Below, in pieces: positions 1-64,000 of a DNA stretch of 64,000 nt (the first letter of the stretch is position 1; each line of letters begins with the position of its first letter). The notes beneath the pieces were generated by a model that saw only the letters and a list, made by a program, of their open reading frames with translations, was not told where the DNA came from and ran no database searches. Location of the stretch: positions 2,728,001 through 2,792,000 of the forward strand of contig NZ_AP018664.1 in NCBI RefSeq assembly GCF_003967075.1. Direction: 5' to 3'. This stretch comes from Sphingobium amiense (GTDB taxonomy: Bacteria; Pseudomonadota; Alphaproteobacteria; Sphingomonadales; Sphingomonadaceae). The translations under genes and the position numbers were made by a program.

Positions 1-302
1 GCGTCGCCATACTGCGCCTTGATCACCGCGTCGGCGCCCAGCTTTTCGCCGCGCTCCCATAACTCGCGGTAAATCTTCTCTTGGCTGGGCGCCTTGCTGA
101 AGATGGTGGCCTTGCGCACACCCGCTTTTACCTCGCCGATAACCGTATAAGGACGGTCAGTTATGTCATATGGGAAGACGGGAAGGCCTATTTCCTCGTT
201 GACCACTACATAGTGCTTGGCTTCTGGCGCTGCAGCCAGGATCTGGGCCGGCGTAACAACGGCCGTCGCCAATGCCGCGACGAATAAGGCTTTAACTTTC
301 AT
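1..302 (-). CDS. Secreted YbjQ-like protein, C-terminus cut by window edge
   Basis: The reading frame starts at an ATG on the minus strand (complement of 300-302) and is open to the window edge, so about 100 residues of the N-terminal part are seen. It begins with a lysine-containing hydrophobic stretch ending in an AxA-type site (residues 1 to about 25), read as a Sec signal peptide. The remainder ends in a GADAVIKAQYGDA segment that resembles the core of YbjQ/heavy-metal-binding-domain proteins, where this strand precedes the next part of the fold. The family has no firm function. The match is by eye and the C-terminus is missing, so the family call is tentative, while the CDS itself is well supported. 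Confidence 0.6.
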   Translation of the reverse strand, partial: MKVKALFVAALATAVVTPAQILAAAPEAKHYVVVNEEIGLPVFPYDITDRPYTVIGEVKAGVRKATIFSKAPSQEKIYRELWERGEKLGADAVIKAQYGD

Positions 303-673
303 AGCGTTCCCCCAATTTACTTCCGATTGATTGCAGGGGCCGGAGCGTGCGTCAAGCAGGTTCTAGCATATGGCGGCCTCCCCAATGGGCGATGCGCGTC
401 AGCTCGCCTCAAGCCGCACGCCTGGCACCTGACTGGACGCGCCGCGCCGTCTCACCGCGCCGTCGCTCAATATGCCCGATATCTCCACTACCGCGTTATT
501 GAATCCGATGACTGACACGACGCCTGGCGCAGGGCAGTGCTGCGTTACGCGACCTGCATGATCAACAGGTCGGCGGCAGGACCATGGGCAGCCCCAGACA
601 AACGGCCCCTAGTCGACGGAGCATGTGAGCGGCATCGATGTAGCGAACAGCGACACCGGTGCGCATTGCTAGC
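303..673. other. Intergenic, nothing recognised
   Basis: About 370 bases between the secreted protein gene and the end of the membrane-protein pair. Short plus-strand open frames occur here, but they have no plausible ribosome binding site or recognisable product and I leave them out. Confidence 0.5.
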
Positions 674-1690
674 CTATTGCGGTGCGCTCCCTATGGGAAT
701 CACACCACGACGCCGCGCCGCCCGTATTTCTGTGAGGCGCGCGATATCTTCATATTGCCAGCGCTCGCGGATCACCTGTTCGCTGTAGCTGCCAACCTTG
801 GCCATACGGCAATACCAGCGGAGCGGATCTCCTGCCGCCCTCACGAGGCCGCGCAGAATTTCCGGTTCGACGAGAAGTTTGAGCTTGCCTATGACAAGAT
901 CCCTGTCTTCATGCCCTCTGCGGCACCGGCCCAGAAGCCACAGATGGCTGCCTAAGGCGTCCCGATAGGTTGCCTTATATTTTGCAAGGAGGATGCCGTT
1001 GTCAGGTTCATAGGGGCTCATCAGATAGATGGCCGCTTTGCGATAGGCGTTGGCTGGAACGAGCCCGAGGCGATTCTCCTGATCCTTGGCCAAGTCGCTC
1101 AATAAAATGAAGTGGCGTTTGCGCTCACGAATGACAGCGATCCGGCTCTGCGCAAATACATCGCCATAATGCTTGTCCAAATAGTGGAAGATCCGATCCG
1201 CGTCATCAAATTTATAAGCCTTAATATAGCTTTCAGCGAGATTGACATGACGATATTTGAAATCCATCTGCGCCGAACGAGTTAGATATTTGATCTCGTT
1301 CTTCACAATGAAGATGGATGAAATCAGAAAGATCGGCATAAAAACGACGAGTAGTAGAGAGGCCAACGACAGGATCGTATAGGATCCGATCTTGGCCCGC
1401 CTGTCATTCCCCCTTACGATATGATAATGGCTGAAACGTAAGAATTTCAGTTCGCGCAAAAGAAATTTGCCGATGATGTCGGCGTAAAAGAGCAGCGCCA
1501 GGGCTGTTACGGCCATGGCCATGTCTGGCCACAGCATCTCGAAGGCGATCTGAATATTTTCGCCGATCGTCACTCCATCGCTTGATGAAAGATAACCGAA
1601 GGCGGCTGGCAGAAGGCCTGCCATCCCCGTAATGATCGCCAGCAGCCAGACCCTGAACTCTCTGAATGTCTTCACTATCTTACCACTCAT
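674..1690 (-). CDS. Uncharacterised membrane protein with TPR-like region
   Basis: 338 residues. Three hydrophobic stretches are visible (about residues 13-35, 55-75 and 103-127), followed by a soluble C-terminal half rich in charged residues. The segment around residues 145-180 (NLAESYIKAYKFDDADRIF) has the helical, alternating look of a tetratricopeptide-type repeat. The start codon lies inside the upstream gene (11-base overlap), so the two are almost certainly one transcript with translational coupling. The base composition is lower in GC than the genes after 8 kb, which could point to later acquisition. I do not recognise a family and assign no function. Confidence 0.65.
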   Translation of the reverse strand: MSGKIVKTFREFRVWLLAIITGMAGLLPAAFGYLSSSDGVTIGENIQIAFEMLWPDMAMAVTALALLFYADIIGKFLLRELKFLRFSHYHIVRGNDRRAKIGSYTILSLASLLLVVFMPIFLISSIFIVKNEIKYLTRSAQMDFKYRHVNLAESYIKAYKFDDADRIFHYLDKHYGDVFAQSRIAVIRERKRHFILLSDLAKDQENRLGLVPANAYRKAAIYLMSPYEPDNGILLAKYKATYRDALGSHLWLLGRCRRGHEDRDLVIGKLKLLVEPEILRGLVRAAGDPLRWYCRMAKVGSYSEQVIRERWQYEDIARLTEIRAARRRGVIPIGSAPQ

Positions 1691-2861
1691 TTGAGCGGCT
1701 CTTTAGCCAGTCCACGGTCCGTCCGAAGCCCTCGCTCTTTATGAGAGGCCTGGACCGGCCATAGGTGGCATTAAAGGCGCTGCGTGCGCTCGTGCAGCGC
1801 CCTTGGTCCCCGATCGGCTTCGGTACGCACAGTCCCCAAGCGCGCCAGAACGCGCCGCGTATGACGAGCAGGTTGATAAGGTCGCTTTCCAGTTGGTTGC
1901 GCGACTGAAGAGCAGAGATGAATGCGCCGCTGGCGGACGGCTCAAGGTGCATATCTGTATCTTCGCCGCGGGTCGAGATGGAGAGCTCGACCAGAGCCTT
2001 GAAGAAAGGCGGACCTGCCATATGGGGCAACGTTACATGGGAGGCTTCGGCATCCATCGCTTCAATCAGCTTATCCAGCGATTCCTGGGCGGCGATCGGA
2101 TTGGCCATGACTTCGTCGGGACGACCGAATAGCACTCCGATAAAATAAAGCACGCTCATCCACTTTGTCGTCCATCGATCGACCTGATCGTCGTCCACCC
2201 TGAACAGCCTCAACGTATCAAGGGTTGTATTTATAAGCCTCTCGGCAGGATGTATCTGCCTAGATGCCAGCAGGCGCCTGAGCTTCGGCATGACGATGGT
2301 CCGGCAGTACCAGAGATAGGCAACAAGATTGACACGAGCCTCGGAGGAGACTTCCCCATCTCCGGACTCTGCATAGATCTCGAATGCCCATTTGCGTTCT
2401 GACCGGTAATCGCTCAGCGAACGATAGATTGCAACCTCACGATCCTGAAAAGAGAGATAAGGCAGAAGATCCCATAATGTACTGATTGTCTGGCCTTTGA
2501 AGATTCTCCTATAGTCTGGATAATAAGAGACGATCCTCCCGACCGGGGCCGTGGTGACCATTGAGAACTCTTCCTGGATCGCGGAACTTGGCGGCGTCGA
2601 CAAGGCTTGGCTGTCTTTAACCTGTGCATATATCATTTCGCTCAGCATGCGCGACTTCCCTGTATCGCGAGTATCAAATCCGATCCTGCTGATATCGCTG
2701 ACACTGTGACCATCAATCTCGTCCAAACGAAATACAACGGCTGCGCAAAGAAAGAGCAGCAGCATCGAGAACAGGACGAAAGTGAAAAGATAGAGCGAGA
2801 ATTTCAGGAAATAGGATCGGGGATCGATCAGGAACGCCTGCATTTGCGGAAGGTCCCCCAC
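1680..2861 (-). CDS. Uncharacterised membrane-anchored protein
   Basis: 393 residues, with a single strong hydrophobic stretch at about residues 18-45 after a short charged N-terminus, then a long soluble domain. The topology suggests a signal anchor with the bulk of the protein on one side of the inner membrane. No catalytic motif stands out. It is the first gene of a two-gene unit with the following membrane protein, overlapping it by 11 bases. The pair probably makes one membrane complex; that is inference from overlap only. Family not recognised. Confidence 0.65.
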   Translation of the reverse strand: MGDLPQMQAFLIDPRSYFLKFSLYLFTFVLFSMLLLFLCAAVVFRLDEIDGHSVSDISRIGFDTRDTGKSRMLSEMIYAQVKDSQALSTPPSSAIQEEFSMVTTAPVGRIVSYYPDYRRIFKGQTISTLWDLLPYLSFQDREVAIYRSLSDYRSERKWAFEIYAESGDGEVSSEARVNLVAYLWYCRTIVMPKLRRLLASRQIHPAERLINTTLDTLRLFRVDDDQVDRWTTKWMSVLYFIGVLFGRPDEVMANPIAAQESLDKLIEAMDAEASHVTLPHMAGPPFFKALVELSISTRGEDTDMHLEPSASGAFISALQSRNQLESDLINLLVIRGAFWRAWGLCVPKPIGDQGRCTSARSAFNATYGRSRPLIKSEGFGRTVDWLKSRSNEW

Positions 2862-3289
2862 ACAAGTAAGGGGTTTTCACCCGATTCCGCTACCGTAATG
2901 AGTTAATATCTGTATTGCCAGTGGCAGATGGTGCGCGGATAGAAAAATCAGCAAACCCGATGAAAGAATATATCGAGTTTGTTTTACAACTTTATCCTCG
3001 GGCCGTTAGTTCGGCAACGCTTCTCGTGATGGCGAAGGGCGACCCTTTCGGGAGGCCCAGAACCAGAGTTCAGCTCCTTAGGTGCAGATCTTATGCTTTT
3101 CCGGCCGCTCGCGGCCCACTTGCGCCGTTCTGGAGCTATGCTGGCCATGCCGGATTACTTCGAAACAGGCCATTTTCTCGAATGACGACTGGCGAGCAGC
3201 GAAGCGCGAGGATGGAGCCGTCCAGGAAAGTTGTCACCACGCCGGTCAGAACTGCGCGGACCACCTTCCCTGACGCCGGGCGCTCATTT
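2862..3289. other. Intergenic, no gene seen
   Basis: About 430 bases between the divergent membrane pair and the DUF1905 gene stop. Open frames here lack a convincing start or recognisable product. Confidence 0.45.
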
Positions 3290-3703
3290 CTAGCGTGATG
3301 GTCCCTTGGATAGGGTAACGCGCACCGTGATCACGTCGCCTTCGGCCAACTTTTCTGCTTTTCTCACGCTCGCCTTGATGGGCAGCATGTAGCCCTGGCG
3401 GGCCTTGCTCGGGAAGACCGATGTACGCCAACATGTTTTGCCGATGCCAGCCTCTACGTAGACCGACCCCCAAGCCGCCGATTGGCCAGAGGATGCTACA
3501 CGGATGGCTTCGGCGACCTCGCCGTCGATCGTCAGAAAATGCCACGACATCGATGAGGGCTGGCCATCCTTGCCTTCCCCGCGCCACAACCAGATAGGCC
3601 CGACATGCTCCCAAGCTGTCTCGGCAGGTGAGACGTCTCCGCCCAGTTCCTCGCGCAGGAAGCGGATCAGCTCGGGGTCTGTTGGGCCATCGTTCGTTTG
3701 CAT
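3290..3703 (-). CDS. DUF1905 domain protein
   Basis: Read from the internal ATG (MQTNDGPTDPELI) at 3703, giving about 137 residues; an upstream ATG at 3751 would add 16 less convincing residues. The C-terminal 90 residues carry the DUF1905 pattern: a W-x-W pair, a GWHF-like strand (here MSWHFLTID), a WGSVYVEAGIGKTCWRTS strand pair, then YMLPIKASVRKAE and a final VTVRVTLSK strand. The family is a small beta-rich domain of unknown function. The gene is monocistronic here, and the IS element lies about 200 bases downstream of its start on the outer side. Confidence 0.7.
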   Translation of the reverse strand: MQTNDGPTDPELIRFLREELGGDVSPAETAWEHVGPIWLWRGEGKDGQPSSMSWHFLTIDGEVAEAIRVASSGQSAAWGSVYVEAGIGKTCWRTSVFPSKARQGYMLPIKASVRKAEKLAEGDVITVRVTLSKGPSR

Positions 3704-3904
3704 CACGGGATCATTGGCTGCGCGCTCCTTTGATGCAACCCGATCTTGCACTATCGTTTGCGTCTACGTTCTCTTTCGTTGGGGGCCGCAGTCGACCAAA
3801 GATCCAGGTTTCAGTATGTCGGCTTACATCCGAAGCCGTCATTCGCAAGTGCGATAGCTGCAGCAGCTTGATAAGTTCCGCGGCTTCATCTGTATTCCTG
3901 CAAG

Positions 3905-4716
3905 CTAGGCGGCGTGGACAAATTTGAGCCAGTATCTGGCGGTGGCGAGGTGGACCATTCCGAGGAAGCTGTTGGCCAGTTGGTCGTAGCGGGTGGCAAT
4001 GGCGCGATTGATCTTGAGATGGCCGAACATGCGCTCGATGCGATTGCGCTGTCGGTAGAGCACCCGATCATAATGGATTTTCACACGGCGGTTTGATCGG
4101 CCCGGAATGACGGCCTTGATCGTCCTTTCGGCGAGGTCCGCGCGGATGGCGTCGGCGTCATAACCCTTGTCTGCAAGGAAGGCATCGGGTGCGCGCTCGG
4201 GCAAATCGATCAGCGCATCATACGCCTTGCAGTCCGCTGCTTCACCGCCAGTCAGAATGAAGGCGAGCGGTCGTCCGAGGGCATCAGCCAGGCAGTGAAG
4301 CTTACTGGTGAACCCGCCCCGCGAGCGGCCAAGAGCGCGTCGATGAGTCCCCCTTTTCCGCCCGCTGCCGAGACGTGGGCGCGGACTGTGGTGCTGTCGA
4401 TGCTATAGTGGCCGCTGTCCGCCATGATCTCAGCCAGGGTGACCGCAACCGTTTCCCAGACGCCAGCCTCGCTCCATCGTCGGAACCGCCGATAGATTGT
4501 GTTCCAGCTACCATATTTGGGCGGCACGTCTCGCCACGGAGCGCCACACCGGAGCCGCCAGAGAATGCCGTTGATGATCGAACGGTTCTGCTCAGGTGGC
4601 CTGCCTCGGCCACGGTTCTCCGGCTCGATCGGCAGCAAGTCCTTTAAAACGCGCCACTCTGCTTCGGTTAAATCGCCCCGGCTCAAGCCTGCCTCCAAAA
4701 AGCAGCCTTGAATCAA
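3905..4716 (-). CDS. IS5-family (IS427-type) transposase, two frames joined by -1 shift
   Basis: Frame one (4716 to 4252) encodes the N-terminal half: LTEAEW...LKDLLP, the R-x-x-x-N-G-I-L-W-R-L-R-C-G-A-P-W-R-D-V-P segment, and the first catalytic aspartate in YSIDSTTVRAH. Frame two (4204 to 3905, extended upstream) gives LADKGYDAD with the second aspartate and RNRIERMFGHLK with the glutamate. The two frames join if the ribosome slips back one base at a run of four A followed by five G (complement of about 4342-4350), after which THRRALGRSRGGFTSK reads on as in related transposases. This group commonly uses programmed frameshifting, so the element may be intact. The stop codon TAG falls within the CTAG target duplication. 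Confidence 0.85.
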
Positions 4717-5018
4717 GGCAAGTGTGCCACGTCAATCGCTAACCCATGCGGCAATCGTTTGGCGAAAGCCCGGTTCCGTGCGAGCATGGTTACATGGAAG
4801 TGCTGACAATCCTCGTTGTGATCGTCGCGGTGCTCTCGGCAGCCACGACAAACGCAATCGTGCAAAGGCGCCTGCTCGCTTCAGGACGTGGATGGTTCCG
4901 CAGCACAGTCGTTTCCGGCTTTACAGGCTTTCTTGCAGCTATTGGCATCATCGCAACCTACTTCATCATAGGCCACCTGATCTGGAAGTTGGCGCAGTAG
5001 CCAATTTGTCCACGCGCC
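3909..5018 (-). mobile_element. IS5-family insertion sequence, IS427-type, about 1.11 kb
   Basis: Terminal inverted repeats are visible: GGCGGCGTGGACAAATT at the left (3909-3925) and, read from the other strand, GGCGCGTGGACAAATT at the right (5003-5018), differing by one missing G. Both ends are flanked by CTAG (3905-3908 and 5019-5022), a target duplication known for this group. The element holds a two-frame transposase on the minus strand and, between the transposase start and the right end, a small plus-strand ORF for a membrane protein. That makes it slightly longer than a bare element of this type. The sequence of the ends and the direct CTAG repeat make the borders firm to within a base or two. 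Confidence 0.85.
4794..5000 (+). CDS. Small hydrophobic protein carried inside the IS element
   Basis: 68 residues starting at the ATG at 4794 (an in-frame ATG at 4746 would add 16 residues). Two hydrophobic stretches are present: residues 1-22, beginning MEVLTILVVIVAVLS, and about 38-60 (VVSGFTGFLAAIGIIATYF), separated by a short basic loop with RRLLASGR, and an ending IGHLIWKLAQ. The layout is a two-helix membrane hairpin. It lies wholly between the transposase start and the right inverted repeat, so it travels with the element. IS427-type elements are not usually described with cargo; it could be a passenger gene or a chance capture. Function unknown. Confidence 0.5.
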   Translation: MEVLTILVVIVAVLSAATTNAIVQRRLLASGRGWFRSTVVSGFTGFLAAIGIIATYFIIGHLIWKLAQ

Positions 5019-5235
5019 CTAGACTGGGCAATTTGAACCGATGAGGCAGCGAGCGGCTTCCAATAACCGACCATAGCGCCGTCATTTGACTTTTATATTT
5101 CGATACGCCATAGGTAATTTGCTATCGTCGCCTGCGACGGATTTTGCCCCCAAGGGCGCTTCTTCCTTTTCTTGCGCTACCAGCTCCGCCTGCGATCTTT
5201 GCGGGTGGATATCTCATATTGAAAAGGACATCCTC

Positions 5236-5442
5236 ATGCCCATCGGCACAGTAAAATTCTTCAATGCAGACAAAGGCTATGGTTTTCTAGCTCCTGAAAC
5301 GGGTGGCGATGATAGCTTCGTCCATATCAGCGCCGTAGAACGCGCTGGCATGGTGACGCTGCAGAAAGATCAGCGTCTTCAATATGAAGTCGAGACCGAT
5401 CAACGCGGCAAACAGTCTGCGGTGAATCTCGAATCTGCCTGA
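5236..5442 (+). CDS. csp: Cold shock protein, CspA family
   Basis: 68 residues from the ATG at 5236, preceded by AAAAGGA at a good distance. It has the full cold-shock-domain layout: MPIGTVKFFNADKGYGF containing RNP-1 (KGYGF), then DSFVHIS as RNP-2, followed by QRLQYEVETDQRGKQSAVNLE. Such proteins bind single-stranded RNA and DNA and melt secondary structure, acting as RNA chaperones in the cytoplasm. It has no partner gene; the IS element ends about 220 bases upstream, leaving a leader long enough for the usual cold-shock 5' untranslated region. The first bases before the start (AAGGACATCCTCATG) closely match the leader of the small protein at 15149. Confidence 0.9.
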   Translation: MPIGTVKFFNADKGYGFLAPETGGDDSFVHISAVERAGMVTLQKDQRLQYEVETDQRGKQSAVNLESA

Positions 5443-5863
5443 CCGCGCGGCCGGCTTTCTGTCGGCCCATTGACAAGGCCTTCTGGGTCTCAATCGTGCT
5501 GGACAGTTCTCTGGACGGCTGCCGCGTGCGCTAATTGGCGGCGTTAAACCACTGTCGCCACCATGCACGTACAACAGTCCGAACGCGCTAACCCGATCCC
5601 CCCGGATCGAACGTTATCGCCCCTCGCCGATCATCTCGGCCTTGCGACCAATTTATAGACTCTGCGTCAAAGGCGCACAGGACCATAATGAAATTCAAAT
5701 TCGTACCCGTTTGCTGCCCCTCGGCCGTATCGATGCATCGGCATAAAACGCAGATGCCATCGGGCCACTATCCCGTCGGCGTTCTTCCGCCCCGCGAACT
5801 ACGCCGCGTGGTCGCGGAGATGCTCGGTTGAAATAAACATTCTGACTTATCGAGGAGACAGTC
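5443..5863. other. Intergenic, nothing recognised
   Basis: About 420 bases between the cold shock gene and the small protein at 5864. No open frame here has both a ribosome binding site and a familiar product. Confidence 0.45.
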
Positions 5864-6067
5864 ATGTCGGTCACCAAGGATTTTTACCTGGCACGCGTCG
5901 CCCAGTGTGATCGCGAAGCCGGCAGGGCCGCTCCCAAAGATATACGTGCGCGTTGCTCGGGGCCGGGCAAGGCTTGGCGGCTTTTGGCCGAGCGCTTCTC
6001 TAGCACCGTAACATACCCTCCACGTAAGGCCGCTTACGGGATTGCAGTGGGGATTTCCCATGTCTAG
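5864..6067 (+). CDS. Small conserved alphaproteobacterial protein (TKDFYxxRxAxxxxEA type)
   Basis: 67 residues. The ATG at 5864 follows GAGGAGA at seven bases, a strong ribosome binding site. The N-terminal half (VTKDFYLARVAQCDREAG, then KDIRARCSGPGKAWRLLAER) has the pattern of small sphingomonad proteins in which a Y-x-x-R-A-x-x-x-x-x-x-A segment is followed by N/D-x-R-x-R-C-x-x-x-x-x-A-W; they look like a helical pair. The last 20 residues look off-pattern, possibly because of a frameshift near the end. No function is known to me. Confidence 0.55.
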   Translation: MSVTKDFYLARVAQCDREAGRAAPKDIRARCSGPGKAWRLLAERFSSTVTYPPRKAAYGIAVGISHV

Positions 6068-6302
6068 GGGCTTCCGCAAAGCTGACAGCACGCCGCGCCT
6101 TTCGCCCGAACAGGCTGCCCGGCAAGGCCGCATCTCTCGAGCGGCGATCGCCAGATTAGGCGCGCCGGGCGCGATTGCTTTCCTTAACCGCCATGATGAT
6201 GGGCTTGGTGGGAGACCGCTTGACCGTGCCATCGAAAGTATGGAGGGGTTGCAGGAGGCTGAGGCGCTGCTGGGGAGCCTGCCGCCGGTTTGCGGCAGCT
6301 AG
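6060..6302 (+). CDS. Orphan antitoxin-type C-terminal domain protein (DUF2384-like)
   Basis: 80 residues from the ATG at 6060, which overlaps the end of the previous gene by 8 bases. Residues about 28-75 follow the Xre/MbcA/ParS antitoxin C-terminal pattern: ALARLG-type helix, then AIAFLNRHDDGLGGRPLD and a final GLQEAEALLGSL helix, matching the family's W/F-L-x-x-x-x-x-x-L-G-G-R-P-L-D core. In full antitoxins this domain binds a RES- or COG5654-type toxin and follows an XRE helix-turn-helix, but here no helix-turn-helix and no toxin gene is present. It may be an orphan or a repurposed regulator. The match is by eye. Confidence 0.5.
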   Translation: MSRGFRKADSTPRLSPEQAARQGRISRAAIARLGAPGAIAFLNRHDDGLGGRPLDRAIESMEGLQEAEALLGSLPPVCGS

Positions 6303-6513
6303 CAGATACAGCATCAGGACCACGCGAACCTTGCGCCTTTACTTGGCTCTGTCAATGATGCCATTGGCATCGCATTTACCCCTGAGCGGCGATGGGGCGG
6401 GCAATTTCAAGATAGCACTTGTCTTCATTGCATCGATGTGAGCAGGGACATGATCTCGCTGCCTGATGAATGCCGAACCCGGCCGACGCCGCGCGCGATA
6501 TCAACCTGACAGG
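6303..6513. other. Intergenic, nothing recognised
   Basis: About 210 bases with no convincing gene, ending at the small basic ORF. Confidence 0.35.
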
Positions 6514-6669
6514 ATGAATATGGGCCAATTGCGTACAGCAAATAACCGGCGCAACTACGCGGTTCGCAATGCGATCGGACGCCGACGCGCTGCCGCAGAA
6601 ATCTTGGCGGGCGATGATACGGCTGCGCGACCGGCCAGCGAGACCAAATCAGAACGAAGCGTCTCCTGA
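6514..6669 (+). CDS. Possible small basic protein
   Basis: 51 residues starting MNMGQLRTANNRRNY, with ACAGG just before the first ATG and AGGA before the second (6520). The sequence is strongly basic with a repeated R/N pattern and an alanine-rich end. It resembles small basic sphingomonad ORFs beginning MGQ.RT..NRR, but I cannot place it in a family. It could also be a chance frame ahead of the methyltransferase gene. Confidence 0.35.
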   Translation: MNMGQLRTANNRRNYAVRNAIGRRRAAAEILAGDDTAARPASETKSERSVS

Positions 6670-6704
6670 GCGGCGTCATCGACACCCGCGATCTGCCGAT
6701 TGAA

Positions 6705-7370
6705 TTGATCGACACGGCGGATATTCCTGGCGGCGGTCAATTGCTTCTGCGCCAGCGGGGCAGCGATTTCGCGATCGAATATGGTGAAATCCAGTTGATG
6801 GTAAGCTGGGTCAGCCGGTCGGAGCAGGCTCTGGCAACGCTTGCCTGCCAGCGCGTTCGCAGAGACGATGCACAATTGCTGATCGGCGGGCTCGGCATGG
6901 GCTTTACCCTGACCGCGGCGCTGGCCGTCTTGCCCGCAAATGCCGGCGTGGTCGTTGCCGAACTCGTCCCCAAGGTTCTGGATTGGGCCAAGGGACCGCT
7001 GGCCCATCTGTTCGGCGATGCGCTGGCCGATCCGCGGCTCGCGGTGGAAATTTGCGATGTACACGACCTTATCGCCGGATCGCCCGAAAGATTTGACGCG
7101 ATCCTGCTGGATGTCGACAACGGACCCGATGGGTTGATCAGTCTCGCCAATGACCGTCTTTATTCGGTTGGAGGTTTGCAATTGGCGCATGCAGCACTGC
7201 GTCCCGGCGGTGTTCTCGCAATCTGGTCCGGCTATCCGGCTTATGGCTTTGCCGACCAACTCGAAAATGCGGGCTTCATCGTCGAAGAGGTGCACATGCG
7301 TACCGGCGAGCACGGCCGGGGTGACCGCCATGTGATTTGGCTGGCGACCAGGCCGTTACCTCAGAATTGA
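6705..7370 (+). CDS. Spermidine-synthase-like SAM-dependent methyltransferase fold protein
   Basis: 221 residues from a TTG at 6705; the frame is open further upstream without an ATG, so the start is uncertain. The Rossmann core is visible: LLIGGLGMGFTLTAAL (motif I, G-x-G-x-G), VVVAELVPKVLDWAK with the acidic residue of motif II, FDAILLDVDNGPDG (D-x-D at the active site position) and GGVLAIWSGYP. This is the order seen in spermidine/spermine synthase-like proteins (SpeE family), which transfer aminopropyl groups or have diverged into methyltransferases. The N-terminal tetramerisation strand of true SpeE is absent, so the substrate is unknown. Confidence 0.75.
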   Translation: MIDTADIPGGGQLLLRQRGSDFAIEYGEIQLMVSWVSRSEQALATLACQRVRRDDAQLLIGGLGMGFTLTAALAVLPANAGVVVAELVPKVLDWAKGPLAHLFGDALADPRLAVEICDVHDLIAGSPERFDAILLDVDNGPDGLISLANDRLYSVGGLQLAHAALRPGGVLAIWSGYPAYGFADQLENAGFIVEEVHMRTGEHGRGDRHVIWLATRPLPQN

Positions 7371-7597
7371 GGTTCGATGCCGGGTCAGCTCGCCGGCACC
7401 GGGTCGCCCAGGCCGCTTGAGATCCGTGGAATTGACGCCCCCTCCGGACGACGCACCGATCGTTCAAGGGATTGAAGTTCGCAGCCGCCAGCGACGCGAG
7501 ATGGCGCTCCAGCAGATCGAAAATCTCGCTATCCGCGTTCATGTCGAACTTGCGGGCGAAGTCTGTTGCCGGGAAACGGGATGAATGCACGGTCGCT
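7371..7597. other. Intergenic; weak minus-strand reading frame
   Basis: About 230 bases between convergent genes. A minus-strand ATG at 7542 opens a frame starting MNADSEIFDLLERHLASLA that looks protein-like for about 30 residues, then degrades; it may be the head of a broken small gene. Confidence 0.25.
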
Positions 7598-7846
7598 TCA
7601 GGAGCGATCATCGGCGTCGAAGGCTGCCTGCAACTCCTTTGGATCGATCGTGAAGGTTTGGACCATATTATGGGTCCGCACATGAATGAGCGTTGCCACC
7701 CGCAGGTAGACCGTGCGCTCATTCCCCTCGATGATTTCCTCTTCGGTATCGATGTCGTAGGTGCCCGCGGGCAGGGTCTCGTCCAAAGCGGTCAGATGAA
7801 ATGGCGCCTTGAAGGTGATCGACGTTCGGGTGGTCCGCAGCGCCAT
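7598..7846 (-). CDS. Conserved hypothetical protein
   Basis: 82 residues. The pattern ITFKAPFHL...LPAGTYDIDTEEEIIEG, then VYLRVATLIHV is one I recognise from small conserved proteins of sphingomonads and related alphaproteobacteria, with no known function; it looks like a small beta-rich domain. Its start codon overlaps the stop of the upstream gene in an ATGA (7844-7848), so the two are translationally coupled. Confidence 0.7.
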   Translation of the reverse strand: MALRTTRTSITFKAPFHLTALDETLPAGTYDIDTEEEIIEGNERTVYLRVATLIHVRTHNMVQTFTIDPKELQAAFDADDRS

Positions 7847-8097
7847 CAGATTGCGAGACTGCGGTCGGGATTTTCGCTGAAGGCCGCATCCTCTGCCTCT
7901 TCGGATAGCGAAGCCGCGGCCGGCAGGCGGTCTTCGCCGCCAAGCTTACCTTCGCGGCGAAGGGCAAGAACGGCTTCGCGCGCCCAGGCTGCGGCCGCAG
8001 ATTCCGCGATGATCCGGACATTAGCGAGATTGGTCCCCGCCGCCCGGTCGCGATGCAAGGCCTCCTGAGCCAGGCAGAATGCGGATGTATGGGCCAT
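7846..8097 (-). CDS. Small stress-type protein, paralogue of the 15149 gene
   Basis: 83 residues: AQEALHRDRAAGTNLANVRIIAESAAAAWAREA..LRREGK, then an acidic tail. The central block L-x-N-V-R-x-x-A-x-x-A-A-A-A-W-A-x-E is shared with the protein at 15149-15328, so the two are paralogues. The region is predicted helical and alanine-rich. First gene of a two-gene unit with the 82-residue protein downstream. It starts at ATG after GGAGTTGCCTC. Function unknown. Confidence 0.65.
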   Translation of the reverse strand: MAHTSAFCLAQEALHRDRAAGTNLANVRIIAESAAAAWAREAVLALRREGKLGGEDRLPAAASLSEEAEDAAFSENPDRSLAI

Positions 8098-8147
8098 GAG
8101 GCAACTCCTTTGCGACGACGGTTCGGGCAGGTGACAAGCGGTCGACG

Positions 8148-8312
8148 CTAGGCCGGAGGCTGATCCCTCATGGCCTGTCGCAGGGCATCCTCCAGCCGTG
8201 AGTAGCGGAAGGACCTGTAGTGAAAGCGGTCGGTGGGGACGCGCTGGATCCCGTATTTAAGCATCAATTCTTCGTCGGTCAGATCGATGTCGGGTGTCGG
8301 TTGGGAGGTCAT
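8148..8312 (-). CDS. Small conserved protein (DIDLTDEELMxKYGI type)
   Basis: 54 residues, below the length usually called. The ATG (complement of 8310-8312) is preceded by AGGAG at a good distance, and the frame ends in TAG at 8148. The sequence TPDIDLTDEELMLKYGI, then VP.D.FH...FRYSRLEDAL.QA is a pattern I know from small orphan proteins of sphingomonads that often sit near stress genes. No function known. It is separated from the groEL stop by about 80 bases and could be cotranscribed with it or use its own promoter. Confidence 0.65.
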   Translation of the reverse strand: MTSQPTPDIDLTDEELMLKYGIQRVPTDRFHYRSFRYSRLEDALRQAMRDQPPA

Positions 8313-8391
8313 GAAGCTGCTCCTGATGACGAGAAGACGAGATGGGGCAACCGCAGGGGCAAGCGTTGCCGCCCGACCCCGTCGCCGTTTG

Positions 8392-10023
8392 TCAGAAGCC
8401 CCTGCCGCCGATGCCGCCGGTCATGGACGAATGGCTGCTTTCTTCGGTGAAATCCGCAACAGCCGCTTCGGTGGTGATCAGCAGGCCCGCAACCGAGGCC
8501 GCGTCCTGCAAGGCAATCCGCACCACCTTCGTCGGATCGATCACGCCGGACTGGAACAGGTTCTCAAATTGCTCGGTCTGGGCATTGAAGCCCAAATTCT
8601 CGTCACGCTCATCGAGCAGGCGGCCGGCGATCACGCCACCATCATGTCCGGCATTTTCGGCGATCTGCCGCAACGGAGCCTGAAGCGCCTTGCGGACGAT
8701 GTCGATACCGCGCCGCTGATCGTCATTGACTGGATTGAGGCCATCCAGCGCCTTGGAGGCATAGAGCAAGGCGGTGCCACCACCGGGCACGACGCCTTCT
8801 TCCACCGCCGCGCGCGTTGCGTGCAACGCGTCGTCGACGCGATCCTTCCGCTCCTTCACTTCCGTCTCGGACACACCGCCCACTTTCATGACGGCCACGC
8901 CGCCGGCGAGCTTGGCAAGCCGCTCCTGCAGCTTCTCGCGATCATAATCGCTGCCGCTGTTCTCGACCTGCGACCGGAGCGATTCGACGCGCCCCTTGAT
9001 GGCGCCGGCATCGCCGGCGCCATCTACAATGGTCGTTGTGTCCTTGTCGATCGTGACACGCTTGGCCTGTCCCAGCATGTCCAGCGTCACCGTTTCGAGC
9101 TTGATGCCGAGATCCTCGGCGATGAGATTGCCTCCGGTCAGGACCGCTATGTCTTCGAGCATCGCCTTGCGCCGGTCACCGAAGCCTGGCGCCTTGACGG
9201 CGGCGACGTTCAGGCTGCCGCGCAGCTTGTTGACGACAAGCGTGGAGAGAGACTCTCCCTCAATGTCTTCGGCGATGATGAGCAGGGGGCGACCCGCCTG
9301 AACGACCGCCTCCAGGATCGGGAGCAGCCCCTGGAGAGCGCCGAGCTTCTTCTCGTGGATCAGAATATAGGGATCCTGAAACTCGACCAGGCTCCTCTCA
9401 GCGTTGGTAATGAAGTGGGGCGAAAGATAGCCACGGTCGAACTGCATGCCTTCGACCACGTCCAGCTCGAACTCGACACCGGTCGCTTCCTCGATCGTGA
9501 TGACGCCTTCCTTGCCGACCTTTTCCATCGCCTCGGCGATCTTGCGACCGACGACTTCGTCGCCATTGGCCGAGACGATGCCGACCTGGGCGATCTCCTG
9601 ATTGTTGGAAACCGGCTTCGAGCGGGCCTTGAGTTCGGCCACAACAGCCCCGACGGCAATGTCGATGCCGCGCTTCAAGTCCATCGGATCAATGCCCGCG
9701 GAGACGGATTTCATGCCTTCCCGCACGATCGCCTGAGCGAGCACGGTCGCGGTCGTCGTGCCGTCGCCGGCATGGTCCTGCGCCCTGGACGCGACCGCCC
9801 GGATCATCTGCGCGCCCATATTCTCGAACTTGTCGCTAAGCTCTATTTCCCTGGCGACGGTCACGCCGTCCTTGGTGATACGTGGCGCGCCATAGCTCTT
9901 GTTGATGAGGACGTTGCGGCCTTTGGGGCCAAGCGTTACGCGGACGGCGTTGGCGAGAATATCGACACCGCGCGCAATGCCTTCGCGGGCGTCGCGCGAG
10001 AATTTAACGTCTTTGGCAGGCAT
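8392..10023 (-). CDS. groEL: Chaperonin GroEL, additional-copy type
   Basis: 543 residues, full length for the 60-kDa chaperonin: [13 protein letters not shown] at the N-terminus, [22 protein letters not shown] with the nucleotide-binding [18 protein letters not shown], and a C-terminus ending in GGIGGRGF. The usual GGM repeat tail is reduced. GroEL makes two seven-membered rings that fold proteins in the cytoplasm together with GroES. groES lies 71 bases upstream in the same operon. The divergent wording of some blocks ([23 protein letters not shown]) and the stress neighbourhood suggest a secondary groESL copy rather than the housekeeping one; that is inference, as the rest of the genome is not seen. 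Confidence 0.95.
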
Positions 10024-10094
10024 TTTATCTCATCCTTTTATGGAGGGTCGGCTGCTGCCGGGGCGAGCATCGACGTAAGGCGGGAAAACTTAGG

Positions 10095-10382
10095 TCAGCC
10101 AACGACCCCGAGGACATCGCTTTCCTTCACGATGAGGAGATCCTCGCCGTCCAGCCTGATTTCCGAACCGGACCACTTGCCGAACAGGATGCGGTCACCC
10201 GCCTTGAGGTCGAGCGGCGTGAGCACGCCGTTCTCCGCTTTGACGCCCGTGCCCGCGGCAACGATCTCGCCCTCCTGTGGCTTTTCCTTGGCGATATCGG
10301 GGACGATGATGCCGCCGGCGCTTTTGTCGGCAGCCTCGATACGGCGGACCAGCACGCGATCGTGAAGAGGTCGAAATGTCAT
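10095..10382 (-). CDS. groES: Co-chaperonin GroES
   Basis: 95 residues from the ATG at 10382, chosen over an ATG at 10391 because GGGAGG then lies at proper spacing. The protein has [14 protein letters not shown] at the N-terminus, a mobile loop [19 protein letters not shown], and the closing KESDVLGVV. It caps GroEL rings in the cytoplasm. It is the promoter-proximal gene of the groES-groEL operon. A heat-shock-sigma-like promoter motif lies about 110-140 bases upstream. Confidence 0.95.
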
Positions 10383-10494
10383 GAATAGCATCCTCCCGCT
10401 GGACCGCGACGAGATGTCGTCGCTTCACAAGCGGGGAGCCAGCGCTGCCGATTTGCGATTGAATATCGCGGAGACGCGAATGCCAACGGCCTTA

Positions 10495-10523
10495 ATGTGG
10501 GGACCGGCAATCCAGAAAACAAG
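10495..10523 (-). promoter_or_regulatory. Candidate RpoH (sigma-32-like) promoter for groES-groEL
   Basis: On the minus strand CTTGTTT is followed after 14 bases by CCCCACAT, close to the sigma-32 consensus CTTGAAA-N11-15-CCCCATNT. It sits about 110 bases upstream of groES in the right orientation. No CIRCE inverted repeat (GAGTGCTAA type) was seen in the leader, so control by HrcA is not supported. One-site motif match, so moderate to low confidence. Confidence 0.4.
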
Positions 10524-10594
10524 GTGGCGCTTGTGTCGGCCGGTCCGCGCAGGAAAACGGGCATTGGCGGCGCAAACCAACCCAGTTTGGACTG

Positions 10595-11599
10595 TTAGCT
10601 GCCAAGCCGGCCGCGATCTATGCGGAGCGTCACCACGAGACCGCTCTCGGCCCAGTCGTATTGGATCGTGCCGCCGAGCTGACCGGTCACGCTGCGCTGG
10701 ACAAGCTTGCTCCCGAAACCAGCACGTCCCACCGGATCGAGGACCTTGGGCCCACCATGTTCCAGCCATGTGAACACCAGGTCTTCGCCGTCAGCAATGC
10801 TGGAGAGGTCGAGCGTGCCAACGGGGGCCGAAAGCGCCCCATATTTCATCGAGTTGGTGGCCAGCTCGTGGATCACAAGGGCAAGGCCGGTCGCCGTGCT
10901 CTCGCCTACGCCCATGCGTTCAACCGCCACGCGAATTCGGCCCTTGAAGGCGCCAAGGCCATCATAGGGAGCCAACAGCACGGCCAGCAGGTCTCCGAGC
11001 AGTGCGGCGTTCCCTTGGCCATTGGGGAGCGGCCGCACCAGATCATGCGCGCGACCGAGTGCCGAGAGCCGACCGGTCAATTCGCGCGCCAGATCCTCGA
11101 CGCTGCCGGCCGAGCGGGATGAGATAGCCGTCAGACCCGAAGCGATCGCCAACAGGTTCTTGACGCGATGGCTCATTTCGCCGGCCAGCAGTTCGTGGCC
11201 TTCTTCGGCCTGCTTGCGCCCCGTTACATCGAGGAAGATGCCGTACATCGTCCGGCCGACGATGCCGACATCCTCTCCCTGGCCACGCGCCGCCACCCAG
11301 CGGACCGTGTCGCCAACGATGATCCGAAAGTCAGTCTCGTAGGGTCCAAGGATTGCGCGGGTGGCACTGAAGGCAGACTGAACGCGATCACGGTCCGCCG
11401 AGTGAATCCGCGCGGACAACTCGCCGAAGGTCACTTGGTCGCTGGCGGGCAGATCCCAGAGTTCGAACCCCAATTCGTCCATCGCGAAGGCATCTGTATC
11501 GACATTCCACGACCATAACGCGACCCCAGCCGCCCTGATCGCATGACGCAGTTGATCGGGGCGCCAGTCATGCATATCGGGCGTCCGGGCGGCCAACAT
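10595..11599 (-). CDS. HWE-type sensor histidine kinase with PAS domain
   Basis: About 334 residues from the ATG at 11599 (an earlier frame start at 11734 would run into the response regulator gene). The N-terminal half, with W-S-W-N..., ELGFELWDLP and YGIFLDVTGRKQAEE, is a PAS/PAC sensor unit. The kinase half shows the HWE layout: EMSHRVKNLLAIASGL with the phospho-accepting histidine, ALVIHELATNSMKYGALS as the N box, and a W-x-E-x-G-G-P segment, GFGSKLVQRSV. It is soluble, with no membrane segments, so a cytoplasmic input such as light or redox is likely. It lies 89 bases after a single-domain response regulator; in sphingomonads HWE kinases often feed the general stress response, but no anti-sigma EcfG partner is present here. 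Confidence 0.85.
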   Translation of the reverse strand: MLAARTPDMHDWRPDQLRHAIRAAGVALWSWNVDTDAFAMDELGFELWDLPASDQVTFGELSARIHSADRDRVQSAFSATRAILGPYETDFRIIVGDTVRWVAARGQGEDVGIVGRTMYGIFLDVTGRKQAEEGHELLAGEMSHRVKNLLAIASGLTAISSRSAGSVEDLARELTGRLSALGRAHDLVRPLPNGQGNAALLGDLLAVLLAPYDGLGAFKGRIRVAVERMGVGESTATGLALVIHELATNSMKYGALSAPVGTLDLSSIADGEDLVFTWLEHGGPKVLDPVGRAGFGSKLVQRSVTGQLGGTIQYDWAESGLVVTLRIDRGRLGS

Positions 11600-11688
11600 C
11601 GTTCGTCCAATCGTAAGAGAGACCTTCGCTCTACACGCTTGCCGCAAGGCTGTCCGGGAAAAGATGGAACCCAGCTTCGAACGCGTTC

Positions 11689-12051
11689 TCAGGCCGCGGT
11701 GAGACACCTCATTGTTTCGATCAAGGCGGGCCACATCGGTGGCTTTGCGACGAACGGACAGCCGGCTGGCAATGTGCTCACGTCAACTGGTTCTCGTCCT
11801 GAGGTCACGATGACATGCATGGAAGGCCATCGATCACGAATGAGTGCTGCAAGCTGAATGCCGTCCATCGACCCCGGCATTTCGATATCGGTGAAAACCA
11901 ACTGAACGTCCGCGCTTAGCTTCAAGGAAGCAATAGCCGCATCGGCATCTTCGGCCTCCAAGGCGATGAAGCCGGCGTTCTCGATCATGTCGACTGCGTG
12001 CCAACGAAGCAAAGCTTGGTCTTCGACGACAAGAATTCTAGATTTGCTCAT
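11689..12051 (-). CDS. Single-domain response regulator
   Basis: 120 residues, only a receiver domain: ILVVEDQALLRW with the acidic pocket, VFTDIEMPGSMDG with the phospho-accepting aspartate, VIVTSG with the conserved threonine, and FVAKPP with the lysine. There is no output domain, so it acts by protein contact or as a phosphate relay. The gene precedes the HWE kinase on the same strand and the two probably form one unit. The closest known relatives in wording are the FixJ/CheY-like receivers that pair with HWE kinases. Confidence 0.9.
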   Translation of the reverse strand: MSKSRILVVEDQALLRWHAVDMIENAGFIALEAEDADAAIASLKLSADVQLVFTDIEMPGSMDGIQLAALIRDRWPSMHVIVTSGREPVDVSTLPAGCPFVAKPPMWPALIETMRCLTAA

Positions 12052-12084
12052 ATCTACCCTCGGCTGACGAGGGATGATCGCAAG

Positions 12085-13382
12085 CTATCCTCTAACCGGC
12101 GGCAACACCTTTCGTTCCGAGTCGGGGTATGGTCCACCCCGGAGCCGCTGCCACCGGTCGAGCAATCGTAACGCCGGCGTTACGGTGACGCCGTGCAACA
12201 GAATCGAAGCGAGCACGACACCGCCGATGATCGCCCAGAGCCGGTGTGGGTCGACGAAAGACCCATGATTGAGCGCGTAGGCGAGATAGTAGATCGAACC
12301 CATCCCACGGATGCCGAAAAAGGAAATCACTAGCTGCTCGCGCCAAGGCAGCTTCGATCCAACTAGGCTGAGCAGGCCTGCAGCCGGGCGGGCCACCAGC
12401 AGGACACCCGCGACGAACAGCAGCATTGACCAGTCGAAGCCAACGAGCAGGCGGCCGAAGGCAAGGATGCCGCCGAACAGTACGAGCAGCAGCATCATCA
12501 GCAACCGTTCCGCCTCTTCGGCGAACCCATGCAGCCGGTCGTGATAGTCGTCGTCGCGGCTGGCGTTGCGCAGTGCCAGCGCCGAGACGAAGACGGCCAG
12601 GAAGCCGAACCCGCCCAGCATTTCGACCACACCGTAGGCGATCAGCGTAACCGCCAGCGCGACGAAGCCGTCCCCTGTGCGCGAGAGACTCGCGCGCATC
12701 GGCAGGTGAAAGGTCAGATAACCGAGGCCGCGTCCAATGGCATAGCCTGCGGCCGCCCCAAGCAAGGTCTTCCAAAGAAGATTGTGCCCGAACCATTCGA
12801 GCAGGTCGGCGCTTCCGAAGAAGCTGCGCTGAGCGCAATCGCAAGATGGATGAAGGGGAAAGCGAGACCGTCATTGAGCCCGGCCTCGGAGGTCAAGGCG
12901 AAACGTGCTTCGTCCTCTTTCCCCTCCCCGGGACCGCCCACCTGAATATCGCTGGCAAGCACCGGATCCGTTGGCGCGAGTACGGCGGCGATCAGCAGCG
13001 CCGACGCCGGCCCGGCTAACCCAAGCCCCCATGCTAAGCCAGCGACAACCAGCATGGTGATCGGCATTGCGATGCCCAGCAGCCGCCACGTGAGCGACCA
13101 ACTCCGCAGCCCGATCATCCGATCAATCTTGAGGCCCGCACCCATCAGCGAGACGATGACGACAAGCTCGCTCAGTCGCTCCGCCACGACCGGAAATCGC
13201 AGCGGATGGATCGCGAAGGGCCGGAGCGGCGGCAGCGCGAACAGCGCTGCGCCTGCGGCGACGCACAGGATCGGAAGAGACAAGGGAGCCTTACGAAGCA
13301 GCATTGGCAGCCAGGCCGTCATCAGCACCAGCACACCCAGCCCGGCAAGCAGCAGGACGTAAAACTGTTGCGAGAGCTCCAT
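12085..13382 (-). pseudogene. Cation/proton antiporter (CPA1 type), broken by a frameshift
   Basis: Two overlapping frames together make one antiporter of about 430 residues. The first (13382 to 12714) gives the N-terminal helices and the conserved APTDPVLASDIQVG and SEAGLNDGLAFPF signature of CPA1 Na+/H+ exchangers. The second frame (to 12085) continues with ADLLEWFGHNLLWKTLLGAAAGY, the later helices, and FFGIRGMGSIYYLAYAL. They are out of phase by one base at about 12820-12835, where the ancestral frame would read SFFGSADLL. So a one-base loss has cut the protein in the middle of the helix bundle. It could also be a sequencing error. If real, the protein is probably inactive. Confidence 0.8.
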
Positions 13383-13403
13383 CGGAGTCCTTTCGCGCGC
13401 TGC

Positions 13404-14540
13404 TTAGCGCATCAGGCCGGCAGCGCGCAGAGCATCTTCAATCACGCGTCCAACGCTGCCGGAAGCGACCTGCGAACGGGCGGCGCGGTGAGACCCGGTG
13501 GCAACGGTCATGCCTGCGCCCGGCGGCGCGGCGGAGGGCTGCGATCGTGCAAGCTGGGCTCCGTCTTCGGCCCGCGCCTCAGCCAGTCCCCAGAAGCTCG
13601 CGATCCGCCGTGTCGAAGAAATCCCGGCCTCGAGCATGTACGGCCCCGCCGTTCCGCAGGCGTCCGCGCCGGAGGTACTGAGTGGAGTGCCATGGCCAAG
13701 GCCAGAGATGCAATATTCCTCGATCAGGTCGCGCCCGTTGGCATCGCGCCACACTCGGCGAAGATAGCCTTCGCCTTTCTCGATGGAGCCCAACGCGTGA
13801 TCGAGGCCGTGGACGGCGCGCCATTGCTCGACGATAAGTGCCGAATTTCGGTGACTGACGGTCGCGTCGCTATCGCCGTGCCACACCGAGATCGTCGGCC
13901 AAGGACCCTTGTGCGACGAGGCAGCGGTGACGAGTTTGCCCAGCGCGACCGCCGGAGGGCCGCCATGCGCCCGCATGCGATCGAACGCCTCGGGGATGGA
14001 GGTGGCTGTACCATAGGGCAGACCGGCGATAATCGCGCCGCCCGCAAAAACATCCGGATAGGTGGCGAGCATCACCGACGCCATCGCGCCGCCCGCCGAA
14101 AGCCCGGTCACGAAAATGCGGGATGGATCGATTCCATGCTCCTTGACCATTGCCGTGACCATCTGGCGGATCGACAGCGCCTCCCCAGCATCGCGCTTCG
14201 TGTCGCCCGGGTTGAACCAGTTGAAGCAAAGATTGGCGTTGTTGCCGCGTTGCTGTTCCGGGTAAAGCAACGCGAACCCCTGTTCGTCGGCCAGCCGCGA
14301 CCAGCCCGAGCCATGGTCATATCCGGCCGCATTTTGGGTGCAGCCGTGTAGCACGACCACCAGCGCTGTCGATGCATCCCGAATGTGGGGAATGTAGAAG
14401 CGGCCCCGGAGTGCACCTGGATTGGACCCGAATGCCGCGAGATCCGACAGCCGGTCTTCAGCGAACCTGCCCGGTAAGCCGGGCAAGGCGTGGTCCCGCA
14501 ATCGGGACAGACGGCTGAGCGTGTCGTTCAAGCTTCGCAT
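13404..14540 (-). CDS. PHB-depolymerase-family esterase
   Basis: About 378 residues from the ATG at 14540, which has AGGAG upstream; an earlier frame start at 14609 is less likely. The alpha/beta-hydrolase features are LVVVLHGCTQNA (oxyanion region), the nucleophile in FVTGLSAGGAMAS (G-x-S-x-G), an aspartate region in WHGDSDATV, and the final histidine in GLGHGTPL. This is the poly(3-hydroxyalkanoate)/feruloyl-type depolymerase family (LpqC-like). There is no signal peptide, so an intracellular esterase is likely. The C-terminal 60 residues are a low-complexity extension. Transcribed divergently from the small genes at 15 kb. Confidence 0.8.
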   Translation of the reverse strand: MRSLNDTLSRLSRLRDHALPGLPGRFAEDRLSDLAAFGSNPGALRGRFYIPHIRDASTALVVVLHGCTQNAAGYDHGSGWSRLADEQGFALLYPEQQRGNNANLCFNWFNPGDTKRDAGEALSIRQMVTAMVKEHGIDPSRIFVTGLSAGGAMASVMLATYPDVFAGGAIIAGLPYGTATSIPEAFDRMRAHGGPPAVALGKLVTAASSHKGPWPTISVWHGDSDATVSHRNSALIVEQWRAVHGLDHALGSIEKGEGYLRRVWRDANGRDLIEEYCISGLGHGTPLSTSGADACGTAGPYMLEAGISSTRRIASFWGLAEARAEDGAQLARSQPSAAPPGAGMTVATGSHRAARSQVASGSVGRVIEDALRAAGLMR

Positions 14541-14991
14541 GCGGCGTTCTCCTGGCCACGGCGGAAGCCCTGACATGCAGACCAGTCCAATCGAATTGCT
14601 GCGCTGCACAATGTCGGGCTGGACGGAGCAAATATCAAGGATGCAGATGAATTATCTGCGGATCCGCCAAGTGGGACTGGCGTGCGGGGACCCGCGTCCC
14701 CATATAACCATTATCGCGCCGTCCGTATCGAGCCTGGTCGCGACTGAGAGTCGTTCATGCTCCCGCTCTGACGCGGAGCTTCTTATGCCGTCTATCTCAC
14801 ATTCAAGCTTTGCGCGGCCCAGGGCACGCATCGCCCTCCTTCGCAACCCGACCGCCGACACCGAGAAGGCGGCGCATGCACAGTTTCGCACCCCACCACC
14901 CGCAGGCGGAGCACATCAACACGAGCCGCTGTCGGAGCGCTGAACATCCGCACCAAGGGCCAGCCGGGCCCTAAATCAAGGAAACAACAAC
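14541..14991. other. Intergenic, nothing recognised
   Basis: About 450 bases between the divergent esterase and the small protein gene at 14992. It must contain promoters for both directions. Open frames here have no familiar product. Confidence 0.4.
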
Positions 14992-15120
14992 ATGGCCAAG
15001 GGACAACAACGCGGCAACCGCGAAGCGCGAAAACCGAAGAAGCCGGAGCCGCCCAAGCAGAATGCCTCCAATCCATCTCTCAAGGGAACGCCTCCGGCGC
15101 AACAGTCCAAAAAGGACTGA
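14992..15120 (+). CDS. Small basic conserved protein (MAKGQQRGNREARKPKK type)
   Basis: 42 residues from the ATG at 14992, preceded by AAGGA. The start MAKGQQRGNRE followed by KPKKPE is a pattern I know from short conserved alphaproteobacterial proteins of unknown function; the rest is proline, lysine and glutamine rich and probably disordered. It ends at TGA at 15118-15120. It is shorter than the usual calling limit. Confidence 0.65.
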   Translation: MAKGQQRGNREARKPKKPEPPKQNASNPSLKGTPPAQQSKKD

Positions 15121-15148
15121 TTATCTTTTTCAAGAGAAGGCCATCCTC

Positions 15149-15328
15149 ATGCAGCTATCCTCAATCCTCTGCCGCGCTCAGGAAGCGCATCACCATGCCG
15201 TCGCTCGCGCTGCCACGCTCGACAATGTCAGGCTGGTCGCAAACGTCGCCGCTGCCGCCTGGGCCAAGGAAGGCGCGGCGGCAGTGCGGCGCGAAAATCC
15301 CGATCGCGGGCATGCCGATCGGAGTTGA
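15149..15328 (+). CDS. Small stress-type protein, paralogue of the 7846 gene
   Basis: 59 residues from the ATG at 15149, with GAGAAGG upstream. AQEAHHHAVARAATLDNVRLVA followed by A-A-A-A-W-A-K-E-G-A-A-A-V-R-R-E-N shares its central block with the 83-residue protein at 7846-8097. The leader AGAAGGCCATCCTCATG nearly repeats the leader of the cold shock gene at 5236. The gene stands just before the transglutaminase-like gene, 42 bases away on the same strand, and could be cotranscribed. Confidence 0.6.
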   Translation: MQLSSILCRAQEAHHHAVARAATLDNVRLVANVAAAAWAKEGAAAVRRENPDRGHADRS

Positions 15329-15370
15329 GAAGGCTTCCGGACCCAATGTCCCGAGTCAGGAGGCGACGGA

Positions 15371-16261
15371 ATGCGGCTGCATATCTTGCATGTCACCACT
15401 TATAGGTATCGCGAGCCCGTCGAGATTCTCGCGCATCGGGTGATGCTCACACCGCGCAGTTCGCACGCACTACGCCTCATCTCCGCCGACCTCAGTTTCG
15501 AACCCGCGGCGGAACTGGAGTGGACGCAAGACGTCTTCGGCAACCTTATCGCCACAGCCTCCTTTCCGAACCCTTCGGAACGCCTGAAGATCACCAATTG
15601 CGTGATTGTTGACCAGACCGCGGCTGCTTGGCCCATCCTCAAGATCGCGCCACATGCACACCGCTATCCTTTCGACTATTCGCACGAGGAGCGGGCAGAC
15701 CTCGGCGCACTCCTCGTTCCGGAGCATGCGGATCCGGATGGATCTGTCGCGGCCTGGGCGCATGCGCAGGTGCTTGGCGCCGGCACCGACACGCTGTCGC
15801 TCCTGCAAGACATGAACGCGGCCGCCCGCGCTGGTATGACCTATGTCACGCGAGAAGAGGTCGGGACGCAGTCCCCGCAGGAGACACTCGATCTCGCCTC
15901 GGGCTCGTGCCGCGATCTCGCCACGCTGTTCATTGAAGCCGTCCGACATCTCGGTTTCGGAGCCCGCGCGGTGTCCGGCTATCTCTTCGATCCACCCATC
16001 TTGGGCAATCCCGCCGAGGTCGCCAGCCCGCACGGGACGACGCATGCGTGGGCGGAGGTATATTTGCCCTGCGCGGACTGGGTCGCGTTCGACCCGACCA
16101 ATGGCCGCATGGGAGAAGCGCATCTGGTCCCCGTCGCGGTCGGCCGGAGCATCGCGCAGTTGAGCCCTGTCGATGGCCGCTATGTCGGCGGCGCCGACGC
16201 CTTTCTCGGAATGACAGTGGAGGTCACAGTCTCGGCGATAGGCCGCACCGATTTCGATTAG
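15371..16261 (+). CDS. Transglutaminase-like domain protein
   Basis: 296 residues, with ATG after GGAGGCGACGG. The N-terminal domain begins LHVTTYRYREPVEI and belongs to the bacterial transglutaminase-like N-terminal family (beta-sandwich). The catalytic domain shows the three residues: Cys in SGSCRDLATLF, His in GTTHAWAEVYLP and Asp in AFDPTNG. Proteins of this type are thought to be cysteine peptidases or amide-bond enzymes, often encoded with circularly permuted ATP-grasp or alpha-E proteins, which are absent here. No signal peptide, so cytoplasmic. Full length for the family. Confidence 0.9.
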   Translation: MRLHILHVTTYRYREPVEILAHRVMLTPRSSHALRLISADLSFEPAAELEWTQDVFGNLIATASFPNPSERLKITNCVIVDQTAAAWPILKIAPHAHRYPFDYSHEERADLGALLVPEHADPDGSVAAWAHAQVLGAGTDTLSLLQDMNAAARAGMTYVTREEVGTQSPQETLDLASGSCRDLATLFIEAVRHLGFGARAVSGYLFDPPILGNPAEVASPHGTTHAWAEVYLPCADWVAFDPTNGRMGEAHLVPVAVGRSIAQLSPVDGRYVGGADAFLGMTVEVTVSAIGRTDFD

Positions 16262-16871
16262 CATGACATATCATCCCCTCCCGAATGACCATGCCTACAG
16301 CCCGACGCGCGCCTAATCGGCCGCGAGCTTCGTCACGTTTGGCTTTACAGTCAGAATAAGCGATCCTGCCGCCGACGTGCGCAAAAGGGACAAGATCATC
16401 TACGTCGCTGCCCGACTGGCAGGTCGGGCGCCGTAAGCTGCCATACGACCGATCTCCAACGAACGGCAGCTTTGTCCCACGACGCGGCATCGGCGGGGGC
16501 AACCATCGACCCTATGTCGCCATTCAGCCACCAATTTTGGTTCCTCAAATGCCGCCGGTCCGCTTTCCTGCTGGACCAGGTTCGCCATCGTTATTGTGGC
16601 AGAGCACTGCTCGAGAAGGTGGCGGATAACGGGCTGCGCATACCGGCGCGGAATGCTTATAATAGCGACAGCGCCAGTACCAATCGCGATAACAAATCCG
16701 ACACCCAAAGCGTGATAGCGACTGCCAGCTTCCGCTTCTGATCTCTCGCTTCGAACTTGAACGCGATGGGTGGAAGCCTCCGCATAAAGCGCTGATCAGC
16801 CTTGCAGCCAACGAGGAACCCGACGCGACAGGTGACATTTTCGAATAGTTGAGCAGTTGGCGCTTTCGGCG
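16262..16871. other. Intergenic; weak minus-strand frame with one membrane segment
   Basis: About 600 bases. A minus-strand frame (16400 to about 16708, TTG start) reads LGVGFVIAIGTGAVAIIS as one clear hydrophobic segment, then about 70 less convincing residues. Without a good start or ribosome binding site I do not call it as a gene. Nothing else is recognised. Confidence 0.3.
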
Positions 16872-16955
16872 CTAGACGAAAGCGGTGGTGATATCACGCG
16901 CTTCGTGGCGGCTGAAGAGCCGGACAAGCTCGTCGCCAATGGTGACATAGGTCAT
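16872..16955 (-). CDS. Possible 27-residue peptide
   Basis: A minus-strand ATG (complement of 16953-16955) with GGGAGTGG upstream opens a 27-residue frame, MTYVTIGDELVRLFSRHEA, then RDITTAFV and a TAG stop at 16872-16874. The sequence is protein-like and could be an intact micropeptide or the head of a lost gene. No function or family is known to me. Confidence 0.3.
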   Translation of the reverse strand: MTYVTIGDELVRLFSRHEARDITTAFV

Positions 16956-17034
16956 GTTGCCACTCCCCGGTCGTGAAAACTTCGCGTGGCCTATTCCCGG
17001 GGCCGTCCACCGACAGCCCCGGGGAGCGCAGCGT

Positions 17035-17595
17035 TCAGGGCATCAGCACCGTGTCGATGACATGGATGACGCCATTGGACTGCATGACATTGGCGATCGT
17101 GATCTTGGCCTTGCCACCATGAACGTCGGAGATCCACCAACCACCCATCTTGCCCTTCCACAGCGTCAACTGCTCGCCCTGGACAGTGGTGAGCATCGCC
17201 TTGCCGCCATGCGCCTTGGCGTTGGCCGCGATGTCCATCGCGGTCATGCGACCGGGCACGACATGATAGGTCAGGATACCGGTCAGCTTCTCCTTGTTCT
17301 CGGGCTTGACGAGCATGTCGACGGTTCCGGCCGGCAGCTTGGCGAAGGCTTCGTTGGTGGGCGCGAACACGGTGAAGGGTCCGGGGCCGGACAGCGTGTC
17401 GACGAGGCCTGCCGCCTTCACGGCGGCGACCAGCGTTGTGTGATCTTTCGAGTTCACAGCGTTTTCGACGATGGTCTTGGTCGGATACATGGCCGCGCCA
17501 CCCACCATCGGGTTCTTGGCCTGGACCGAGACGGGCCCGATCAGGAGGAGCGCGCCGGCAAAGGCGAAGGCGATTTTACGATTTTGGGCTTTCAT
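17035..17595 (-). CDS. Fasciclin-domain secreted protein
   Basis: 186 residues from the ATG at 17595 (an earlier frame start at 17655 is not favoured). Residues 1-26 are a signal peptide ending in VQA. The rest is one fasciclin (FAS1) domain with H1 FTVFAPTNEAFAKLP, TYHVVPG and H2 NGVIHVIDTVLMP. FAS1 domains mediate adhesion or anchoring outside the cytoplasm. It is downstream of an ECF sigma factor and its anti-sigma factor on the same strand. The same three-part set (sigma, RskA-like anti-sigma, fasciclin protein) occurs in many bacteria, in which the sigma factor drives the fasciclin gene. The likely role is envelope stress or adhesion. Confidence 0.9.
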   Translation of the reverse strand: MKAQNRKIAFAFAGALLLIGPVSVQAKNPMVGGAAMYPTKTIVENAVNSKDHTTLVAAVKAAGLVDTLSGPGPFTVFAPTNEAFAKLPAGTVDMLVKPENKEKLTGILTYHVVPGRMTAMDIAANAKAHGGKAMLTTVQGEQLTLWKGKMGGWWISDVHGGKAKITIANVMQSNGVIHVIDTVLMP

Positions 17596-17677
17596 GGGAG
17601 CATCCTTCTTCTGGCACGCCCGGGAGGCGGGGCGCGAGACAAGATACGGAGCCAACGGCCCAGCAGATGCAGCGTGG

Positions 17678-18355
17678 TCAGATGATTGATATTTTGCCGG
17701 TCAGGACCGGTGCCGCGCTCGGCGCCCGATGCGGCGCGGTCGCGGAATCTTCCATCGTGATGGCGAGGGTCACGCCGTCGCGCAGAAAGGCCCGCAGGCC
17801 CGGGTCGACAGGCAGGGATCCGCCCTGGGCGCCGATCAGCCCAAGCGAGCGCGGCACGCCATCCTCGGGGATCACCCACAGTTCGGGGCTCTTGCCCTCT
17901 CCGCCCAATCCGCTGGCGCTCAGCCGGAGCGAGCCCGTTCGCGGATCGTAGCTGACCGCCATCAGGGTCGCGCGCTGGGCGTCCGCCAGTTGCGAGACGC
18001 CCACCGGGTCAACAACGGGTCGGGTCACGGGCAGGATCATGACCAGGGCCAGGGACGCTGCGATGGCGCCGGCGACGATCGCGCCGCCGCGCCACAGCCG
18101 CAGTTCGCGCCTGAGCGATCCCATATCCGCCGTGCGTGCCTCGATCGCGGACCATACGCGCTCGGACGGCGCCTTGGCGCGCGTCATGTCGAGCAAGGGC
18201 GAGAGTCGATGGCCCCATGCCTCGACCTCCGCCGCGAAAGCAGGGTCGGAAAGGCACCGGCGCAGCGCCTCGGCGCGATCCGCCCCCTCCAGAAGGCCCA
18301 GCGCCAGTTCGGCCGCGAGTTCTTGCCGGTCGGGCGGCGTCGGATCGTCAACCAT
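17678..18355 (-). CDS. Anti-sigma factor, RskA type
   Basis: About 225 residues from the ATG at 18355 (GGAGTGCCTTGGCG upstream). The N-terminal cytoplasmic part with ELALGLLEG...LRRCLSDPAFAAEVEAW is the anti-sigma zinc-less domain, followed by one membrane segment at about residues 90-112 (GGAIVAGAIAASLALVMIL), and a periplasmic C-terminal domain ending LAITMEDSATAP. This is the RskA/anti-sigma-K layout. The start overlaps the sigma gene stop by 8 bases. It should hold the neighbouring sigma factor at the membrane until the periplasmic domain senses a signal. Confidence 0.85.
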   Translation of the reverse strand: MVDDPTPPDRQELAAELALGLLEGADRAEALRRCLSDPAFAAEVEAWGHRLSPLLDMTRAKAPSERVWSAIEARTADMGSLRRELRLWRGGAIVAGAIAASLALVMILPVTRPVVDPVGVSQLADAQRATLMAVSYDPRTGSLRLSASGLGGEGKSPELWVIPEDGVPRSLGLIGAQGGSLPVDPGLRAFLRDGVTLAITMEDSATAPHRAPSAAPVLTGKISII

Positions 18356-18923
18356 CGCCAAGGCACTCCTTCAAGCCCTGCATGCCCCGCCTGATCCAGC
18401 TTTTCACCGTCCCGAGCGGCGCGCCCAGTTGCGCGGCGAGTTCGGGATAGCTGAGGCCACCCAAAAAGGTTCGCCGGATCGCGTCGGACTGCTTCTCGTC
18501 CAATCCATCAAGGCAGGCGAGCAGCCGGCGTCGCGCCTCGTCCTGTTGCATCACATAATCGGCCAAAGGGGCGTCGTCCGCCATCGCCTCGAGCCGGTCA
18601 TCTCCGTCGGCGAAATACCGCTTTTCCGCGCGGCGCCAGTCGATGGCGGCGTTGCGCGCGATCATCGCGAGCCAGCTGATCGGGCTCGCGCAGCGCTCGT
18701 CGAACGCTGACGCCCGCCGCCATACCTTCACATAGACATCCTGCAAAATATCCTCCGCCGCCTCCCTGTCGCCGGAGATACGCAGGCAAATGCCGAACAG
18801 CTTCATTGAGGTGAGATCATAGACCCGCCTCAAGGCCTTGGGATCGCCCGAAGCCGTCAGGCGTAGCGCGGCGCTTAACCGTTCACGCGCCAGGCGCGCC
18901 TCGCCATCCTCCGTTCGCGCCAT
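18348..18923 (-). CDS. ECF sigma factor, SigK-like
   Basis: 191 residues. Region 2 is visible as SMKLFGICLRISGDREAAEDILQDVYVKVWRRA and region 4 as LSYPELAAQLGAPLGTVKSWIRRGMQGLKE. No extra C-terminal domain. The wording fits the ECF19/SigK-type group paired with RskA-like anti-sigma factors. Overlap with the anti-sigma gene and the nearby fasciclin gene makes one unit. Its own promoter is not evident in the 110 bases upstream. Confidence 0.9.
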   Translation of the reverse strand: MARTEDGEARLARERLSAALRLTASGDPKALRRVYDLTSMKLFGICLRISGDREAAEDILQDVYVKVWRRASAFDERCASPISWLAMIARNAAIDWRRAEKRYFADGDDRLEAMADDAPLADYVMQQDEARRRLLACLDGLDEKQSDAIRRTFLGGLSYPELAAQLGAPLGTVKSWIRRGMQGLKECLGDG

Positions 18924-19035
18924 CGGATTCGCCTTGTTCGCTGGAATACAGCTTATGAGGCAGTAGCGACCGCGGCGATAGAACGTTTCGTGGCTGGACC
19001 GTTCTGTCCCGACATTTGTTTGAACGGCCTGCCTA

Positions 19036-19500
19036 TCAGGTTACCGACATCGTCGTCCGGAGACGCGCGCGGATCAAGGCGTCGAGCGACCAGCGTCCAC
19101 CGCCGCGCGCGATGAGCGGCAGCAGGATCGCCGCCCAGCTCAGGTGCGTCGGCCATGCGTCGGGATAGACGAAGATCTCGATAACGGCGGTCATGCCGAG
19201 CAGGGCCACCGCAGCGGGGCGGGTAAAGAGGCCCAGCACCAGCAGGATGGGAAAGAGATGCTCTGAATAAGTCGCGGCATGTGCTGCAACTTCTGGCGGA
19301 ACGAGCGGTAGCGCATATTCGGCGCGGAACAGTTCATAGGTAGCGGGCGTGATCGTGAGCAACCCGTCCACTTTGGTTCGCCCCGACAGGAAGAAGATGG
19401 CAGCAATGCCAAGACGCGCGATCAGCAGCAGCAGCGCCACGGGCACCAATCGGGCGAGGATCGCGGTCATGCGATCATAAGTAGTCACGATCAGCGACAT
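19036..19500 (-). CDS. DoxX-family membrane protein, BufD-like position
   Basis: 154 residues from the ATG at 19500. Four hydrophobic helices are visible: about residues 16-39 ([23 protein letters not shown]), 65-88, 95-115, and 118-136. The R-x-x-x-A-x-x-F-x-x-S-G pattern near the first helix and [14 protein letters not shown] identify DoxX/DUF417-type quinone-oxidoreductase-like membrane proteins. In bufferin operons a DoxX protein commonly sits with bufA, and this gene follows bufA1 by 73 bases on the same strand. The copper link is inferred from the operon. Confidence 0.85.
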
Positions 19501-19573
19501 GGCGATATGCTCCACAGAAGGGAATGGGAAGCCCGCATCCTATAGAGGATGCGGGCGGGCATTGGGGTGCGCA

Positions 19574-19840
19574 TCAGGCCTTGGGCGTCAGCGAGCCGAG
19601 GCCCTTGGGCGTCTTCGTCCTGACGCAGGTGCCGGCCTTCACCAGCTTCCAGGCATTACCCTGATAGTCGATCTTCGAGGTGCCCGCGCAGCTGGTGCCG
19701 GCCCCCGCCTTGCAGTCATTCTTGCCGGCGAGCGACACGCCGTAGCATTTCTCCATCGGCTTGGCGGCGGGCGCGGCGGCGGCACCGCCAGCGATGGAAA
19801 GAGCGAGCGCGGCGGCGAGGGTGGCATGGGTCTTGTTCAT
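19574..19840 (-). CDS. bufA1: Bufferin precursor BufA1 (DUF2282)
   Basis: 88 residues from the ATG at 19840. A signal peptide covers residues 1-23. The mature part shows [17 protein letters not shown], then [17 protein letters not shown] and KAGTC, the DUF2282 pattern with four conserved cysteines. Bufferins are cysteine-rich periplasmic peptides modified by a DUF692 (MNIO) enzyme with a DUF2063 partner and protect against copper. Here BufB and BufC are encoded on the opposite strand 1.7 kb away, and the next gene is DoxX-like. A GTAACC-N16-CGAA promoter lies about 50 bases upstream of the start. Confidence 0.85.
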
Positions 19841-19889
19841 TTCGGGTCTCCGTCCCGGACCCGTGAATCGGGCCGGTGATGCAGGGCCA

Positions 19890-19915
19890 TTCGACGTCGC
19901 TCTCGCAAAGGTTAC
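19890..19915 (-). promoter_or_regulatory. SigF-type promoter for bufA1
   Basis: Read on the minus strand, GTAACC (complement of 19910-19915) and CGAA (19890-19893) are separated by exactly 16 bases. This is the SigF promoter pattern known from Caulobacter. Distance to the bufA1 ATG is about 50 bases. The first 13 bases (GTAACCTTTGCGA) are the same as in the promoter on the other strand at 19950. Confidence 0.75.
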
Positions 19916-19949
19916 GGTGCGGGCCACGGAAATTTATTCTATGCATCCT

Positions 19950-19975
19950 GTAACCTTTGCGACGTCCTCCCCGAA
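19950..19975 (+). promoter_or_regulatory. SigF-type promoter for the sigF operon (autoregulation)
   Basis: GTAACC at 19950-19955 and CGAA at 19972-19975 with a 16-base spacer, 19 bases before the sigF ATG. This predicts that SigF drives its own operon. The two divergent promoters are about 35 bases apart, head to head. Confidence 0.75.
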
Positions 19976-19993
19976 CGAGGGTCAGGAGCATCG

Positions 19994-20533
19994 ATGCGGG
20001 CAAGCGAAGACCAGTTGCGGGGGATGATGATCGGCGGCCTGAACGGCGACGCCGTGGTCCATGCCGCGCTATTGCGCGCGATCGTGCCCCTGCTCCACGC
20101 CTTCTACCGTCGCCGGATGCGCGAGGGCGCGGACGATATCGAGGATCTTGTGCAGGAAACGCTTATCGCCGTGCATACACGCCGCGCCACTTATGATCTG
20201 GACCGCCCGTTCACCGCTTGGCTGTTCGCCATCGCGCGCTACAAGATGATCGATCATTTCCGCGCGCGCCGCCAGACTTGCGCGGTCGAAGGGCTGGAAG
20301 AGATTTTGGCCACGGAAGGGTTCGAAGGCGCGAGTAACGCGCGCATGGACATGGACCGGCTGCTGGACGGCCTGCCGCCGAAGCAGGCCGATGTCATCCG
20401 CGCGACGAAGATCGATGGCCTGTCTGTTTCGGAAGCGGCGGATCGCGCCGGGATAGGCGAGTCCGACGTCAAGGTCTCCATCCATCGCGGCCTCAAGGCG
20501 CTGGCCGCCCGCATCACGGGAGAGCGGCGATGA
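19994..20533 (+). CDS. sigF: ECF sigma factor, SigF type (metal stress)
   Basis: 179 residues from the ATG at 19994. Region 2 is seen in HAFYRRRMREGADDIEDLVQETLIAVH plus WLFAIARYKMIDHFRARR, region 4 in LPPKQADVIRATKIDGLSVSEAADRAGIGESDVKVSIHRGLKALA. It overlaps the nrsF gene by four bases (ATGA), the same arrangement as sigF-nrsF of Caulobacter and relatives, where SigF controls genes for chromium, cadmium and copper stress. Here it also heads a bufferin operon, so copper or another thiophilic metal is the probable inducer. Confidence 0.88.
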   Translation: MRASEDQLRGMMIGGLNGDAVVHAALLRAIVPLLHAFYRRRMREGADDIEDLVQETLIAVHTRRATYDLDRPFTAWLFAIARYKMIDHFRARRQTCAVEGLEEILATEGFEGASNARMDMDRLLDGLPPKQADVIRATKIDGLSVSEAADRAGIGESDVKVSIHRGLKALAARITGERR

Positions 20534-21171
20534 ACACCGACTCCCTGATCGAATCCCTCTCGGCGAACCTGCGACCCGTGCGCCGTTTTGCGGTCGGACG
20601 GCGGATCGCGCTCGGCATCGCGGTCGGCGCGGTCGTGACGGTGATCCTCATTGCCTGGGGCCTCGGTATCCGTCCCGACCTTGGTCTCGCGATGCGCGGC
20701 TATTCCTTCTGGGTGAAGTGGACCTACACTCTCTCGCTCAGCTTGTGCGCGCTGTTTATGGTCGCGCGGCTGGCGCGGCCCGACAGGACGGATCTGCGCT
20801 GGCTGTGGCTGATGGCGATCCCTGTCTGCCTGCTGGCGACAATCGGCGGACTGGAACTGGCCCATGCGCCGCCGCGAGACTGGCTGGCGATGTGGCTTGG
20901 CCACAGCTGGAAGATATGCCCCTGGCTGGTGCTCTCCCTGTCGGCACCGATCTTTATTGGCCTGCTCTGGTCGTTCCGTCGACTCGCACCGACCCGATTG
21001 CGGGCGGCGGGCGCGGCGGCGGGCCTCGCGGCGGGATCCTGCGCCGCGACGCTCTATTGCCTGCACTGCCCGGAGGTTTCGGCCATCTTCGTGCTGACAT
21101 GGTATACGCTGGGGATCGCTCTGGCGGCGGCCATGGGTGCGCTGCTCGGGCCGCGGCTGCTGCGCTGGTGA
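20530..21171 (+). CDS. nrsF: NrsF-type anti-sigma factor (DUF1109)
   Basis: 213 residues with about six hydrophobic helices: residues 25-46, 55-76, 90-108, 118-138, 150-170, 185-205. The N-terminal LSANLRPVRRFAVGRR, conserved membrane-border motifs and HCPEVSAIFVLTWYT with paired cysteines (C177/C180-type region YCLHCPE) fit the DUF1109 family. In Caulobacter NrsF two cysteines sense metals and release SigF. The gene is directly coupled to sigF. Confidence 0.85.
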   Translation: MNTDSLIESLSANLRPVRRFAVGRRIALGIAVGAVVTVILIAWGLGIRPDLGLAMRGYSFWVKWTYTLSLSLCALFMVARLARPDRTDLRWLWLMAIPVCLLATIGGLELAHAPPRDWLAMWLGHSWKICPWLVLSLSAPIFIGLLWSFRRLAPTRLRAAGAAAGLAAGSCAATLYCLHCPEVSAIFVLTWYTLGIALAAAMGALLGPRLLRW

Positions 21172-21190
21172 AAAATAATATGGCCGAGAT

Positions 21191-21216
21191 GTAACCGTCG
21201 GCATTCTCGGCACGTA
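21191..21216 (+). promoter_or_regulatory. SigF-type promoter for bufA2-bufB-bufC
   Basis: GTAACC at 21191-21196 is followed after 16 bases by CGTA at 21213-21216. It lies between nrsF and bufA2, about 42 bases before the bufA2 ATG. It is the third copy of the same motif in this cluster, with a variant -10 (CGTA for CGAA). Confidence 0.7.
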
Positions 21217-21257
21217 TCTCCAGGGCCAACGAGGCACATCCTATTGGAGAGCATCCC

Positions 21258-21533
21258 ATGACCCCCACCAAGACCGGCATCAGCTTCGCCGCCACCGCCG
21301 CCCTGATCGCGCTCGCCGCCGCCGCTACCTCCGTTCCCGCCAACGCCAAGGGTGAGAAGGCCGACTCCGTCCATTGTTATGGCGTCAACAGCTGCAAGGG
21401 TACGTCTGACTGCAAGACCGCGCAGAATGACTGCAAGGGCATGAATGTGTGCAAGGGTCATGGCTTCAAGGAAATGTCGGCCAAGGCCTGCGCCGCCGCC
21501 GGCGGCACCACTACCGAACCCAAAGCCAACTGA
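21258..21533 (+). CDS. bufA2: Bufferin precursor BufA2
   Basis: 91 residues. A signal peptide covers the first 27 or so residues, ending in VPANA. The mature part carries VHCYGVNSCKGTSDCKTA, then DCKGMNVCKGHGF and SAKAC, six to seven cysteines in C-x-x-x-x-x-C spacing typical of BufA2-type bufferins. The product is a substrate for BufB/BufC. It comes first in the bufA2-bufB-bufC run with its own SigF-type promoter, and bufB follows after 63 bases. Confidence 0.85.
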   Translation: MTPTKTGISFAATAALIALAAAATSVPANAKGEKADSVHCYGVNSCKGTSDCKTAQNDCKGMNVCKGHGFKEMSAKACAAAGGTTTEPKAN

Positions 21534-21596
21534 CCGCTCCTGCCCGGCCGTCTCTTCCCCCGGGCCGGGCAGACCCTTTCGCGCGAGAGTTTCGCC

Positions 21597-22427
21597 ATGA
21601 CCACGTCAGTTCCCGGCTTTGGCTTGGGCCTACGCAAGGACCATTATCGCGACTTCCTGGAAACGGATGTCGCGGTGGATTTCGTCGAGGTCATCTCGGA
21701 GAATTTCATGGTGCCCGGCGGGCGGCCGCGCGATATGTTGCGCCGGGTGCGCGAGCGTCATCCAGTCGCGCTGCATGGCGTCTCCATGTCGATCGGGTCG
21801 GCGGATGGTCTCGACCGTGCCTATCTGGATCGGCTGAAGGCCCTGGTCGACGAGATCGAACCGCTGTTCGTTTCCGATCACCTCAGCTGGTCACGCTTCC
21901 AGGGCTTTAATTCCCACGATCTGCTGCCGCTTCCCTATACGCAGGAGGCGCTGGATACGGTGTGCGCCAATATCGAAATGGCGCAGGATGTGCTGGGCCG
22001 GACGATGCTGATCGAAAATCCGTCCAGCTATGTCGCCTTCGACGGATCGACGATGACCGAATGGCAATTCATCGACGCGATGTGCGCCCGTACCGGCTGC
22101 CATCTGCTACTCGACGTCAACAATATCTTCGTGAGCGCCAGCAATCACGGCTTCGATCCCCTTGCCTATCTGGACGGCGTCCCCACGAACCGCGTGCGCC
22201 AGATCCATCTCGCCGGGCACAGCCAGGGCGCCGACATGCTGATCGATACCCATGACCAGCCCGTCCCGCCGCCGGTATGGGCGCTCTACGAACAGGCCAT
22301 TGCCCGCGTCGGCCCGGTGGCGACGATGATCGAGCGGGACGACGCCATCCCGCCGCTCGGTGACTTGCTGGACGAGCTTGTAACGGCACGTGCCATCGGC
22401 ACATCAATGAAACGGAAAGCGGCATGA
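21597..22427 (+). CDS. bufB: BufB, DUF692 (MNIO-family) modification enzyme
   Basis: 276 residues, full length. Family landmarks are GFGLGLRKDHY at the start, VDFVEVISENFM, HGVSMSIGS with the iron-ligand histidine, SDHLSWSR, MLIENPSSY, LLDVNNIFVS, QIHLAGHS and ERDDAIPPL. MNIO enzymes are di- or tri-iron oxidases that change cysteines of bufferins into thiooxazoles or related groups. The bufC gene overlaps the stop in ATGA, so partner proteins are made together, as in other bufferin operons. Cytoplasmic. Confidence 0.92.
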   Translation: MTTSVPGFGLGLRKDHYRDFLETDVAVDFVEVISENFMVPGGRPRDMLRRVRERHPVALHGVSMSIGSADGLDRAYLDRLKALVDEIEPLFVSDHLSWSRFQGFNSHDLLPLPYTQEALDTVCANIEMAQDVLGRTMLIENPSSYVAFDGSTMTEWQFIDAMCARTGCHLLLDVNNIFVSASNHGFDPLAYLDGVPTNRVRQIHLAGHSQGADMLIDTHDQPVPPPVWALYEQAIARVGPVATMIERDDAIPPLGDLLDELVTARAIGTSMKRKAA

Positions 22428-23173
22428 GCCTGGCCACGCTTCAGGGCGATTTCCGCGCATGGCTAATGGACGGATCGCTGGATGCCGCGCGCCGCATCGG
22501 TCGCGCCGCTGCCCCCGGCCTGTCGGTCTACCAGAATAATTACCGAGCGCAGTTGATGGCCTGCCTCGCCGAAACCTATGAGCAGACGCAGGCATGGCTG
22601 GGCGACGAAGCCTTTCTCGCCGCCGCAGCCACCCACATCGACGCAAACCCTCCAAGCGCCTGGACGCTCGACGCCTATCCGGCCGGCTTTGCCGATACAT
22701 TGGATTCGATCTATCCCGACGACCCGGAAGTCGCCGAACTGGCGGCGCTAGAATGGGGACTGTCCCGTGCCTTCACCGCCGCCGATGCGACAGCCATGAC
22801 GCCCGAGGCGCTGGCCAGTGTCGATTGGGACAGCGCCGCACTTCACTTCACGCCCAGCCTCGCGGTCCTTCCGGCAACCTGCAATGCCGCCGCGATCTGG
22901 GCGGCGCTCTCCAAGAGCGAAATGCCACCCAAGGCTGTCGCATTGCCTGAACCTGCAGCGCTGCTGGTGTGGCGACAGGATTTCACGCCCTGCTTCCGGA
23001 CGATCGATGGCGTGGAAGAAGGGGCGATATCGCTGTGCGCAAGCGGCGCGGATTTCGGCGCCATGTGCGGGTCTCTGGTCGAAACGCTTGGCGAGGCCGA
23101 CGGCATTGCCCGCGCCGCCGCTTTGCTCGGTCAGTGGATCGGCGACGGCTTAATCGTCGGCACATCAGAATGA
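22424..23173 (+). CDS. bufC: BufC, DUF2063 partner protein
   Basis: 249 residues. The N-terminal DUF2063 domain starts LQGDFRAWLMDG, with GLSVYQNNYRAQLMACLAETYEQTQAWLGDEAF and HIDANPPSAWTLDAYPAGF, as in RiPP-recognition-type partners of MNIO enzymes. The C-terminal half (L-V-W-R-Q-D-F-T-P-C-F) is the other conserved block. It recruits the bufferin precursor for BufB. Stop at 23171-23173. No further gene of the operon follows; the next DNA is an IS6 remnant. Confidence 0.9.
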   Translation: MSLATLQGDFRAWLMDGSLDAARRIGRAAAPGLSVYQNNYRAQLMACLAETYEQTQAWLGDEAFLAAAATHIDANPPSAWTLDAYPAGFADTLDSIYPDDPEVAELAALEWGLSRAFTAADATAMTPEALASVDWDSAALHFTPSLAVLPATCNAAAIWAALSKSEMPPKAVALPEPAALLVWRQDFTPCFRTIDGVEEGAISLCASGADFGAMCGSLVETLGEADGIARAAALLGQWIGDGLIVGTSE

Positions 23174-23265
23174 CACGAAGGAACGGGCCATGCCCTATCA
23201 CGGTGCTGTCAGTCTAATGCGAACTCGTCTCCACCGGATGCATTTCGGGCCTGGGGCGCCTGCCC

Positions 23266-23476
23266 TCAGCTCGCGATGGACCACCACTCTGCCAGGGCGG
23301 CAGAGCGTCTTTCCTTGTAGGTTTTCCGATCGACGAGATGGCGCTCCAGTGAAAAGTGGTTGTGGAGATTGGCATGAACCGAGGCGAACTTCTGCAGCGC
23401 CTTCATCTGCCTGAAACGCAGCATCGCCCGCTCCCTTCGTCGGAACGGAAGGTGGCTGTTCTCCACCCTGTTGTTG
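23266..23476 (-). pseudogene. IS6-family transposase C-terminal fragment
   Basis: Minus-strand frame reading NNRVENSHLPFRRRERAMLRF, then Q-x-F-x-S-V-H-A-N-L-H-N-H-F and RSAALAEWWS, which is the C-terminal part of IS6/IS26-group transposases. About 70 residues remain; everything upstream is cut off exactly where the IS21 element begins (23477). The IS6 right-end inverted repeat is not seen. It dates the IS21 arrival or a later rearrangement. Confidence 0.75.
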
Positions 23477-23560
23477 TGTTGATTGCTGCTGAGAAGTGAC
23501 CCGGGGTTTTCATCGAGAAGTGACCCACCTTGCGATTATGTTTCGGATGTCAGGGGTGGG

Positions 23561-24343
23561 TCAAGATGGGGTTTTCTCCTTCCGGGTTTTGGGCTGCTGA
23601 GCGGAGCTGTTCTTGAACCTGAAGCTGTCGTTGCCGGTCTCGAGGATGTGGCAGTGATGGGTGAGCCGATCGAGGAGCGCGGTGGTCATCTTGGCATCTC
23701 CGAACACGGTGGCCCATTCGCTGAAGCTGAGGTTGGTGGTGATGATGACGCTGGTGCGCTCGTAAAGCTTGCTCAGCAGATGGAACAGCAGGGCGCCGCC
23801 TGAGGCGCTGAACGGCAGATAACCAAGCTCGTCGAGGATCACGAGATCGGAGTGGGCAAGCCTTCCGGCGATCTGCCCTGCCTTGCCCTGCGCCTTCTCC
23901 TGTTCCAGCGCGTTGACCAGCTCGACCGTGGAGAAGAACCGCACGCGCTTGCGATGATGCTCGATGGCCTGGACGCCTAGGGCGGTGGCGATGTGGGTCT
24001 TGCCGGTTCCGGGTCCGCCGACCAGCACGATATTGTCGGCCACGTCCATAAACTCGCAGCGGTGAAGCTGGCGGACCAGCGCCTCGTTGACCTCGCTGCT
24101 GGCAAAGTCGAAGCTCGCCAGATCGCGATAGGCCGGGAACCGTGCGATCTTGAGCTGATAGGATACCGACCGCACTTCCCGTTCGGCAGTCTCCGCCTTC
24201 AAAAGCTGGGACAGGATCGGGACGGCCGCGTCGAACGCGGGCGCGCCTTGCTCCATGAGATCGGTGACGGCCTGCGCCATGCCATGCATCTTGAGGCTGC
24301 GCAGCATGACGATGATGGCGCCGCTGGCGGGATCATGACGCAT
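23561..24343 (-). CDS. istB: IstB, ATP-binding helper protein of IS21 element A
   Basis: About 260 residues from the ATG at 24343, inside the end of istA. Walker [16 protein letters not shown] and Walker [12 protein letters not shown] are clear, followed by [15 protein letters not shown] and [11 protein letters not shown], the usual IstB wording. IstB is a DnaA/DnaC-like AAA+ ATPase that selects the target and stimulates IstA. Confidence 0.93.
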
Positions 24344-25856
24344 GGCGGTTCTCCCCGCGCAGCGCATCATAGCGTTCCACATTGGCAAGGGGCTCGCTGA
24401 CCAGCCTCAGCGCCTGGGGCGCCGTGATCGGCGGTGTCGTCAGCGGCTTGCCGTCGATCAGCCGGTGCAGCAAGTTGAGGATATGGGTTTTGGTCGGAAC
24501 ACCGGACTCCAGCGCCATGGTAACCGCGCGCAGTACGACCTGCTCGTCATGATGCAGCACCAGGGCAAGGATCTCGACCATCTCTCTGTCGCCGCCGGGA
24601 GCGCGCAACAGATGGCGCTGTAACCGCTGGAAGGCATCGGGCATCTCTAGGAACGGCGCGCCATTGCGCAGGGCGCCAGGCTTGCGCTGGACCACTGCCA
24701 GATAATGGCGCCAGTCATAAACAGTGCGTCCTGGCCCATCATGGGATCGTTCGATGATGCGCTGGTGTTCGCACAGCAACTGCCCCTCGGCCACCACGAG
24801 GAAGCGGTCGGGATAGAGCCGCACGCTGACAGGGCGGTTGGCAAAGGATGCCGGCACGCTGTAGCGGTTGCGCTCCAGATGGACGAGGCAGGTCGGTGAG
24901 ACCCGCTTGCCATATTCGACAAAGCCGTCGAACGGCCTGCCCATCGGCATCAGGCTTGCCACCTCCTCGGCCCAGGCATCAGCGACAGAGCCCGGTTCGA
25001 TCCCGTGCGGGATATCCTGCCACAGCGCCTTGCAGCGATCCTCCAGCCAGCTGTTCAGGGCGTCGAGCGTCTCGGTCTGGGGAACGGGCTGCCACAGGCG
25101 ATGCCGCGCATCCTGGACGTTCTTCTCGACCTGCCCCTTCTCCCAACCCGCTGCCGGATTACAGAACTCTGCCTCGAACAGATAATGGCTCACCATCGTG
25201 AGGAAGCGGGCGTTGACGGTCCGATCCTTGCCGCGCCCGACCTTGTCGACGGCAGTGCGCATGTTGTCATAGATGCCGCGGCGCGGCACCCCGCCCAGCA
25301 CGCGGAACGCGTGATTATGGGCGTCGAACAGCATCTCGTGGGTCTGGAGCAGATAGGCTCGAACGAAGAAGGCCCGGCTGTAGCTGAGCTTGAAGTGTGC
25401 AACCTGCAGCTTGGTGCGGACACCATCGATGATCGCCCAGTCCTCGCTCCAGTCAAACTGGAATGCTTCACCCGGTGCGAACGACAACGGCACGAAGGTG
25501 CCCTTGCCGCTCATCTGCTGCTGGCGGCGATAATCATCGCGCCAGGCACGAGCAAAGGCCGCGACACGGCCATAGGACCCGTCAAAGCCCAGGCTCACCA
25601 GATCGGCATGCAACTGCTTGATCGTGCGCTTCTGCTTGCGCGATCGGCCCATCTCTCGCCTGAGCCAGACCGTCAGCCGATCGACGAACGGATCCAGCTT
25701 GCTCGGCCGCTCGGGCACTTTGAACTGCGGCTCGACTGTGTCTGACCGCAGATATTTACGGACCGTGTTGCGGGATAGACCGGTACGCTTGGCTATCTCC
25801 CGGATCGACAGATGATCGAGGTAATGCCAGCGCCGGATGACGCTCAATAATGCCAT
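24333..25856 (-). CDS. istA: IstA, transposase of IS21 element A
   Basis: About 507 residues from the ATG at 25856. N-terminal helix-turn-helix [23 protein letters not shown], then the DDE core with FQFDWSEDW (first Asp), [12 protein letters not shown] (second Asp) and [13 protein letters not shown] (Glu). The C-terminal domain ends with [13 protein letters not shown]. It overlaps istB by 11 bases. Very close in wording to IstA at 48303. Confidence 0.93.
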
Positions 25857-25966
25857 GTCCAACACTCCATGGTCCCCCGCTCAAAGCCAGGGACGTGTTC
25901 AAACATGGGTCACTTCTCAGTGAAAATTACTGGCTTCCCCGGGTCACTTCTCAGCGGCAATCAACA

Positions 25967-26435
25967 GGGCAGCCGCATGCTTCGTGTCCGCAAGCATGTC
26001 GCGAACCGACCGGAGGAACTGGCCGAGCGACATGGCGGCGTCGCGGAAGTCCGGGCCTATCTTGAACGGATTCGCGCCTCCGCCATCGTCGAAGCCTCGA
26101 TCTCTGACTTTGGCCCCGGCATTGTGGACGGCTTTTTAGCGTCGTCGGCCGGCGCCAGTCATGTCAATCGCAACCGCCGTGAGTTGCTGGATGGTCTGCT
26201 TTTCGAGCGATTGAGTTCCAAGGGGATCGACCCGGCATCCGGACTTGGCATTCAACGTGCGCTTCGGGCGGCAAACCAGATGCAGGCATTCGTGTCCCTG
26301 CGAACCGCTGAGTTCTGGCTGACGGCTTCCTTCGTAAATGCAGCGCCCGAGATCCGGATGCTGGATGTCGCAGCAGACGGCGCACGCGGACGTGTCCGGG
26401 GAACGCATTGGCAGTTCCTCTGGCCGCAGCCCTGA
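25967..26435 (+). pseudogene. GHKL ATPase, C-terminal part cut by IS21 A
   Basis: About 155 residues are left of what was a longer protein. ASISDFGPGIVDG is the G1 box (D-x-G-x-G) of a GHKL/HSP90-type ATP-binding domain; GLGIQRALRAANQ is the G2 box and RGTHWQFLWP the last strand. The N box and the first half are missing because the frame runs straight into the IS21 right end at 25966. The stop is 12 bases before the GTG start of the phosphoribosyltransferase-like gene, so the two were one unit. Without the N box the remnant should not bind ATP. Confidence 0.7.
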
Positions 26436-26447
26436 GCGAGCGACAAG

Positions 26448-28775
26448 GTGCACGTTTTCACGGCAACTGTCGGGACCGGAGAGGCGGCGCTTGGCGTGCT
26501 GGTGGTGCAGCACTCCGCCGGGCAATCGATGGAAGCGATGTTCGAGACGCTGTATACGGACCATTCCGATGCGCGACAGCAAGCCGCCTGCGTCGTCGTC
26601 AGGCCCGACGTTCGCGACCGCTTCGTGCCGGACGACCTTGCTGAGGCAGTGACTGGCGCAAGACGAGGCAGCCCCTTTCTTGATGCGTTGCGCGATGCGC
26701 TTTCGACGCCAGATTTCGCTTTTGCGCGCATGCCCGACATGCCGATCGCGGTGCTCCACACCTCCGGAGAGACCTTGCATCTCTCGGCAAATATCAACCC
26801 TGCCGGTCCCGACACGCCATTTGCATCGAGAAAGCTGGACGAAATCGCAATCCTGAGCGCACTTCGGGATCGCGAGCTCGCCTGTCTCGTCGAGCGCAGC
26901 AGGGCGCTGCTGCCGATGATTCCCGGGAGCTTCTATCGCGCCCCGTCGCAGCGTTTGGCGCGTGCTTTCCTGCGCGTCGGTAATATCCAGTTCTCGCGCC
27001 ACGCAATTGACGCGGTATGCTTTTGGCTGCTGCCGTATATGCACGATTGCACCGCGATATTGGTTGATACTTGGTCGATCTCATCGATCGCATTCGATCT
27101 AGCCGGACTGGTCGGCGATTCCCGGGGGACTGCGCCGTTGCCGGTCGAAATGCTCAGCGAATATCAGGACGGATCGACCGAGCGCATGGCAGTCGCCGCC
27201 GAGGCACTGGACCGGCTATCCGCCGAACTTGATGCGAGCACCGATGGGGAAGCGGCCGCAAACCCTGCAAAGGTTGCATGTATCCTGAGTGCAACCCATT
27301 CCGGATCGCTGATCGGGGTTCTAAACGATCTGGTCGAAATGAGTGACTTTCCGCTCGTCCTTTCCTACGTCGCGATATTTCAGATGGGCGCGGATCTTGG
27401 TCTGGCTTCGCTCAGCGATATTTCCGGAATGCCCGAGTTCCAGCCGCTTGAGCAAGGCGAGGAAGGTGGGCGAACGATTGTCGAGGTTGATCCACGATCC
27501 TATTTTCCACTCACCCACAATGACGTCGAACGTGTGGTCCGCATTCGCCATTCGGAAGCGGCAAAAGCGTTCATCGAAACGTTCCCCGAGGCGGGCTTGG
27601 TTTCCTTGCACCGGGATCACCGGACGGATGGCCCGACGCGGCATAATGCCATTCACATCGATACCGAGATGTTGGCGCGGTCTGCGCCATTTCGAGCGCG
27701 GTTCGCCGAGCAGCTACGCGCGCTTGAGCCACGCCCTTCGGTGGTGGTCACCCCGCTGCACGCCGCAGCCCGGGAACTTGGCCAACTCGCTGCATCTATT
27801 CTCAGCGGCGATGGGGCGGTAGAACATTATGAGCATTCAACGCTGGCGCTGGACGAGGAAGGCCCTGATCGCGAACCGAATCTCGCACTGCGGAAGGCGA
27901 TATTGGGCCTAGGTTCCGATGAAGCATTACTGGTTCTCGATGATGCGTTCATCACCGGAACGCGGATGTCGGCTTATCAGGGCCGGCTGCGCGCCATGGG
28001 TTGTAAGGCGCGGTTGCACTATCACGTCGCGATTGCCCGACCGGCCGATCTGGCCCGGTGGCGCAACGCCAAATCGATGTTGGGATGGCGCAGCCCGGAG
28101 GATGCGGTCCTCCATGCCCGCAACACGGTCGATGCGACATACGAGCTATGCTTGCCCAACTGGCAAGAACGAGGCTGCCCGTGGTGCGCCGAACTGTTGC
28201 AATATGACGATCTGGTCGATCGCGGCATCACGCTTCCGGCTTTCTTCGCCGCCCGGCGGCAACGGCTTGTCGCCGCAAAGGATAGCGGCCTGATCCACGA
28301 TGCCTTGTTGCAGGACGGTTTTGCGCCACCGCTGCAACTCCAGCAGGGATCGATCTTCGCGCCACCTGACGCCAGCCAGGCCGCCGTGTTTGCATCGGTC
28401 GCGTCCGCGTGTCAGACCATGCGAACGGTCTTGGAGCCGGACCTGCCACTTCTAGGCCCGCGGCGGCATCCGCTATCGACGGTGCTCAAGGCAACCGACT
28501 ATCTGCTAGACACCTATACGGACTCGATCGTGCGCGCCGCGTTTCTACGAGCCGCGGCGCCAGACGAACTCGTTTATGCGGGTCGGGACGCCGAAGAGGT
28601 GCGCCAGGGCCTGATTAGCGATATCGTAGAAAACCCGGCTGGGCATGTCTGCGACCTCGGACATGAGCTTATCCTCGCTGCGGCGTGCGGGAAAGGCGAA
28701 CTTTCGGAACGCACCAAGGTTGCGCTGCGCGCCCATGCTGGGCGGCGTGAGGCGCTGGACTTGCTGCAGCAATAG
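26448..28775 (+). CDS. Large phosphoribosyltransferase-like protein
   Basis: 775 residues from a GTG at 26448. Residues about 496-507 (VLDDAFITGTRM) form a PRPP-binding loop of the type I phosphoribosyltransferase fold, preceded by the strand DEALLVLDD. A second, earlier strand CTAILVDTWSISSIAFDLA (about 201-219) and KVACILSATHSGSL (275-288) look like a degenerate copy, so the protein may have two such folds. A CPWC pair lies near residues 578-581. The rest is unknown. It was paired with a GHKL ATPase, now truncated. No match to a named family comes to mind; a nucleotide-related defence or signalling role is inference from its setting. Confidence 0.6.
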   Translation: MHVFTATVGTGEAALGVLVVQHSAGQSMEAMFETLYTDHSDARQQAACVVVRPDVRDRFVPDDLAEAVTGARRGSPFLDALRDALSTPDFAFARMPDMPIAVLHTSGETLHLSANINPAGPDTPFASRKLDEIAILSALRDRELACLVERSRALLPMIPGSFYRAPSQRLARAFLRVGNIQFSRHAIDAVCFWLLPYMHDCTAILVDTWSISSIAFDLAGLVGDSRGTAPLPVEMLSEYQDGSTERMAVAAEALDRLSAELDASTDGEAAANPAKVACILSATHSGSLIGVLNDLVEMSDFPLVLSYVAIFQMGADLGLASLSDISGMPEFQPLEQGEEGGRTIVEVDPRSYFPLTHNDVERVVRIRHSEAAKAFIETFPEAGLVSLHRDHRTDGPTRHNAIHIDTEMLARSAPFRARFAEQLRALEPRPSVVVTPLHAAARELGQLAASILSGDGAVEHYEHSTLALDEEGPDREPNLALRKAILGLGSDEALLVLDDAFITGTRMSAYQGRLRAMGCKARLHYHVAIARPADLARWRNAKSMLGWRSPEDAVLHARNTVDATYELCLPNWQERGCPWCAELLQYDDLVDRGITLPAFFAARRQRLVAAKDSGLIHDALLQDGFAPPLQLQQGSIFAPPDASQAAVFASVASACQTMRTVLEPDLPLLGPRRHPLSTVLKATDYLLDTYTDSIVRAAFLRAAAPDELVYAGRDAEEVRQGLISDIVENPAGHVCDLGHELILAAACGKGELSERTKVALRAHAGRREALDLLQQ

Positions 28776-29072
28776 GATCGCAGCTATTGATGATGATGAA
28801 GGTCCGGCTTCGATAAACCACACCCGGGGGATCCAGATACTGCCGCTAGCGGCATGGTTTTACTAGCCTAGCTTTCAGTGAGGCGCTGACGTCCGGCTAT
28901 CATAATCGATCTCCGGCCGATCGGCTTCTTCAAATTTAGCCGCGATCCTCTCAATGGCCCCAATCAGGGCATCACGGATAAGGTCGCGCGTTTCTCGTGC
29001 TGACCAATCACTCTGCCACGATCAGAACGCCGTCGCCATGTTCACCCAAACTCCTTTAGTCGCAATGGTGCT
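28776..29072. other. Intergenic with remnant frame
   Basis: About 300 bases. A minus-strand frame starting near 29034 reads MATAF then a TGA, then SWQSDWSARETRDLIRDAL and EEADRPEIDYDS to a stop at about 28878; it looks like a decayed small gene. A palindrome TGCCGCTAGCGGCA at 28841-28854 followed by TGGTTTTAC may be the terminator of the upstream gene. Confidence 0.35.
28841..28863 (+). terminator. Possible terminator after the phosphoribosyltransferase-like gene
   Basis: Perfect 14-base palindrome TGCCGCTAGCGGCA followed by TGGTTTTACT. The T-run is interrupted, so this is a weak intrinsic terminator candidate. It sits about 65 bases after the stop codon. Confidence 0.35.
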
Positions 29073-30287
29073 CTAGCGGCGTGGTTGTCGGGTTGGGAAC
29101 TGAATGACCTCCGCCCCGCTTGAACCTAGCGTATGCGTCGCATCGTCACGCGTCTTGAGCGATACAACTTCTGCGGCATCCCGCTCAAACCACCCCTGGG
29201 GAAGCGCGCATAGCCGTTCGATGTCGCTGGCCCAGACGGTGAACTCGGTAGCAAGCAGGTCAGCTTTGCTGCGAACCCCATTTTCAACAATCAGGTTTAA
29301 GCTATCGCGCAATGCCCGTGGCGCCGGCACCGGCCAGTGCTGATCGAGCGGCTCGCCCTTTGACCAGCCTTTGGCCGAATATAATTTGTAGAGTTGGCGC
29401 GCATAGTCGTCTGGGAGGATACCAAGGTCAGACAGACGTTTGATCTGCGCCTTGATCGAGACTCGCCAGCGCTCCTTCAAGCTCGTGAACATCGCAAGCG
29501 AGGGATGACGGACCTCATGCGGATAGGTAGTCGAAGGCATCAGAAGGGCACTGCCCAAGCGGAATGCCTGCTGTTCGATCATGCGCAAGTTCGCTTGGAA
29601 CTCTTCCTCTGGAACCGCCTGATGCAGCACGGCATGGGCCAATTCATGGGCGGCATCCATTTGCCGCCGCGTGAAACACATCTTGTCCGTCGCGAGTAGC
29701 ACATGGGGACGGCCATCCACAGGCGACCAACTGCATAGGCCGTCGAGCTTGGTTGTGTTCATGGGAATCGCCGCGACGACAATACCAATGCGCTCCATGA
29801 GCGCTACAACATCGCCGCACGGCCCTTCGCCCATATTCCAATGCTGGCGGAGACGTAGGGCAATGCGCTCTATATCATCTTCACGTAGCTGGCTGTAGCT
29901 CCCCCCCTCCAACACGTCCGGGATGTCGAGTTCGGGGAGGTCGACATAATGGCCAAGGACGAAGCTGATCTCCTGCAGCCAACGCATCTGCGCCTTCTGG
30001 TAATCGAGGTCGCGCACCAACGTACTGGCGAGCGAGCGCAGGAAGGTTGGCCGATCGCTATGGAACGGAGGGCGGAGGAAAAACTCAGGGCGGACCTGTA
30101 ATTCATCCGCTAGTCGAACCAAGGTTGTATGGTCGGGGGACTGGTCCGACGACTCATCCTCCCAGCGCGACACGGTGGTGGGGCTGATGCCGAGACGGCG
30201 CGCAAGCGCGGACTTTGTCGCAATCCGGCGGGCATTGCGTGCCTCTAGAAGTCGAGTGGGCATGAACCCAGGAGTACCTATGCGCAT
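29073..30287 (-). CDS. XRE-family regulator with ImmA/IrrE peptidase domain
   Basis: 404 residues. Residues about 12-66 are a helix-turn-helix (TKSALARRLGISPTTVSRWE), then a middle region, then H-E-L-A-H at residues 214-218 in MDAAHELAHAVLH, the zinc peptidase motif of ImmA/IrrE. These proteins cleave a partner regulator or act as antitoxin-like repressors in mobile elements. It lies 71 bases after a 233-residue protein of unknown fold on the same strand, which may be its partner. A hairpin (CTCCGT...ACGGAG, 30306-30327) lies between the two. A later ATG (30263) is possible as start. Confidence 0.85.
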   Translation of the reverse strand: MRIGTPGFMPTRLLEARNARRIATKSALARRLGISPTTVSRWEDESSDQSPDHTTLVRLADELQVRPEFFLRPPFHSDRPTFLRSLASTLVRDLDYQKAQMRWLQEISFVLGHYVDLPELDIPDVLEGGSYSQLREDDIERIALRLRQHWNMGEGPCGDVVALMERIGIVVAAIPMNTTKLDGLCSWSPVDGRPHVLLATDKMCFTRRQMDAAHELAHAVLHQAVPEEEFQANLRMIEQQAFRLGSALLMPSTTYPHEVRHPSLAMFTSLKERWRVSIKAQIKRLSDLGILPDDYARQLYKLYSAKGWSKGEPLDQHWPVPAPRALRDSLNLIVENGVRSKADLLATEFTVWASDIERLCALPQGWFERDAAEVVSLKTRDDATHTLGSSGAEVIQFPTRQPRR

Positions 30288-30358
30288 CTGTTTGAATCCC
30301 TATGGCTCCGTACCCGGGGGCACGGAGCGTCCGCTAAATCGAAACGATCAACGCAAAC

Positions 30359-31060
30359 TTACTGGGGCGACCCGTCGCCGACTTCCGGGTCGGGCTGCGC
30401 TTCCGGCGGTACGAACAGTTTTCTGGTTTTGCGCAGCTTTACGGTTGCCGTACCATCTTCCGGTCCCTCGGGGACGACGGGCGTCGCCGCATAGCCTGTC
30501 ATAAAGGCGTCGAGAGATTCGTAAAATAAAAAGTCCTTATACGACGAACCGATCACGCCGATTGCGATCTCTTCGATCATTCCGGCCCGCTGCCGGTCAC
30601 GAGCGGTAAGGAAGAGCGCGAATATATCCGTAGCCTTTGGGCTGTGTTCATCCTCGAACATGCTTGGCTGCAGATGCACGTTAAGGCACACGCCTGCCGC
30701 GCGCGACTGATTCTTTGCTGGCATCTTGCGCGGTTCTGGCATCGCCGCAAACCCTAGCACCACACCCAAGTTCGGTCCTACAAACCGCGCAAAAGGTTGG
30801 AACACCTTGAGGTCGGTGCCGAGCATTACGCCATCGATCAGCAACTGACCACCGTGGCGCTGAACCACTTCCTCATAACCCTGCTCTTGAAGACGAAATC
30901 TGATCTGTCCTTCCGCCTCGCGGCTGCGCTTAGCATTCAACGGAAGTTCGCGGCGAACGACCTCAAAAGCTGTCAGCGCTTCGGCACGCAGCCGGTCTTC
31001 AAGGTCCAACAACAGATCCTTGGGAAGCGTTTCCAAAATTGCCTGCCGAATATCAATCAT
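30359..31060 (-). CDS. Unknown protein encoded with the XRE-ImmA gene
   Basis: 233 residues. Residues 1-60 look helical with many charged residues; the middle has LLIDGVMLGTDLKVFQPF and LNVHLQPSMFEDEHSPKATDIFALFL, a beta-rich region; the C-terminus is a proline-rich, charged tail. No motif I can name. The gene precedes the XRE-ImmA gene on the same strand, a layout often found for toxin-antitoxin or defence pairs. Function unknown. Confidence 0.55.
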   Translation of the reverse strand: MIDIRQAILETLPKDLLLDLEDRLRAEALTAFEVVRRELPLNAKRSREAEGQIRFRLQEQGYEEVVQRHGGQLLIDGVMLGTDLKVFQPFARFVGPNLGVVLGFAAMPEPRKMPAKNQSRAAGVCLNVHLQPSMFEDEHSPKATDIFALFLTARDRQRAGMIEEIAIGVIGSSYKDFLFYESLDAFMTGYAATPVVPEGPEDGTATVKLRKTRKLFVPPEAQPDPEVGDGSPQ

Positions 31061-31812
31061 AGTGAATTCCCCACGTTGAGGGAATTTATATATGAATTTT
31101 TGCGTTTTACAAGATTATTCTGAAATTCTGTGCGGATCGGCGGAGCTGGTCGAAAGCATCGTTAACCGTATCACAATCCGACCACGCGAGATTAAAACGA
31201 GGTCCAAACCGTAAAACTCAGATCCTCACCCAACCCTGCCCAATTTGATGAACGAACAGCGGCTTTTGGAATCGGCCGACAATCAACCGAACGGCTGAAA
31301 CTAGGGCGCTAAGCGGACGTGGCGGCTCGCGCACTGAATGTCTGTTAGCAACTTTGTGCCGCTCCAAACCGGAGCGAGCACAAAGTCCCAGAGCTTGCCG
31401 TAAGCCCCTGTGCCGGCCGATCTCGCTGGCCTTTGCGCGCTGCTCCGCTGGTTGCTGGATAATAGTCACCATGACGGGAGATCCGGTCCCCGCCGGCCCT
31501 GTGATGGCGTCCAGCCCGCAATCTGCCTTCCAGCGCCACATTCCACTTGCCTGCGCACGCCAGTCGAGCAATGTGCAGGTGCCTCCCGTGAAAGCCGGGA
31601 GGCGGGGCGTCGAAACCTCACTATGCATACTCGGTCACGGATTATTCGGGGCCGGGTGGCATGCGCGCATGTCCAGCCGGCAACGGTAAAGGCGCATGCG
31701 CCTGTGCATAGCAGGTTTCGAACATCCGGCTTCGGCCGTCGCTCCGAGAGGACATAGGCGCGACGGGGAAGTCATCGGGATCAGGCCGTCGCCCATTCTG
31801 GGAGATGTGTCG
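31061..31812. other. Intergenic, about 750 bases without a supported gene
   Basis: Upstream of the 233-residue gene on one side and of the PD-(D/E)XK-like gene on the other. A 136-residue minus-strand frame (31628-31218) is open but has no familiar features and is not called. A promoter region for the divergent genes must be here. Confidence 0.4.
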
Positions 31813-32361
31813 ATGATTGCCACTGCTGCTGCCCCTGACGATGGCCTGCCCGTTTCCGCGCGGGCCGGGCACCTGACCCACCAGTCGTCGCTGCGCGAGA
31901 CGGTATTCCGCCACAGGCTGCTGGGCGAGCTTGGCATCGAGCTCCTGTCGCGCGGCATCGACTTCAGCTACCTGTATTCGGACGCAGATCGCGATGGCTA
32001 TGATATGGTCGTCGAGGTGGGCGCACTCATGCGCCACATCCAGCTCAAAAGCTCCGTTGCAGGTGGCAGCACGAGAGAGGTGCCGGTCAACGTCCGGCTC
32101 GCCGCAAAGCCTTCAGGCTGCGTCATCTGGACACCCTTCGATCCTGCCATGCGCTGCTTTACCGAATATCGCTGGTTTGGCGCTGCCCCCGGCGAGCCGC
32201 TGCCAGACCTGGGCACCAGAGCCGTGCGGCACAGCCGCGCCAGTGCCGATGGCGTCAAGGCGATCCGGCCCGGCCTGCGGTCGCTGCCGCTGTCGCGCTT
32301 CAGCCGCCTGCCGGACGTGGCAGCGCTTGTCGATCATCTTGTCGGCGAGGTTCGGGCATGA
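31813..32361 (+). CDS. Putative PD-(D/E)XK nuclease-like protein
   Basis: 182 residues from the ATG at 31813 (an earlier frame start at 31696 is less likely). The segment FRHRLLGELGIELLSRGIDFSY, then DADRDGYDMVVE and IQLKSS has the helix-strand-D-strand-(E/Q)xK order of the PD-(D/E)XK fold; D in GYD and the Q-L-K triad are the candidate catalytic residues. Such small proteins occur in sphingomonads with no function. The stop overlaps the next gene in ATGA (32358-32361). Confidence 0.55.
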   Translation: MIATAAAPDDGLPVSARAGHLTHQSSLRETVFRHRLLGELGIELLSRGIDFSYLYSDADRDGYDMVVEVGALMRHIQLKSSVAGGSTREVPVNVRLAAKPSGCVIWTPFDPAMRCFTEYRWFGAAPGEPLPDLGTRAVRHSRASADGVKAIRPGLRSLPLSRFSRLPDVAALVDHLVGEVRA

Positions 32362-33002
32362 CGGGCCGTCAGGCGATCGCCCTTGCGCTTGCGTTTCTGG
32401 CCGCAGGCGGAGTTCAGGCAAAGTCAGGGCCGGTCTGGCAGGTCGAGCGCACCGCCGACCCCATTACCGGCCGCTCGAGCTGCGTGGTCGCCGTCCACGA
32501 CCGTGCGGCCGGCCTGTCCTTCACCCGCTCGGGCGGGCTCTATCCGATGGTCGAGATGAACTCGCAGTTCGGCCTGCTGGTGGGCGTCGGCAGCGGCGGG
32601 CGCATCCGCCTGCCGAGCGGCGACATTCTCTGGCGGGTCGATGCCCTCCCCTATCGCGAGCTCAGGGCGGCCGACAATCCGGTCGGCGATCGGCCGGACA
32701 TGCCTGCGGATACGGTTGCCGGCGTGACCGCGCAGGCCCTGCGGATGAGCCGGGCCATGACCGCAACCGCAACGCTCGCCAGCGGCGAGGCCGCCCGGGC
32801 AATGCTCGATAAGATGCGCGCCGGTCACACGCTCCAGTTCCGGCAGGCGGCTGCAGCGTCGGTATATGGCATGCCTCAGGAGAGTATGGTCCTGACCGGC
32901 CAGATCACCGCAAAAGGCCTGCACCCCTATCCGCTCGACGCCTCGTTCCGCGCAGGACTGGCTGCATGCGGTATCGACGATCGGACAGGGGCCGCACGGT
33001 AG
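32358..33002 (+). CDS. Secreted protein of unknown function
   Basis: 214 residues. A signal peptide is clear (MTGRQAIALALAFLAAGGVQA). The mature part has WQVERTADPITGRSSCVV and a C-terminal CGIDDRT cysteine, a pattern like the IalB-type or DUF-class small periplasmic proteins in which two cysteines frame a beta-sandwich. It overlaps the upstream nuclease-like gene by four bases. It is convergent with the DUF5681 gene. Function unknown. Confidence 0.6.
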   Translation: MTGRQAIALALAFLAAGGVQAKSGPVWQVERTADPITGRSSCVVAVHDRAAGLSFTRSGGLYPMVEMNSQFGLLVGVGSGGRIRLPSGDILWRVDALPYRELRAADNPVGDRPDMPADTVAGVTAQALRMSRAMTATATLASGEAARAMLDKMRAGHTLQFRQAAAASVYGMPQESMVLTGQITAKGLHPYPLDASFRAGLAACGIDDRTGAAR

Positions 33003-33014
33003 CACGGCCCGGCA

Positions 33015-33782
33015 TCACGGTCCGGATTCCGGAAAATCCTCGTCGCAGACCGACTGCGTACGATATCGCGCCTGCTGCTTCGCCGCAGCCACAGCCCATA
33101 TTTCCAGCGTCGGCGTTTCCGGGACAACGAGATAGCCTGGCCTTCTGCCTTCCGGCATTCTGGCAGCCGCTTCGATCCGGGCGATAGCGGCCTGCGCCGC
33201 CTGATTGCCTTTCGCCGCGTGCGCCACAAACATCCGCAGCCGCAGCTCGCGCATACTGATCTGCTTTCCCTCCCGCTCTAACGCTTCTTCTTCAATATCG
33301 AGAAATATTTCGCGCTCTGACTTCAGGGCAGGCATGGCACCGGCGTCCTGCTTTGCACCGGCGCGTCGCCTGCGCCGCCTCATGTTACGCCGTTCCTGCT
33401 TCAGTCGGGCATCCTTCTGCCTCATCGCGTCTTCGGTGTTCCACTTCTCGAAATCGTCGCACGGAAGATGCAGCACGCGCCCACCGTTCGCCTCCGCCCC
33501 GGCGTCTGCGCTCAGCCGATCGATATACCGGATGGCCGAACCCTTGCCCTTGAGCGCGCTCATATACCGGGTCCGGACCGAGGCCTCCCGCCGCGTCATG
33601 ACACGGCCATCGATCGATACCGGCTCGCCTGCGATGCGTTCGAGCAGCCCTGCTTCGTCCAGCCCCGGCGCAGAAATCGCTCCGGGCTTCCGGCCTGCCC
33701 GGCCGAAGGGGTTGCGTACCTCGCCAGGTCTGATCCGTCCGGATCGGGGGGGCTTGCGGTAGCCAACCTCGTAATCGCTCAA
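33015..33782 (-). CDS. DUF5681 domain protein
   Basis: 255 residues. The start MSDYEVGYRKPPRSGRIRPG, then G-E-V-R-N-P-F-G-R-A-G-R-K-P-G is the DUF5681 pattern found in phage-like and mobile-element genes. After it comes a basic coiled region with RRNMRRRRRRAG. In other genomes DUF5681 proteins lie beside ParB-methylase genes, as here (137 bases from the methylase stop). Function not known. Confidence 0.75.
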   Translation of the reverse strand: MSDYEVGYRKPPRSGRIRPGEVRNPFGRAGRKPGAISAPGLDEAGLLERIAGEPVSIDGRVMTRREASVRTRYMSALKGKGSAIRYIDRLSADAGAEANGGRVLHLPCDDFEKWNTEDAMRQKDARLKQERRNMRRRRRRAGAKQDAGAMPALKSEREIFLDIEEEALEREGKQISMRELRLRMFVAHAAKGNQAAQAAIARIEAAARMPEGRRPGYLVVPETPTLEIWAVAAAKQQARYRTQSVCDEDFPESGP

Positions 33783-33919
33783 TCGTGCCTCCGCGCTGTT
33801 GGAGGATGCCGCCTGGCACAGGACCGGGTTCCCTCGACATCATGGAAAATGCCGACCCTTTCCGTGATGGCGGCTGGCGATCCGGCCCGGCGCCACCGGC
33901 GCCGGGCCTTCCGCTTCCC

Positions 33920-35224
33920 TCAGCTCCTTTCCAGTTCGGCAAAGGTCATGCCGGTCACCTCATCGATCGCTTCCCCACCGGTCGCCTCCTGCCACCGGCG
34001 CACGGCCACATCGACGTAGCGGGGTTCTATTTCCACCGCGTAGCCACGGCGGCCGGTCTCCTGCGCCGCCACGATCGTCGTGCCCGAGCCGGAAAAGGCA
34101 TCGAGAACGATCCCGTTGCGCTTCGAGCAGTCCCTGATCGCATCTGCCACCAGCGCCACAGGCTTCACTGTCGGGTGCATCGCCAGTTCCGATGCGCGGG
34201 TGGCCGAGAGCGAACTGATTCCGGGATAATCCCATACATTTGTTCTGTAGCGGCCGTGCTGTCCCAGTTCGAAGTTGTTGATGTGCGGTGCCCTGCCCTT
34301 CTTGAACGCGTAGATCAGTTCGTGCTTCGAGCGGTAGAAGCTGCCCATCCCCCCATTGTCCTTGTTCCAGACAATCAGGTTCTTGAGCTCGTCGTAAACC
34401 GCTTCACCTGCTGCCTGCAGTTCGCGCATGTGTCGCCAGTCCATGCAGACAAAGTGGATCGAACCATCCGCGCTGGCCCGCGCCAGATTGCCGAGCACCC
34501 CTCTCAGAAACGCCTCGAACTCCGCCTCGCTCATTTCTCCCGAAGCCATGGCGAACTCGGCATGCCTGACCCTGCCCAGACCGCCTATGTTGTCGACGCG
34601 GACATTGTAGGGCGGATCGGTGAAGATCATCTGCGCCTGCTCGCCGGCCATCAGCCGGTCCACCACCCCATAGTCCCGTGCATCGCCGCAGATCAGCCGA
34701 TGTCTTCCCATCTGCCACAATATGCCTGGCATCGAGACTGCGGGAGCATCGGTGACAGGCTCTGGCACGGGGCTTTCCGCTGCAGCGGTCGCGGCGCTGC
34801 CGAGCAGCTTTTCGATCTCCGCCGTTGCAAAGCCTGTCAGTTCCAGATCGAACCCGAAATCGAGATCCTCGATCGCGGCAAGTTCGAGCCGAAGCAGTTC
34901 CTCGTCCCAGCCTGCAAGTTCCGCCAGCCGGTTGTCGGCAATGATATAGGCTCTGCGCTCGGCCTGCGTCATCCCGGAGATGCGTACCACCGGGACGCTC
35001 GCCATGCCGAGAGCCTCTGCAGCAGCGACACGACCGTGGCCGGCAAGGATCTGGTCCTCATCGTCGATCAGTACCGGGTTCACGAAGCCAAAGCGCCTTA
35101 TGCTTGCCTCGAGCTTCCTGAGCTGCGCGGGAGAGTGGGTGCGGGCATTGCGCGCATGCGGCTTGAGCAGCGCGACGGCGCGCTCCTCGAGCTGCCGTGC
35201 GCCGCACCTGGCCGTTTCATTCAT
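33920..35224 (-). CDS. ParB-domain DNA methyltransferase
   Basis: 434 residues, ATG with GGAGGTG upstream. Residues about 15-115 are a ParB/Sulfiredoxin-type domain (NPVLIDDEDQILAGHGRVAAAEALG); residues 170-420 are an adenine/cytosine DNA methylase with DPPY at 203-206 and FSGSGTT at 377-383, in the order typical of beta-class enzymes. Such ParB-methylase fusions are common in phages and plasmids and lack a cognate restriction gene. Likely an orphan methylase that protects a mobile element. It is the middle of a three-gene line with the 161-residue gene upstream and DUF5681 downstream. Confidence 0.9.
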   Translation of the reverse strand: MNETARCGARQLEERAVALLKPHARNARTHSPAQLRKLEASIRRFGFVNPVLIDDEDQILAGHGRVAAAEALGMASVPVVRISGMTQAERRAYIIADNRLAELAGWDEELLRLELAAIEDLDFGFDLELTGFATAEIEKLLGSAATAAAESPVPEPVTDAPAVSMPGILWQMGRHRLICGDARDYGVVDRLMAGEQAQMIFTDPPYNVRVDNIGGLGRVRHAEFAMASGEMSEAEFEAFLRGVLGNLARASADGSIHFVCMDWRHMRELQAAGEAVYDELKNLIVWNKDNGGMGSFYRSKHELIYAFKKGRAPHINNFELGQHGRYRTNVWDYPGISSLSATRASELAMHPTVKPVALVADAIRDCSKRNGIVLDAFSGSGTTIVAAQETGRRGYAVEIEPRYVDVAVRRWQEATGGEAIDEVTGMTFAELERS

Positions 35225-35291
35225 ATCGTCACCTCCATGTCGATGGAGGGCTCACATGTCAGCACATCGGAAATGCCGACATCATTATAAA

Positions 35292-35738
35292 TCATCCCCG
35301 TTTCTGTGCGGATATCCTGTTGAGGAGCGAACGGCCGGTCATGTGCATGCAAAGATCTGCGGATATTTTTTCGGCTGCCTCGACGCGGGGTTCCCAATCG
35401 CCTCTCAGGCGCTTGCGGCCACCGGCCCTGCGCTCTGCGCGGATTTCCTCGGCCAGGTCTTCGATGAGAATGTCGGCCATGAGCGTCCTGAACCACAGGA
35501 CGGGATCGGCCGGAAGCCGTCCAGTCCGGGTCGGCAGGCGGTCTTCGAGCGCAAGGCGTATCTGCTCCTGAAAGACCGGGTCGGTAAAGACCGAAGGGTC
35601 GGCTTCTGCGATACGCTTCAGATCGGCCGCCGTTACGAAAACGCCGCTTTCCCTCCCCTGTCGCTGTAGCGCCACTTTGCGATGCAGCCAGCCGATGCTG
35701 GAAGGATCGAACTGATAATGAGGTGAATTCGGTGCCAT
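35292..35738 (-). CDS. Unknown protein upstream of the methylase
   Basis: 148 residues from the ATG at 35738 (an earlier start at 35777 is not favoured). The sequence is rich in arginine and aspartate, with YQFDPSSIGWLHRKVALQRQG and AADLKRIAEADPSVFTDPVFQEQ, so it looks like a helical nucleic-acid-binding or adaptor protein. The spacing to the methylase is 67 bases. No family recognised. Confidence 0.5.
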   Translation of the reverse strand: MAPNSPHYQFDPSSIGWLHRKVALQRQGRESGVFVTAADLKRIAEADPSVFTDPVFQEQIRLALEDRLPTRTGRLPADPVLWFRTLMADILIEDLAEEIRAERRAGGRKRLRGDWEPRVEAAEKISADLCMHMTGRSLLNRISAQKRG

Positions 35739-36358
35739 GGCGTCCTCCGTTAACTGCGCTCTTCCGCTAGCGCGCAAAAGTTAACGCGGGATCGCCCGGA
35801 TTTTGCGGTCTGGGCGCCATCTTTTCCCATCGGCAGTCCCGCAATTCCATTATTGATGGACCGCAGGATTCCCATTTAAAATCGGGAAACGTCTCGCAGG
35901 CCGGAGCCGGAAGCCGCAGAATAGAGCCATTTTCTCCCGGATGCAGCGCATCTGAAGCGCGGATGATTTCTCGCGTTCAGGATAAATGGGAACCGCAGGG
36001 CTGAAAAGGTAAACCGTACTGCGCCCATGGCCTGCGGAGAAAGGTACGGGGAAAGTACGCATTCACGGTCTGGAATCGATTCTCCACCGTGGAAATCGAA
36101 ACGCAATGGCGCAAATTTGCGGGCTTCTGAGCGCAATTGGTGCGTCAGGGCGATATCTTCAGACTCAGTGGCGGACCTGCTGGGAGCAGGTTCGAACCAT
36201 CTTACCGAAATCCTGAAGGAATGGAATGACGTGCTTCGTCGTTCCAGCCTCGGTCGCGGACAACCCAGCAACGAGAATGAAGGCAAGGATGGAGACGCGC
36301 CGTGCGTCAGCCGTCCGGCTGCCGTGCGGAGGCGCAAAACTGGTTGAGCGGGGGCGGG
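35739..36358. other. Intergenic, structured region upstream of mobC: candidate oriT
   Basis: About 600 bases with several inverted repeats: TTCCCATTTA (35869-35878) and TAAATGGGAA (35983-35992); an imperfect 28-base palindrome at 36064-36091 with CACGGT and ACCGTG outer arms and GAATCGATTC core; a hairpin CCTGCT-GGG-AGCAGG at 36176-36190 adjoining GGTTCGAACC. On the minus strand ATCCTG followed by C occurs at about 35862-35868, like the nick core of MOB-P relaxases. The location before mobC and the relaxase is where an oriT would be expected. No gene is supported here. Confidence 0.45.
36064..36091. repeat. Imperfect 28-base palindrome upstream of mobC
   Basis: Outer arms CACGGT and ACCGTG, inner perfect palindrome GAATCGATTC. 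About 22 of 28 positions are self-complementary. Could be a relaxosome binding site in oriT or an operator of mobC. Confidence 0.6.
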
Positions 36359-36733
36359 ATGGCAAAACGCCCGGCCCCGTTTTCGCTTCGCCTGACATTC
36401 GAGCAGCGTGCCCGGCTGGAAGCCGAGGCGGGCAAGATGTCGCTTGCGGCCTATATCCATTCCCGTCTGTTCGGGGAGGATGATTTAGGACTGGCGGAGC
36501 GCCGCCGCCGTCCACGCAAGCCCGTGGCTGATGAAAAGGCTCTGGCCCAATTGATGGGAATGCTGGGGCAATCCCGTCTTTCCTCGAACCTAAACCAGCT
36601 CGCCAAAGCCGCCAACACGGGAAGTCTGTCTGTCACGCCCGACACGGAAGCGGCGCTGAACGAAGCCGCGACTGCCGTTCACGAGATACGCCGCCTGCTG
36701 ATTGAAGCCCTCAATCTGGAGATAGAGCCATGA
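36359..36733 (+). CDS. mobC: Mobilization accessory protein, MobC type
   Basis: 124 residues from the ATG at 36359. It begins RPAPFSLRLTFEQRARLEAEAG, then MSLAAYIHSRLFG, a ribbon-helix-helix-like N-terminus, followed by a linker and SRLSSNLNQLAKAANTG with the MobC motif (S-N-L-N-Q-L-A-K). MobC binds near oriT and helps the relaxase open the strand. It overlaps the relaxase gene in ATGA. Confidence 0.88.
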   Translation: MAKRPAPFSLRLTFEQRARLEAEAGKMSLAAYIHSRLFGEDDLGLAERRRRPRKPVADEKALAQLMGMLGQSRLSSNLNQLAKAANTGSLSVTPDTEAALNEAATAVHEIRRLLIEALNLEIEP

Positions 36734-38016
36734 TTATTCAGGCATCCAAGCGCGGCGGCGCGATGCAGCTTGGACGGCATCTCCTGAACGGCGAACAGAA
36801 TGAGCTTATCGAGGTGCATGAAGTCAGTGGCTTCATTTCTGACAACCTCATGGGCGCTATGAAGGAATCCTATGCGCTGTCGCTCGGCACGAAATGCCGG
36901 CAACACCTCTTTTCCGTGTCGCTCAATCCGCCTGCGGGTGAGGCGGTGCATGTCGAAACATTCGAACAGGCGTGCAATCTGATCGAACAGCGCCTCGGCC
37001 TTTCCGGTCAGCCGCGCATGATCGTTTTCCATGAGAAGGAAGGTCGCCGCCATGCCCATGCGGTATGGTCGCGCATCGACAGCGAAAAAATGACCGCGAT
37101 CCCGATGCCGTATTTCAAGATGCGGCTGCGCGACGTGTCCAAACAGCTTTACCTCGAACTTGGCTGGCAGATGCCGGATGGTTTCCGTGATGCGCGTCTG
37201 CGCGATCCGCGTAATTTCACGCTGGACCAGTGGCAGGAATCGAAACGCAAAGACCTCGACCCGCGCGAGGTGAAAGCCGCCATCATGGAATGCTGGAAAT
37301 CAGACGTTAACGGCCCGGCCTTTGCTCGTGCGCTGGAAGAGCGCGGCATGTTTCTGGCACAGGGCGGGCGGAAAAACCATGTCGCCGTCACTATTGACGG
37401 GCGCGTGTTCGCCATTGCCCGTGTCACGGGCGAAAAATCAAAAGATGTGCGCGCGCGCCTTGGCGATCCGAAACAGCTTCGCGGTGTTGCCGATGCCGTG
37501 CGCGAAATCGGTGAAACCGTCGCGCCGCGCCTGTCGCGCTATATCTCGGAAGCCAAGCGCATCGCTCATAATGCGATGAAGCCGCTCAATGAGCGCAAGC
37601 AGGACATGAAACAGCAGCACAGCCAAGAACGCAAAATCCTCGCCGATAAACAGCGCGAGCGGAATATCGCGGAACAGCTGGCGCGCTCGGCGCGTGTCCG
37701 CAAAGGGGTTGCTGGCGTGTGGGACATTATGACGGGGCGGTACTTCAAAACGCGGAAGCGGAACGAGATGGAAGCCTTTTTCGGTGTGCAACGTGACAGG
37801 GCGCAGCGGCATGATCTTGTCACTGCCCAGATGAAGGACCGCCAGAACCTTCAGCAGCAAATCAGTCAGGTGCGCGGACTTCACGCCGCGCAGATTCTGG
37901 ACCTTTACCGCGATGCCGCTCAATACCGCGGGATGGTGCGCGGCGATTATCAGCCGGACGGTGCGGATCGTGGACGCGCGAGAAGCCAGCAGCCGCGCGG
38001 CCCTGAGCTGGGATGA
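36730..38016 (+). CDS. Relaxase (mobilization nuclease)
   Basis: 428 residues. The N-terminal 120 residues show a relaxase layout, with the catalytic tyrosine probably near the N-terminal third and a metal-binding H-x-H in EGRRHAHAVW (H108, H110; H101 also near). It is of MOBP/VirD2-type wording. The C-terminal part from residue 280 on is a basic, glutamine-rich coil. It nicks oriT and leads the strand. No T4SS or coupling protein is seen in the window, so the element would be mobilizable, not self-transmissible. Confidence 0.88.
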   Translation: MIIQASKRGGAMQLGRHLLNGEQNELIEVHEVSGFISDNLMGAMKESYALSLGTKCRQHLFSVSLNPPAGEAVHVETFEQACNLIEQRLGLSGQPRMIVFHEKEGRRHAHAVWSRIDSEKMTAIPMPYFKMRLRDVSKQLYLELGWQMPDGFRDARLRDPRNFTLDQWQESKRKDLDPREVKAAIMECWKSDVNGPAFARALEERGMFLAQGGRKNHVAVTIDGRVFAIARVTGEKSKDVRARLGDPKQLRGVADAVREIGETVAPRLSRYISEAKRIAHNAMKPLNERKQDMKQQHSQERKILADKQRERNIAEQLARSARVRKGVAGVWDIMTGRYFKTRKRNEMEAFFGVQRDRAQRHDLVTAQMKDRQNLQQQISQVRGLHAAQILDLYRDAAQYRGMVRGDYQPDGADRGRARSQQPRGPELG

Positions 38017-38036
38017 GACTGTACCCGCTGTAACGA

Positions 38037-38771
38037 TTACGTTTTTTCCTGACGCTGCTTAATGTCTCCCAACCGTTCGGCATGAGGCTTCATGCGAGAA
38101 AGGACACGCTGTGTCGCCTCGGTGCTCAACCAGTTAGGCCCTGCTTCGGATCGAATATGGCTGACTTTAAGCAGTAGCGCCTCGCGTTGTTGGAACGTCG
38201 CATTAGGCCCATAAATTTCTGTCGCAGCTTCGTTCACAAGCTGCTCGAAAGAGCTTGAATGCCCACCCATGGAATAAATATCTTCCTGCGTGATGGCTGC
38301 TATTTCAAGAATAATTTCATTTTGCTTCCCGCCATATCGGCCCGCTCCGTCATGATAACCGACAATTGCATCTCTATTTTTCTCCATAGCATCCCGAAAA
38401 TATGCGTCGCCATAGAGTTCTCGAAGATTGACAATTACGCTTCCAGAAGGTGGAGAAATGCAGAGGATTACACCTTGATAACCTTGTCCTTCAGGGGGCA
38501 CTCCATTTTTAAAATTCTTTGCGACCTCGATATCGATTGTCCACGATGAAATTTTCTCGGAGAGGCGATCCTCACCGATGAGGTTCCATACGCCGCCTTT
38601 CGGCAGAGCGATTTGCCGAAAGCAGCACAACGCAGAAGTACGAAAACGTACAGGAAGGTGCGCGCAGGCTTCTTTCAGCGTTTGGCCACGACGAATATTT
38701 TGCTTGGCATCGCCGCCGCGCTGCCAATCGCTCACGGCTTGAAGTAAAGATAAGTCAAATTGGTCGCTCAC
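38037..38771 (-). CDS. Putative ADP-ribosyltransferase-like protein, third gene of AbiE unit
   Basis: 244 residues. The order CCFRQIALPKGG (Arg52), then SEKISSWTIDIEVAKNF (Ser75/Ser76, Thr78 and a downstream A-x-x-F), then GGKQNEIILEI (Gln150-x-Glu152) is that of an R-S-E class ADP-ribosyltransferase, with QxE in place of ExE. In the middle VILCISPPSGSVIVNL would be the central strands. The start overlaps the AbiEii stop in ATGA, so all three are translated together. The family match is by motif only. It may be a toxin whose effect is balanced by AbiEi, or an unrelated fold. Confidence 0.5.
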   Translation of the reverse strand: MSDQFDLSLLQAVSDWQRGGDAKQNIRRGQTLKEACAHLPVRFRTSALCCFRQIALPKGGVWNLIGEDRLSEKISSWTIDIEVAKNFKNGVPPEGQGYQGVILCISPPSGSVIVNLRELYGDAYFRDAMEKNRDAIVGYHDGAGRYGGKQNEIILEIAAITQEDIYSMGGHSSSFEQLVNEAATEIYGPNATFQQREALLLKVSHIRSEAGPNWLSTEATQRVLSRMKPHAERLGDIKQRQEKT

Positions 38772-39694
38772 GAAAACAGCACGCGCTCAAGGGCATCTAC
38801 CAACTCGCGCCGTTTGGCAGCGGGAAGCTTGTCCAGATTGCGCTGTTTCCACAGCACGGCGGGCAGGTTCTGCGCTTCCGGGATTCCGAGAAGGCTCCAA
38901 TCCGGCTCGCCGCGTTTGAAACCGACGAGAAAACGCCGATGCTCATCGGGCATGTCCGCAACCATCGCGTCGATGATTTCTTCTCGTGCGGCTTTAAGGT
39001 CGGCAAGTGCAACCGGCTCCTGCGTCATGCCGTCAAAGCCGCGCAGGAATTCCTCTTCAAGAGGCTTGCGCGTCGGGGCCAGAACTTCCGCCATCGGGCG
39101 GTTGTGGCTGATGAGATAGACAAGAAAGGCCCGGCGCAGCTCATCATTGATGCCCTCATGCGCCAGCAGGTCACGCACATCGAAAAGATCGCGCGGATGC
39201 TGGCGGTCGAACGCAGCCACGATCTTGCCTGCATAGAGGTCTGCAAACGACACAACCGAAATCTCGGCGAAACCAAAATCGTCTTCAACGGTGGGCACTA
39301 CGGCGGTCATGACAGGATCATAGACCGTGCCGCGCAGCACGGGCGTCACCTCGATTTTGATCTGCACATCGGCTGCACGAACGACCAGTTTGGTGATGAT
39401 ATTTTCATCCGCCGAGCGTGAGGCATTGACCTTTGCGCCCAGTATTGCCCGTTCGATCCTGTCTTTGATCCGCAGCATGGCAGCGTCAATTGCGGCAAGC
39501 GAGGATTTGCGGTCTTCGACCGGAAGGTAGGTTAGGTCGATGTCCACCGAAAGGCGCGGCATGTCGCGCACGAACAGATTGATCGCCGTGCCGCCCTTGA
39601 GTGCGAAAACTTCCTCCTTCGCCACGAAAGGAATGACGCGGATGAGAAGTGCTACCTGCTGCCGATAAGCGTCGAGGAAAGCCATGACGGTCAA
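38768..39694 (-). CDS. abiEii: AbiEii nucleotidyltransferase toxin
   Basis: 308 residues. KGGTAINLF (residues 33-41) followed by LSVDIDLTY (48-56, with D51-x-D53) are the nucleotidyltransferase motifs of the AbiEii/AbiGii family; the third catalytic acidic is likely in the IKIEV region. AbiEii adds nucleotides to tRNA acceptor ends or other RNA and stops growth. The start overlaps the AbiEi stop in four bases, typical of type IV toxin-antitoxin operons; full length. Confidence 0.9.
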   Translation of the reverse strand: MTVMAFLDAYRQQVALLIRVIPFVAKEEVFALKGGTAINLFVRDMPRLSVDIDLTYLPVEDRKSSLAAIDAAMLRIKDRIERAILGAKVNASRSADENIITKLVVRAADVQIKIEVTPVLRGTVYDPVMTAVVPTVEDDFGFAEISVVSFADLYAGKIVAAFDRQHPRDLFDVRDLLAHEGINDELRRAFLVYLISHNRPMAEVLAPTRKPLEEEFLRGFDGMTQEPVALADLKAAREEIIDAMVADMPDEHRRFLVGFKRGEPDWSLLGIPEAQNLPAVLWKQRNLDKLPAAKRRELVDALERVLFS

Positions 39695-40479
39695 TGACCT
39701 CCCAGATCGGATGGCACGGTGATGTGATAATGCGGGTCGAGCTTGCCGCCTTTGACGAGAACGCGCTTGCCTGATCCAAGATCGATGCGGGTCATATCGA
39801 GACGGCTACGCCATGCATGATTATGGCGGTCGGCAAAAAAGAGAAAGAGCCGCTTCACCTTCACGCTGGCGCACGCCTCAAGAAGCGTTTGCAGGCGGCG
39901 CGGACTCAAATCGCTCATCCCTTCCATCAGTGCATCTACCTGATGGAAACTTTCATGGTCAGGCAATTCGTCGAGCAATTCGAGAACGGCGCGTTCCTTG
40001 CTCGAATAGCGGATTGAAAATGATATCAATCCGCCGCCGCTCAGCATGACGGGGCTTGGCGCTCCTGATTGATCGTCGCCGGGAAAGAGCCGCAGGCTGT
40101 TATGCCAATGAAATTTCACGTCGAGCGGAAGGCTGTCCAGCCATGTTGGCGGACGTTTCGGCCCGTAGAGGTGAACTTCGCGCAAACTGGCGGACAGATA
40201 ATGAGCATAGCCTTGCTGTTCGAGCGCGGTGCGACCGCCAACGGTCAGCGGGAGTTTTAGCAATGTCTGAAGCGATGTTACCGCCTGTTCCCATGTGAGC
40301 GGCGCGCGCGAACGGCGATAGACGCGCCGCGCCGGATTATCGAGCCAGCCGGAGCTGACATACTGGCTTCGCAGCGCCGATGAATAGCCATGCGCTTCCA
40401 GCCATGCGGCATCCACCAGAAGCCCTTCGGGGAGTTCCTGCTGAAGTCGGTTTAATTTACTGTCAGAACGCAAAGCCAT
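39691..40479 (-). CDS. abiEi: AbiEi antitoxin
   Basis: 262 residues. An N-terminal winged-helix part (KLNRLQQELPEGLLVDAAWLEAHGYSSALRSQYVSSGWL) and a C-terminal antitoxin domain with VLELLDELPDHESFHQVDALMEGM are the AbiEi layout. It represses its own promoter and counters the AbiEii toxin. First of a three-gene unit with AbiEii and the ART-like gene. A rho-independent-looking hairpin lies upstream of it on the opposite strand. Confidence 0.88.
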   Translation of the reverse strand: MALRSDSKLNRLQQELPEGLLVDAAWLEAHGYSSALRSQYVSSGWLDNPARRVYRRSRAPLTWEQAVTSLQTLLKLPLTVGGRTALEQQGYAHYLSASLREVHLYGPKRPPTWLDSLPLDVKFHWHNSLRLFPGDDQSGAPSPVMLSGGGLISFSIRYSSKERAVLELLDELPDHESFHQVDALMEGMSDLSPRRLQTLLEACASVKVKRLFLFFADRHNHAWRSRLDMTRIDLGSGKRVLVKGGKLDPHYHITVPSDLGGH

Positions 40480-40536
40480 ACTTAGGATTTTATCAGATTA
40501 TCAAACCAAAAGCAAGTTTATGTTTTTATCCATACA

Positions 40537-40558
40537 CTAAGCGGAGCTTAGCGTTTTT
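40537..40558 (+). terminator. Hairpin with T-run upstream of the AbiE operon
   Basis: CTAAGC-GGA-GCTTAG followed by CGTTTTT, a good intrinsic terminator read on the plus strand. It points toward the ArdA remnant. As an inverted repeat before abiEi it might also serve as operator. Confidence 0.45.
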
Positions 40559-40582
40559 CCGGTTTGGAAAACTCGCTTTCGC

Positions 40583-40729
40583 TCAAAAAAGCGAAAGCTG
40601 AGGGCTGGTATCAAGGTACTGCCGCCATTCTGAGGCGTCTGCTTCCTCGTTTATCCATTCGCCGTGCAGATAGCCGTTATTATAGGCGGCAAGGCACGCG
40701 ACATAAATTCTTGGTGTGGTTTCTCCCAT
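40583..40729 (-). pseudogene. ardA: Antirestriction protein ArdA, N-terminal remnant
   Basis: 48 residues from the ATG at 40729: TPRIYVACLAAYNNGYLHG, then E-W-I-N, which is the ArdA N-terminal signature, after which the sequence drifts and stops at QLSLF*. ArdA is normally about 170 residues and mimics DNA to block restriction enzymes. Here only the first domain start is kept. It lies between the AbiE unit and a non-coding stretch. A 9-base hairpin (40575-40583 and 40590-40598) is at its stop. Confidence 0.7.
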
Positions 40730-41290
40730 TATATCTCCCCATCGGGCTTGAGGTTTCCTGAGCCTCGGCTGGCTTATGAACCTCTGCCCTTCGGCGAGAA
40801 TGGGAGTGCAAACGGAGCGAGTGGCTTCGCGGGGGACCGGCTGCACGGAACGCAGTGGAGGAAGCTGGGCGGAAGCCATTCCGAAGTGCGCCAGGGGCAA
40901 GGCCCCAAGCTCTTGCGATAGCGACCGTCACCTTCTGGCCGAGACGACAGGCTCGGTGCGCAATAAGCGCATAGGGCGCGGCCCGAATGGGAAACGCCGG
41001 ATGTTTCTATCCAATCTGAGTTTTACCCGATTGCCTGCGGCAAGAAAGGCAAGCCGCTTGCGGTTTGCCAGTCGCTTGGTCTTCCAAGTTTTCCGGCCTG
41101 ACGTCTGTCCGCCCCGTTGGGCCTTTCCATTGATGTCGTGTATCCGTGTCGATGAACTGGTTTGGTGCAAGGCGTTGTTCAGCCTTCTCCATGTCCATTT
41201 CGATTACGGGCAATGCACCTCATTCACCGCACAGATTCCTGCCTCGTCAACGCGGCCCATCGGGGGCGGCGCAAACAACAGGAGGAATCC
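40730..41290. other. Intergenic, no gene seen
   Basis: About 560 bases between the ArdA remnant and the small gene at 41291. Open frames lack support. The sequence holds the promoter of the ArdA remnant and probably of the small gene; GGAGG before 41291 is the only site I trust. Confidence 0.35.
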
Positions 41291-41464
41291 ATGTTCAAAA
41301 TGATCAAAGACGATCTGGCGAAGAAAACCGATGCGCAGCTCGCAGCTCTTTTCCAGCAGGCCAGCCTCGGCCTCAGTGCTGCGCAATCGCACGTCGCATC
41401 GGCGCAATCGCATCTCGCGATGATCCGTGCCGAAATCGCCATTCGCGGCCCGTCTCCGCGATGA
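41291..41464 (+). CDS. Small hypothetical protein
   Basis: 57 residues from the ATG at 41291 with GGAGG nine bases upstream. The sequence has heptad-like AQSHVASAQSHLAM, a helical repeat, and acidic and basic residues in the first helix. Short proteins of this look accompany plasmids and integrative elements. Ends two bases before a strong hairpin. Function unknown. Confidence 0.6.
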   Translation: MFKMIKDDLAKKTDAQLAALFQQASLGLSAAQSHVASAQSHLAMIRAEIAIRGPSPR

Positions 41465-41470
41465 CGGTGA

Positions 41471-41497
41471 AAGGGGCGCTATGCGCGCCCCTTTTTG
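41471..41497 (+). terminator. Intrinsic terminator
   Basis: AAGGGGCGC (41471-41479) and GCGCCCCTT (41485-41493) form a nine-base stem with a five-base loop followed by TTTTG. It ends the 57-residue gene and overlaps the last codons of the convergent gene. Confidence 0.8.
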
Positions 41498-41697
41498 TCG
41501 TCCTTGGTATCGGCAATGCGCATCACCACGCGGCCATTCAATGGCAAGGCATTCAGGCAGAGCGTGAAGCCCTTGCGGTCGCGGATTTCAAAGGCGACAC
41601 CTATGTCGGTCCAGCGGGCGTTTTCGCCATCGCCGTTGACGGTGTAGAGCCTGTGGCTCGGTTGATTGCCGGGACGGTTCTGGTTGATGTCGGTCAT
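41479..41697 (-). CDS. Small conserved hypothetical protein of mobile elements
   Basis: 72 residues from the ATG at 41697, which has AAGGAGG in the correct position. The sequence has NQPSHRLYTVNGDGENARWTDIG and FEIRDRKGFTLCLNALPLNGRVVMR, a compact beta-rich protein often seen on plasmids and integrative elements. Function unknown. Confidence 0.65.
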   Translation of the reverse strand: MTDINQNRPGNQPSHRLYTVNGDGENARWTDIGVAFEIRDRKGFTLCLNALPLNGRVVMRIADTKDDKKGRA

Positions 41698-41966
41698 GAT
41701 ATCCTCCTTCATGTCGTCCGAAGGACCATTCCCTCGGTTCGTGGGGAGAAGGACGAGCGGACGGCGAAGTCGCCGATCAAAGGCTGGCGCAGCCACCAGC
41801 GGCGCGGAGCTGCACGAAGGAAGCGAGCGGCCTTGAACGGCGGCGCGTTCGCGGAAAACCCCATGAAGAGAACCGGGAGAATGGTCTACCGAACTGATTA
41901 GGAAGATAGGCCTGCCAACGCAGAGCGCGCTCCTCGCGGTTTTGTCCCATAATTGAAGGCGGGGCG
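41698..41966. other. Intergenic, nothing recognised
   Basis: About 270 bases between the small protein and the end of the caspase-helicase operon. Confidence 0.35.
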
Positions 41967-43172
41967 CTACATATAGAAAGCCAATTGATCGAGCGTCAGC
42001 AATGCCTGCAATGCTCTGGCCATGGTGTATTCGTTGCCTGCCACTCTGCCATGGCTGACAGCATGGCGTGACCCTGCTGTTCCAACATCGTCTTTTTTGA
42101 AATCGGCATAGGTGTAATCCTTGAGATACTTCCCAAATTCTACCGGGAAAAACAGGGTGTCCTTGCCGCCTGCTCGAAGCTCGGCCTGTTCGATCATGAA
42201 ATCGGGGAGCTTATTGGAACGATAGGGTCTTTCGCCATGCACCTGATAATAGGCATCCGACATCACGCCCTCGATCTCGCTCAGGATGATTTTAATAACG
42301 GTGACGGGTTCGGAGTTTTTGAATGCGTTGATCGCTGGTCGCAGGATCGCTTCCCGTTCATTTAGGTGTGCCCGCTCCATCCAGCGCGAGAACATTCGCT
42401 CCAGCCGGGTCTCATCGAACGCGGATATGAGATTTTGCTCCGCCTCATTCAGCGCGAACTCCGCTTCGATCATGCCCAGAAGAGTCCTGATTTCGGCGAT
42501 ACCCAATTCAAGAAATGGGAACCAGCCAACTCCGACCATGCTTTTGAAGGTCGGCTCGTGAGCTAGAGACGCATAGAGGTCGGCGTACCGCATGCGCCGG
42601 AACAGCGTGCCAAGCGCCCGCTTGGCCTCTTCAATCACCAAGTCCCCGTCCGGATTGAAATCGAAATACAAGGCGAAGCGCCATCCTTCGCGGATGATGC
42701 AAAGAATGCGGTCTTTCGGTCCAACCTCTACAAGCGGGAACCACAACCCGGTGATGTCAGCGATATCATTCTCGAAAAGCACCGTGCCAGCCGCCATGGG
42801 ACCGGGCCGCTTGAGGGCGCTGTAGGTACACATCGCCGCTTTATCGACCCACAGCTCCCCAGTGTCATCAGGGCGTAGCACGAGGAAAACGGTCTGCGCC
42901 CGACTCAAGCTTGGATATTCCCCAACGGCGTTGGCTGCATGTTCAATAGCGCCAGCGATGTTGGCGATGATCTTCTGGAAGAGGTCTTGGTCGGAGGTAA
43001 GCGCCATCCTTGTCCATATCTGGATTTTCTGGCCACCTTGCGCCGCTTCCGCGCTTACTCCAGCCATGTTCACGTTCTTGAGGAGAATTGGATTGCCAAG
43101 ATTACTTACGAGGTCGCCAGCCTTTGGCGCGGGACTGTCATCGGTCTCCAAATCGTTCATTTTTCGGCTCAT
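41967..43172 (-). CDS. Unknown protein with HEPN-like C-terminal motif, fourth gene of caspase-helicase operon
   Basis: 401 residues. No signal or membrane segment. The C-terminus holds SRHAVSHGRVAGNEYTMARAL, an R-H-x-x-x-H-G block of the kind seen at the end of HEPN-like proteins (an R-x4-6-H active site), followed by a helix. The N-terminal part is beta and helix mixed with FLVLRPDD and WVDKAAMCTYSALKR. The gene follows the nuclease-like gene by only 12 bases. It may be an RNase-type effector or a structural partner; this is inference. Confidence 0.5.
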   Translation of the reverse strand: MSRKMNDLETDDSPAPKAGDLVSNLGNPILLKNVNMAGVSAEAAQGGQKIQIWTRMALTSDQDLFQKIIANIAGAIEHAANAVGEYPSLSRAQTVFLVLRPDDTGELWVDKAAMCTYSALKRPGPMAAGTVLFENDIADITGLWFPLVEVGPKDRILCIIREGWRFALYFDFNPDGDLVIEEAKRALGTLFRRMRYADLYASLAHEPTFKSMVGVGWFPFLELGIAEIRTLLGMIEAEFALNEAEQNLISAFDETRLERMFSRWMERAHLNEREAILRPAINAFKNSEPVTVIKIILSEIEGVMSDAYYQVHGERPYRSNKLPDFMIEQAELRAGGKDTLFFPVEFGKYLKDYTYADFKKDDVGTAGSRHAVSHGRVAGNEYTMARALQALLTLDQLAFYM

Positions 43173-43184
43173 GGTTCATTCTGC

Positions 43185-44441
43185 TTAATGAGCATGAGGA
43201 ACATCAAACGCCATGACCGTAATGACCATTTCGCGATTAGGATCGTCGCGGTGGGTAAAACGATATTGCCAGCTTGTTTCCGTCTTTTGTCGAATGAGCT
43301 TCTTGCAATTGGGATGATCTTCGGTAGTCTCCTTTATCTTTGCTAAGACCGCCGAAAAGTCCTTGTTGCGATTAAAGACGACGACGGCCGCTTTCGTGTC
43401 GCGCCATGATAGGTAGCCGAGAAGCTGGTCTATCGTTTCGGAATAATTCTTTTCACCGCGCCAAAATTTACATTCCGCGATAAAGATATTTCGGCCTTGG
43501 TCCTTAATGAGGATATCGGTTTTGCCCTCATAATTGAATGTCTCGCCAGTCGCCTGTCCCTGATACTGGCCATTGAGCTGCATCAGGAAGTGAGTGCGTA
43601 TTGCTTCCTCGTCGGCATGAGCGAATGCGGAAGGGCTATATTCCATCACGCGGACCATGTTTGACATGATTTGCAGAATGTTCTCGTATTGCTCATCCGC
43701 CAGCGCTGGCTCCGGCTTGTAGGGGGCACTGCTGGCTGGTGGCTGCACAGGTGGCAGCTTTTTCCGGACTTGCGGGCTGGCGTATGTACTACCCGCATTG
43801 TCGCGGGGTTTCATCGCAAAACCCAGACTGGCAACAAGGTTTCGATCTCTAAGTAACTTTTCCTTTCGACCTGAAAGACGTGTCTGAACACGGCCAGCTA
43901 TGCTGGCATTGAACGTGGAAGCGGAGGCTCGCAGGTTCGTAAGATTTGCTTCTATTTCGCCAATTGTGCGATCGATTTGATTCCTGACCTGTTCGCCTGC
44001 AAGATTCGTCCCTTGGATTGAAAGTATCAGATTGTTACCGCGCACCTGTCCCCGTGGCGGCGACATAGAGAACGTTGTAGGCTGGACCCGAAAAAACTGC
44101 CCATCCCCTGAAAATGGAACTTCAACTTCGATTTGGGTCCCCGCGATATGGAACGGTCGGCTTCTATCGCGGATGTATCGCCCATGATCCTGACTGACAT
44201 CAATATTCACTTCCCTTTGATCGGCGGTGATATTTTCAGTGTGAAGTTCTGGGACTTCCATAGAATATTTAGAGTTAAAATACTCTATGAGAGCATCATC
44301 TGACGTATTGAGAAGCCTTTCAGCATGGTAGGCGTCAATCTCATTCTCAAGAGCGGCCTGCTGCCCACGCTCGACGCTAAACCAATCTACATTGCAAAAA
44401 AGGAGATCGGTGTTTTCCCGTGCAAGACCAAAAGACATCAT
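43185..44441 (-). CDS. PD-(D/E)XK nuclease-like protein, third gene of caspase-helicase operon
   Basis: About 418 residues from the ATG at 44441 with AAAGGGA upstream; a TTG at 44459 would add six. The C-terminal domain has EGKTDILIKDQGRNIFIAECKFW with Asp315, Glu329 and Lys331 (numbered from the 44459 start): the D...E-x-K triad of restriction-type nucleases. An upstream helix with EEAIRTHFLMQL may supply the first acidic residue. The N-terminal half (1-270) is unlike anything I know. The gene is on the same strand as the caspase-helicase gene, 56 bases away. Confidence 0.65.
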   Translation of the reverse strand: MMSFGLARENTDLLFCNVDWFSVERGQQAALENEIDAYHAERLLNTSDDALIEYFNSKYSMEVPELHTENITADQREVNIDVSQDHGRYIRDRSRPFHIAGTQIEVEVPFSGDGQFFRVQPTTFSMSPPRGQVRGNNLILSIQGTNLAGEQVRNQIDRTIGEIEANLTNLRASASTFNASIAGRVQTRLSGRKEKLLRDRNLVASLGFAMKPRDNAGSTYASPQVRKKLPPVQPPASSAPYKPEPALADEQYENILQIMSNMVRVMEYSPSAFAHADEEAIRTHFLMQLNGQYQGQATGETFNYEGKTDILIKDQGRNIFIAECKFWRGEKNYSETIDQLLGYLSWRDTKAAVVVFNRNKDFSAVLAKIKETTEDHPNCKKLIRQKTETSWQYRFTHRDDPNREMVITVMAFDVPHAH

Positions 44442-44515
44442 GTTCCCTTTATCTGCCAATCATCCAAGTGCTGGCTTTATTTTTCCATGGCAGAAAATCA
44501 CGCAATTTTTTTCTA

Positions 44516-47500
44516 TCACGCCGCGCCCGCTATAATTGGTTGGAACGTTCGATGAAGCGCATCGCCGCGCCGTCCAATGATCGCGGTTAACTGATCAGGA
44601 TTGAGCAATGCGATGGCATCTTGGTTGCGATGCCCAGCATGATAGAGCGCAAGAATTTCGCCACGTGTCAGCGGAAATGCGAGTGCAGAGATGGCAAGCG
44701 CGTCAGCCGGAAGCCCAAGGTCAAGCCTGGTCATCAGTAGGGCTGCCGCATCCTGATCCTCGGCCCGACCAAGCACGATGGCAGAAATACGTAATGCCGA
44801 ATCTAAGAGAAAACGCGAGCCATCCGCATATCCTCTGATGTCGCCATGCCCCACGCGCGAGAACGCATTCGACGAATATCGGGCCTCGATGTCGGTAGTG
44901 GGTTCGCCTGCTATCCAGTCGCTCACGATAAGGGCGCGTTTGCAACGTGCATAGAATGCCACATCGCTTTCTGCACGATGGGCCAATGAGCGCCCAATGT
45001 TGAAGCCGAACCGCCCACTAGCCTCTTGTTGCCAGCGCGGCTCACCATTCTTGCCGCTCTGTGGTGTATAATCTTCGTCGCGCTCCGGCAGACACTCGAC
45101 CAGTACCAAGAGGTTTTCCAGCGATGCGTCAGTCGGGTCGATGCGACCCAGCAGCTCAACTAAACGCATTGCAGATTCCAGACTTAGAGGCGATTCACCG
45201 CAGGCCCGTCCGAGCATTGTGAGCCGGAGGCTATCGCCTTCTTCGTCAACTAGCCCGTCCGCAATCATGCGGTTCAGAAGTCGCTCCAACGAGTCAGCCA
45301 TATGATCGCGCCAAGCTGGATTTTGGATTGCGGCCAGATATCCGCCGTAAGTGTTTGCGATAAGATCAATGACCGCTTCACGCGGAACGTCACGAACTTG
45401 TGCAAGCAGGCGAATAACCCACGTGCCTGGCTGATTGGGGTTGAAAGACGACGTAATCGCCTCCGGCTGGCCTTGGACATATCTTCTAAAAAGTTGGTTC
45501 CGCTCCATCGGCGTTTCGGCGAGCAGGATGGATTTTCCTTCAGCCTCAAAGCCTAGTCGGCCCGCGCGCCCAGCCATGTTCTTGTACTGCGCTACTGTAT
45601 AGGGGATGCGTTCGCGGCCTGGGAAATCTGTCTCGGCGATGATGACCGTTGAGGCCGGAGTGTTGACGCCAGCCGCAACAGTGCTGGTCGCGACAAGAAC
45701 CTTGATATTGCCGTTCAGGCTACGAAAACCTCGCTCGACGGCAACGCGTTCGTCACGTGTCAGGTCGCCGTTATGGAAGGCTACTCCGCCCGCAAGGGCG
45801 CGGCGTAGGCTGTCCGACATTGCAGACGGATCGCCTTCTGGTAAGGCGTCCAGAACATCCAACGCGGGTTCCAAGCCAAGTTCGTTGGCAAGATATTCGG
45901 CGCAGCCGCTTGCAGGACCGCGCGCATTTCGGAACACAATGACCTTTTCGCCCGCTTCCACAAGGTGCTGGACGAGCGGAACAATCACGTCTTGTGAGGA
46001 TGGCCTTGTCCTACGTTGCTGAACCCGATGGCGTTCGATCATCTGAATCGTTTCAGCACCGTTCGGCCCCATTTTGGTGAATGCTCCGGTGCGGTCCATC
46101 ACTCCTTCAACCAAGGGAACAGGTCGCTCGTCGGTTTGAAGCAGGGCGCAATCAAGCCAGCGATCAAAACTGTTGGCATGGCCAATAACCGCACTCAATG
46201 TGATGAGTTGCGGACATACGCCACGCTGGCGCGCGCTAACCAAGCTGGTAAGTAGAAGCTCTACTACCATGCCACGGCCGGGTTCAGTGATGAACTGCGC
46301 CTCATCAAGAACTACAAGGCCAATCTGATTAAGAATGTGCGACGAAGAAACCGAAAGGCTCAAAAATTTCTCGTAAGTGAAGAAGGCGATGTCGTATTTA
46401 CCACGCAGAACTTCGCCTACTTGATCTTGCCAATCGCCACTGCATCGCGCGATCCGTAGGCCAAGCCGCTCTCCATAGAGTGCAGAAAAATCTTCAAACT
46501 TCTCATTCACGAGCGCTTTATAGGGTAATAAGAAGACAGCTTTTCTGCCATCTGCGATGGCCTTTAACGCGGCCAGTTCGCCCACGAAGGTTTTGCCTGC
46601 GCTTGTAGGCGCAATAACCATCAGCGAGTTGCCGCCCAGCACGCCTCTTTCGTTGACTGCGGCGATTTGCAAAGCATTCAAGCCAGCGGGGAAACGTTCA
46701 TGCCAAGCGTCAATTGCTTCTTGCGGAATGCCTACTTGGCTCAATTCCCGGATATCACCGGTAGTCTGAAGAGCATTGTACTCAGGGAAGGCTGCTCTAT
46801 AGCGTTCACCCACACGGCCCGGCGGTAGCATAAAGTCGCCTTGGGTCTGACCGAACATGGTAGGCGATTGCTCGTATCCAAAGCGTCCGGCATTGGCTCC
46901 GACTAGACGAGTGACGCGATCAACCAACTCAAGAACGCCGAGCGGTGCATCCGCCGCGAGCAGTGTGTCAATGACGGCTTTGGTGAACAAACCGTGCCGG
47001 GTTTGCGGATCTTCGAGCGCCTCCTGCTGAGCCGACGAAGCTGCGAAAAGGATGCGGCCTTGTCCGGCAACATCAACCAAGGGAAAGGCGATCGCATTTC
47101 TTGGCACGAGTCCAACGTCGAGGACACGGGCTGGCGCGCCGCCGCTGAAACAGCAATCAAGCAACAGGATAACAGCGCGCGCCCTAGTATCGCGAAATCG
47201 TTGCGCCAATTCGTCCATACCGAACGTCGTGCCAGGAAGATTATCTACGTCAGTATCGTGGAGAACAAGCCGATGGTCGGGCGTCCCGTGACCTGCGAAG
47301 CCGAGGATCACGACGTCCGTTTCGTCGGCTGATGCTAAGGTTGCATCAAGCGCTGCGCGCATTGCCTCCAGCGTGGCATCCTCGTTGGTGATGAGTTGCG
47401 CATCGAGACCATCGATGGAATCCGACATGATCGCCCAAAGTGCGGTTGCGTCACGCGCGGCACCGGTGAGGTCTCCCACATATGGGTCGCGATGCCGGTC

Positions 47501-47533
47501 AATTCCGAAGAAGGCTGCGCGCAACATGCTCAA
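44516..47533 (-). CDS. Caspase-like peptidase fused to a Ski2-like superfamily 2 helicase
   Basis: 1005 residues. Residues 1-235 are a caspase-type peptidase: His82 in LGFAGHG and Cys128 in LLLDCCFSGG. Residues 285-700 are a helicase: Walker A APTSAGKT (308-315), DEAQ (410-413), S-A (motif III, LITLSAVI), and GRAGRLG (655-661, motif VI), in the order of Ski2/Hel308-like enzymes. The C-terminus (700-1005) is helical and unknown. Its start overlaps the stop of the upstream YodC-like gene in ATGA. The fusion suggests that nucleic-acid sensing by the helicase activates proteolysis. I know of no named system with just this gene order. Confidence 0.85.
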   Translation of the reverse strand: MSMLRAAFFGIDRHRDPYVGDLTGAARDATALWAIMSDSIDGLDAQLITNEDATLEAMRAALDATLASADETDVVILGFAGHGTPDHRLVLHDTDVDNLPGTTFGMDELAQRFRDTRARAVILLLDCCFSGGAPARVLDVGLVPRNAIAFPLVDVAGQGRILFAASSAQQEALEDPQTRHGLFTKAVIDTLLAADAPLGVLELVDRVTRLVGANAGRFGYEQSPTMFGQTQGDFMLPPGRVGERYRAAFPEYNALQTTGDIRELSQVGIPQEAIDAWHERFPAGLNALQIAAVNERGVLGGNSLMVIAPTSAGKTFVGELAALKAIADGRKAVFLLPYKALVNEKFEDFSALYGERLGLRIARCSGDWQDQVGEVLRGKYDIAFFTYEKFLSLSVSSSHILNQIGLVVLDEAQFITEPGRGMVVELLLTSLVSARQRGVCPQLITLSAVIGHANSFDRWLDCALLQTDERPVPLVEGVMDRTGAFTKMGPNGAETIQMIERHRVQQRRTRPSSQDVIVPLVQHLVEAGEKVIVFRNARGPASGCAEYLANELGLEPALDVLDALPEGDPSAMSDSLRRALAGGVAFHNGDLTRDERVAVERGFRSLNGNIKVLVATSTVAAGVNTPASTVIIAETDFPGRERIPYTVAQYKNMAGRAGRLGFEAEGKSILLAETPMERNQLFRRYVQGQPEAITSSFNPNQPGTWVIRLLAQVRDVPREAVIDLIANTYGGYLAAIQNPAWRDHMADSLERLLNRMIADGLVDEEGDSLRLTMLGRACGESPLSLESAMRLVELLGRIDPTDASLENLLVLVECLPERDEDYTPQSGKNGEPRWQQEASGRFGFNIGRSLAHRAESDVAFYARCKRALIVSDWIAGEPTTDIEARYSSNAFSRVGHGDIRGYADGSRFLLDSALRISAIVLGRAEDQDAAALLMTRLDLGLPADALAISALAFPLTRGEILALYHAGHRNQDAIALLNPDQLTAIIGRRGDALHRTFQPIIAGAA

Positions 47534-47754
47534 GCCCTCGAAACGCTGAAGCTACCGCCATATGACGGAGACCGCTTTTCCAAAGAGGATGGTCGGAACG
47601 TGGCCTCTTGTCTGGCTTGGCGGTTTCCGATCTTCTCAAACCAGACGCACCAAACGGTGTCCTCACCGGTCATTGCAGCCGTGCCTACCTGCTCGACAGT
47701 CATTAGAGGGCCGCCTGATTTTAGTCGAACTACATCGCCAGGCTCGAAACTCAT
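47530..47754 (-). CDS. YodC-like small protein (DUF2158)
   Basis: 74 residues from the ATG at 47754. FEPGDVVRLKSGGPLMTVEQVG, then WCVWFEKIGNRQARQEATFRPSSLE is the DUF2158/YodC pattern, a small SH3-like barrel. In other genomes such proteins lie ahead of defence or stress genes. It is the first gene of the operon, joined to the caspase-helicase gene by a four-base overlap. Its role is unknown, perhaps a regulator or target binder. Confidence 0.8.
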   Translation of the reverse strand: MSFEPGDVVRLKSGGPLMTVEQVGTAAMTGEDTVWCVWFEKIGNRQARQEATFRPSSLEKRSPSYGGSFSVSRA

Positions 47755-48190
47755 AATTTCCTCCAGGTTCGCGCTTTGTTCAATTGTTATCCAAAACCGA
47801 ATGTGCAGGCTAGTGACCTTAGGCGATAGTCCCCAATTTTTGCGACTGCCGTCCAGAGAACGGATGCTCTGACGCCATCCAATCGGCGCGGGATTGGTCG
47901 TCTCGATGGGCGAAACCATCGTGCAGGGTCCACGGGCGGCACACGCCATGGGCATGGGTCAAGGGAGCAGGAACGCTCCTTGCCGCGCCGGAGGCGGTTG
48001 GGTTCCAAGGGGCAGGCACGCCCGTTTGGTCGATGGGGCAAGAGGGGCGAAAGCATCTCTGTTTGGGGAGAGCGGAAGTCTCCCCGATGGCGTGTCATCC
48101 GGCTCAATGCCGGTGATGCGCCAATGGCCAGAGGGATGCAACGGGAGAGCGCAGCGTCTCCCTTGCCAAGATGCCTGGTAGTACCAGGAC
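47755..48190. other. Intergenic, left of IS21 B
   Basis: About 430 bases without a supported gene; the promoter of the defence operon must lie here on the minus strand. The stretch ends exactly at the left end of the second IS21 element. Confidence 0.4.
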
Positions 48191-48302
48191 TGTTGATTTC
48201 CACTGAGAGTTGACCCGGGAGGGGCATAAGTTTCCACTGAGAAGTGACCCATGTTTTGACTTCCCTCTGGCTGATTGGTCGGAGGATTCAGGAGTGATCG
48301 AC

Positions 48303-49829
48303 ATGGCGTTATTGAGTGTAATCCGGCGCTGGCATTTCCGGCAGCAGGTTCCGATCCGGGAGATCGAGCGGCGCACTGGTTTGTCGCGCAACACGATCCG
48401 CAAGTACCTGCGGGCGGACACGGTAGAGCCGCAGTTCAAGGTTCCCGAGCGGCCGAGCAAGCTGGACCCGTATGCGGAGAAGCTGTCAGGCTGGCTGCGG
48501 ATCGAGGCTGGCAAGTCGCGCAAGCAGCGGCGCACGGCGAAGCAGATGCACGCCGATCTCGTGGTCCTGGGCTATAACGGCTCATACGGGCGCGTTGCGG
48601 CCTTCGTGCGGACCTGGAAGGCCGATCGTCAGCGCGAGCAGCAGACCAGTGGTCGCGGCACGTTCGTGCCGCTGGTCTTTGCGCCGGGCGAGGCGTTCCA
48701 GTTCGACTGGAGCGAGGACTGGGCCTTGCTGGGCGGCAAGCAGACCAAGCTGCAGGTGGCGCACACCAAGCTGTCACACAGCCGCGCCTTCACCGTCCGA
48801 GCTTATCTGCTCCAGACTCACGAGATGCTGTTCGACGCTCTGACCCAGGCCTTCCGGGTGCTGGGCGGCGTGCCGCAGCGCGGGATTTTCGACAACATGA
48901 AGACCGCGGTTGATCGGATCGGCACGGGCAAGGCTCGGCAGGTCAACGCGCGCTTTGCCGCGATGGCCAGTCATTACCTGTTCGAGCCCGAGTTCTGTAA
49001 CCCGGCTTCCGGTTGGGAGAAGGGACAGGTCGAGAAGAACGTGCAGGATGCACGGCGCCGGCTGTGGCAACCCATGCCCAGCTTCCCCGACATCGATGCG
49101 CTCAACGTCTGGCTCGAGGAGCAGTGCATCGCGCAATGGGGTCAGATCCAGCATGGCGTCCTGCCCGGCACCATCGCCGATGTGCATGCCGAAGAGGTCG
49201 CCAGTCTGATGCCGCTGGGCCGGCCCTTCGATGGCTTCGTCGAGCACACCAAGCGGGTATCGCCGACCTGCCTGGTCTCCTTCGAGCGCAATCGCTACAG
49301 CGTGCCAGCCTCTTTCGCCAACCGGCCGGTGAGCCTGCGGGTCTACCCTGACCGGCTCGTCATCGCCGCCGAGGGCCAGGTCCTGTGCGAGCATGGCCGG
49401 ATCATCGAGCGGTCCCATGACCAGCCAGGGCGGACCATCTATGACTGGCGGCATTACCTGGCGGTGATCCAGCGCAAGCCTGGCGCCCTGCGCAACGGCG
49501 CGCCCTTTGCCGAGATGCCCGAGGCCTTCCGGCAGTTGCAGGGCTTCCTGCTCAAGCGCCCCGGCGGTGACCGGGAGATGGTGGAGATCCTCGCGCTGGT
49601 CCTGCAACATGATGAGCAGGCGGTGCTCTGTTCCGTCGAACTGGCGCTGGAAGCTGGCGTGCCGACCAAGACCCATATCCTCAACATCCTCCACCGGCTG
49701 CTCGACGGCAAGCCAACCAGCATCGCCGCCATCGATACCCCACAGGCGTTGAGCCTGCGCCGGGAGCCGAAGGCCAATGTCGCGCGCTATGATACGCTGC
49801 GCGGGAAGGATCTGCGTCATGCGTCATGA
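48303..49829 (+). CDS. istA: IstA, transposase of IS21 element B
   Basis: 508 residues from the ATG at 48303 after CAGGAG; the upstream frame is not used. Helix-turn-helix [22 protein letters not shown], catalytic FQFDWSEDW and [12 protein letters not shown], and [14 protein letters not shown] as in element A. Ends [14 protein letters not shown] and overlaps istB by 11 bases. Confidence 0.93.
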
Positions 49830-50589
49830 TCCCGCCAGCGCCGCCGTCATGGTCATGCTGCGCTCCCTCAAGATGTACGGCATGGCCCAGGCCGTCGCTG
49901 ACCTCATCGAGCAGGGGGCACCCGCCTTCGATGCGGCCATCCCCATCCTCTCCCAGTTGCTCAAGGCCGAGATGGCCGAGCGCGAGGTTCGGTCCATCGC
50001 CTACCAGATCAAGGCGGCCCGGTTCCCGGCCTACAAGGACCTGGCCGGCTTCGACTTCGCTTCCAGCGAGGTCAACGAAGCCATGGTCCGCCAGTTGCAT
50101 CGCGGCGAGTTTATCGATGGCGCCCATAACGTCGTCCTGATCGGTGGCCCCGGCACCGGCAAGACGCACGTCGCCACCGCACTTGGCGTCCAGGCGGTCG
50201 AGCATCACCGCAAGAAGGTCCGCTTCTTCGCCACCGTCGACCTGGTCAACGCGCTGGAACAGGAAAAGGCCATGAACAAGGCAGGCCAACTGTCCGAACG
50301 GCTCCTGCGCCTCGACCTCGTCATCCTCGACGAGCTCGGATACTTGCCGTTCAGCCCGTCAGGCGGCGCGCTGCTGTTCCACCTGCTGAGCAAGCTTTAC
50401 GAGCGCACCAGCGTCGTCATCACCACCAACCTCAGCTTCAGCGAATGGGCTGGCGTGTTCGGTGATGCCAAGATGACAACGGCTCTGCTGGACCGGCTCA
50501 CCCACCACTGTCACATCCTCGAGACCGGCAATGACAGCTTTCGGTTCAGGGCCAGCGCCGCGGACCCCAAATCACGAAAGGAAAAATAA
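49819..50589 (+). CDS. istB: IstB, ATP-binding helper protein of IS21 element B
   Basis: 256 residues from the ATG at 49819. Walker [18 protein letters not shown], Walker [18 protein letters not shown], then [15 protein letters not shown]. Same function as the IstB of element A. Complete. Confidence 0.93.
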
Positions 50590-50683
50590 CCCGCTTGACC
50601 CACCACCCGCATAGCGGGACATACCTTCCAACCGGGTCACTTCTCGATGAAAATCCCGGGTCAACTCTCAGTGGAAATCAACA

Positions 50684-50835
50684 CCGGAAATCCGGTCCTC
50701 ATAGACGGCGTGGCACCCTGCCGCCAGCAGGGCGTCATGCTGGAGAGCCGGGTTCTGGTCTTGGGTGCTGACACGGGCATAGCCTATCAGGCGACCGGGT
50801 TCGGCCCCGGCGGGCGTTAACTCTCTGGCGGTCAT
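50684..50835 (-). pseudogene. Serine resolvase, N-terminal fragment cut by IS21 B
   Basis: The ATG (complement of 50833-50835) begins a frame reading MTARELTPAGAEPG, then RLIGYARVSTQDQNPALQHD and DRISG, which is the N-terminal start of a Tn3-type resolvase/invertase with the active serine in ARVST. After about 50 residues the frame enters the right end of IS21 B, so the rest is lost. The other half is not found on the far side of the IS, so the DNA has been rearranged. Confidence 0.8.
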
Positions 50836-50865
50836 GGCTTACGGGGTCAGGCTTGGTCTCGGGAG

Positions 50866-50999
50866 CCATCGTTTATGGGATCGAATTTTCTTCTTTTCTA
50901 TTTCGATACGTGGTATCTCTTTTTCCAAGGAAAAGCGGCTTTGCGGTCGTTTCATGGGGCGGAGAAGGCGGCGGTTGCCGCCAGTCCCATAAACGATGG
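50866..50999. repeat. Perfect 15-base inverted repeat, 104 bases apart
   Basis: CCATCGTTTATGGGA at 50866-50880 and its exact complement TCCCATAAACGATGG at 50985-50999. The pair lies directly upstream of the resolvase remnant. Could be a resolution (res-like) site or operator; nothing else in the window shares it. Confidence 0.7.
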
Positions 51000-51086
51000 G
51001 ATTAGAGACTGGCTCAAGCCAGCAGACAAAGCCGAGAATTGACGGGCCAGATGGTGTGATTGGACGATCAATATTTCGAGGCTAAG

Positions 51087-51767
51087 ATGAAAAGATCAAC
51101 GGTTCTGCGTTCAGCATTTGGTGCAACGATGGCTGCGGCTATGGCATGTTCTGCGCCCGCGATGGCGATGGACGCAAAGCAGTGTCTGCCGATGGCGGAA
51201 ATGAACGCCGCACTGAAAGCCGAAGGCCAGCGCACCATGATTATTGGCGACCGCCTTTCACTCCGTAACGACGCTCAGAGAGATGGCGGTCTAGCCGTCG
51301 ATGAATATGCGAACGCCGTGACCTCAAACGCCGATGGATCAGTCGGCTACCAGCTCGAAGGCGACCGTTCCCGCTCTCAGACTTCAACAAGCATGTGCGT
51401 CGCAGCCAAACTGACGAATGTCCGCATCTTTGATGCCGCACGGTCGGAAATTCCACAACAGGCACTTCTCGGGGGCAGGATCGACGATATGCTGCGAGCG
51501 GACGCAAAGGTAGGAGCGCGCCCAATGGTCGTCGCTGATACGGTTCACCGCGCAAAGGACGGAACTGAGCGCATCGGTCTTCCAATGGTGCTTACCGGAA
51601 ATGTACCTGCACGCGTCGGTGCAATCTATGCCCGCAAGGCGGATGGTGAACCGCTATTACTCGTTCGTCTGGGTACGCTGGACTATACGCCTGCCGGACT
51701 TGAACGCGCTCGCGGCACCGCTTTGGCCTCCCTCGATGTGCGCGGTATCGCTCCCGGCGGGAATTAA
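51087..51767 (+). CDS. Secreted protein of unknown function
   Basis: 226 residues from the ATG at 51087; an upstream TTG at 51060 is less likely. The signal peptide is MKRSTVLRSAFGATMAAAMA to about residue 25-27. The mature protein has CLPMAEMNAALKAEGQ and cysteines at two places, no known fold. The stop overlaps that of the convergent gene by four bases. No family recognised. It belongs to the mobile-element half near the recombinase. Confidence 0.55.
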   Translation: MKRSTVLRSAFGATMAAAMACSAPAMAMDAKQCLPMAEMNAALKAEGQRTMIIGDRLSLRNDAQRDGGLAVDEYANAVTSNADGSVGYQLEGDRSRSQTSTSMCVAAKLTNVRIFDAARSEIPQQALLGGRIDDMLRADAKVGARPMVVADTVHRAKDGTERIGLPMVLTGNVPARVGAIYARKADGEPLLLVRLGTLDYTPAGLERARGTALASLDVRGIAPGGN

Positions 51768-52873
51768 ACGTCCAAACCACTCATGTTTGCGGCTGGCGCT
51801 GGCGGCTTAACGCTCGCCGCTGCAATTTGCTGCGGGCCGCGCTCAAGCGGCTCGGTTGCAGCTACAGCCTTTGTGTAGACCGCTGTCAAATCTGGTGCGG
51901 AGGCAAATGTACGCGTTGTGCCATCGTTGGAATTCAAAATTTTCGTTCCTGAACCTGACTGATCAATATCAGAGGCGAATGCGTCGGTCCTGTTTCGAAC
52001 GGAAACATTTCTGTCAGCTTCCATAGGCGCATAACTTTCGTCTCTGGAGACCTCATTACTGCGGGCTTCAGCACCCCATTTTATCACCTGTGCGACGCCC
52101 GGCTTTTTCTCAGCCTCGGTCAAAATCTGTCGCTGCTCTGGGGTGCGCTGGGATTCCGGTACATTCATGATGTGCGAAACTTCAGCCGCCTTATCGACGG
52201 TCTCTTCGGCTTGTTTCTGGGATTGTCCCTGCGCCATCAATCTTTCGATCATCCGCTTACGCAACGGCGTGTTCCCGGAGAGCTGTTCGCTTAATTCTTC
52301 CCACTCTTCGCCGGACATCTCCACGTCGCCGAAGCGGTGAGTCTCTTCCGACCACTTGCGTTGACGCTCCATCTCGTCGGCCATTTCCTGAAGAGCCTCA
52401 GCGTCGTCGTCGTCGCTGTCGTTGATCGGCTTGCCGTTCACATACTGAATTCCGTTCACTTCCGTGATCGCGCCGCTGCCGTTGCCGATGGTTACGGCTG
52501 CTGCGAACTGGGCGTCATCGCGCTGAGCAAAATTGGACGCCATGCGCACGGCTTCATTATCGGTTCCGCCCGTGCCGTACACTTCCTTGATGGTTTCATA
52601 TTCCTGGCTTTTCGCCGGATCGTTGCCCGAGAGCGCGCCACTCAAAGCGTTGAAGAGCTGACTTAACCCTTCGCGGATTTCGGGCGGAAGATTTTCCAGC
52701 GCCTTATCCATCATCTTGTGCAAATTCTCTGACGAGTACATTTCGTCGAAACGCTTTGTCATCGCATCGCCTACGCGATCCATGAATCTAAGCGCGCCGC
52801 CTTCGAACAAATTTGCAGCCGAAGCATCGCTTCTGTTATTATTCCGGCCTTGCTGTTCAGGTGTAACTGTCAT
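51764..52873 (-). CDS. Unknown soluble protein, charged and helical
   Basis: 369 residues, acidic, with long helical stretches (EALQEMADEMERQRKWSEET; RKRMIERLMAQGQSQKQAE) and disordered ends. No membrane or catalytic motif. Its first 100 residues hold FLEGGALRF-like and LPPEIREGLSQLFNALSGAL segments. The gene starts at an ATG 100 bases from the divergent 265-residue gene. It may be a structural or DNA-binding protein of the element. Confidence 0.5.
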   Translation of the reverse strand: MTVTPEQQGRNNNRSDASAANLFEGGALRFMDRVGDAMTKRFDEMYSSENLHKMMDKALENLPPEIREGLSQLFNALSGALSGNDPAKSQEYETIKEVYGTGGTDNEAVRMASNFAQRDDAQFAAAVTIGNGSGAITEVNGIQYVNGKPINDSDDDDAEALQEMADEMERQRKWSEETHRFGDVEMSGEEWEELSEQLSGNTPLRKRMIERLMAQGQSQKQAEETVDKAAEVSHIMNVPESQRTPEQRQILTEAEKKPGVAQVIKWGAEARSNEVSRDESYAPMEADRNVSVRNRTDAFASDIDQSGSGTKILNSNDGTTRTFASAPDLTAVYTKAVAATEPLERGPQQIAAASVKPPAPAANMSGLDV

Positions 52874-52974
52874 GCGACACAGAATAGCGGGTTATGAATA
52901 AGGCATTATTATTTTTACCTACAATTTGCGGCAAATTTATCTAAAATTTTATCTATCCCGATGTATCCTTTCAC

Positions 52975-53772
52975 GTGACCGTCGAAAACCTGATTGCCCT
53001 GCAAAGCTATTCTAGCGATGCGGACACCATTGACCTGACGAAGCCCATCAGAAGGGCGTTGAAAACCGAATTTCAACGCACCGGGCTATCTGCGCGCCTG
53101 CTGTTCAAGGGACTGCGCGATCTGCCATCCGGTCTTGATGCCCGAACCGTCAATGGATGGTTGCGCGCATCACCTTCGGCGCGTGTCGATCATCTGAAAT
53201 TTGTCTGTGCCGTGTTGGCAGCTCTTCCATCGGCAACGGATTGCCCGGACGGAATAGCGCATAAATCCAAGAGTGGTCCGCGAGGGCGCGATGAGCATCG
53301 TATCGACGTCACATCCGACATGGTTGTGCGCTTCAGGCATGAACTGACGCGATCAGGCCAATCCGTCGAAGGTCTTGCAAGGCATGATACGGCTCCGGCA
53401 GGTTTGACGCTTGGCGTTCTGGTGGCGCTACGCCGTGGAAGCGTCCGAAAGGTGCGCGCCGATCACTGGGATTTTCTCATCGGTCATTTATCCGGCCAGC
53501 CTGACAAGTCGCCCCGTGAAGTGCGAGAGAATTACCCATCACCTCGACGCGACGGATATCGCAAGATCAGTCGAGCGGATTTCTACGCCCTTCGCCACGA
53601 GATTGAGCGGACTGGCATTCCAGCCTCGAAAATTCTCGATAAGGCAACAGTGCCGCACGACAAGCTCAATGGCTCGATGGTAAAAGCGTGGACGCTGCGC
53701 CAGACGGTAACGGCCCTTCCTGATCATATAGAATTCGTGCTGGCACTATATCGCATACAGCCGGATGCATGA
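52975..53772 (+). CDS. Unknown protein with three internal repeats, possible helix-turn-helix units
   Basis: 265 residues from a GTG at 52975. Three related blocks of about 60 residues are seen: about residues 25-85 (LKTEFQRTGLSARLLFKGL and DHLKFVCAVLAALP), 115-175 (FRHELTRSGQSVEGLARHD and DHWDFLIGHLS), and 195-263 (LRHEIERTGIPASKILDKA and DHIEFVLALY). Each has R-x-G-x-S/P-A/V-x-x-L then D-H-x-x-F-V, as in a helix-turn-helix core plus a further helix. It may be a DNA-binding protein of the integrative element. Function unknown. Confidence 0.55.
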   Translation: MTVENLIALQSYSSDADTIDLTKPIRRALKTEFQRTGLSARLLFKGLRDLPSGLDARTVNGWLRASPSARVDHLKFVCAVLAALPSATDCPDGIAHKSKSGPRGRDEHRIDVTSDMVVRFRHELTRSGQSVEGLARHDTAPAGLTLGVLVALRRGSVRKVRADHWDFLIGHLSGQPDKSPREVRENYPSPRRDGYRKISRADFYALRHEIERTGIPASKILDKATVPHDKLNGSMVKAWTLRQTVTALPDHIEFVLALYRIQPDA

Positions 53773-54002
53773 AGCGTCGCAGCACGCAGGAAAATTGCAT
53801 CCTGCATTTCCTTGATGTTACGATGTAACAATAAGCTGAAAGCGGAAGCGAAGGCAAAAATGATAAGGGCGTGAGGGACGCCCAATATTTAGGGGAATGG
53901 CTAGGGGGCTTTCGATTATCCCCCCGCGAGCGCCATGACGCGCTCGTAGATCAACCTGACCATGCTCAATCGAGCGCCGCTGTAGCGGCGGGGACGGGTT
54001 TG
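53773..54002. other. Intergenic, nothing recognised
   Basis: About 230 bases between the repeat protein and the small gene before the recombinase. Confidence 0.35.
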
Positions 54003-54305
54003 ATGAAACCTCTGACGCCAGACGAAATGGAAGAATTGCGCTCATCAATGAGCCAGCTTCATCTGCCGGATACCGAAAAAGACGAAATAATCCGCTATCT
54101 GGATTCGATAGCAACATCTTTCGTCGATCAGGCTTTTGGATTTCATCCGCTTCAATTGTCCCTTTCTGCACGGGCAAACTATGCTTTCAAAGGGCATAGC
54201 CGCCATGCTAGTCTGACAGCGACCGCGAATGCGGAAATTGTTGACCTCCGGGAGGAGGGCGCGCTCAACATCGACGACACCCCGAAGGGGTATTTTGCGC
54301 CATGA
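54003..54305 (+). CDS. Small protein ahead of the recombinase
   Basis: 100 residues from the ATG at 54003, beginning MKPLTPDEMEELRSSMSQLH and ending in GYFAP, with a helix-rich first half and IRYLDSIATSFVDQAF. It overlaps the recombinase gene in ATGA. Such small acidic ORFs often precede serine recombinases; possibly a recombination directionality factor or a regulator, but no motif proves it. Confidence 0.55.
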   Translation: MKPLTPDEMEELRSSMSQLHLPDTEKDEIIRYLDSIATSFVDQAFGFHPLQLSLSARANYAFKGHSRHASLTATANAEIVDLREEGALNIDDTPKGYFAP

Positions 54306-55855
54306 GAAAAACCGATCAAAAAGCTGTTGTTTATTGCCGGGTTAGCACCAAAAAGCAGGCCCGGGAGGGTAATGGTCTTGCCTCACAGGAAACTCGTTGC
54401 CGGGAATATGCAGGCCATCGCAATCATGAAGTGATTGCCGTCTTCATGGACGACGTGTCGGGCAAGCTCGCCAAGCGTCCCGGCTTCGATCAGATGATTG
54501 CGTTCATGCGGAAGAACCGCAAGCTGGGCATCGTCGTCATCGTCGATGACCCCAGCCGTCTCGCGCGCGAAGTGCGTACTCATTTCGATTTGAAAGACCT
54601 GATCGTCCTTGCCGGAGGAACGATTGAATCGCCGAACCACGATTTCGACGATGACCCCGACAGCGTTTTTCTAGAAACTTTGACCGCCACGCTCGCCCAG
54701 CATCAGCGGTTGAAGAATGGTCAGCAGGCGACATCGCGGATGCGCGCGCGGATGCAGTCGGGTTTCTACGTCCACAATCCAACGCTCGGCTATGTGTACG
54801 AGAAAAGCCCGGCGGGCGGGAGCGTGCTGGTAAGGCGAGAGCCGATTGCCTCGATCATCGCCGAGGGTCTTGAGGCCTTCGCGAGCGGGCGTTTGGGTAC
54901 GCAGGCGGAATTCAAACGCTTCCTTGAAGCGCATCCCGCGTTCCCCAAAACACGCCACGGGCATGTTACCAATCAACAGGCCAAGCGCATCCTGACACAC
55001 CCGCTTTACTGCGGACTGATTCAGAGCAAGAAGTGGGACGTGTCACCGCGCAAGGGTCATCACCCCGCACTGATTTCTGTCGAAACCTTCGAGAAGAACC
55101 AAGAACGCTTGTTCGGGAAGCCGATGGCCCCGGCGCGGGCCGACGTCCACATCGACTTCCCCATGCGCGGGGTCGTGACCTGCGGCTGCTGCCATCACCC
55201 GATGACGAGCAACTACAGTACAGGGCGGAGCGGCAAGCGTTTCCCATACTATGTCTGCCGCCATCGCGGTTGTGAGAAATTCGGCAAGTCCGTCCGGCGT
55301 GAAATCGTCGAGGACGCTTTTGAGTCGCTGCTTGTGAAGCTCAAGCCAAGCGATGCGCTCTTCGACCTATTCTCCAAGCTGTTTCGGAAGCGTTGGGATG
55401 AGGCGAGCGGCAAAGCGAAGGAGATGAAGGCCACGCTTCGAATCCAAGCCGCTGCGGCGGACAAAAAGATTGCTGGCCTGCTCGACCGTATCATGGCTTC
55501 TGAAAGCGCAACGGTCATCAAACGCTACGAGAGCGAGATTGAGATTCTGGAGCGCGACAAACTCGTGATCGCGGAAAAAACGGCGAAGTGCGGGACCGCT
55601 CTACCAGACTACGACGCGACTTTTCGAACCGCTTTTGATTTTATCGGAAACCCTTGGAATCTTTGGAAGAATGGGACCTTTGAGGACAAGAGAATCGTTC
55701 TAAAACTGACTTTGGACACCCCAGTCGTTTATGACTGGAATGAGGGTGTTCGAACCCCTGAATTATCCTTCCCCTTCAAGGTGTTGAAGGCTGTCGGCGA
55801 TCAAAATGGTGAATTGGCGGAGCGGGAGGGATTCGAACCCTCGATACGCTTTTGA
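54302..55855 (+). CDS. Large serine recombinase (integrase)
   Basis: 517 residues. Catalytic domain with the nucleophile Ser15 in YCRVSTKKQAREGNG, then SRLAREVR and IESPNHDF. A recombinase domain from about 150-270 and a zinc ribbon at about 293-345 (CGCCHHPMTSNY ... YYVCRHRGCEK) follow; the C-terminus is a coiled coil (360-430). Large serine recombinases integrate between att sites with a two-base core. The last codons run into the 3' end of the tRNA-Ser gene (complement), so the stop is inside the tRNA gene. The element was therefore probably inserted there. Confidence 0.92.
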   Translation: MRKTDQKAVVYCRVSTKKQAREGNGLASQETRCREYAGHRNHEVIAVFMDDVSGKLAKRPGFDQMIAFMRKNRKLGIVVIVDDPSRLAREVRTHFDLKDLIVLAGGTIESPNHDFDDDPDSVFLETLTATLAQHQRLKNGQQATSRMRARMQSGFYVHNPTLGYVYEKSPAGGSVLVRREPIASIIAEGLEAFASGRLGTQAEFKRFLEAHPAFPKTRHGHVTNQQAKRILTHPLYCGLIQSKKWDVSPRKGHHPALISVETFEKNQERLFGKPMAPARADVHIDFPMRGVVTCGCCHHPMTSNYSTGRSGKRFPYYVCRHRGCEKFGKSVRREIVEDAFESLLVKLKPSDALFDLFSKLFRKRWDEASGKAKEMKATLRIQAAAADKKIAGLLDRIMASESATVIKRYESEIEILERDKLVIAEKTAKCGTALPDYDATFRTAFDFIGNPWNLWKNGTFEDKRIVLKLTLDTPVVYDWNEGVRTPELSFPFKVLKAVGDQNGELAEREGFEPSIRF

Positions 55856-55905
55856 CGTATACTCACTTTCCAGGCGAGCGCCTTCGACCACTCGGCCACC
55901 GCTCC
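55815..55905 (-). tRNA. tRNA-Ser (GGA)
   Basis: Complement of 55818-55905, with CCA encoded at 55815-55817. The acceptor arms GGAGCGG and CCGCTCC pair (7 bp), with anticodon loop CTGGAAA giving anticodon GGA, a long variable arm as is usual for serine tRNA, and T-loop GGTTCGAATCC. Its 3' end is overlapped by the recombinase stop codon. Confidence 0.93.
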
Positions 55906-56044
55906 GCATGAACCTGATTTTCGCTGGAAGCGGGTTCAATCAGCTTCTTTTCCATCGCACTGGAAGGCGGCTCCCTATCGTGGGGAGGCGGATGAGGCAA
56001 GGGCAAAAGGCGCGCGCGTCGAGCCACCACTCTGGCGTGCCGCG
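55906..56044. other. tRNA promoter region
   Basis: About 140 bases between the tRNA 5' end and the stop of the MFS gene; nothing else recognised. Confidence 0.3.
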
Positions 56045-57304
56045 TCAAGCGTCGAGCCGCCCCTCAGGAAGCGCAAACAGCACAGGAAGGCAGGCCAGCG
56101 CCACAATCGCGATCATGATGCCGGGGGCCGCCGGTGAGCCGCTTTGGCCGATGGCCCATTGGGCGAGCAACGGCGTCAGGCCGCCGAACAGGGCTGTTGC
56201 ACTCGTAGCGCCCAGCGCGAGACCGCTCAGGCGTTCACGCGCGGGGAATTGCTCAGCCGTGGCGACGGCGCCCACGGCACTAACGCCTCCCGCCAGCGCG
56301 GCGAGCGCCAGCGCGCTCCCCACGACAGCGAGAGCATCCGCTCCAGCAAGCAGTCTGAACGCCGGATATGGCAGCGCCGCAGCAAGGATGGCCAGAACGA
56401 CCAAGGTCGGCCTCCGCCCGAACCGGTCGGCGGCGATGCCCGCGAACGGGGTCGCCACGATCACCGCGACAGCGGCCAAGGTAGCGAGCTGTAACGCGAG
56501 TGCTTCGGAAAGGCCGCCCTGCGCCACCAGATGCACCGGCAGGTAGGTGATGCCGATATAATAGGTGATCGACCCCAAAGCGGAGATGACGAAGCCACGC
56601 ATAATACCGGCGCGATGGTGCGCCAGCGCTTCGCCGACCGGTCTTCGGGAGAGGGTCCCGGCTTCACGTGCCGCTTCGAACGCGGGTGATTCCGCCATGA
56701 ACGATCGCACGATCAGGATCAGCCCGGCCAGCAGCGCGCCGAAAAGGAAAGGCAGCCGCCACCCCCAACTGTCGAGCGCCGGCGCTGGCAGCAGCGAAAC
56801 GGTCAGCGCGCTGATCCCGGCGGCCAGCAGACCGCCCACCTCGCTCGTCGCGGCGGCCAGCGAGGTGACGAGGCCGCGCCTGTGAACCGGCGCGCCTTCC
56901 AGCATATAGGCGACGACGCCGGTATATTCTCCGCCCACGGCGAAACCCATGATACAGCGCAGGAGGATCAGCAGCACGCCCGCCAACGGACCGATCTGCG
57001 CCGCGGTCGGAAGCAGGGCCGTCGCCAGCATCGCGGCCGTCATCAGCGTCATCGACGCCAGCAGCGTCGTGCGGCGTCCGTGCCGGTCACCGAAATGACC
57101 GAACACCATCGCACCGAGCGGTCGCATGAGATAGGCGACGGCAAAGCCGGCCAGCGCCGCGAGCACGGGATCGTGCCCGACGAAGAAGAGCCGCGCTATG
57201 ACTGTCGCGAGATAGAGAAACAGGGTGAAATCATACCATTCAACAATGGTGGAAAGCGCGGCGAGGACCAGCGAGGGGCGGTCGAGGGAAGGCGGAGCGG
57301 CCAT
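56045..57304 (-). CDS. MFS transporter, metabolite:H+ symporter type
   Basis: 419 residues from the ATG at 57304; a TTG two codons upstream is not used. Twelve hydrophobic helices. The motif FGHFGDRHGRRTTLL (loop 2-3) and its second copy FAGIAADRFGRRPTLV (loop 8-9) are the MFS signature; VEWYDFTLFLYLAT and MGFAVGGEYTGVVAYMLE are typical of the MHS/ProP subgroup of organic-acid and osmolyte transporters. The substrate cannot be told. The gene faces away from the TonB receptor gene, with about 125 bases between them. Confidence 0.9.
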   Translation of the reverse strand: MAAPPSLDRPSLVLAALSTIVEWYDFTLFLYLATVIARLFFVGHDPVLAALAGFAVAYLMRPLGAMVFGHFGDRHGRRTTLLASMTLMTAAMLATALLPTAAQIGPLAGVLLILLRCIMGFAVGGEYTGVVAYMLEGAPVHRRGLVTSLAAATSEVGGLLAAGISALTVSLLPAPALDSWGWRLPFLFGALLAGLILIVRSFMAESPAFEAAREAGTLSRRPVGEALAHHRAGIMRGFVISALGSITYYIGITYLPVHLVAQGGLSEALALQLATLAAVAVIVATPFAGIAADRFGRRPTLVVLAILAAALPYPAFRLLAGADALAVVGSALALAALAGGVSAVGAVATAEQFPARERLSGLALGATSATALFGGLTPLLAQWAIGQSGSPAAPGIMIAIVALACLPVLFALPEGRLDA

Positions 57305-57429
57305 GGGCAACCCTAGCCGCGCGGACCGGCGGGGACAATGTGGCGGTTCCCGTCCCGACAGGGAAAATTATGCAGCTTATCCTTTGGACGGAGTGACAAG
57401 CTCGCGCCTTGAAGGCAGAAGGCCGCGCC

Positions 57430-59454
57430 ATGAAACATGCGCCCTTGATTACGCTTGCGTTACTAACCCCCTGCAGCGTTCACGCGCAGGACAATGCGGG
57501 CGGCCCCGCGCCCACGATCATCGTAACCGGCACCGGCCTTGGACAGCCGCCGGGCGCTCCGGCTTATGGGTCAGTCGAGATCGACCGGGCGCGGCTGGTC
57601 GACAATGCGCCGGGGCGGATCGAGAATCTCCTTGCCGATGTGGCCGGGTTCCAGCAGTTCCGGCGGTCGGACAGCCGCTCGTCCAACCCCTCCAATCAGG
57701 GCGCAACACTGCGGGCGCTGGGCGGCAACGCGTCGAGCCGGACGCTCGTCCTCCTGGACGGCGTGCCGGTGGCCGATCCCTTCTTCGGCTATATCCCGTT
57801 CAGCGCCATCGTGCCTGACCGGCTGTCATCGGTGCGGGTGACGCGGGGCGGCGGGATCGGCCCCTTCGGAGCAGGCGCGGTCGCAGGCACGATCGAGCTT
57901 TCGAGCGCGACGCGCGACGCGTTGCCCGCCTTCTCCGCCAGCGCCTTTACCGGTAGCCGGGACGCCACCGAAGTAGCTGCGTCCATCACGCCGGATCTGG
58001 GCAACGGCTATGCCAGCCTGTCGGGACGCTGGGACCGCGGCGACGGGTTCCAGACGACGCCGCGATCCCAGCGGGTGAGCGCAACGACGCCCGCCGCCTA
58101 TGAAAGCTGGTCGGCCAATCTGCGCGCCGTCGCGCCGCTGTCTGCCAGTGCGGAAGTCCAGTTCCGCGCGACGCTGTTCGAGGATCGCCGGACGCTGCGC
58201 TTTCGCGGCGCGGACAGCATGAGCCAGGGTCAGGATGCCAGCATCCGCCTTGTCAGCCGCGGGCCGTGGCAGGTCGACGCCCTTGCCTATCTTCAGGCGC
58301 GCAATTTCTCCAACATCGTCATTTCCGCCACCAGCTTCCGCAAGTCTCTGGATCAGCGCAATACGCCGTCCACGGGTATCGGCGGCAAGCTGGAACTGCG
58401 CCCCCCTGTCGGCGCGGACCATGTGCTGCGGATCGGGGCGGACACGCGCTTTGCCCAGGGCGACATGATGGAGGACGCCTATAACGCGAACCTCGCGGCC
58501 AACCCGCTGACCGCCCGGCGCCACGCAGGAGGAAAGCAGGTCACCACGGGCCTGTTCGTGGAGGATGACTGGACGCCCCCTGCCTTCGATGGGCGGCTGG
58601 TGCTGACGGCGGGCGCGCGGGCGGATCACTGGTCGATCAGCGATGCGTCGTTCAGGTCCGTGGGGCCGACCGGCGTCGTGACCAGCACGAGCAACTTCCC
58701 TGACCGGTCCGACTGGGCCTTTTCCGGGCGGGCGGGCGCGCTTTATCGGGTCAATGAGGCGTTGTCGCTTCGCGCCGCGGCCTATAGCGGCTTTCGCCTG
58801 CCGACGCTGAACGAGCTTTACCGTCCGTTCGTGGTCTTCCCGATCACGACGCAGGCCAATGCGGCGCTCAAGCCCGAAAAGCTGAAAGGCGCGGAAGCCG
58901 GGCTGGAACTTCATCCGGCGAAGGGCGTGGATCTGGCGGCGACCCTTTTCGTCAACCGGCTGGACAACGCCATCGCCAACGTGACTGTCGCACCCAACAC
59001 CCGACAGCGGCAGAATGTCGACGCAGTGCTTGCGCGCGGGATCGAACTGACGGCAAGCGCGGCTCTGACCCCGCATCTCTCGCTCAGCGCATCCTACGCC
59101 TACAGCCACAGCAAGGTGGATGCGCCGGGCACTGCGCTCGACGGACTTGCCCCCGCGCAGTCGCCGCGTCATTCGGCAAGTGCGACAGCGATGTGGACAG
59201 TTGAAAACGTGTTCTCGCTGTCCGGGACCGTTCGTTATGTCGGACGTCAATATGAGGACGACCTGCAGACCGATACGCTGCCCGACGCGCTCACCGTCGA
59301 TGGTTTCGCGCGCTTCCCCATCGGCCGAACTGTCAGCCTGATCGGCCGCGCCGAAAATATCTTCGACGCGCGGGTGGTGACGCGCAATGCGGGCGGGTCG
59401 ATCGACCTCGGCACACCGCGCACATTATGGATCGGGGTGCGGATCGGCGGTTAG
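57430..59454 (+). CDS. TonB-dependent receptor
   Basis: 674 residues from the ATG at 57430, with a signal peptide ending in VHAQ. Plug: APTIIVTGTGLG, RIENLLADVAGFQQFRRSD and LVLLDGVPVADPF. The barrel ends LWIGVRIGG. The TonB box may be PTIIVTGT. Outer membrane protein importing iron or metal complexes, cobalamin or other large ligands. The MFS gene is divergent; this may be a joint uptake unit, but the ligand is not shown by the sequence. Confidence 0.9.
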   Translation: MKHAPLITLALLTPCSVHAQDNAGGPAPTIIVTGTGLGQPPGAPAYGSVEIDRARLVDNAPGRIENLLADVAGFQQFRRSDSRSSNPSNQGATLRALGGNASSRTLVLLDGVPVADPFFGYIPFSAIVPDRLSSVRVTRGGGIGPFGAGAVAGTIELSSATRDALPAFSASAFTGSRDATEVAASITPDLGNGYASLSGRWDRGDGFQTTPRSQRVSATTPAAYESWSANLRAVAPLSASAEVQFRATLFEDRRTLRFRGADSMSQGQDASIRLVSRGPWQVDALAYLQARNFSNIVISATSFRKSLDQRNTPSTGIGGKLELRPPVGADHVLRIGADTRFAQGDMMEDAYNANLAANPLTARRHAGGKQVTTGLFVEDDWTPPAFDGRLVLTAGARADHWSISDASFRSVGPTGVVTSTSNFPDRSDWAFSGRAGALYRVNEALSLRAAAYSGFRLPTLNELYRPFVVFPITTQANAALKPEKLKGAEAGLELHPAKGVDLAATLFVNRLDNAIANVTVAPNTRQRQNVDAVLARGIELTASAALTPHLSLSASYAYSHSKVDAPGTALDGLAPAQSPRHSASATAMWTVENVFSLSGTVRYVGRQYEDDLQTDTLPDALTVDGFARFPIGRTVSLIGRAENIFDARVVTRNAGGSIDLGTPRTLWIGVRIGG

Positions 59455-59539
59455 GCCGAAGACCGCCGATCCCTGAAACGGCGCGACAAGATAGCGCGTC
59501 CGGGTGCCAGCGCACGCTCCATCCCATGTGGCGTGGAGT

Positions 59540-60910
59540 TCAGACTGCCAGCCGGATCGCCGCTCCGGCCACAGCGCAGGCTGCTAAAACCGGCAACACA
59601 CCCATCCGGAACCGGAACACGGCAACCAGCGCGGCGGCGGACAGGGCGGCGGCAATCGGGTCGATGGAGGACAGGACCGGCAGGTCGATGGTTCCCGTCG
59701 CTATCGTTACAGGTCGTACCTGCCGAAACAGGCTATGGATCGCGAACCACAGTGCGAGGTTCAGGATGACGCCGACCACCGCCGCGGTGATCGCGCCGAG
59801 TGCCGCCGAAAGCGCCCGGTTGCCGCGCAGCCGCTCGACAAAGGGGGCGCCCGCGAAAATCCAGAGGAAGCAGGGCAGGAACGTCACCCATGTCGTCAGC
59901 ACCGCGCCCAGTGTCGCGGCCAGAAGCGGCGTCAGCGCACCCGCGTCGCGATAGGCGGCCAGGAAGCCCACGAACTGCGTCACCATGATGAGCGGTCCGG
60001 GCGTGGTTTCCGCCATGCCGAGACCATCGAGCATCTCGCCGGGCCGCAGCCAGCCGAAGCCCTCCACCGCCTGCTGCGCCACATAGGCGAGCACCGCATA
60101 GGCGCCGCCGAAGGTCACGACCGCCATCTGGCTGAAGAAGCTGGCGATCCGGAAGAAGGTCGCTTCATCGCCCAGTGTCAGGAACAGCGCCAGCACCGGA
60201 CCGAGCCAGAGCAGCAGCAGCGTCCCGCAGATGCGCAGCGACCAGCGCAGATCGGGTCGCGCATGGTCGGGCAGGCCTTCGCCCAGCGCCGTGTCGCGGT
60301 CATGGACAATCGCTCCCTGCCCATGCCCTCCATGGCCAGCCCCGCCAAACTGCGCCAGCCCCGCCCGCCCGCCCGCATAGCCGGCGAGGCCCGCCGCCAG
60401 CACGATCAGCGGGAAGGGCGCGCCCAGAAAGAAGATCGCGACGAACGCCGCTGCCGCGATGCCGCGCATCGCGCCGTTGCGCAGGGCGCGCGATCCCACG
60501 CGCACCACTGCCTGCGCCACGACCGCCAGCACCGCCGCCTTGAGACCGAAGAACAGACCTTCGACCAGCGGCACATGGCCGAGCAGGACATAGACAAAAC
60601 TCAGCGCCAGAATCGCAAGGAAGCCGGGCAGCACGAACAGGCCGCCCGCCACCAGCCCGCCCTTCGTCCTATGAAGCAGCCAGCCGATATAGATGGCCAG
60701 TTGCTGCGCTTCCGGACCGGGCAGCAGCATGCAATAGTTGAGCGCATGCAGGAAACGCCCCTCGCCGATCCACTTTTTCTCCTCGACGAGAATACGGTGC
60801 ATGACCGCGATCTGGCCCGCAGGCCCGCCGAAGCTGAGCGCCGCGATCTGCGCCCATGTCTTCACCGCTTCGGCGAAGGATATGCCATGATCGGGTGTCG
60901 GGCGGGTCAT
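59540..60910 (-). CDS. chrA: Chromate transporter ChrA
   Basis: 456 residues with about ten hydrophobic segments and two homologous halves. The N-terminal half starts SFAEAVKTWAQIAALSFGGPAGQIAVMHR, then CMLLPGPEAQQLAIYIGW; the second half has SFFSQMAVVTFGGAYAVLAYV and GMAETTPGPLIMVTQFVGF. It pumps chromate out of the cell. A long loop with histidines and glycines lies at about residues 190-220. The start overlaps the chrB stop (ATGA). Confidence 0.93.
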   Translation of the reverse strand: MTRPTPDHGISFAEAVKTWAQIAALSFGGPAGQIAVMHRILVEEKKWIGEGRFLHALNYCMLLPGPEAQQLAIYIGWLLHRTKGGLVAGGLFVLPGFLAILALSFVYVLLGHVPLVEGLFFGLKAAVLAVVAQAVVRVGSRALRNGAMRGIAAAAFVAIFFLGAPFPLIVLAAGLAGYAGGRAGLAQFGGAGHGGHGQGAIVHDRDTALGEGLPDHARPDLRWSLRICGTLLLLWLGPVLALFLTLGDEATFFRIASFFSQMAVVTFGGAYAVLAYVAQQAVEGFGWLRPGEMLDGLGMAETTPGPLIMVTQFVGFLAAYRDAGALTPLLAATLGAVLTTWVTFLPCFLWIFAGAPFVERLRGNRALSAALGAITAAVVGVILNLALWFAIHSLFRQVRPVTIATGTIDLPVLSSIDPIAAALSAAALVAVFRFRMGVLPVLAACAVAGAAIRLAV

Positions 60911-61860
60911 GTCGCGGTCCTGCTGCTGAAATAGGCATGGAACTGGTTCAGCGCATCGCTTCCCATCGCGATGCGCTGGAGATCGTCGTCGCTCGACGCG
61001 CAGATGCCAGACAGTATCGCGCCAAGCCCCGCCGCTTCGGGCCGCGCGAACCTGCCGTCGCCGATGTCGAGGTCATGGATGATCTCGCCGATGGCGACGA
61101 GCGCCGCGTCGCCGGTCAGCTCCGCATGCAGCAGCAGCGTTTCGAAGCTGCACCGGTCTTCTTCATGCGTGATTTCGCCGTCCGCCATATCGAAACGCAG
61201 CTCGTCGGGTTGCGGCGTGTGATGCCGTGCATCGACGAAACGAAAGCGGGCCTTGCCGTCGATAAACCGCCGGATCGCCCAGGCGCAGGCGATGCGATCG
61301 ACATGCACGCCGCTGCGCGTCACCCAGATACGCCTCTTGAGATTGAGCGGCTGTTCCGGTGGGTGCGCGTTTGCCCGGCCGACGTCGGGATGGGCGTAAC
61401 GCTGGCGGTCGAGATCGGCGAGCGCGGCCTGTGCCGCCTGCTGGCCCGGCGCGCCGAAAAAGTCGATCGCTTCGATGTCAGCCATGCGCTTCTGCAGCCG
61501 CGCGATCTCCGCGCCGCTGACAGGCCCGGTCTCGAGAAGCTGACGTGAAGACTCGACGATCTCCCGATAGTCCGCGTCGCGGGCGGCGTCGAACAGTTGC
61601 CGCACATCATCGTCGCTCTGCCCGGCAAGAAGCCGCGCGTCGATCAGGGTCGCTTCGCCGCCGCTGGCGTTGACTTCCTCCATCAGCGCGCGGAACGCCA
61701 CCTCCGCTTTGGGCGTGCGCGGCAGCACATGCGCGGCGTTCTTGAGCGGCACGGCTCCCATCGCCTGCAGCCGCCGCCAGATTTTCACGCGTGCATAGGG
61801 CGGCCGGGCGGGCAATTGATGCAGGAGTGCAAGCCAGCCATTGGCATCAGGCGTTGTCAT
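60907..61860 (-). CDS. chrB: Chromate resistance protein ChrB
   Basis: 317 residues. The N-terminal domain LLHQLPARPPYARVKIWRRLQAMGAVPLKNAAHVLP is the ChrB N-terminal domain and the C-terminal half with ITRSGVHVDRIACAWAIRRFID and HEEDRCSFETLL is the ChrB C-terminal domain. In other bacteria ChrB senses chromate and regulates chrBA. It is coupled to chrA by a four-base overlap. A perfect 16-base palindrome lies just upstream. Confidence 0.92.
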   Translation of the reverse strand: MTTPDANGWLALLHQLPARPPYARVKIWRRLQAMGAVPLKNAAHVLPRTPKAEVAFRALMEEVNASGGEATLIDARLLAGQSDDDVRQLFDAARDADYREIVESSRQLLETGPVSGAEIARLQKRMADIEAIDFFGAPGQQAAQAALADLDRQRYAHPDVGRANAHPPEQPLNLKRRIWVTRSGVHVDRIACAWAIRRFIDGKARFRFVDARHHTPQPDELRFDMADGEITHEEDRCSFETLLLHAELTGDAALVAIGEIIHDLDIGDGRFARPEAAGLGAILSGICASSDDDLQRIAMGSDALNQFHAYFSSRTAT

Positions 61861-61873
61861 GATGCATATGTAT

Positions 61874-61889
61874 CAAATCAATTGATTTG
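61874..61889. promoter_or_regulatory. Perfect palindrome CAAATCAATTGATTTG, candidate ChrB operator
   Basis: CAAATCAATTGATTTG is self-complementary over all 16 bases. It sits in the 45-base gap between the chrB start (61860) and the AlgE-like gene start (61906), in the position where a shared operator of two divergent genes would be. Identity of the regulator is inferred. Confidence 0.6.
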
Positions 61890-61905
61890 GAGAAATAGCT
61901 GTATC

Positions 61906-63237
61906 ATGAAATTGTGGCGTTGCCTGTCGCTGCTCGTGCTGGCGGTCCCGGTGTCCGCCGACGCCCGTGACGGGCTGACGCTGTCGGGCGCGACCCGGCT
62001 GCGGTTCGAGAGCATTTCGGGGCAGGCACGCGCCGGTTATGACCGTGATGACAGTCTGTTCAATATCCGCACGCAGGTCGCCGCCGATTACCGTTCGGGC
62101 GGCTGGCATATCGGCGCGGAACTCTTCGACAGCCGCGTCTATGGCGACGATCCCGGCACGCCGGTTTCGACCGGGGAAGTGAATACGCTCGAACTGGTTC
62201 AGGCCTATGTCAGCCGGGACATTCGCGCGCCGATGGGCGCGGGATCGCGCCTGACGCTGACGGCGGGGCGGATGATGCTGAATCTCGGCTCCCGGCGTCT
62301 GGTCGCGGCGGACGATTATCGCAACACCACCAACGGCTATACGGGGCTGCGGGCCGACCTCACCGCGCGGCACGGATTGAGCGCCGTCGCCATCTACACC
62401 CTGCCCCAGCAGCGCCGCCCCGATGACCGCGACGGCATCCGGAACGCGCGCGTCCGCTTCGATTATGAAGGGCTGGATCTGGTGCTGTGGGGCGGCATCG
62501 TTAGCAAGGCGGGCCTTCCGGGCGGCGTGATGGCGGAGGGAAGCTATTTCCACCTCGGCGAGCGGGACGAGCCGGGTCGCCCGACGCGCGACCGGTCGCT
62601 CGACACATGGGGCGGGCGGATCATCCGCGAACCCAAGGCGGGATTGGTGGATTTTGAAGTCGAGGCGTTCCACCAGACCGGCCATATCAGCGCCTCCGCA
62701 CTTCCCGACGCTGCCCGCCAGCAGGTCAGTGCCGGTTTCTTCCATGCCGATGCCGGTTATACGTTCCCTGTCGCCTGGACGCCGCGCCTCAGCGCCGAGT
62801 TCGACTGGGCGAGCGGTGACCGGCCGGGCGGGCGCTACGGCCGGTTCGACACGCTGTTCGGAATGCGCCGCGCGGACCTCGCGCCAGCCGGGCTCTACAA
62901 TGCCATGGCGCGTACCAACATCCTCGGTCCGGGGCTGCGGCTGGAAGCGACGCCGAACAAGGCGTGGGACTGGTTCGTCGGCTATCGCGCCTTCTGGCTC
63001 GCCTCCCGCACCGATGCCTTTTCAGCCACTGGAGTGCGCGATGCGAGCGGTGCGTCAGGCCGCTTTGCCGGGCATCAGATGGAGGCGCGGCTGCGATACT
63101 GGCTGATCCCCAAAAGGCTGCGCTTCGAATATGACGGCGTGGCGCTGGCCAAGGGGGCGTTCCTGCGCAATGCACCCAACGCGCCTGCGGGCGACTGGAC
63201 CCTCTATCATTCGTTCAACCTGACCGCCTCCTTCTAG
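61906..63237 (+). CDS. AlgE-like outer membrane porin (alginate export family)
   Basis: 443 residues from the ATG at 61906, with a signal peptide ending in VSADA. It has GLTLSGATRLRFESI, LTAGRMMLNLGSRRLV, and a C-terminal NLTASF as in the alginate-export/outer membrane porin family. A monomeric outer membrane beta-barrel. It is divergent from chrB across the palindrome and may be chromate-induced. Substrate unknown. Confidence 0.85.
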   Translation: MKLWRCLSLLVLAVPVSADARDGLTLSGATRLRFESISGQARAGYDRDDSLFNIRTQVAADYRSGGWHIGAELFDSRVYGDDPGTPVSTGEVNTLELVQAYVSRDIRAPMGAGSRLTLTAGRMMLNLGSRRLVAADDYRNTTNGYTGLRADLTARHGLSAVAIYTLPQQRRPDDRDGIRNARVRFDYEGLDLVLWGGIVSKAGLPGGVMAEGSYFHLGERDEPGRPTRDRSLDTWGGRIIREPKAGLVDFEVEAFHQTGHISASALPDAARQQVSAGFFHADAGYTFPVAWTPRLSAEFDWASGDRPGGRYGRFDTLFGMRRADLAPAGLYNAMARTNILGPGLRLEATPNKAWDWFVGYRAFWLASRTDAFSATGVRDASGASGRFAGHQMEARLRYWLIPKRLRFEYDGVALAKGAFLRNAPNAPAGDWTLYHSFNLTASF

Positions 63238-63294
63238 CCCCCGCTTGCGCCCGTCGATCCGCCCGCTATGGCGGAGTCACGAGCGGGGAACGAC

Positions 63295-63933
63295 ATGGCG
63301 CAATGCGAAATGCTGGCGGGCAAGCGGGTGCTGTTCGTCATGGCGGTCGAGATGGAATATGGGCCGCATCTGCGGGCGCGGTTCGATGCCTTGCTGACCG
63401 GCGTCGGCCCGATCGAGGCGGCGCTCGCCACCGGCATGGCGTTGCAGCGCATGGCGGCGGATAACGCGCTGCCCGACCTGATTGTCTCGCTCGGCTCGGC
63501 AGGATCGCGGCGTTGCCCGCTGGGCGAGATATTTCAGGTGCGGAGCGTGTCGTGGCGCGACATGGATGCGTCGCGGCTGGGCTTCACCAAGGGGGTGACG
63601 CCGCTGATGGATCATCCGGTGGACGTGCCGCTCCTGACGCCGCTCGACCTGCCGTCCGCGCGCCTTTCGACCGGCGCGAATGTGGTGGGGGGCGACGATT
63701 ATGCCGCCATAGACGCCGATATGGTCGACATGGAAACTTTCGCCATAGCGCGTGCCTGCGCGCGGTTCGGGATACCGATGACGGGATTGCGCGGCATTTC
63801 CGATGGCCCCGGCGAACTCGACCATATTGATAGCTGGACGCAGCTTCTGGACCTGATCGACGAGCGGCTGGCGGTGGCGGTGGACGGGATCGAACCGGCG
63901 CTGCTCGCAGGAAGGCTCGATCCGGCGGCCTGA
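63295..63933 (+). CDS. MTA/SAH nucleosidase-type phosphorylase
   Basis: 212 residues from the ATG at 63295 with GGGGAA upstream; an earlier in-frame ATG at 63268 is possible. VLFVMAVEMEYG, LLTGVGPIEAALATG, IVSLGSAGS, and DMVDMETFAIARACARFG with the catalytic glutamate in M-E-T are the features of the nucleoside phosphorylase fold, class Pfs. It cleaves methylthioadenosine and S-adenosylhomocysteine. Ends 60 bases before the window edge. Confidence 0.88.
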   Translation: MAQCEMLAGKRVLFVMAVEMEYGPHLRARFDALLTGVGPIEAALATGMALQRMAADNALPDLIVSLGSAGSRRCPLGEIFQVRSVSWRDMDASRLGFTKGVTPLMDHPVDVPLLTPLDLPSARLSTGANVVGGDDYAAIDADMVDMETFAIARACARFGIPMTGLRGISDGPGELDHIDSWTQLLDLIDERLAVAVDGIEPALLAGRLDPAA

Positions 63934-63943
63934 CGGCGGCGCG

Positions 63944-64000
63944 TCAATGCCCCTCGAAAGTGAGTATCGCTTCCGCCGGAATCCCTTGCGCCTTCAATGC
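63944..64000 (-). CDS. Partial CDS, C-terminus only
   Basis: A minus-strand frame ends at a TGA (complement of 63944-63946) with 18 residues visible to the window edge (ALKAQGIPAEAILTFEGH). Too short to identify. The rest lies outside the window. Confidence 0.4.
   Translation of the reverse strand, partial: ALKAQGIPAEAILTFEGH

Follow-up and report, generated by a model that had tools for sequence, protein, structure and literature searches.

Helicase sensors and caspase effectors are each known in bacterial antiviral defence. In Hachiman, as the cited passage describes it, HamB, a helicase, acts as the sensor of DNA damage and sets the nuclease HamA free (PMC12278908), and protease-HamA fusions that activate a pro-nuclease are described in excerpts of a second account (PMC12799240). 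The same excerpts describe Canu (CanABC), in which a caspase with an Ig-like fold activates an MBL-fold pro-nuclease, and report repeated transfer of protease-nuclease pairs (PMC12799240). The EACC1-caspase systems comprise two genes, a small 5' gene and then one whose product joins an N-terminal caspase to a larger C-terminal part; about 50 types of fused domain are given, and a helicase is not listed in the cited passage (PMC7159879).

The locus described here lies in a window of 64,000 nucleotides, the whole stretch of Sphingobium amiense DNA that was analysed, and comprises a caspase-helicase fusion (CasHel) and three further genes, designated DUF2158, N and C. It resembles Hachiman in having a Ski2-like helicase as the proposed DNA sensor, and the HamMAB variant of Hachiman couples a protease; however, that protease is a trypsin-like domain fused to HamA, whereas in CasHel the helicase itself carries the protease, a caspase. 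HamA (DUF1837) models in PADLOC have no match at E ≤ 1 among the rows listed for eight window proteins (for CasHel, the best 25 of 43), and HamB models match helicase-core stretches of CasHel only (best 2.1e-33). We therefore reject membership of Hachiman, there being no HamA match and a helicase closer to Hel308 than to HamB. What the locus shares with Canu is the presence of both a caspase-family protease and a nuclease gene, but here the caspase forms one protein with a helicase, and the nuclease close by is of the PD-(D/E)XK type and is not conserved with CasHel. Membership of Canu is likewise rejected: an MBL-fold pro-nuclease partner is absent from the window locus, and the caspase is followed by a Hel308-type helicase up to residue 989, with no Ig domain among the Pfam matches. 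The order of a small 5' gene and then an N-terminal caspase fused to a larger part recalls the EACC1-caspase systems, from which the window differs in that the 5' protein matches DUF2158, and in that the caspase scores below the relevant NCBIfam cut-off; that model, NF047832 (caspase, EACC1-associated type), is nonetheless the nearest named caspase model to that of CasHel (E 3e-27, 95.5 bits, cut-off 140). The helicase part is like Hel308, HelQ and Pol theta in sequence and fold over residues 263-989, although these are repair helicases without a caspase.

Layout of the locus and domains of CasHel

The four open reading frames all lie on the minus strand and are transcribed in the order DUF2158, CasHel, N and C (Table 1), as an earlier note on this DNA had claimed. 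That note also described an ATGA overlap between the first two genes, which proved mistaken: the 2 bases GC separate the DUF2158 stop TGA from the ATG, and the sole CasHel start that overlaps the stop is an alternative TTG at 47533. Because a start codon lies 2-6 bases past the DUF2158 stop in 16/16 rows (ATG in 15, TTG in L015), CasHel probably begins at ATG 47527 and has 1003 residues; the fusion that the note described stands, and its length of 1005 residues applies to the TTG form. Residue numbers follow the 1005-residue form throughout. Since close relatives of gene N have about 417 residues, its start is probably ATG 44441 or 44438, which places it about 75 bases from CasHel; the 12-base gap between N and C is as described. 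That the genes form one transcription unit, as the operon of the note would require, is possible; a simple scan of positions 41000-48400 found 0 promoter sites against 3.7 expected by chance and 12 terminator-like sites against 7.3 expected, and a second copy of the tRNA-Ser 3' end was not found within the window.

Table 1. Features of the CasHel locus (positions in the window)
Feature	Position	Strand	Basis or remark
DUF2158 (YodC-like) small protein, 74 aa	47530..47754	-	PF09926 match; CasHel companion gene in the window's clade
CasHel, caspase-Hel308 fusion	44516..47527	-	Pfam caspase, DEAD, Helicase_C; Hel308-like residues 263-989
CasHel caspase (Peptidase_C14) domain, residues ~21-228	46850..47473	-	PF00656
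CasHel Hel308/Pol theta-type SF2 helicase, residues ~263-989	44567..46747	-	
CasHel caspase His82 codon	47290-47288		
CasHel caspase Cys128 codon	47152-47150		
CasHel helicase Walker Lys314 codon	46594-46592		
Gene N: N-terminal domain with long helix, disordered linker, C-terminal PD-(D/E)XK nuclease domain	43185..44441	-	PADLOC PDC-S54
Gene N PD-(D/E)XK domain	about 43185-43709	-	
Gene C, 401 aa, without known domain	41967..43172	-	809 homologues; conserved R-x4-H-G
Gene C R369-x4-H374-G375, near C-terminus	codons about 42068-42048	-	

Pfam profiles place a caspase (5.7e-15) and a Ski2-like helicase (DEAD, 1.9e-21; Helicase_C, 2e-11) in one chain, and the motifs named beforehand are present and conserved: His82, Walker Lys314, Asp410-Glu411, Arg656 and Arg659 in 40/40 members, and Cys128 in 39/40, with the adjacent Cys127 kept in all 40. 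The caspase belongs to Peptidase_C14, scoring 56.1 bits against a Pfam cut-off of 21.4 and carrying the His/Cys dyad. Among the matches listed in a structural search with the AlphaFold2 model of CasHel (mean pLDDT 84.6, pTM 0.70) there were helicases only and no caspase, and a single-sequence phmmer search of the PDB with just the caspase part gave no match; the caspase fold therefore rests on the profile matches and the motif. The helicase is of the Hel308/Pol theta type and is not HamB-like, matching Hel308-type PDB entries at 2.4e-83 and HamB at 2.4e-23; at 254 bits against an NCBIfam Hel308 cut-off of 1200 it does not qualify as a Hel308 orthologue. Protease dyad and helicase motifs are retained in relatives of 49-89% and as low as 39% identity. 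Both Pfam domains occur in 119 of the 120 homologues listed (of 1665), and the fusion itself is thus conserved. No model in Pfam, NCBIfam or PADLOC covers it, and a full-text literature search aimed at the fusion found no published description.

Distribution of CasHel and its companion gene

Among the candidates scored there are 1665 CasHel homologues at E ≤ 1e-3, mostly labelled 'DEAD/DEAH box helicase' in databases. CasHel occurs in five bacterial phyla. The window's clade (16 rows of a 29-row tree, support 100/100) mixes Acetobacteraceae, Sphingomonadaceae, Sphingobiaceae, Sphingopyxidaceae, Rhizobiaceae, Phyllobacteriaceae, Caulobacteraceae and Paracoccaceae, as expected for horizontal transfer. 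CasHel is also rare: only its own genome carries it among 289 in the class and 219 in the family, and in 347 genomes of another order it occurs in the one at the centre and one more. Some copies are on plasmids. A single-protein scan of viral contigs did not find CasHel; an alignment-based scan of such contigs gave 38 helicase relatives, one of which, on a contig classed as viral (L062), has both domains.

That CasHel often lies near defence genes is supported, several of its loci adjoining Lamassu, Qat, Mokosh or AbiE genes. A complete Lamassu A-C-B set lies directly 5' of CasHel at locus L017, QatA lies 152 bases downstream at L008, Mokosh A and B are nearby at L003, and AbiE-type pairs occur near CasHel at L017, L020, L025, L027 and in the window. 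Seven of the ten CasHel neighbours scanned (seven loci) have no PADLOC match at 1e-15.

The small 5' protein is a member of DUF2158 (PF09926, E 2.5e-12, 46.8 bits against a cut-off of 22.3, scanned in a longer frame) and by eye has no hydrophobic helix; EACC1 proteins have one transmembrane helix. Of the 31 other distinct loci, 15 have the gene immediately 5' of CasHel, one retains a remnant of it and 15 lack it, so that the pair is clade-specific. It is broken in three of 16 clade relatives, by a frameshift (L003), a premature stop (L010) and an internal deletion (L021), beside a CasHel frame that remains open (in L021 up to the contig end). This argues against an essential role for DUF2158 as caspase inhibitor, a reading that we reject, although two of the three relatives are metagenome assemblies, in which assembly error is possible. 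The protein ends in R-A, R-G or R-R in 15/16 rows, and the three solitary DUF2158 proteins among those listed have no such tail. The codons for this tail coincide in part with what is likely the CasHel ribosome-binding site, which weakens the idea, taken up below, that the caspase reads the tail; GAGG or GGAG stands at these codons in 10 of the 15 rows with the arginine, and five are without.

Genes N and C

The four genes do not form a conserved system. Among the 31 other distinct CasHel loci, neither the nuclease half of N (0/31) nor C (0/31) is present, and full-length N or C is absent from 22/22 other whole genomes with CasHel; run on the genome that contains the window, these queries do recover their targets. 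The earlier note had itself named helicase homologues without the other genes as evidence against its proposal, and CasHel indeed travels without N and C, so that we reject both as obligatory partners.

The PD-(D/E)XK residues assigned to gene N (Asp315, Glu329, Lys331) are conserved in 31/31 members. The protein matches PADLOC PDC-S54 nearly end to end (profile positions 4-408 of 410, E 9.6e-168), PDC-S54 being a candidate defence family only, and no paper was found in the literature under that name. Its two ordered domains are joined by a linker (residues 220-251) of pLDDT under 50 with conserved prolines. Foldseek gave no match at E ≤ 0.001, and an assignment as aminoglycoside adenylyltransferase was discarded, the Pfam match (0.0021) being below cut-off, present in 2/30 members and not supported by the fold. 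N was found at 15 other loci that lack both C and CasHel, one beside a retron and one beside a restriction-modification subunit, and is probably a separate unit from CasHel. Of 25 plasmid records listed as matching N, three match its N-terminal half only, and in two of these (L031 and L035) this homologue, of 201 aa, is the gene immediately 5' of a distant CasHel, so that in some lineages N-type proteins may be linked to CasHel.

Gene C has 809 homologues at E ≤ 1e-3 and no significant Pfam or PDB profile match. In the R-H-x-x-x-H-G block that had been noticed near its C-terminus, R369, H374 and G375 are kept in 34/34 members, whereas His370 is kept in only 30/34, which reduces the conserved core to R-x4-H-G. 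The HEPN RNase motif is defined as R-x4-6-H, a pattern that R369 and H374 fit in 34/34 members, and on this motif only C may be HEPN-like. ApeA/HEPN Pfam models match 0/34 members at E ≤ 0.1, and C was accordingly rejected as ApeA. The source name of one homologue, P0059, begins 'ApeA N-terminal domain'. At four loci C occurs without N or CasHel, never with N there, and it too is probably a separate unit from CasHel.

Proposed working and alternative explanations

Our best explanation, with a probability of about 0.5, is that CasHel, with DUF2158 as an accessory in this clade, is a mobile and self-contained candidate anti-phage system, and that N and C are independent defence-type neighbours in the same island. 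We infer DNA sensing, protease activity, their coupling, growth arrest and phage as the target as follows. The Hel308-type helicase would bind branched, nicked or single-stranded DNA that arises when a phage replicates or the host genome is damaged; movement along such DNA, driven by ATP, would rearrange or cluster CasHel and release the fused caspase; the freed caspase would cut proteins (CasHel itself or a factor of host or phage), and proteolysis would stop growth before phage release. DUF2158 may help sensing or assembly and would not be an essential antidote. The activation of HamA by HamB in Hachiman offers an analogy for such a helicase-gated effector. Against this explanation, one account for all clades must work without DUF2158, the claimed independence of N leaves the two plasmid loci unexplained, most of the scanned neighbours had no PADLOC match, and no solved structure related to the caspase part turned up in the single-sequence search. 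Furthermore, Hel308-type helicases being repair enzymes, a repair role is possible. CasHel could then serve mobile elements in stress or DNA repair (replication-fork repair with protease-controlled turnover) and not in antiviral defence, as its closest helicases (Hel308 and Pol theta), its plasmid copies and the contig classed as viral would suit; the patchy distribution, horizontal spread, several adjoining named defence systems and nearly invariant caspase dyad make this quite unlikely.

The remaining alternatives concern what CasHel works with. Were it a modular protease-sensor that various systems beside it have recruited (Lamassu SMC, AbiE-type pairs, N-type proteins, DUF2158), much as nuclease-protease pairs are common to Hachiman, AVAST and Lamassu, the partner would vary by clade, and the 5' gene does so: DUF2158 in clade A, a pair of 366 and 298 aa in L016, L019 and L053, LmuB-type genes in L017 and L022, an SMC-like gene in L025 and the N-terminal half of N in L031 and L035. 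Repeated transfer of protease-nuclease pairs has been published, at least in the excerpts cited (PMC12799240). Yet L017 and L025 are sister rows whose 5' genes differ, and at several loci of clade A the first large genes downstream are encoded on the opposite strand, which suggests an autonomous unit; we regard recruitment as unlikely. More doubtful still is a caspase-activated nuclease assembled locally, in which CasHel would sense phage DNA and cut the linker of N to free the PD-(D/E)XK domain, with C adding RNA cleavage. The disordered, proline-bearing linker, the co-directional window genes with short gaps, the N-terminal half of N beside CasHel on two plasmids and the precedent of Canu, where a caspase activates a co-encoded nuclease, all fit, but in the cited account the Canu nuclease is MBL-fold and not PD-(D/E)XK (PMC12799240), full N accompanies CasHel at none of the other loci or genomes, and at the other loci found, 15 for N and four for C, the two stand apart from CasHel and from each other. 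A bolder possibility, which we hold tentatively, is a one-polypeptide sensor and executioner: the helicase would directly gate the fused caspase, its 5' partners would be swappable by clade (DUF2158, an N-type N-terminal domain, an NTase-like pair, SMC), and the caspase might recognise the C-terminus of DUF2158 as a substrate-like tag, which would signal assembly or mark the first cut.

CasHel, a mobile candidate defence gene, looks like an undescribed antiviral system of bacteria. No PADLOC model extends over its length, and defence surveys based on models may miss the family. If our reading is true, damage sensing and proteolytic execution would be combined in one chain, and CasHel would provide a simple case for how DNA structure controls a caspase.

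The four genes and their association

As the earlier note had stated, four co-directional frames lie on one strand of the window, namely DUF2158 (a YodC-like small protein), CasHel (the caspase-helicase fusion), N and C. The motif residues named for them are conserved among relatives. The ATGA overlap claimed for DUF2158 and CasHel is absent, a start codon lying 2–6 bases past the DUF2158 stop in 16 of 16 rows of the window's clade (2 bases in the window).

Features of the window
Feature	Positions	Strand	Remarks
MobC/NikA-like gene and MobA/VirD2-type relaxase	36302-38016		mobilisation genes of the same island; MobC/NikA below cut-off, relaxase E 2.9e-12
AbiEi-AbiEii pair, then overlapping 244-aa gene	38037-40479		244-aa gene: no Pfam, PADLOC or NCBIfam match
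ArdA fragment	40583-40900		matches only first 32 of 155 positions
C	41967-43172	-	401 aa; R-x4-H-G
N	43185-44441 (start probable)	-	N-terminal domain and PD-(D/E)XK; PADLOC PDC-S54
CasHel	44516-47527 (start probable)	-	caspase-helicase fusion
DUF2158	47530-47754	-	74 aa
IS21-type istA-istB pair	48210-50589		immediately upstream of DUF2158
Large serine recombinase	54302-55905		overlaps tRNA gene; matches Resolvase (E 2e-24), Recombinase and a zinc ribbon
tRNA-Ser(gga)	55815-55905

A system of all four genes, DUF2158, CasHel, N and C, proposed as a candidate new defence system, is not supported. When every fetched locus was scanned with profiles, 35 had both CasHel domains, or 31 distinct other loci once copies of the window (L001, L105) and duplicates (L051, L052) were set aside; with flanks no longer than 8 kb and some of the contigs short, neither the nuclease half of N nor C was found at any of the 31. 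The N-terminal half of N occurred at two (L031, L035), and DUF2158 at 15, with a further remnant in L021. Because of these short flanks and contigs, a genome-wide search carries more weight: full N and C were each found in 0 of 22 CasHel genomes, one of which has a match to the N-terminal half of N elsewhere, and the same queries recovered both genes in the window's own genome. N stands at 15 other loci, none with C or CasHel, and C at four, none with N or CasHel.

Proteins of about 200 aa in L033 and L034 weakly match the N-terminal half of N (2e-11 and 8e-8) and adjoin genes that by eye resemble a ubiG-type methyltransferase and a DUF1178-like gene; a housekeeping origin of that domain is possible. 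An SMC-like gene family (71% identity) is common to L061 (545-7203), where it precedes C on the same strand, and L025 (4955-7933), where it lies directly 5' of CasHel; L016 also holds pieces of it.

The overlap of the recombinase and tRNA-Ser genes, together with lower G+C over approximately 37–56 kb, suggests that an island has integrated there; its second end was not found in the window.

Distribution and 5' partners of CasHel

At least 1665 homologues were found at E <= 1e-3 from a candidate set limited to 7997, and among the matches listed Pfam recognises a caspase as well as a helicase domain in 119 of 120. Two-domain relatives occur in Pseudomonadota, Cyanobacteriota, Verrucomicrobiota, Bacteroidota and Nitrospirota; a Marinimicrobia contig (L024) holds a helicase-only piece interrupted at the contig end. 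CasHel is rare, being present in 1/289 genomes of the class and 1/219 of the family (the window's own in both), and in 2/347 of another order, one of these being the centre genome.

In a tree of 29 rows, which are not independent (CasHel is identical in L004 and L026 and nearly so in L010 and L011), the window belongs to a clade of 16 rows with support 100/100. DUF2158 lies directly 5' of CasHel in all 16 rows and is absent from the other 13. Its frame is open in the window and 13 of 16 relatives; in the remaining three it is frameshifted (L003), stopped early (L010) or internally deleted (L021, left out of the tree for its shortness).

Within a clade of 8 rows, AbiE-type pairs are nearby in L017, L025 and L027, and an unnamed 366+298-aa pair in L016, L019 and L053; in L017 (1848-11009) a complete Lamassu A, C, B set lies directly 5' of CasHel. 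The unnamed pair keeps its place immediately 5' of CasHel in members of Acetobacteraceae and Verrucomicrobiota and in a genome found via the order of G512, and its 298-aa protein, without a Pfam match, is nucleotidyltransferase-like by eye. In a 3-row plasmid clade, two rows have the N-terminal half of N directly 5'. Two co-directional genes (417 and 432 aa) start 15 bases past CasHel in L006 (10395-12975); they have no Pfam match, and tblastn shows no relation to N or C.

Named systems near CasHel are Lamassu (L017), Qat (L008), Mokosh (L003) and AbiE (L020, L025); annotation adds restriction-modification and SAVED genes (L028), and TIR and caspase genes (L031, L035). PADLOC at 1e-15 matched 3 of 10 neighbours of seven loci of the window's clade, leaving 7 without a match. 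CasHel loci often lie among defence genes, enrichment being an impression and not a statistic.

Domains and proposed working

By Pfam and NCBIfam, the caspase domain covers residues ~21-228, and a helicase of Hel308-like type follows at 263-989. A profile built from 36 relatives matched archaeal Ski2/Hel308 structures best (2.4e-83 to 8.6e-74), followed by Pol theta (7.6e-53), the Hel308 type scoring ahead of Hachiman HamB (2.4e-23). The AlphaFold2 model (mean pLDDT 84.6, pTM 0.70), weak in the loop after Cys128 (residues 130-150), matches Hel308 with a TM of 0.78 by target length; structure search did not confirm the caspase fold.

Most likely, we infer, the helicase would read abnormal DNA, its movement there would free the caspase, and the ensuing proteolysis would stop the cell. 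In Hachiman, sensing by a helicase and release of an effector have been published (PMC12278908), and a protease-activated nuclease is known for HamMAB and Canu (PMC12799240). DUF2158 is dispensable in some clades and its loss is apparently tolerated, so the role of a helper is likelier than that of an antidote. In 15 of 16 rows it ends in R-A, R-G or R-R; because basic residues are the points after which orthocaspases cut (PMC6426788), this tail may be caspase-readable, but in 10 of those 15 rows it overlaps the probable CasHel ribosome-binding site.

No description of the caspase-helicase fusion was found in open-access full text, nor in such literature on PDC-S54 and DUF2158. We rate CasHel as a new form of an already known kind, the helicase sensor joined to a protease effector.
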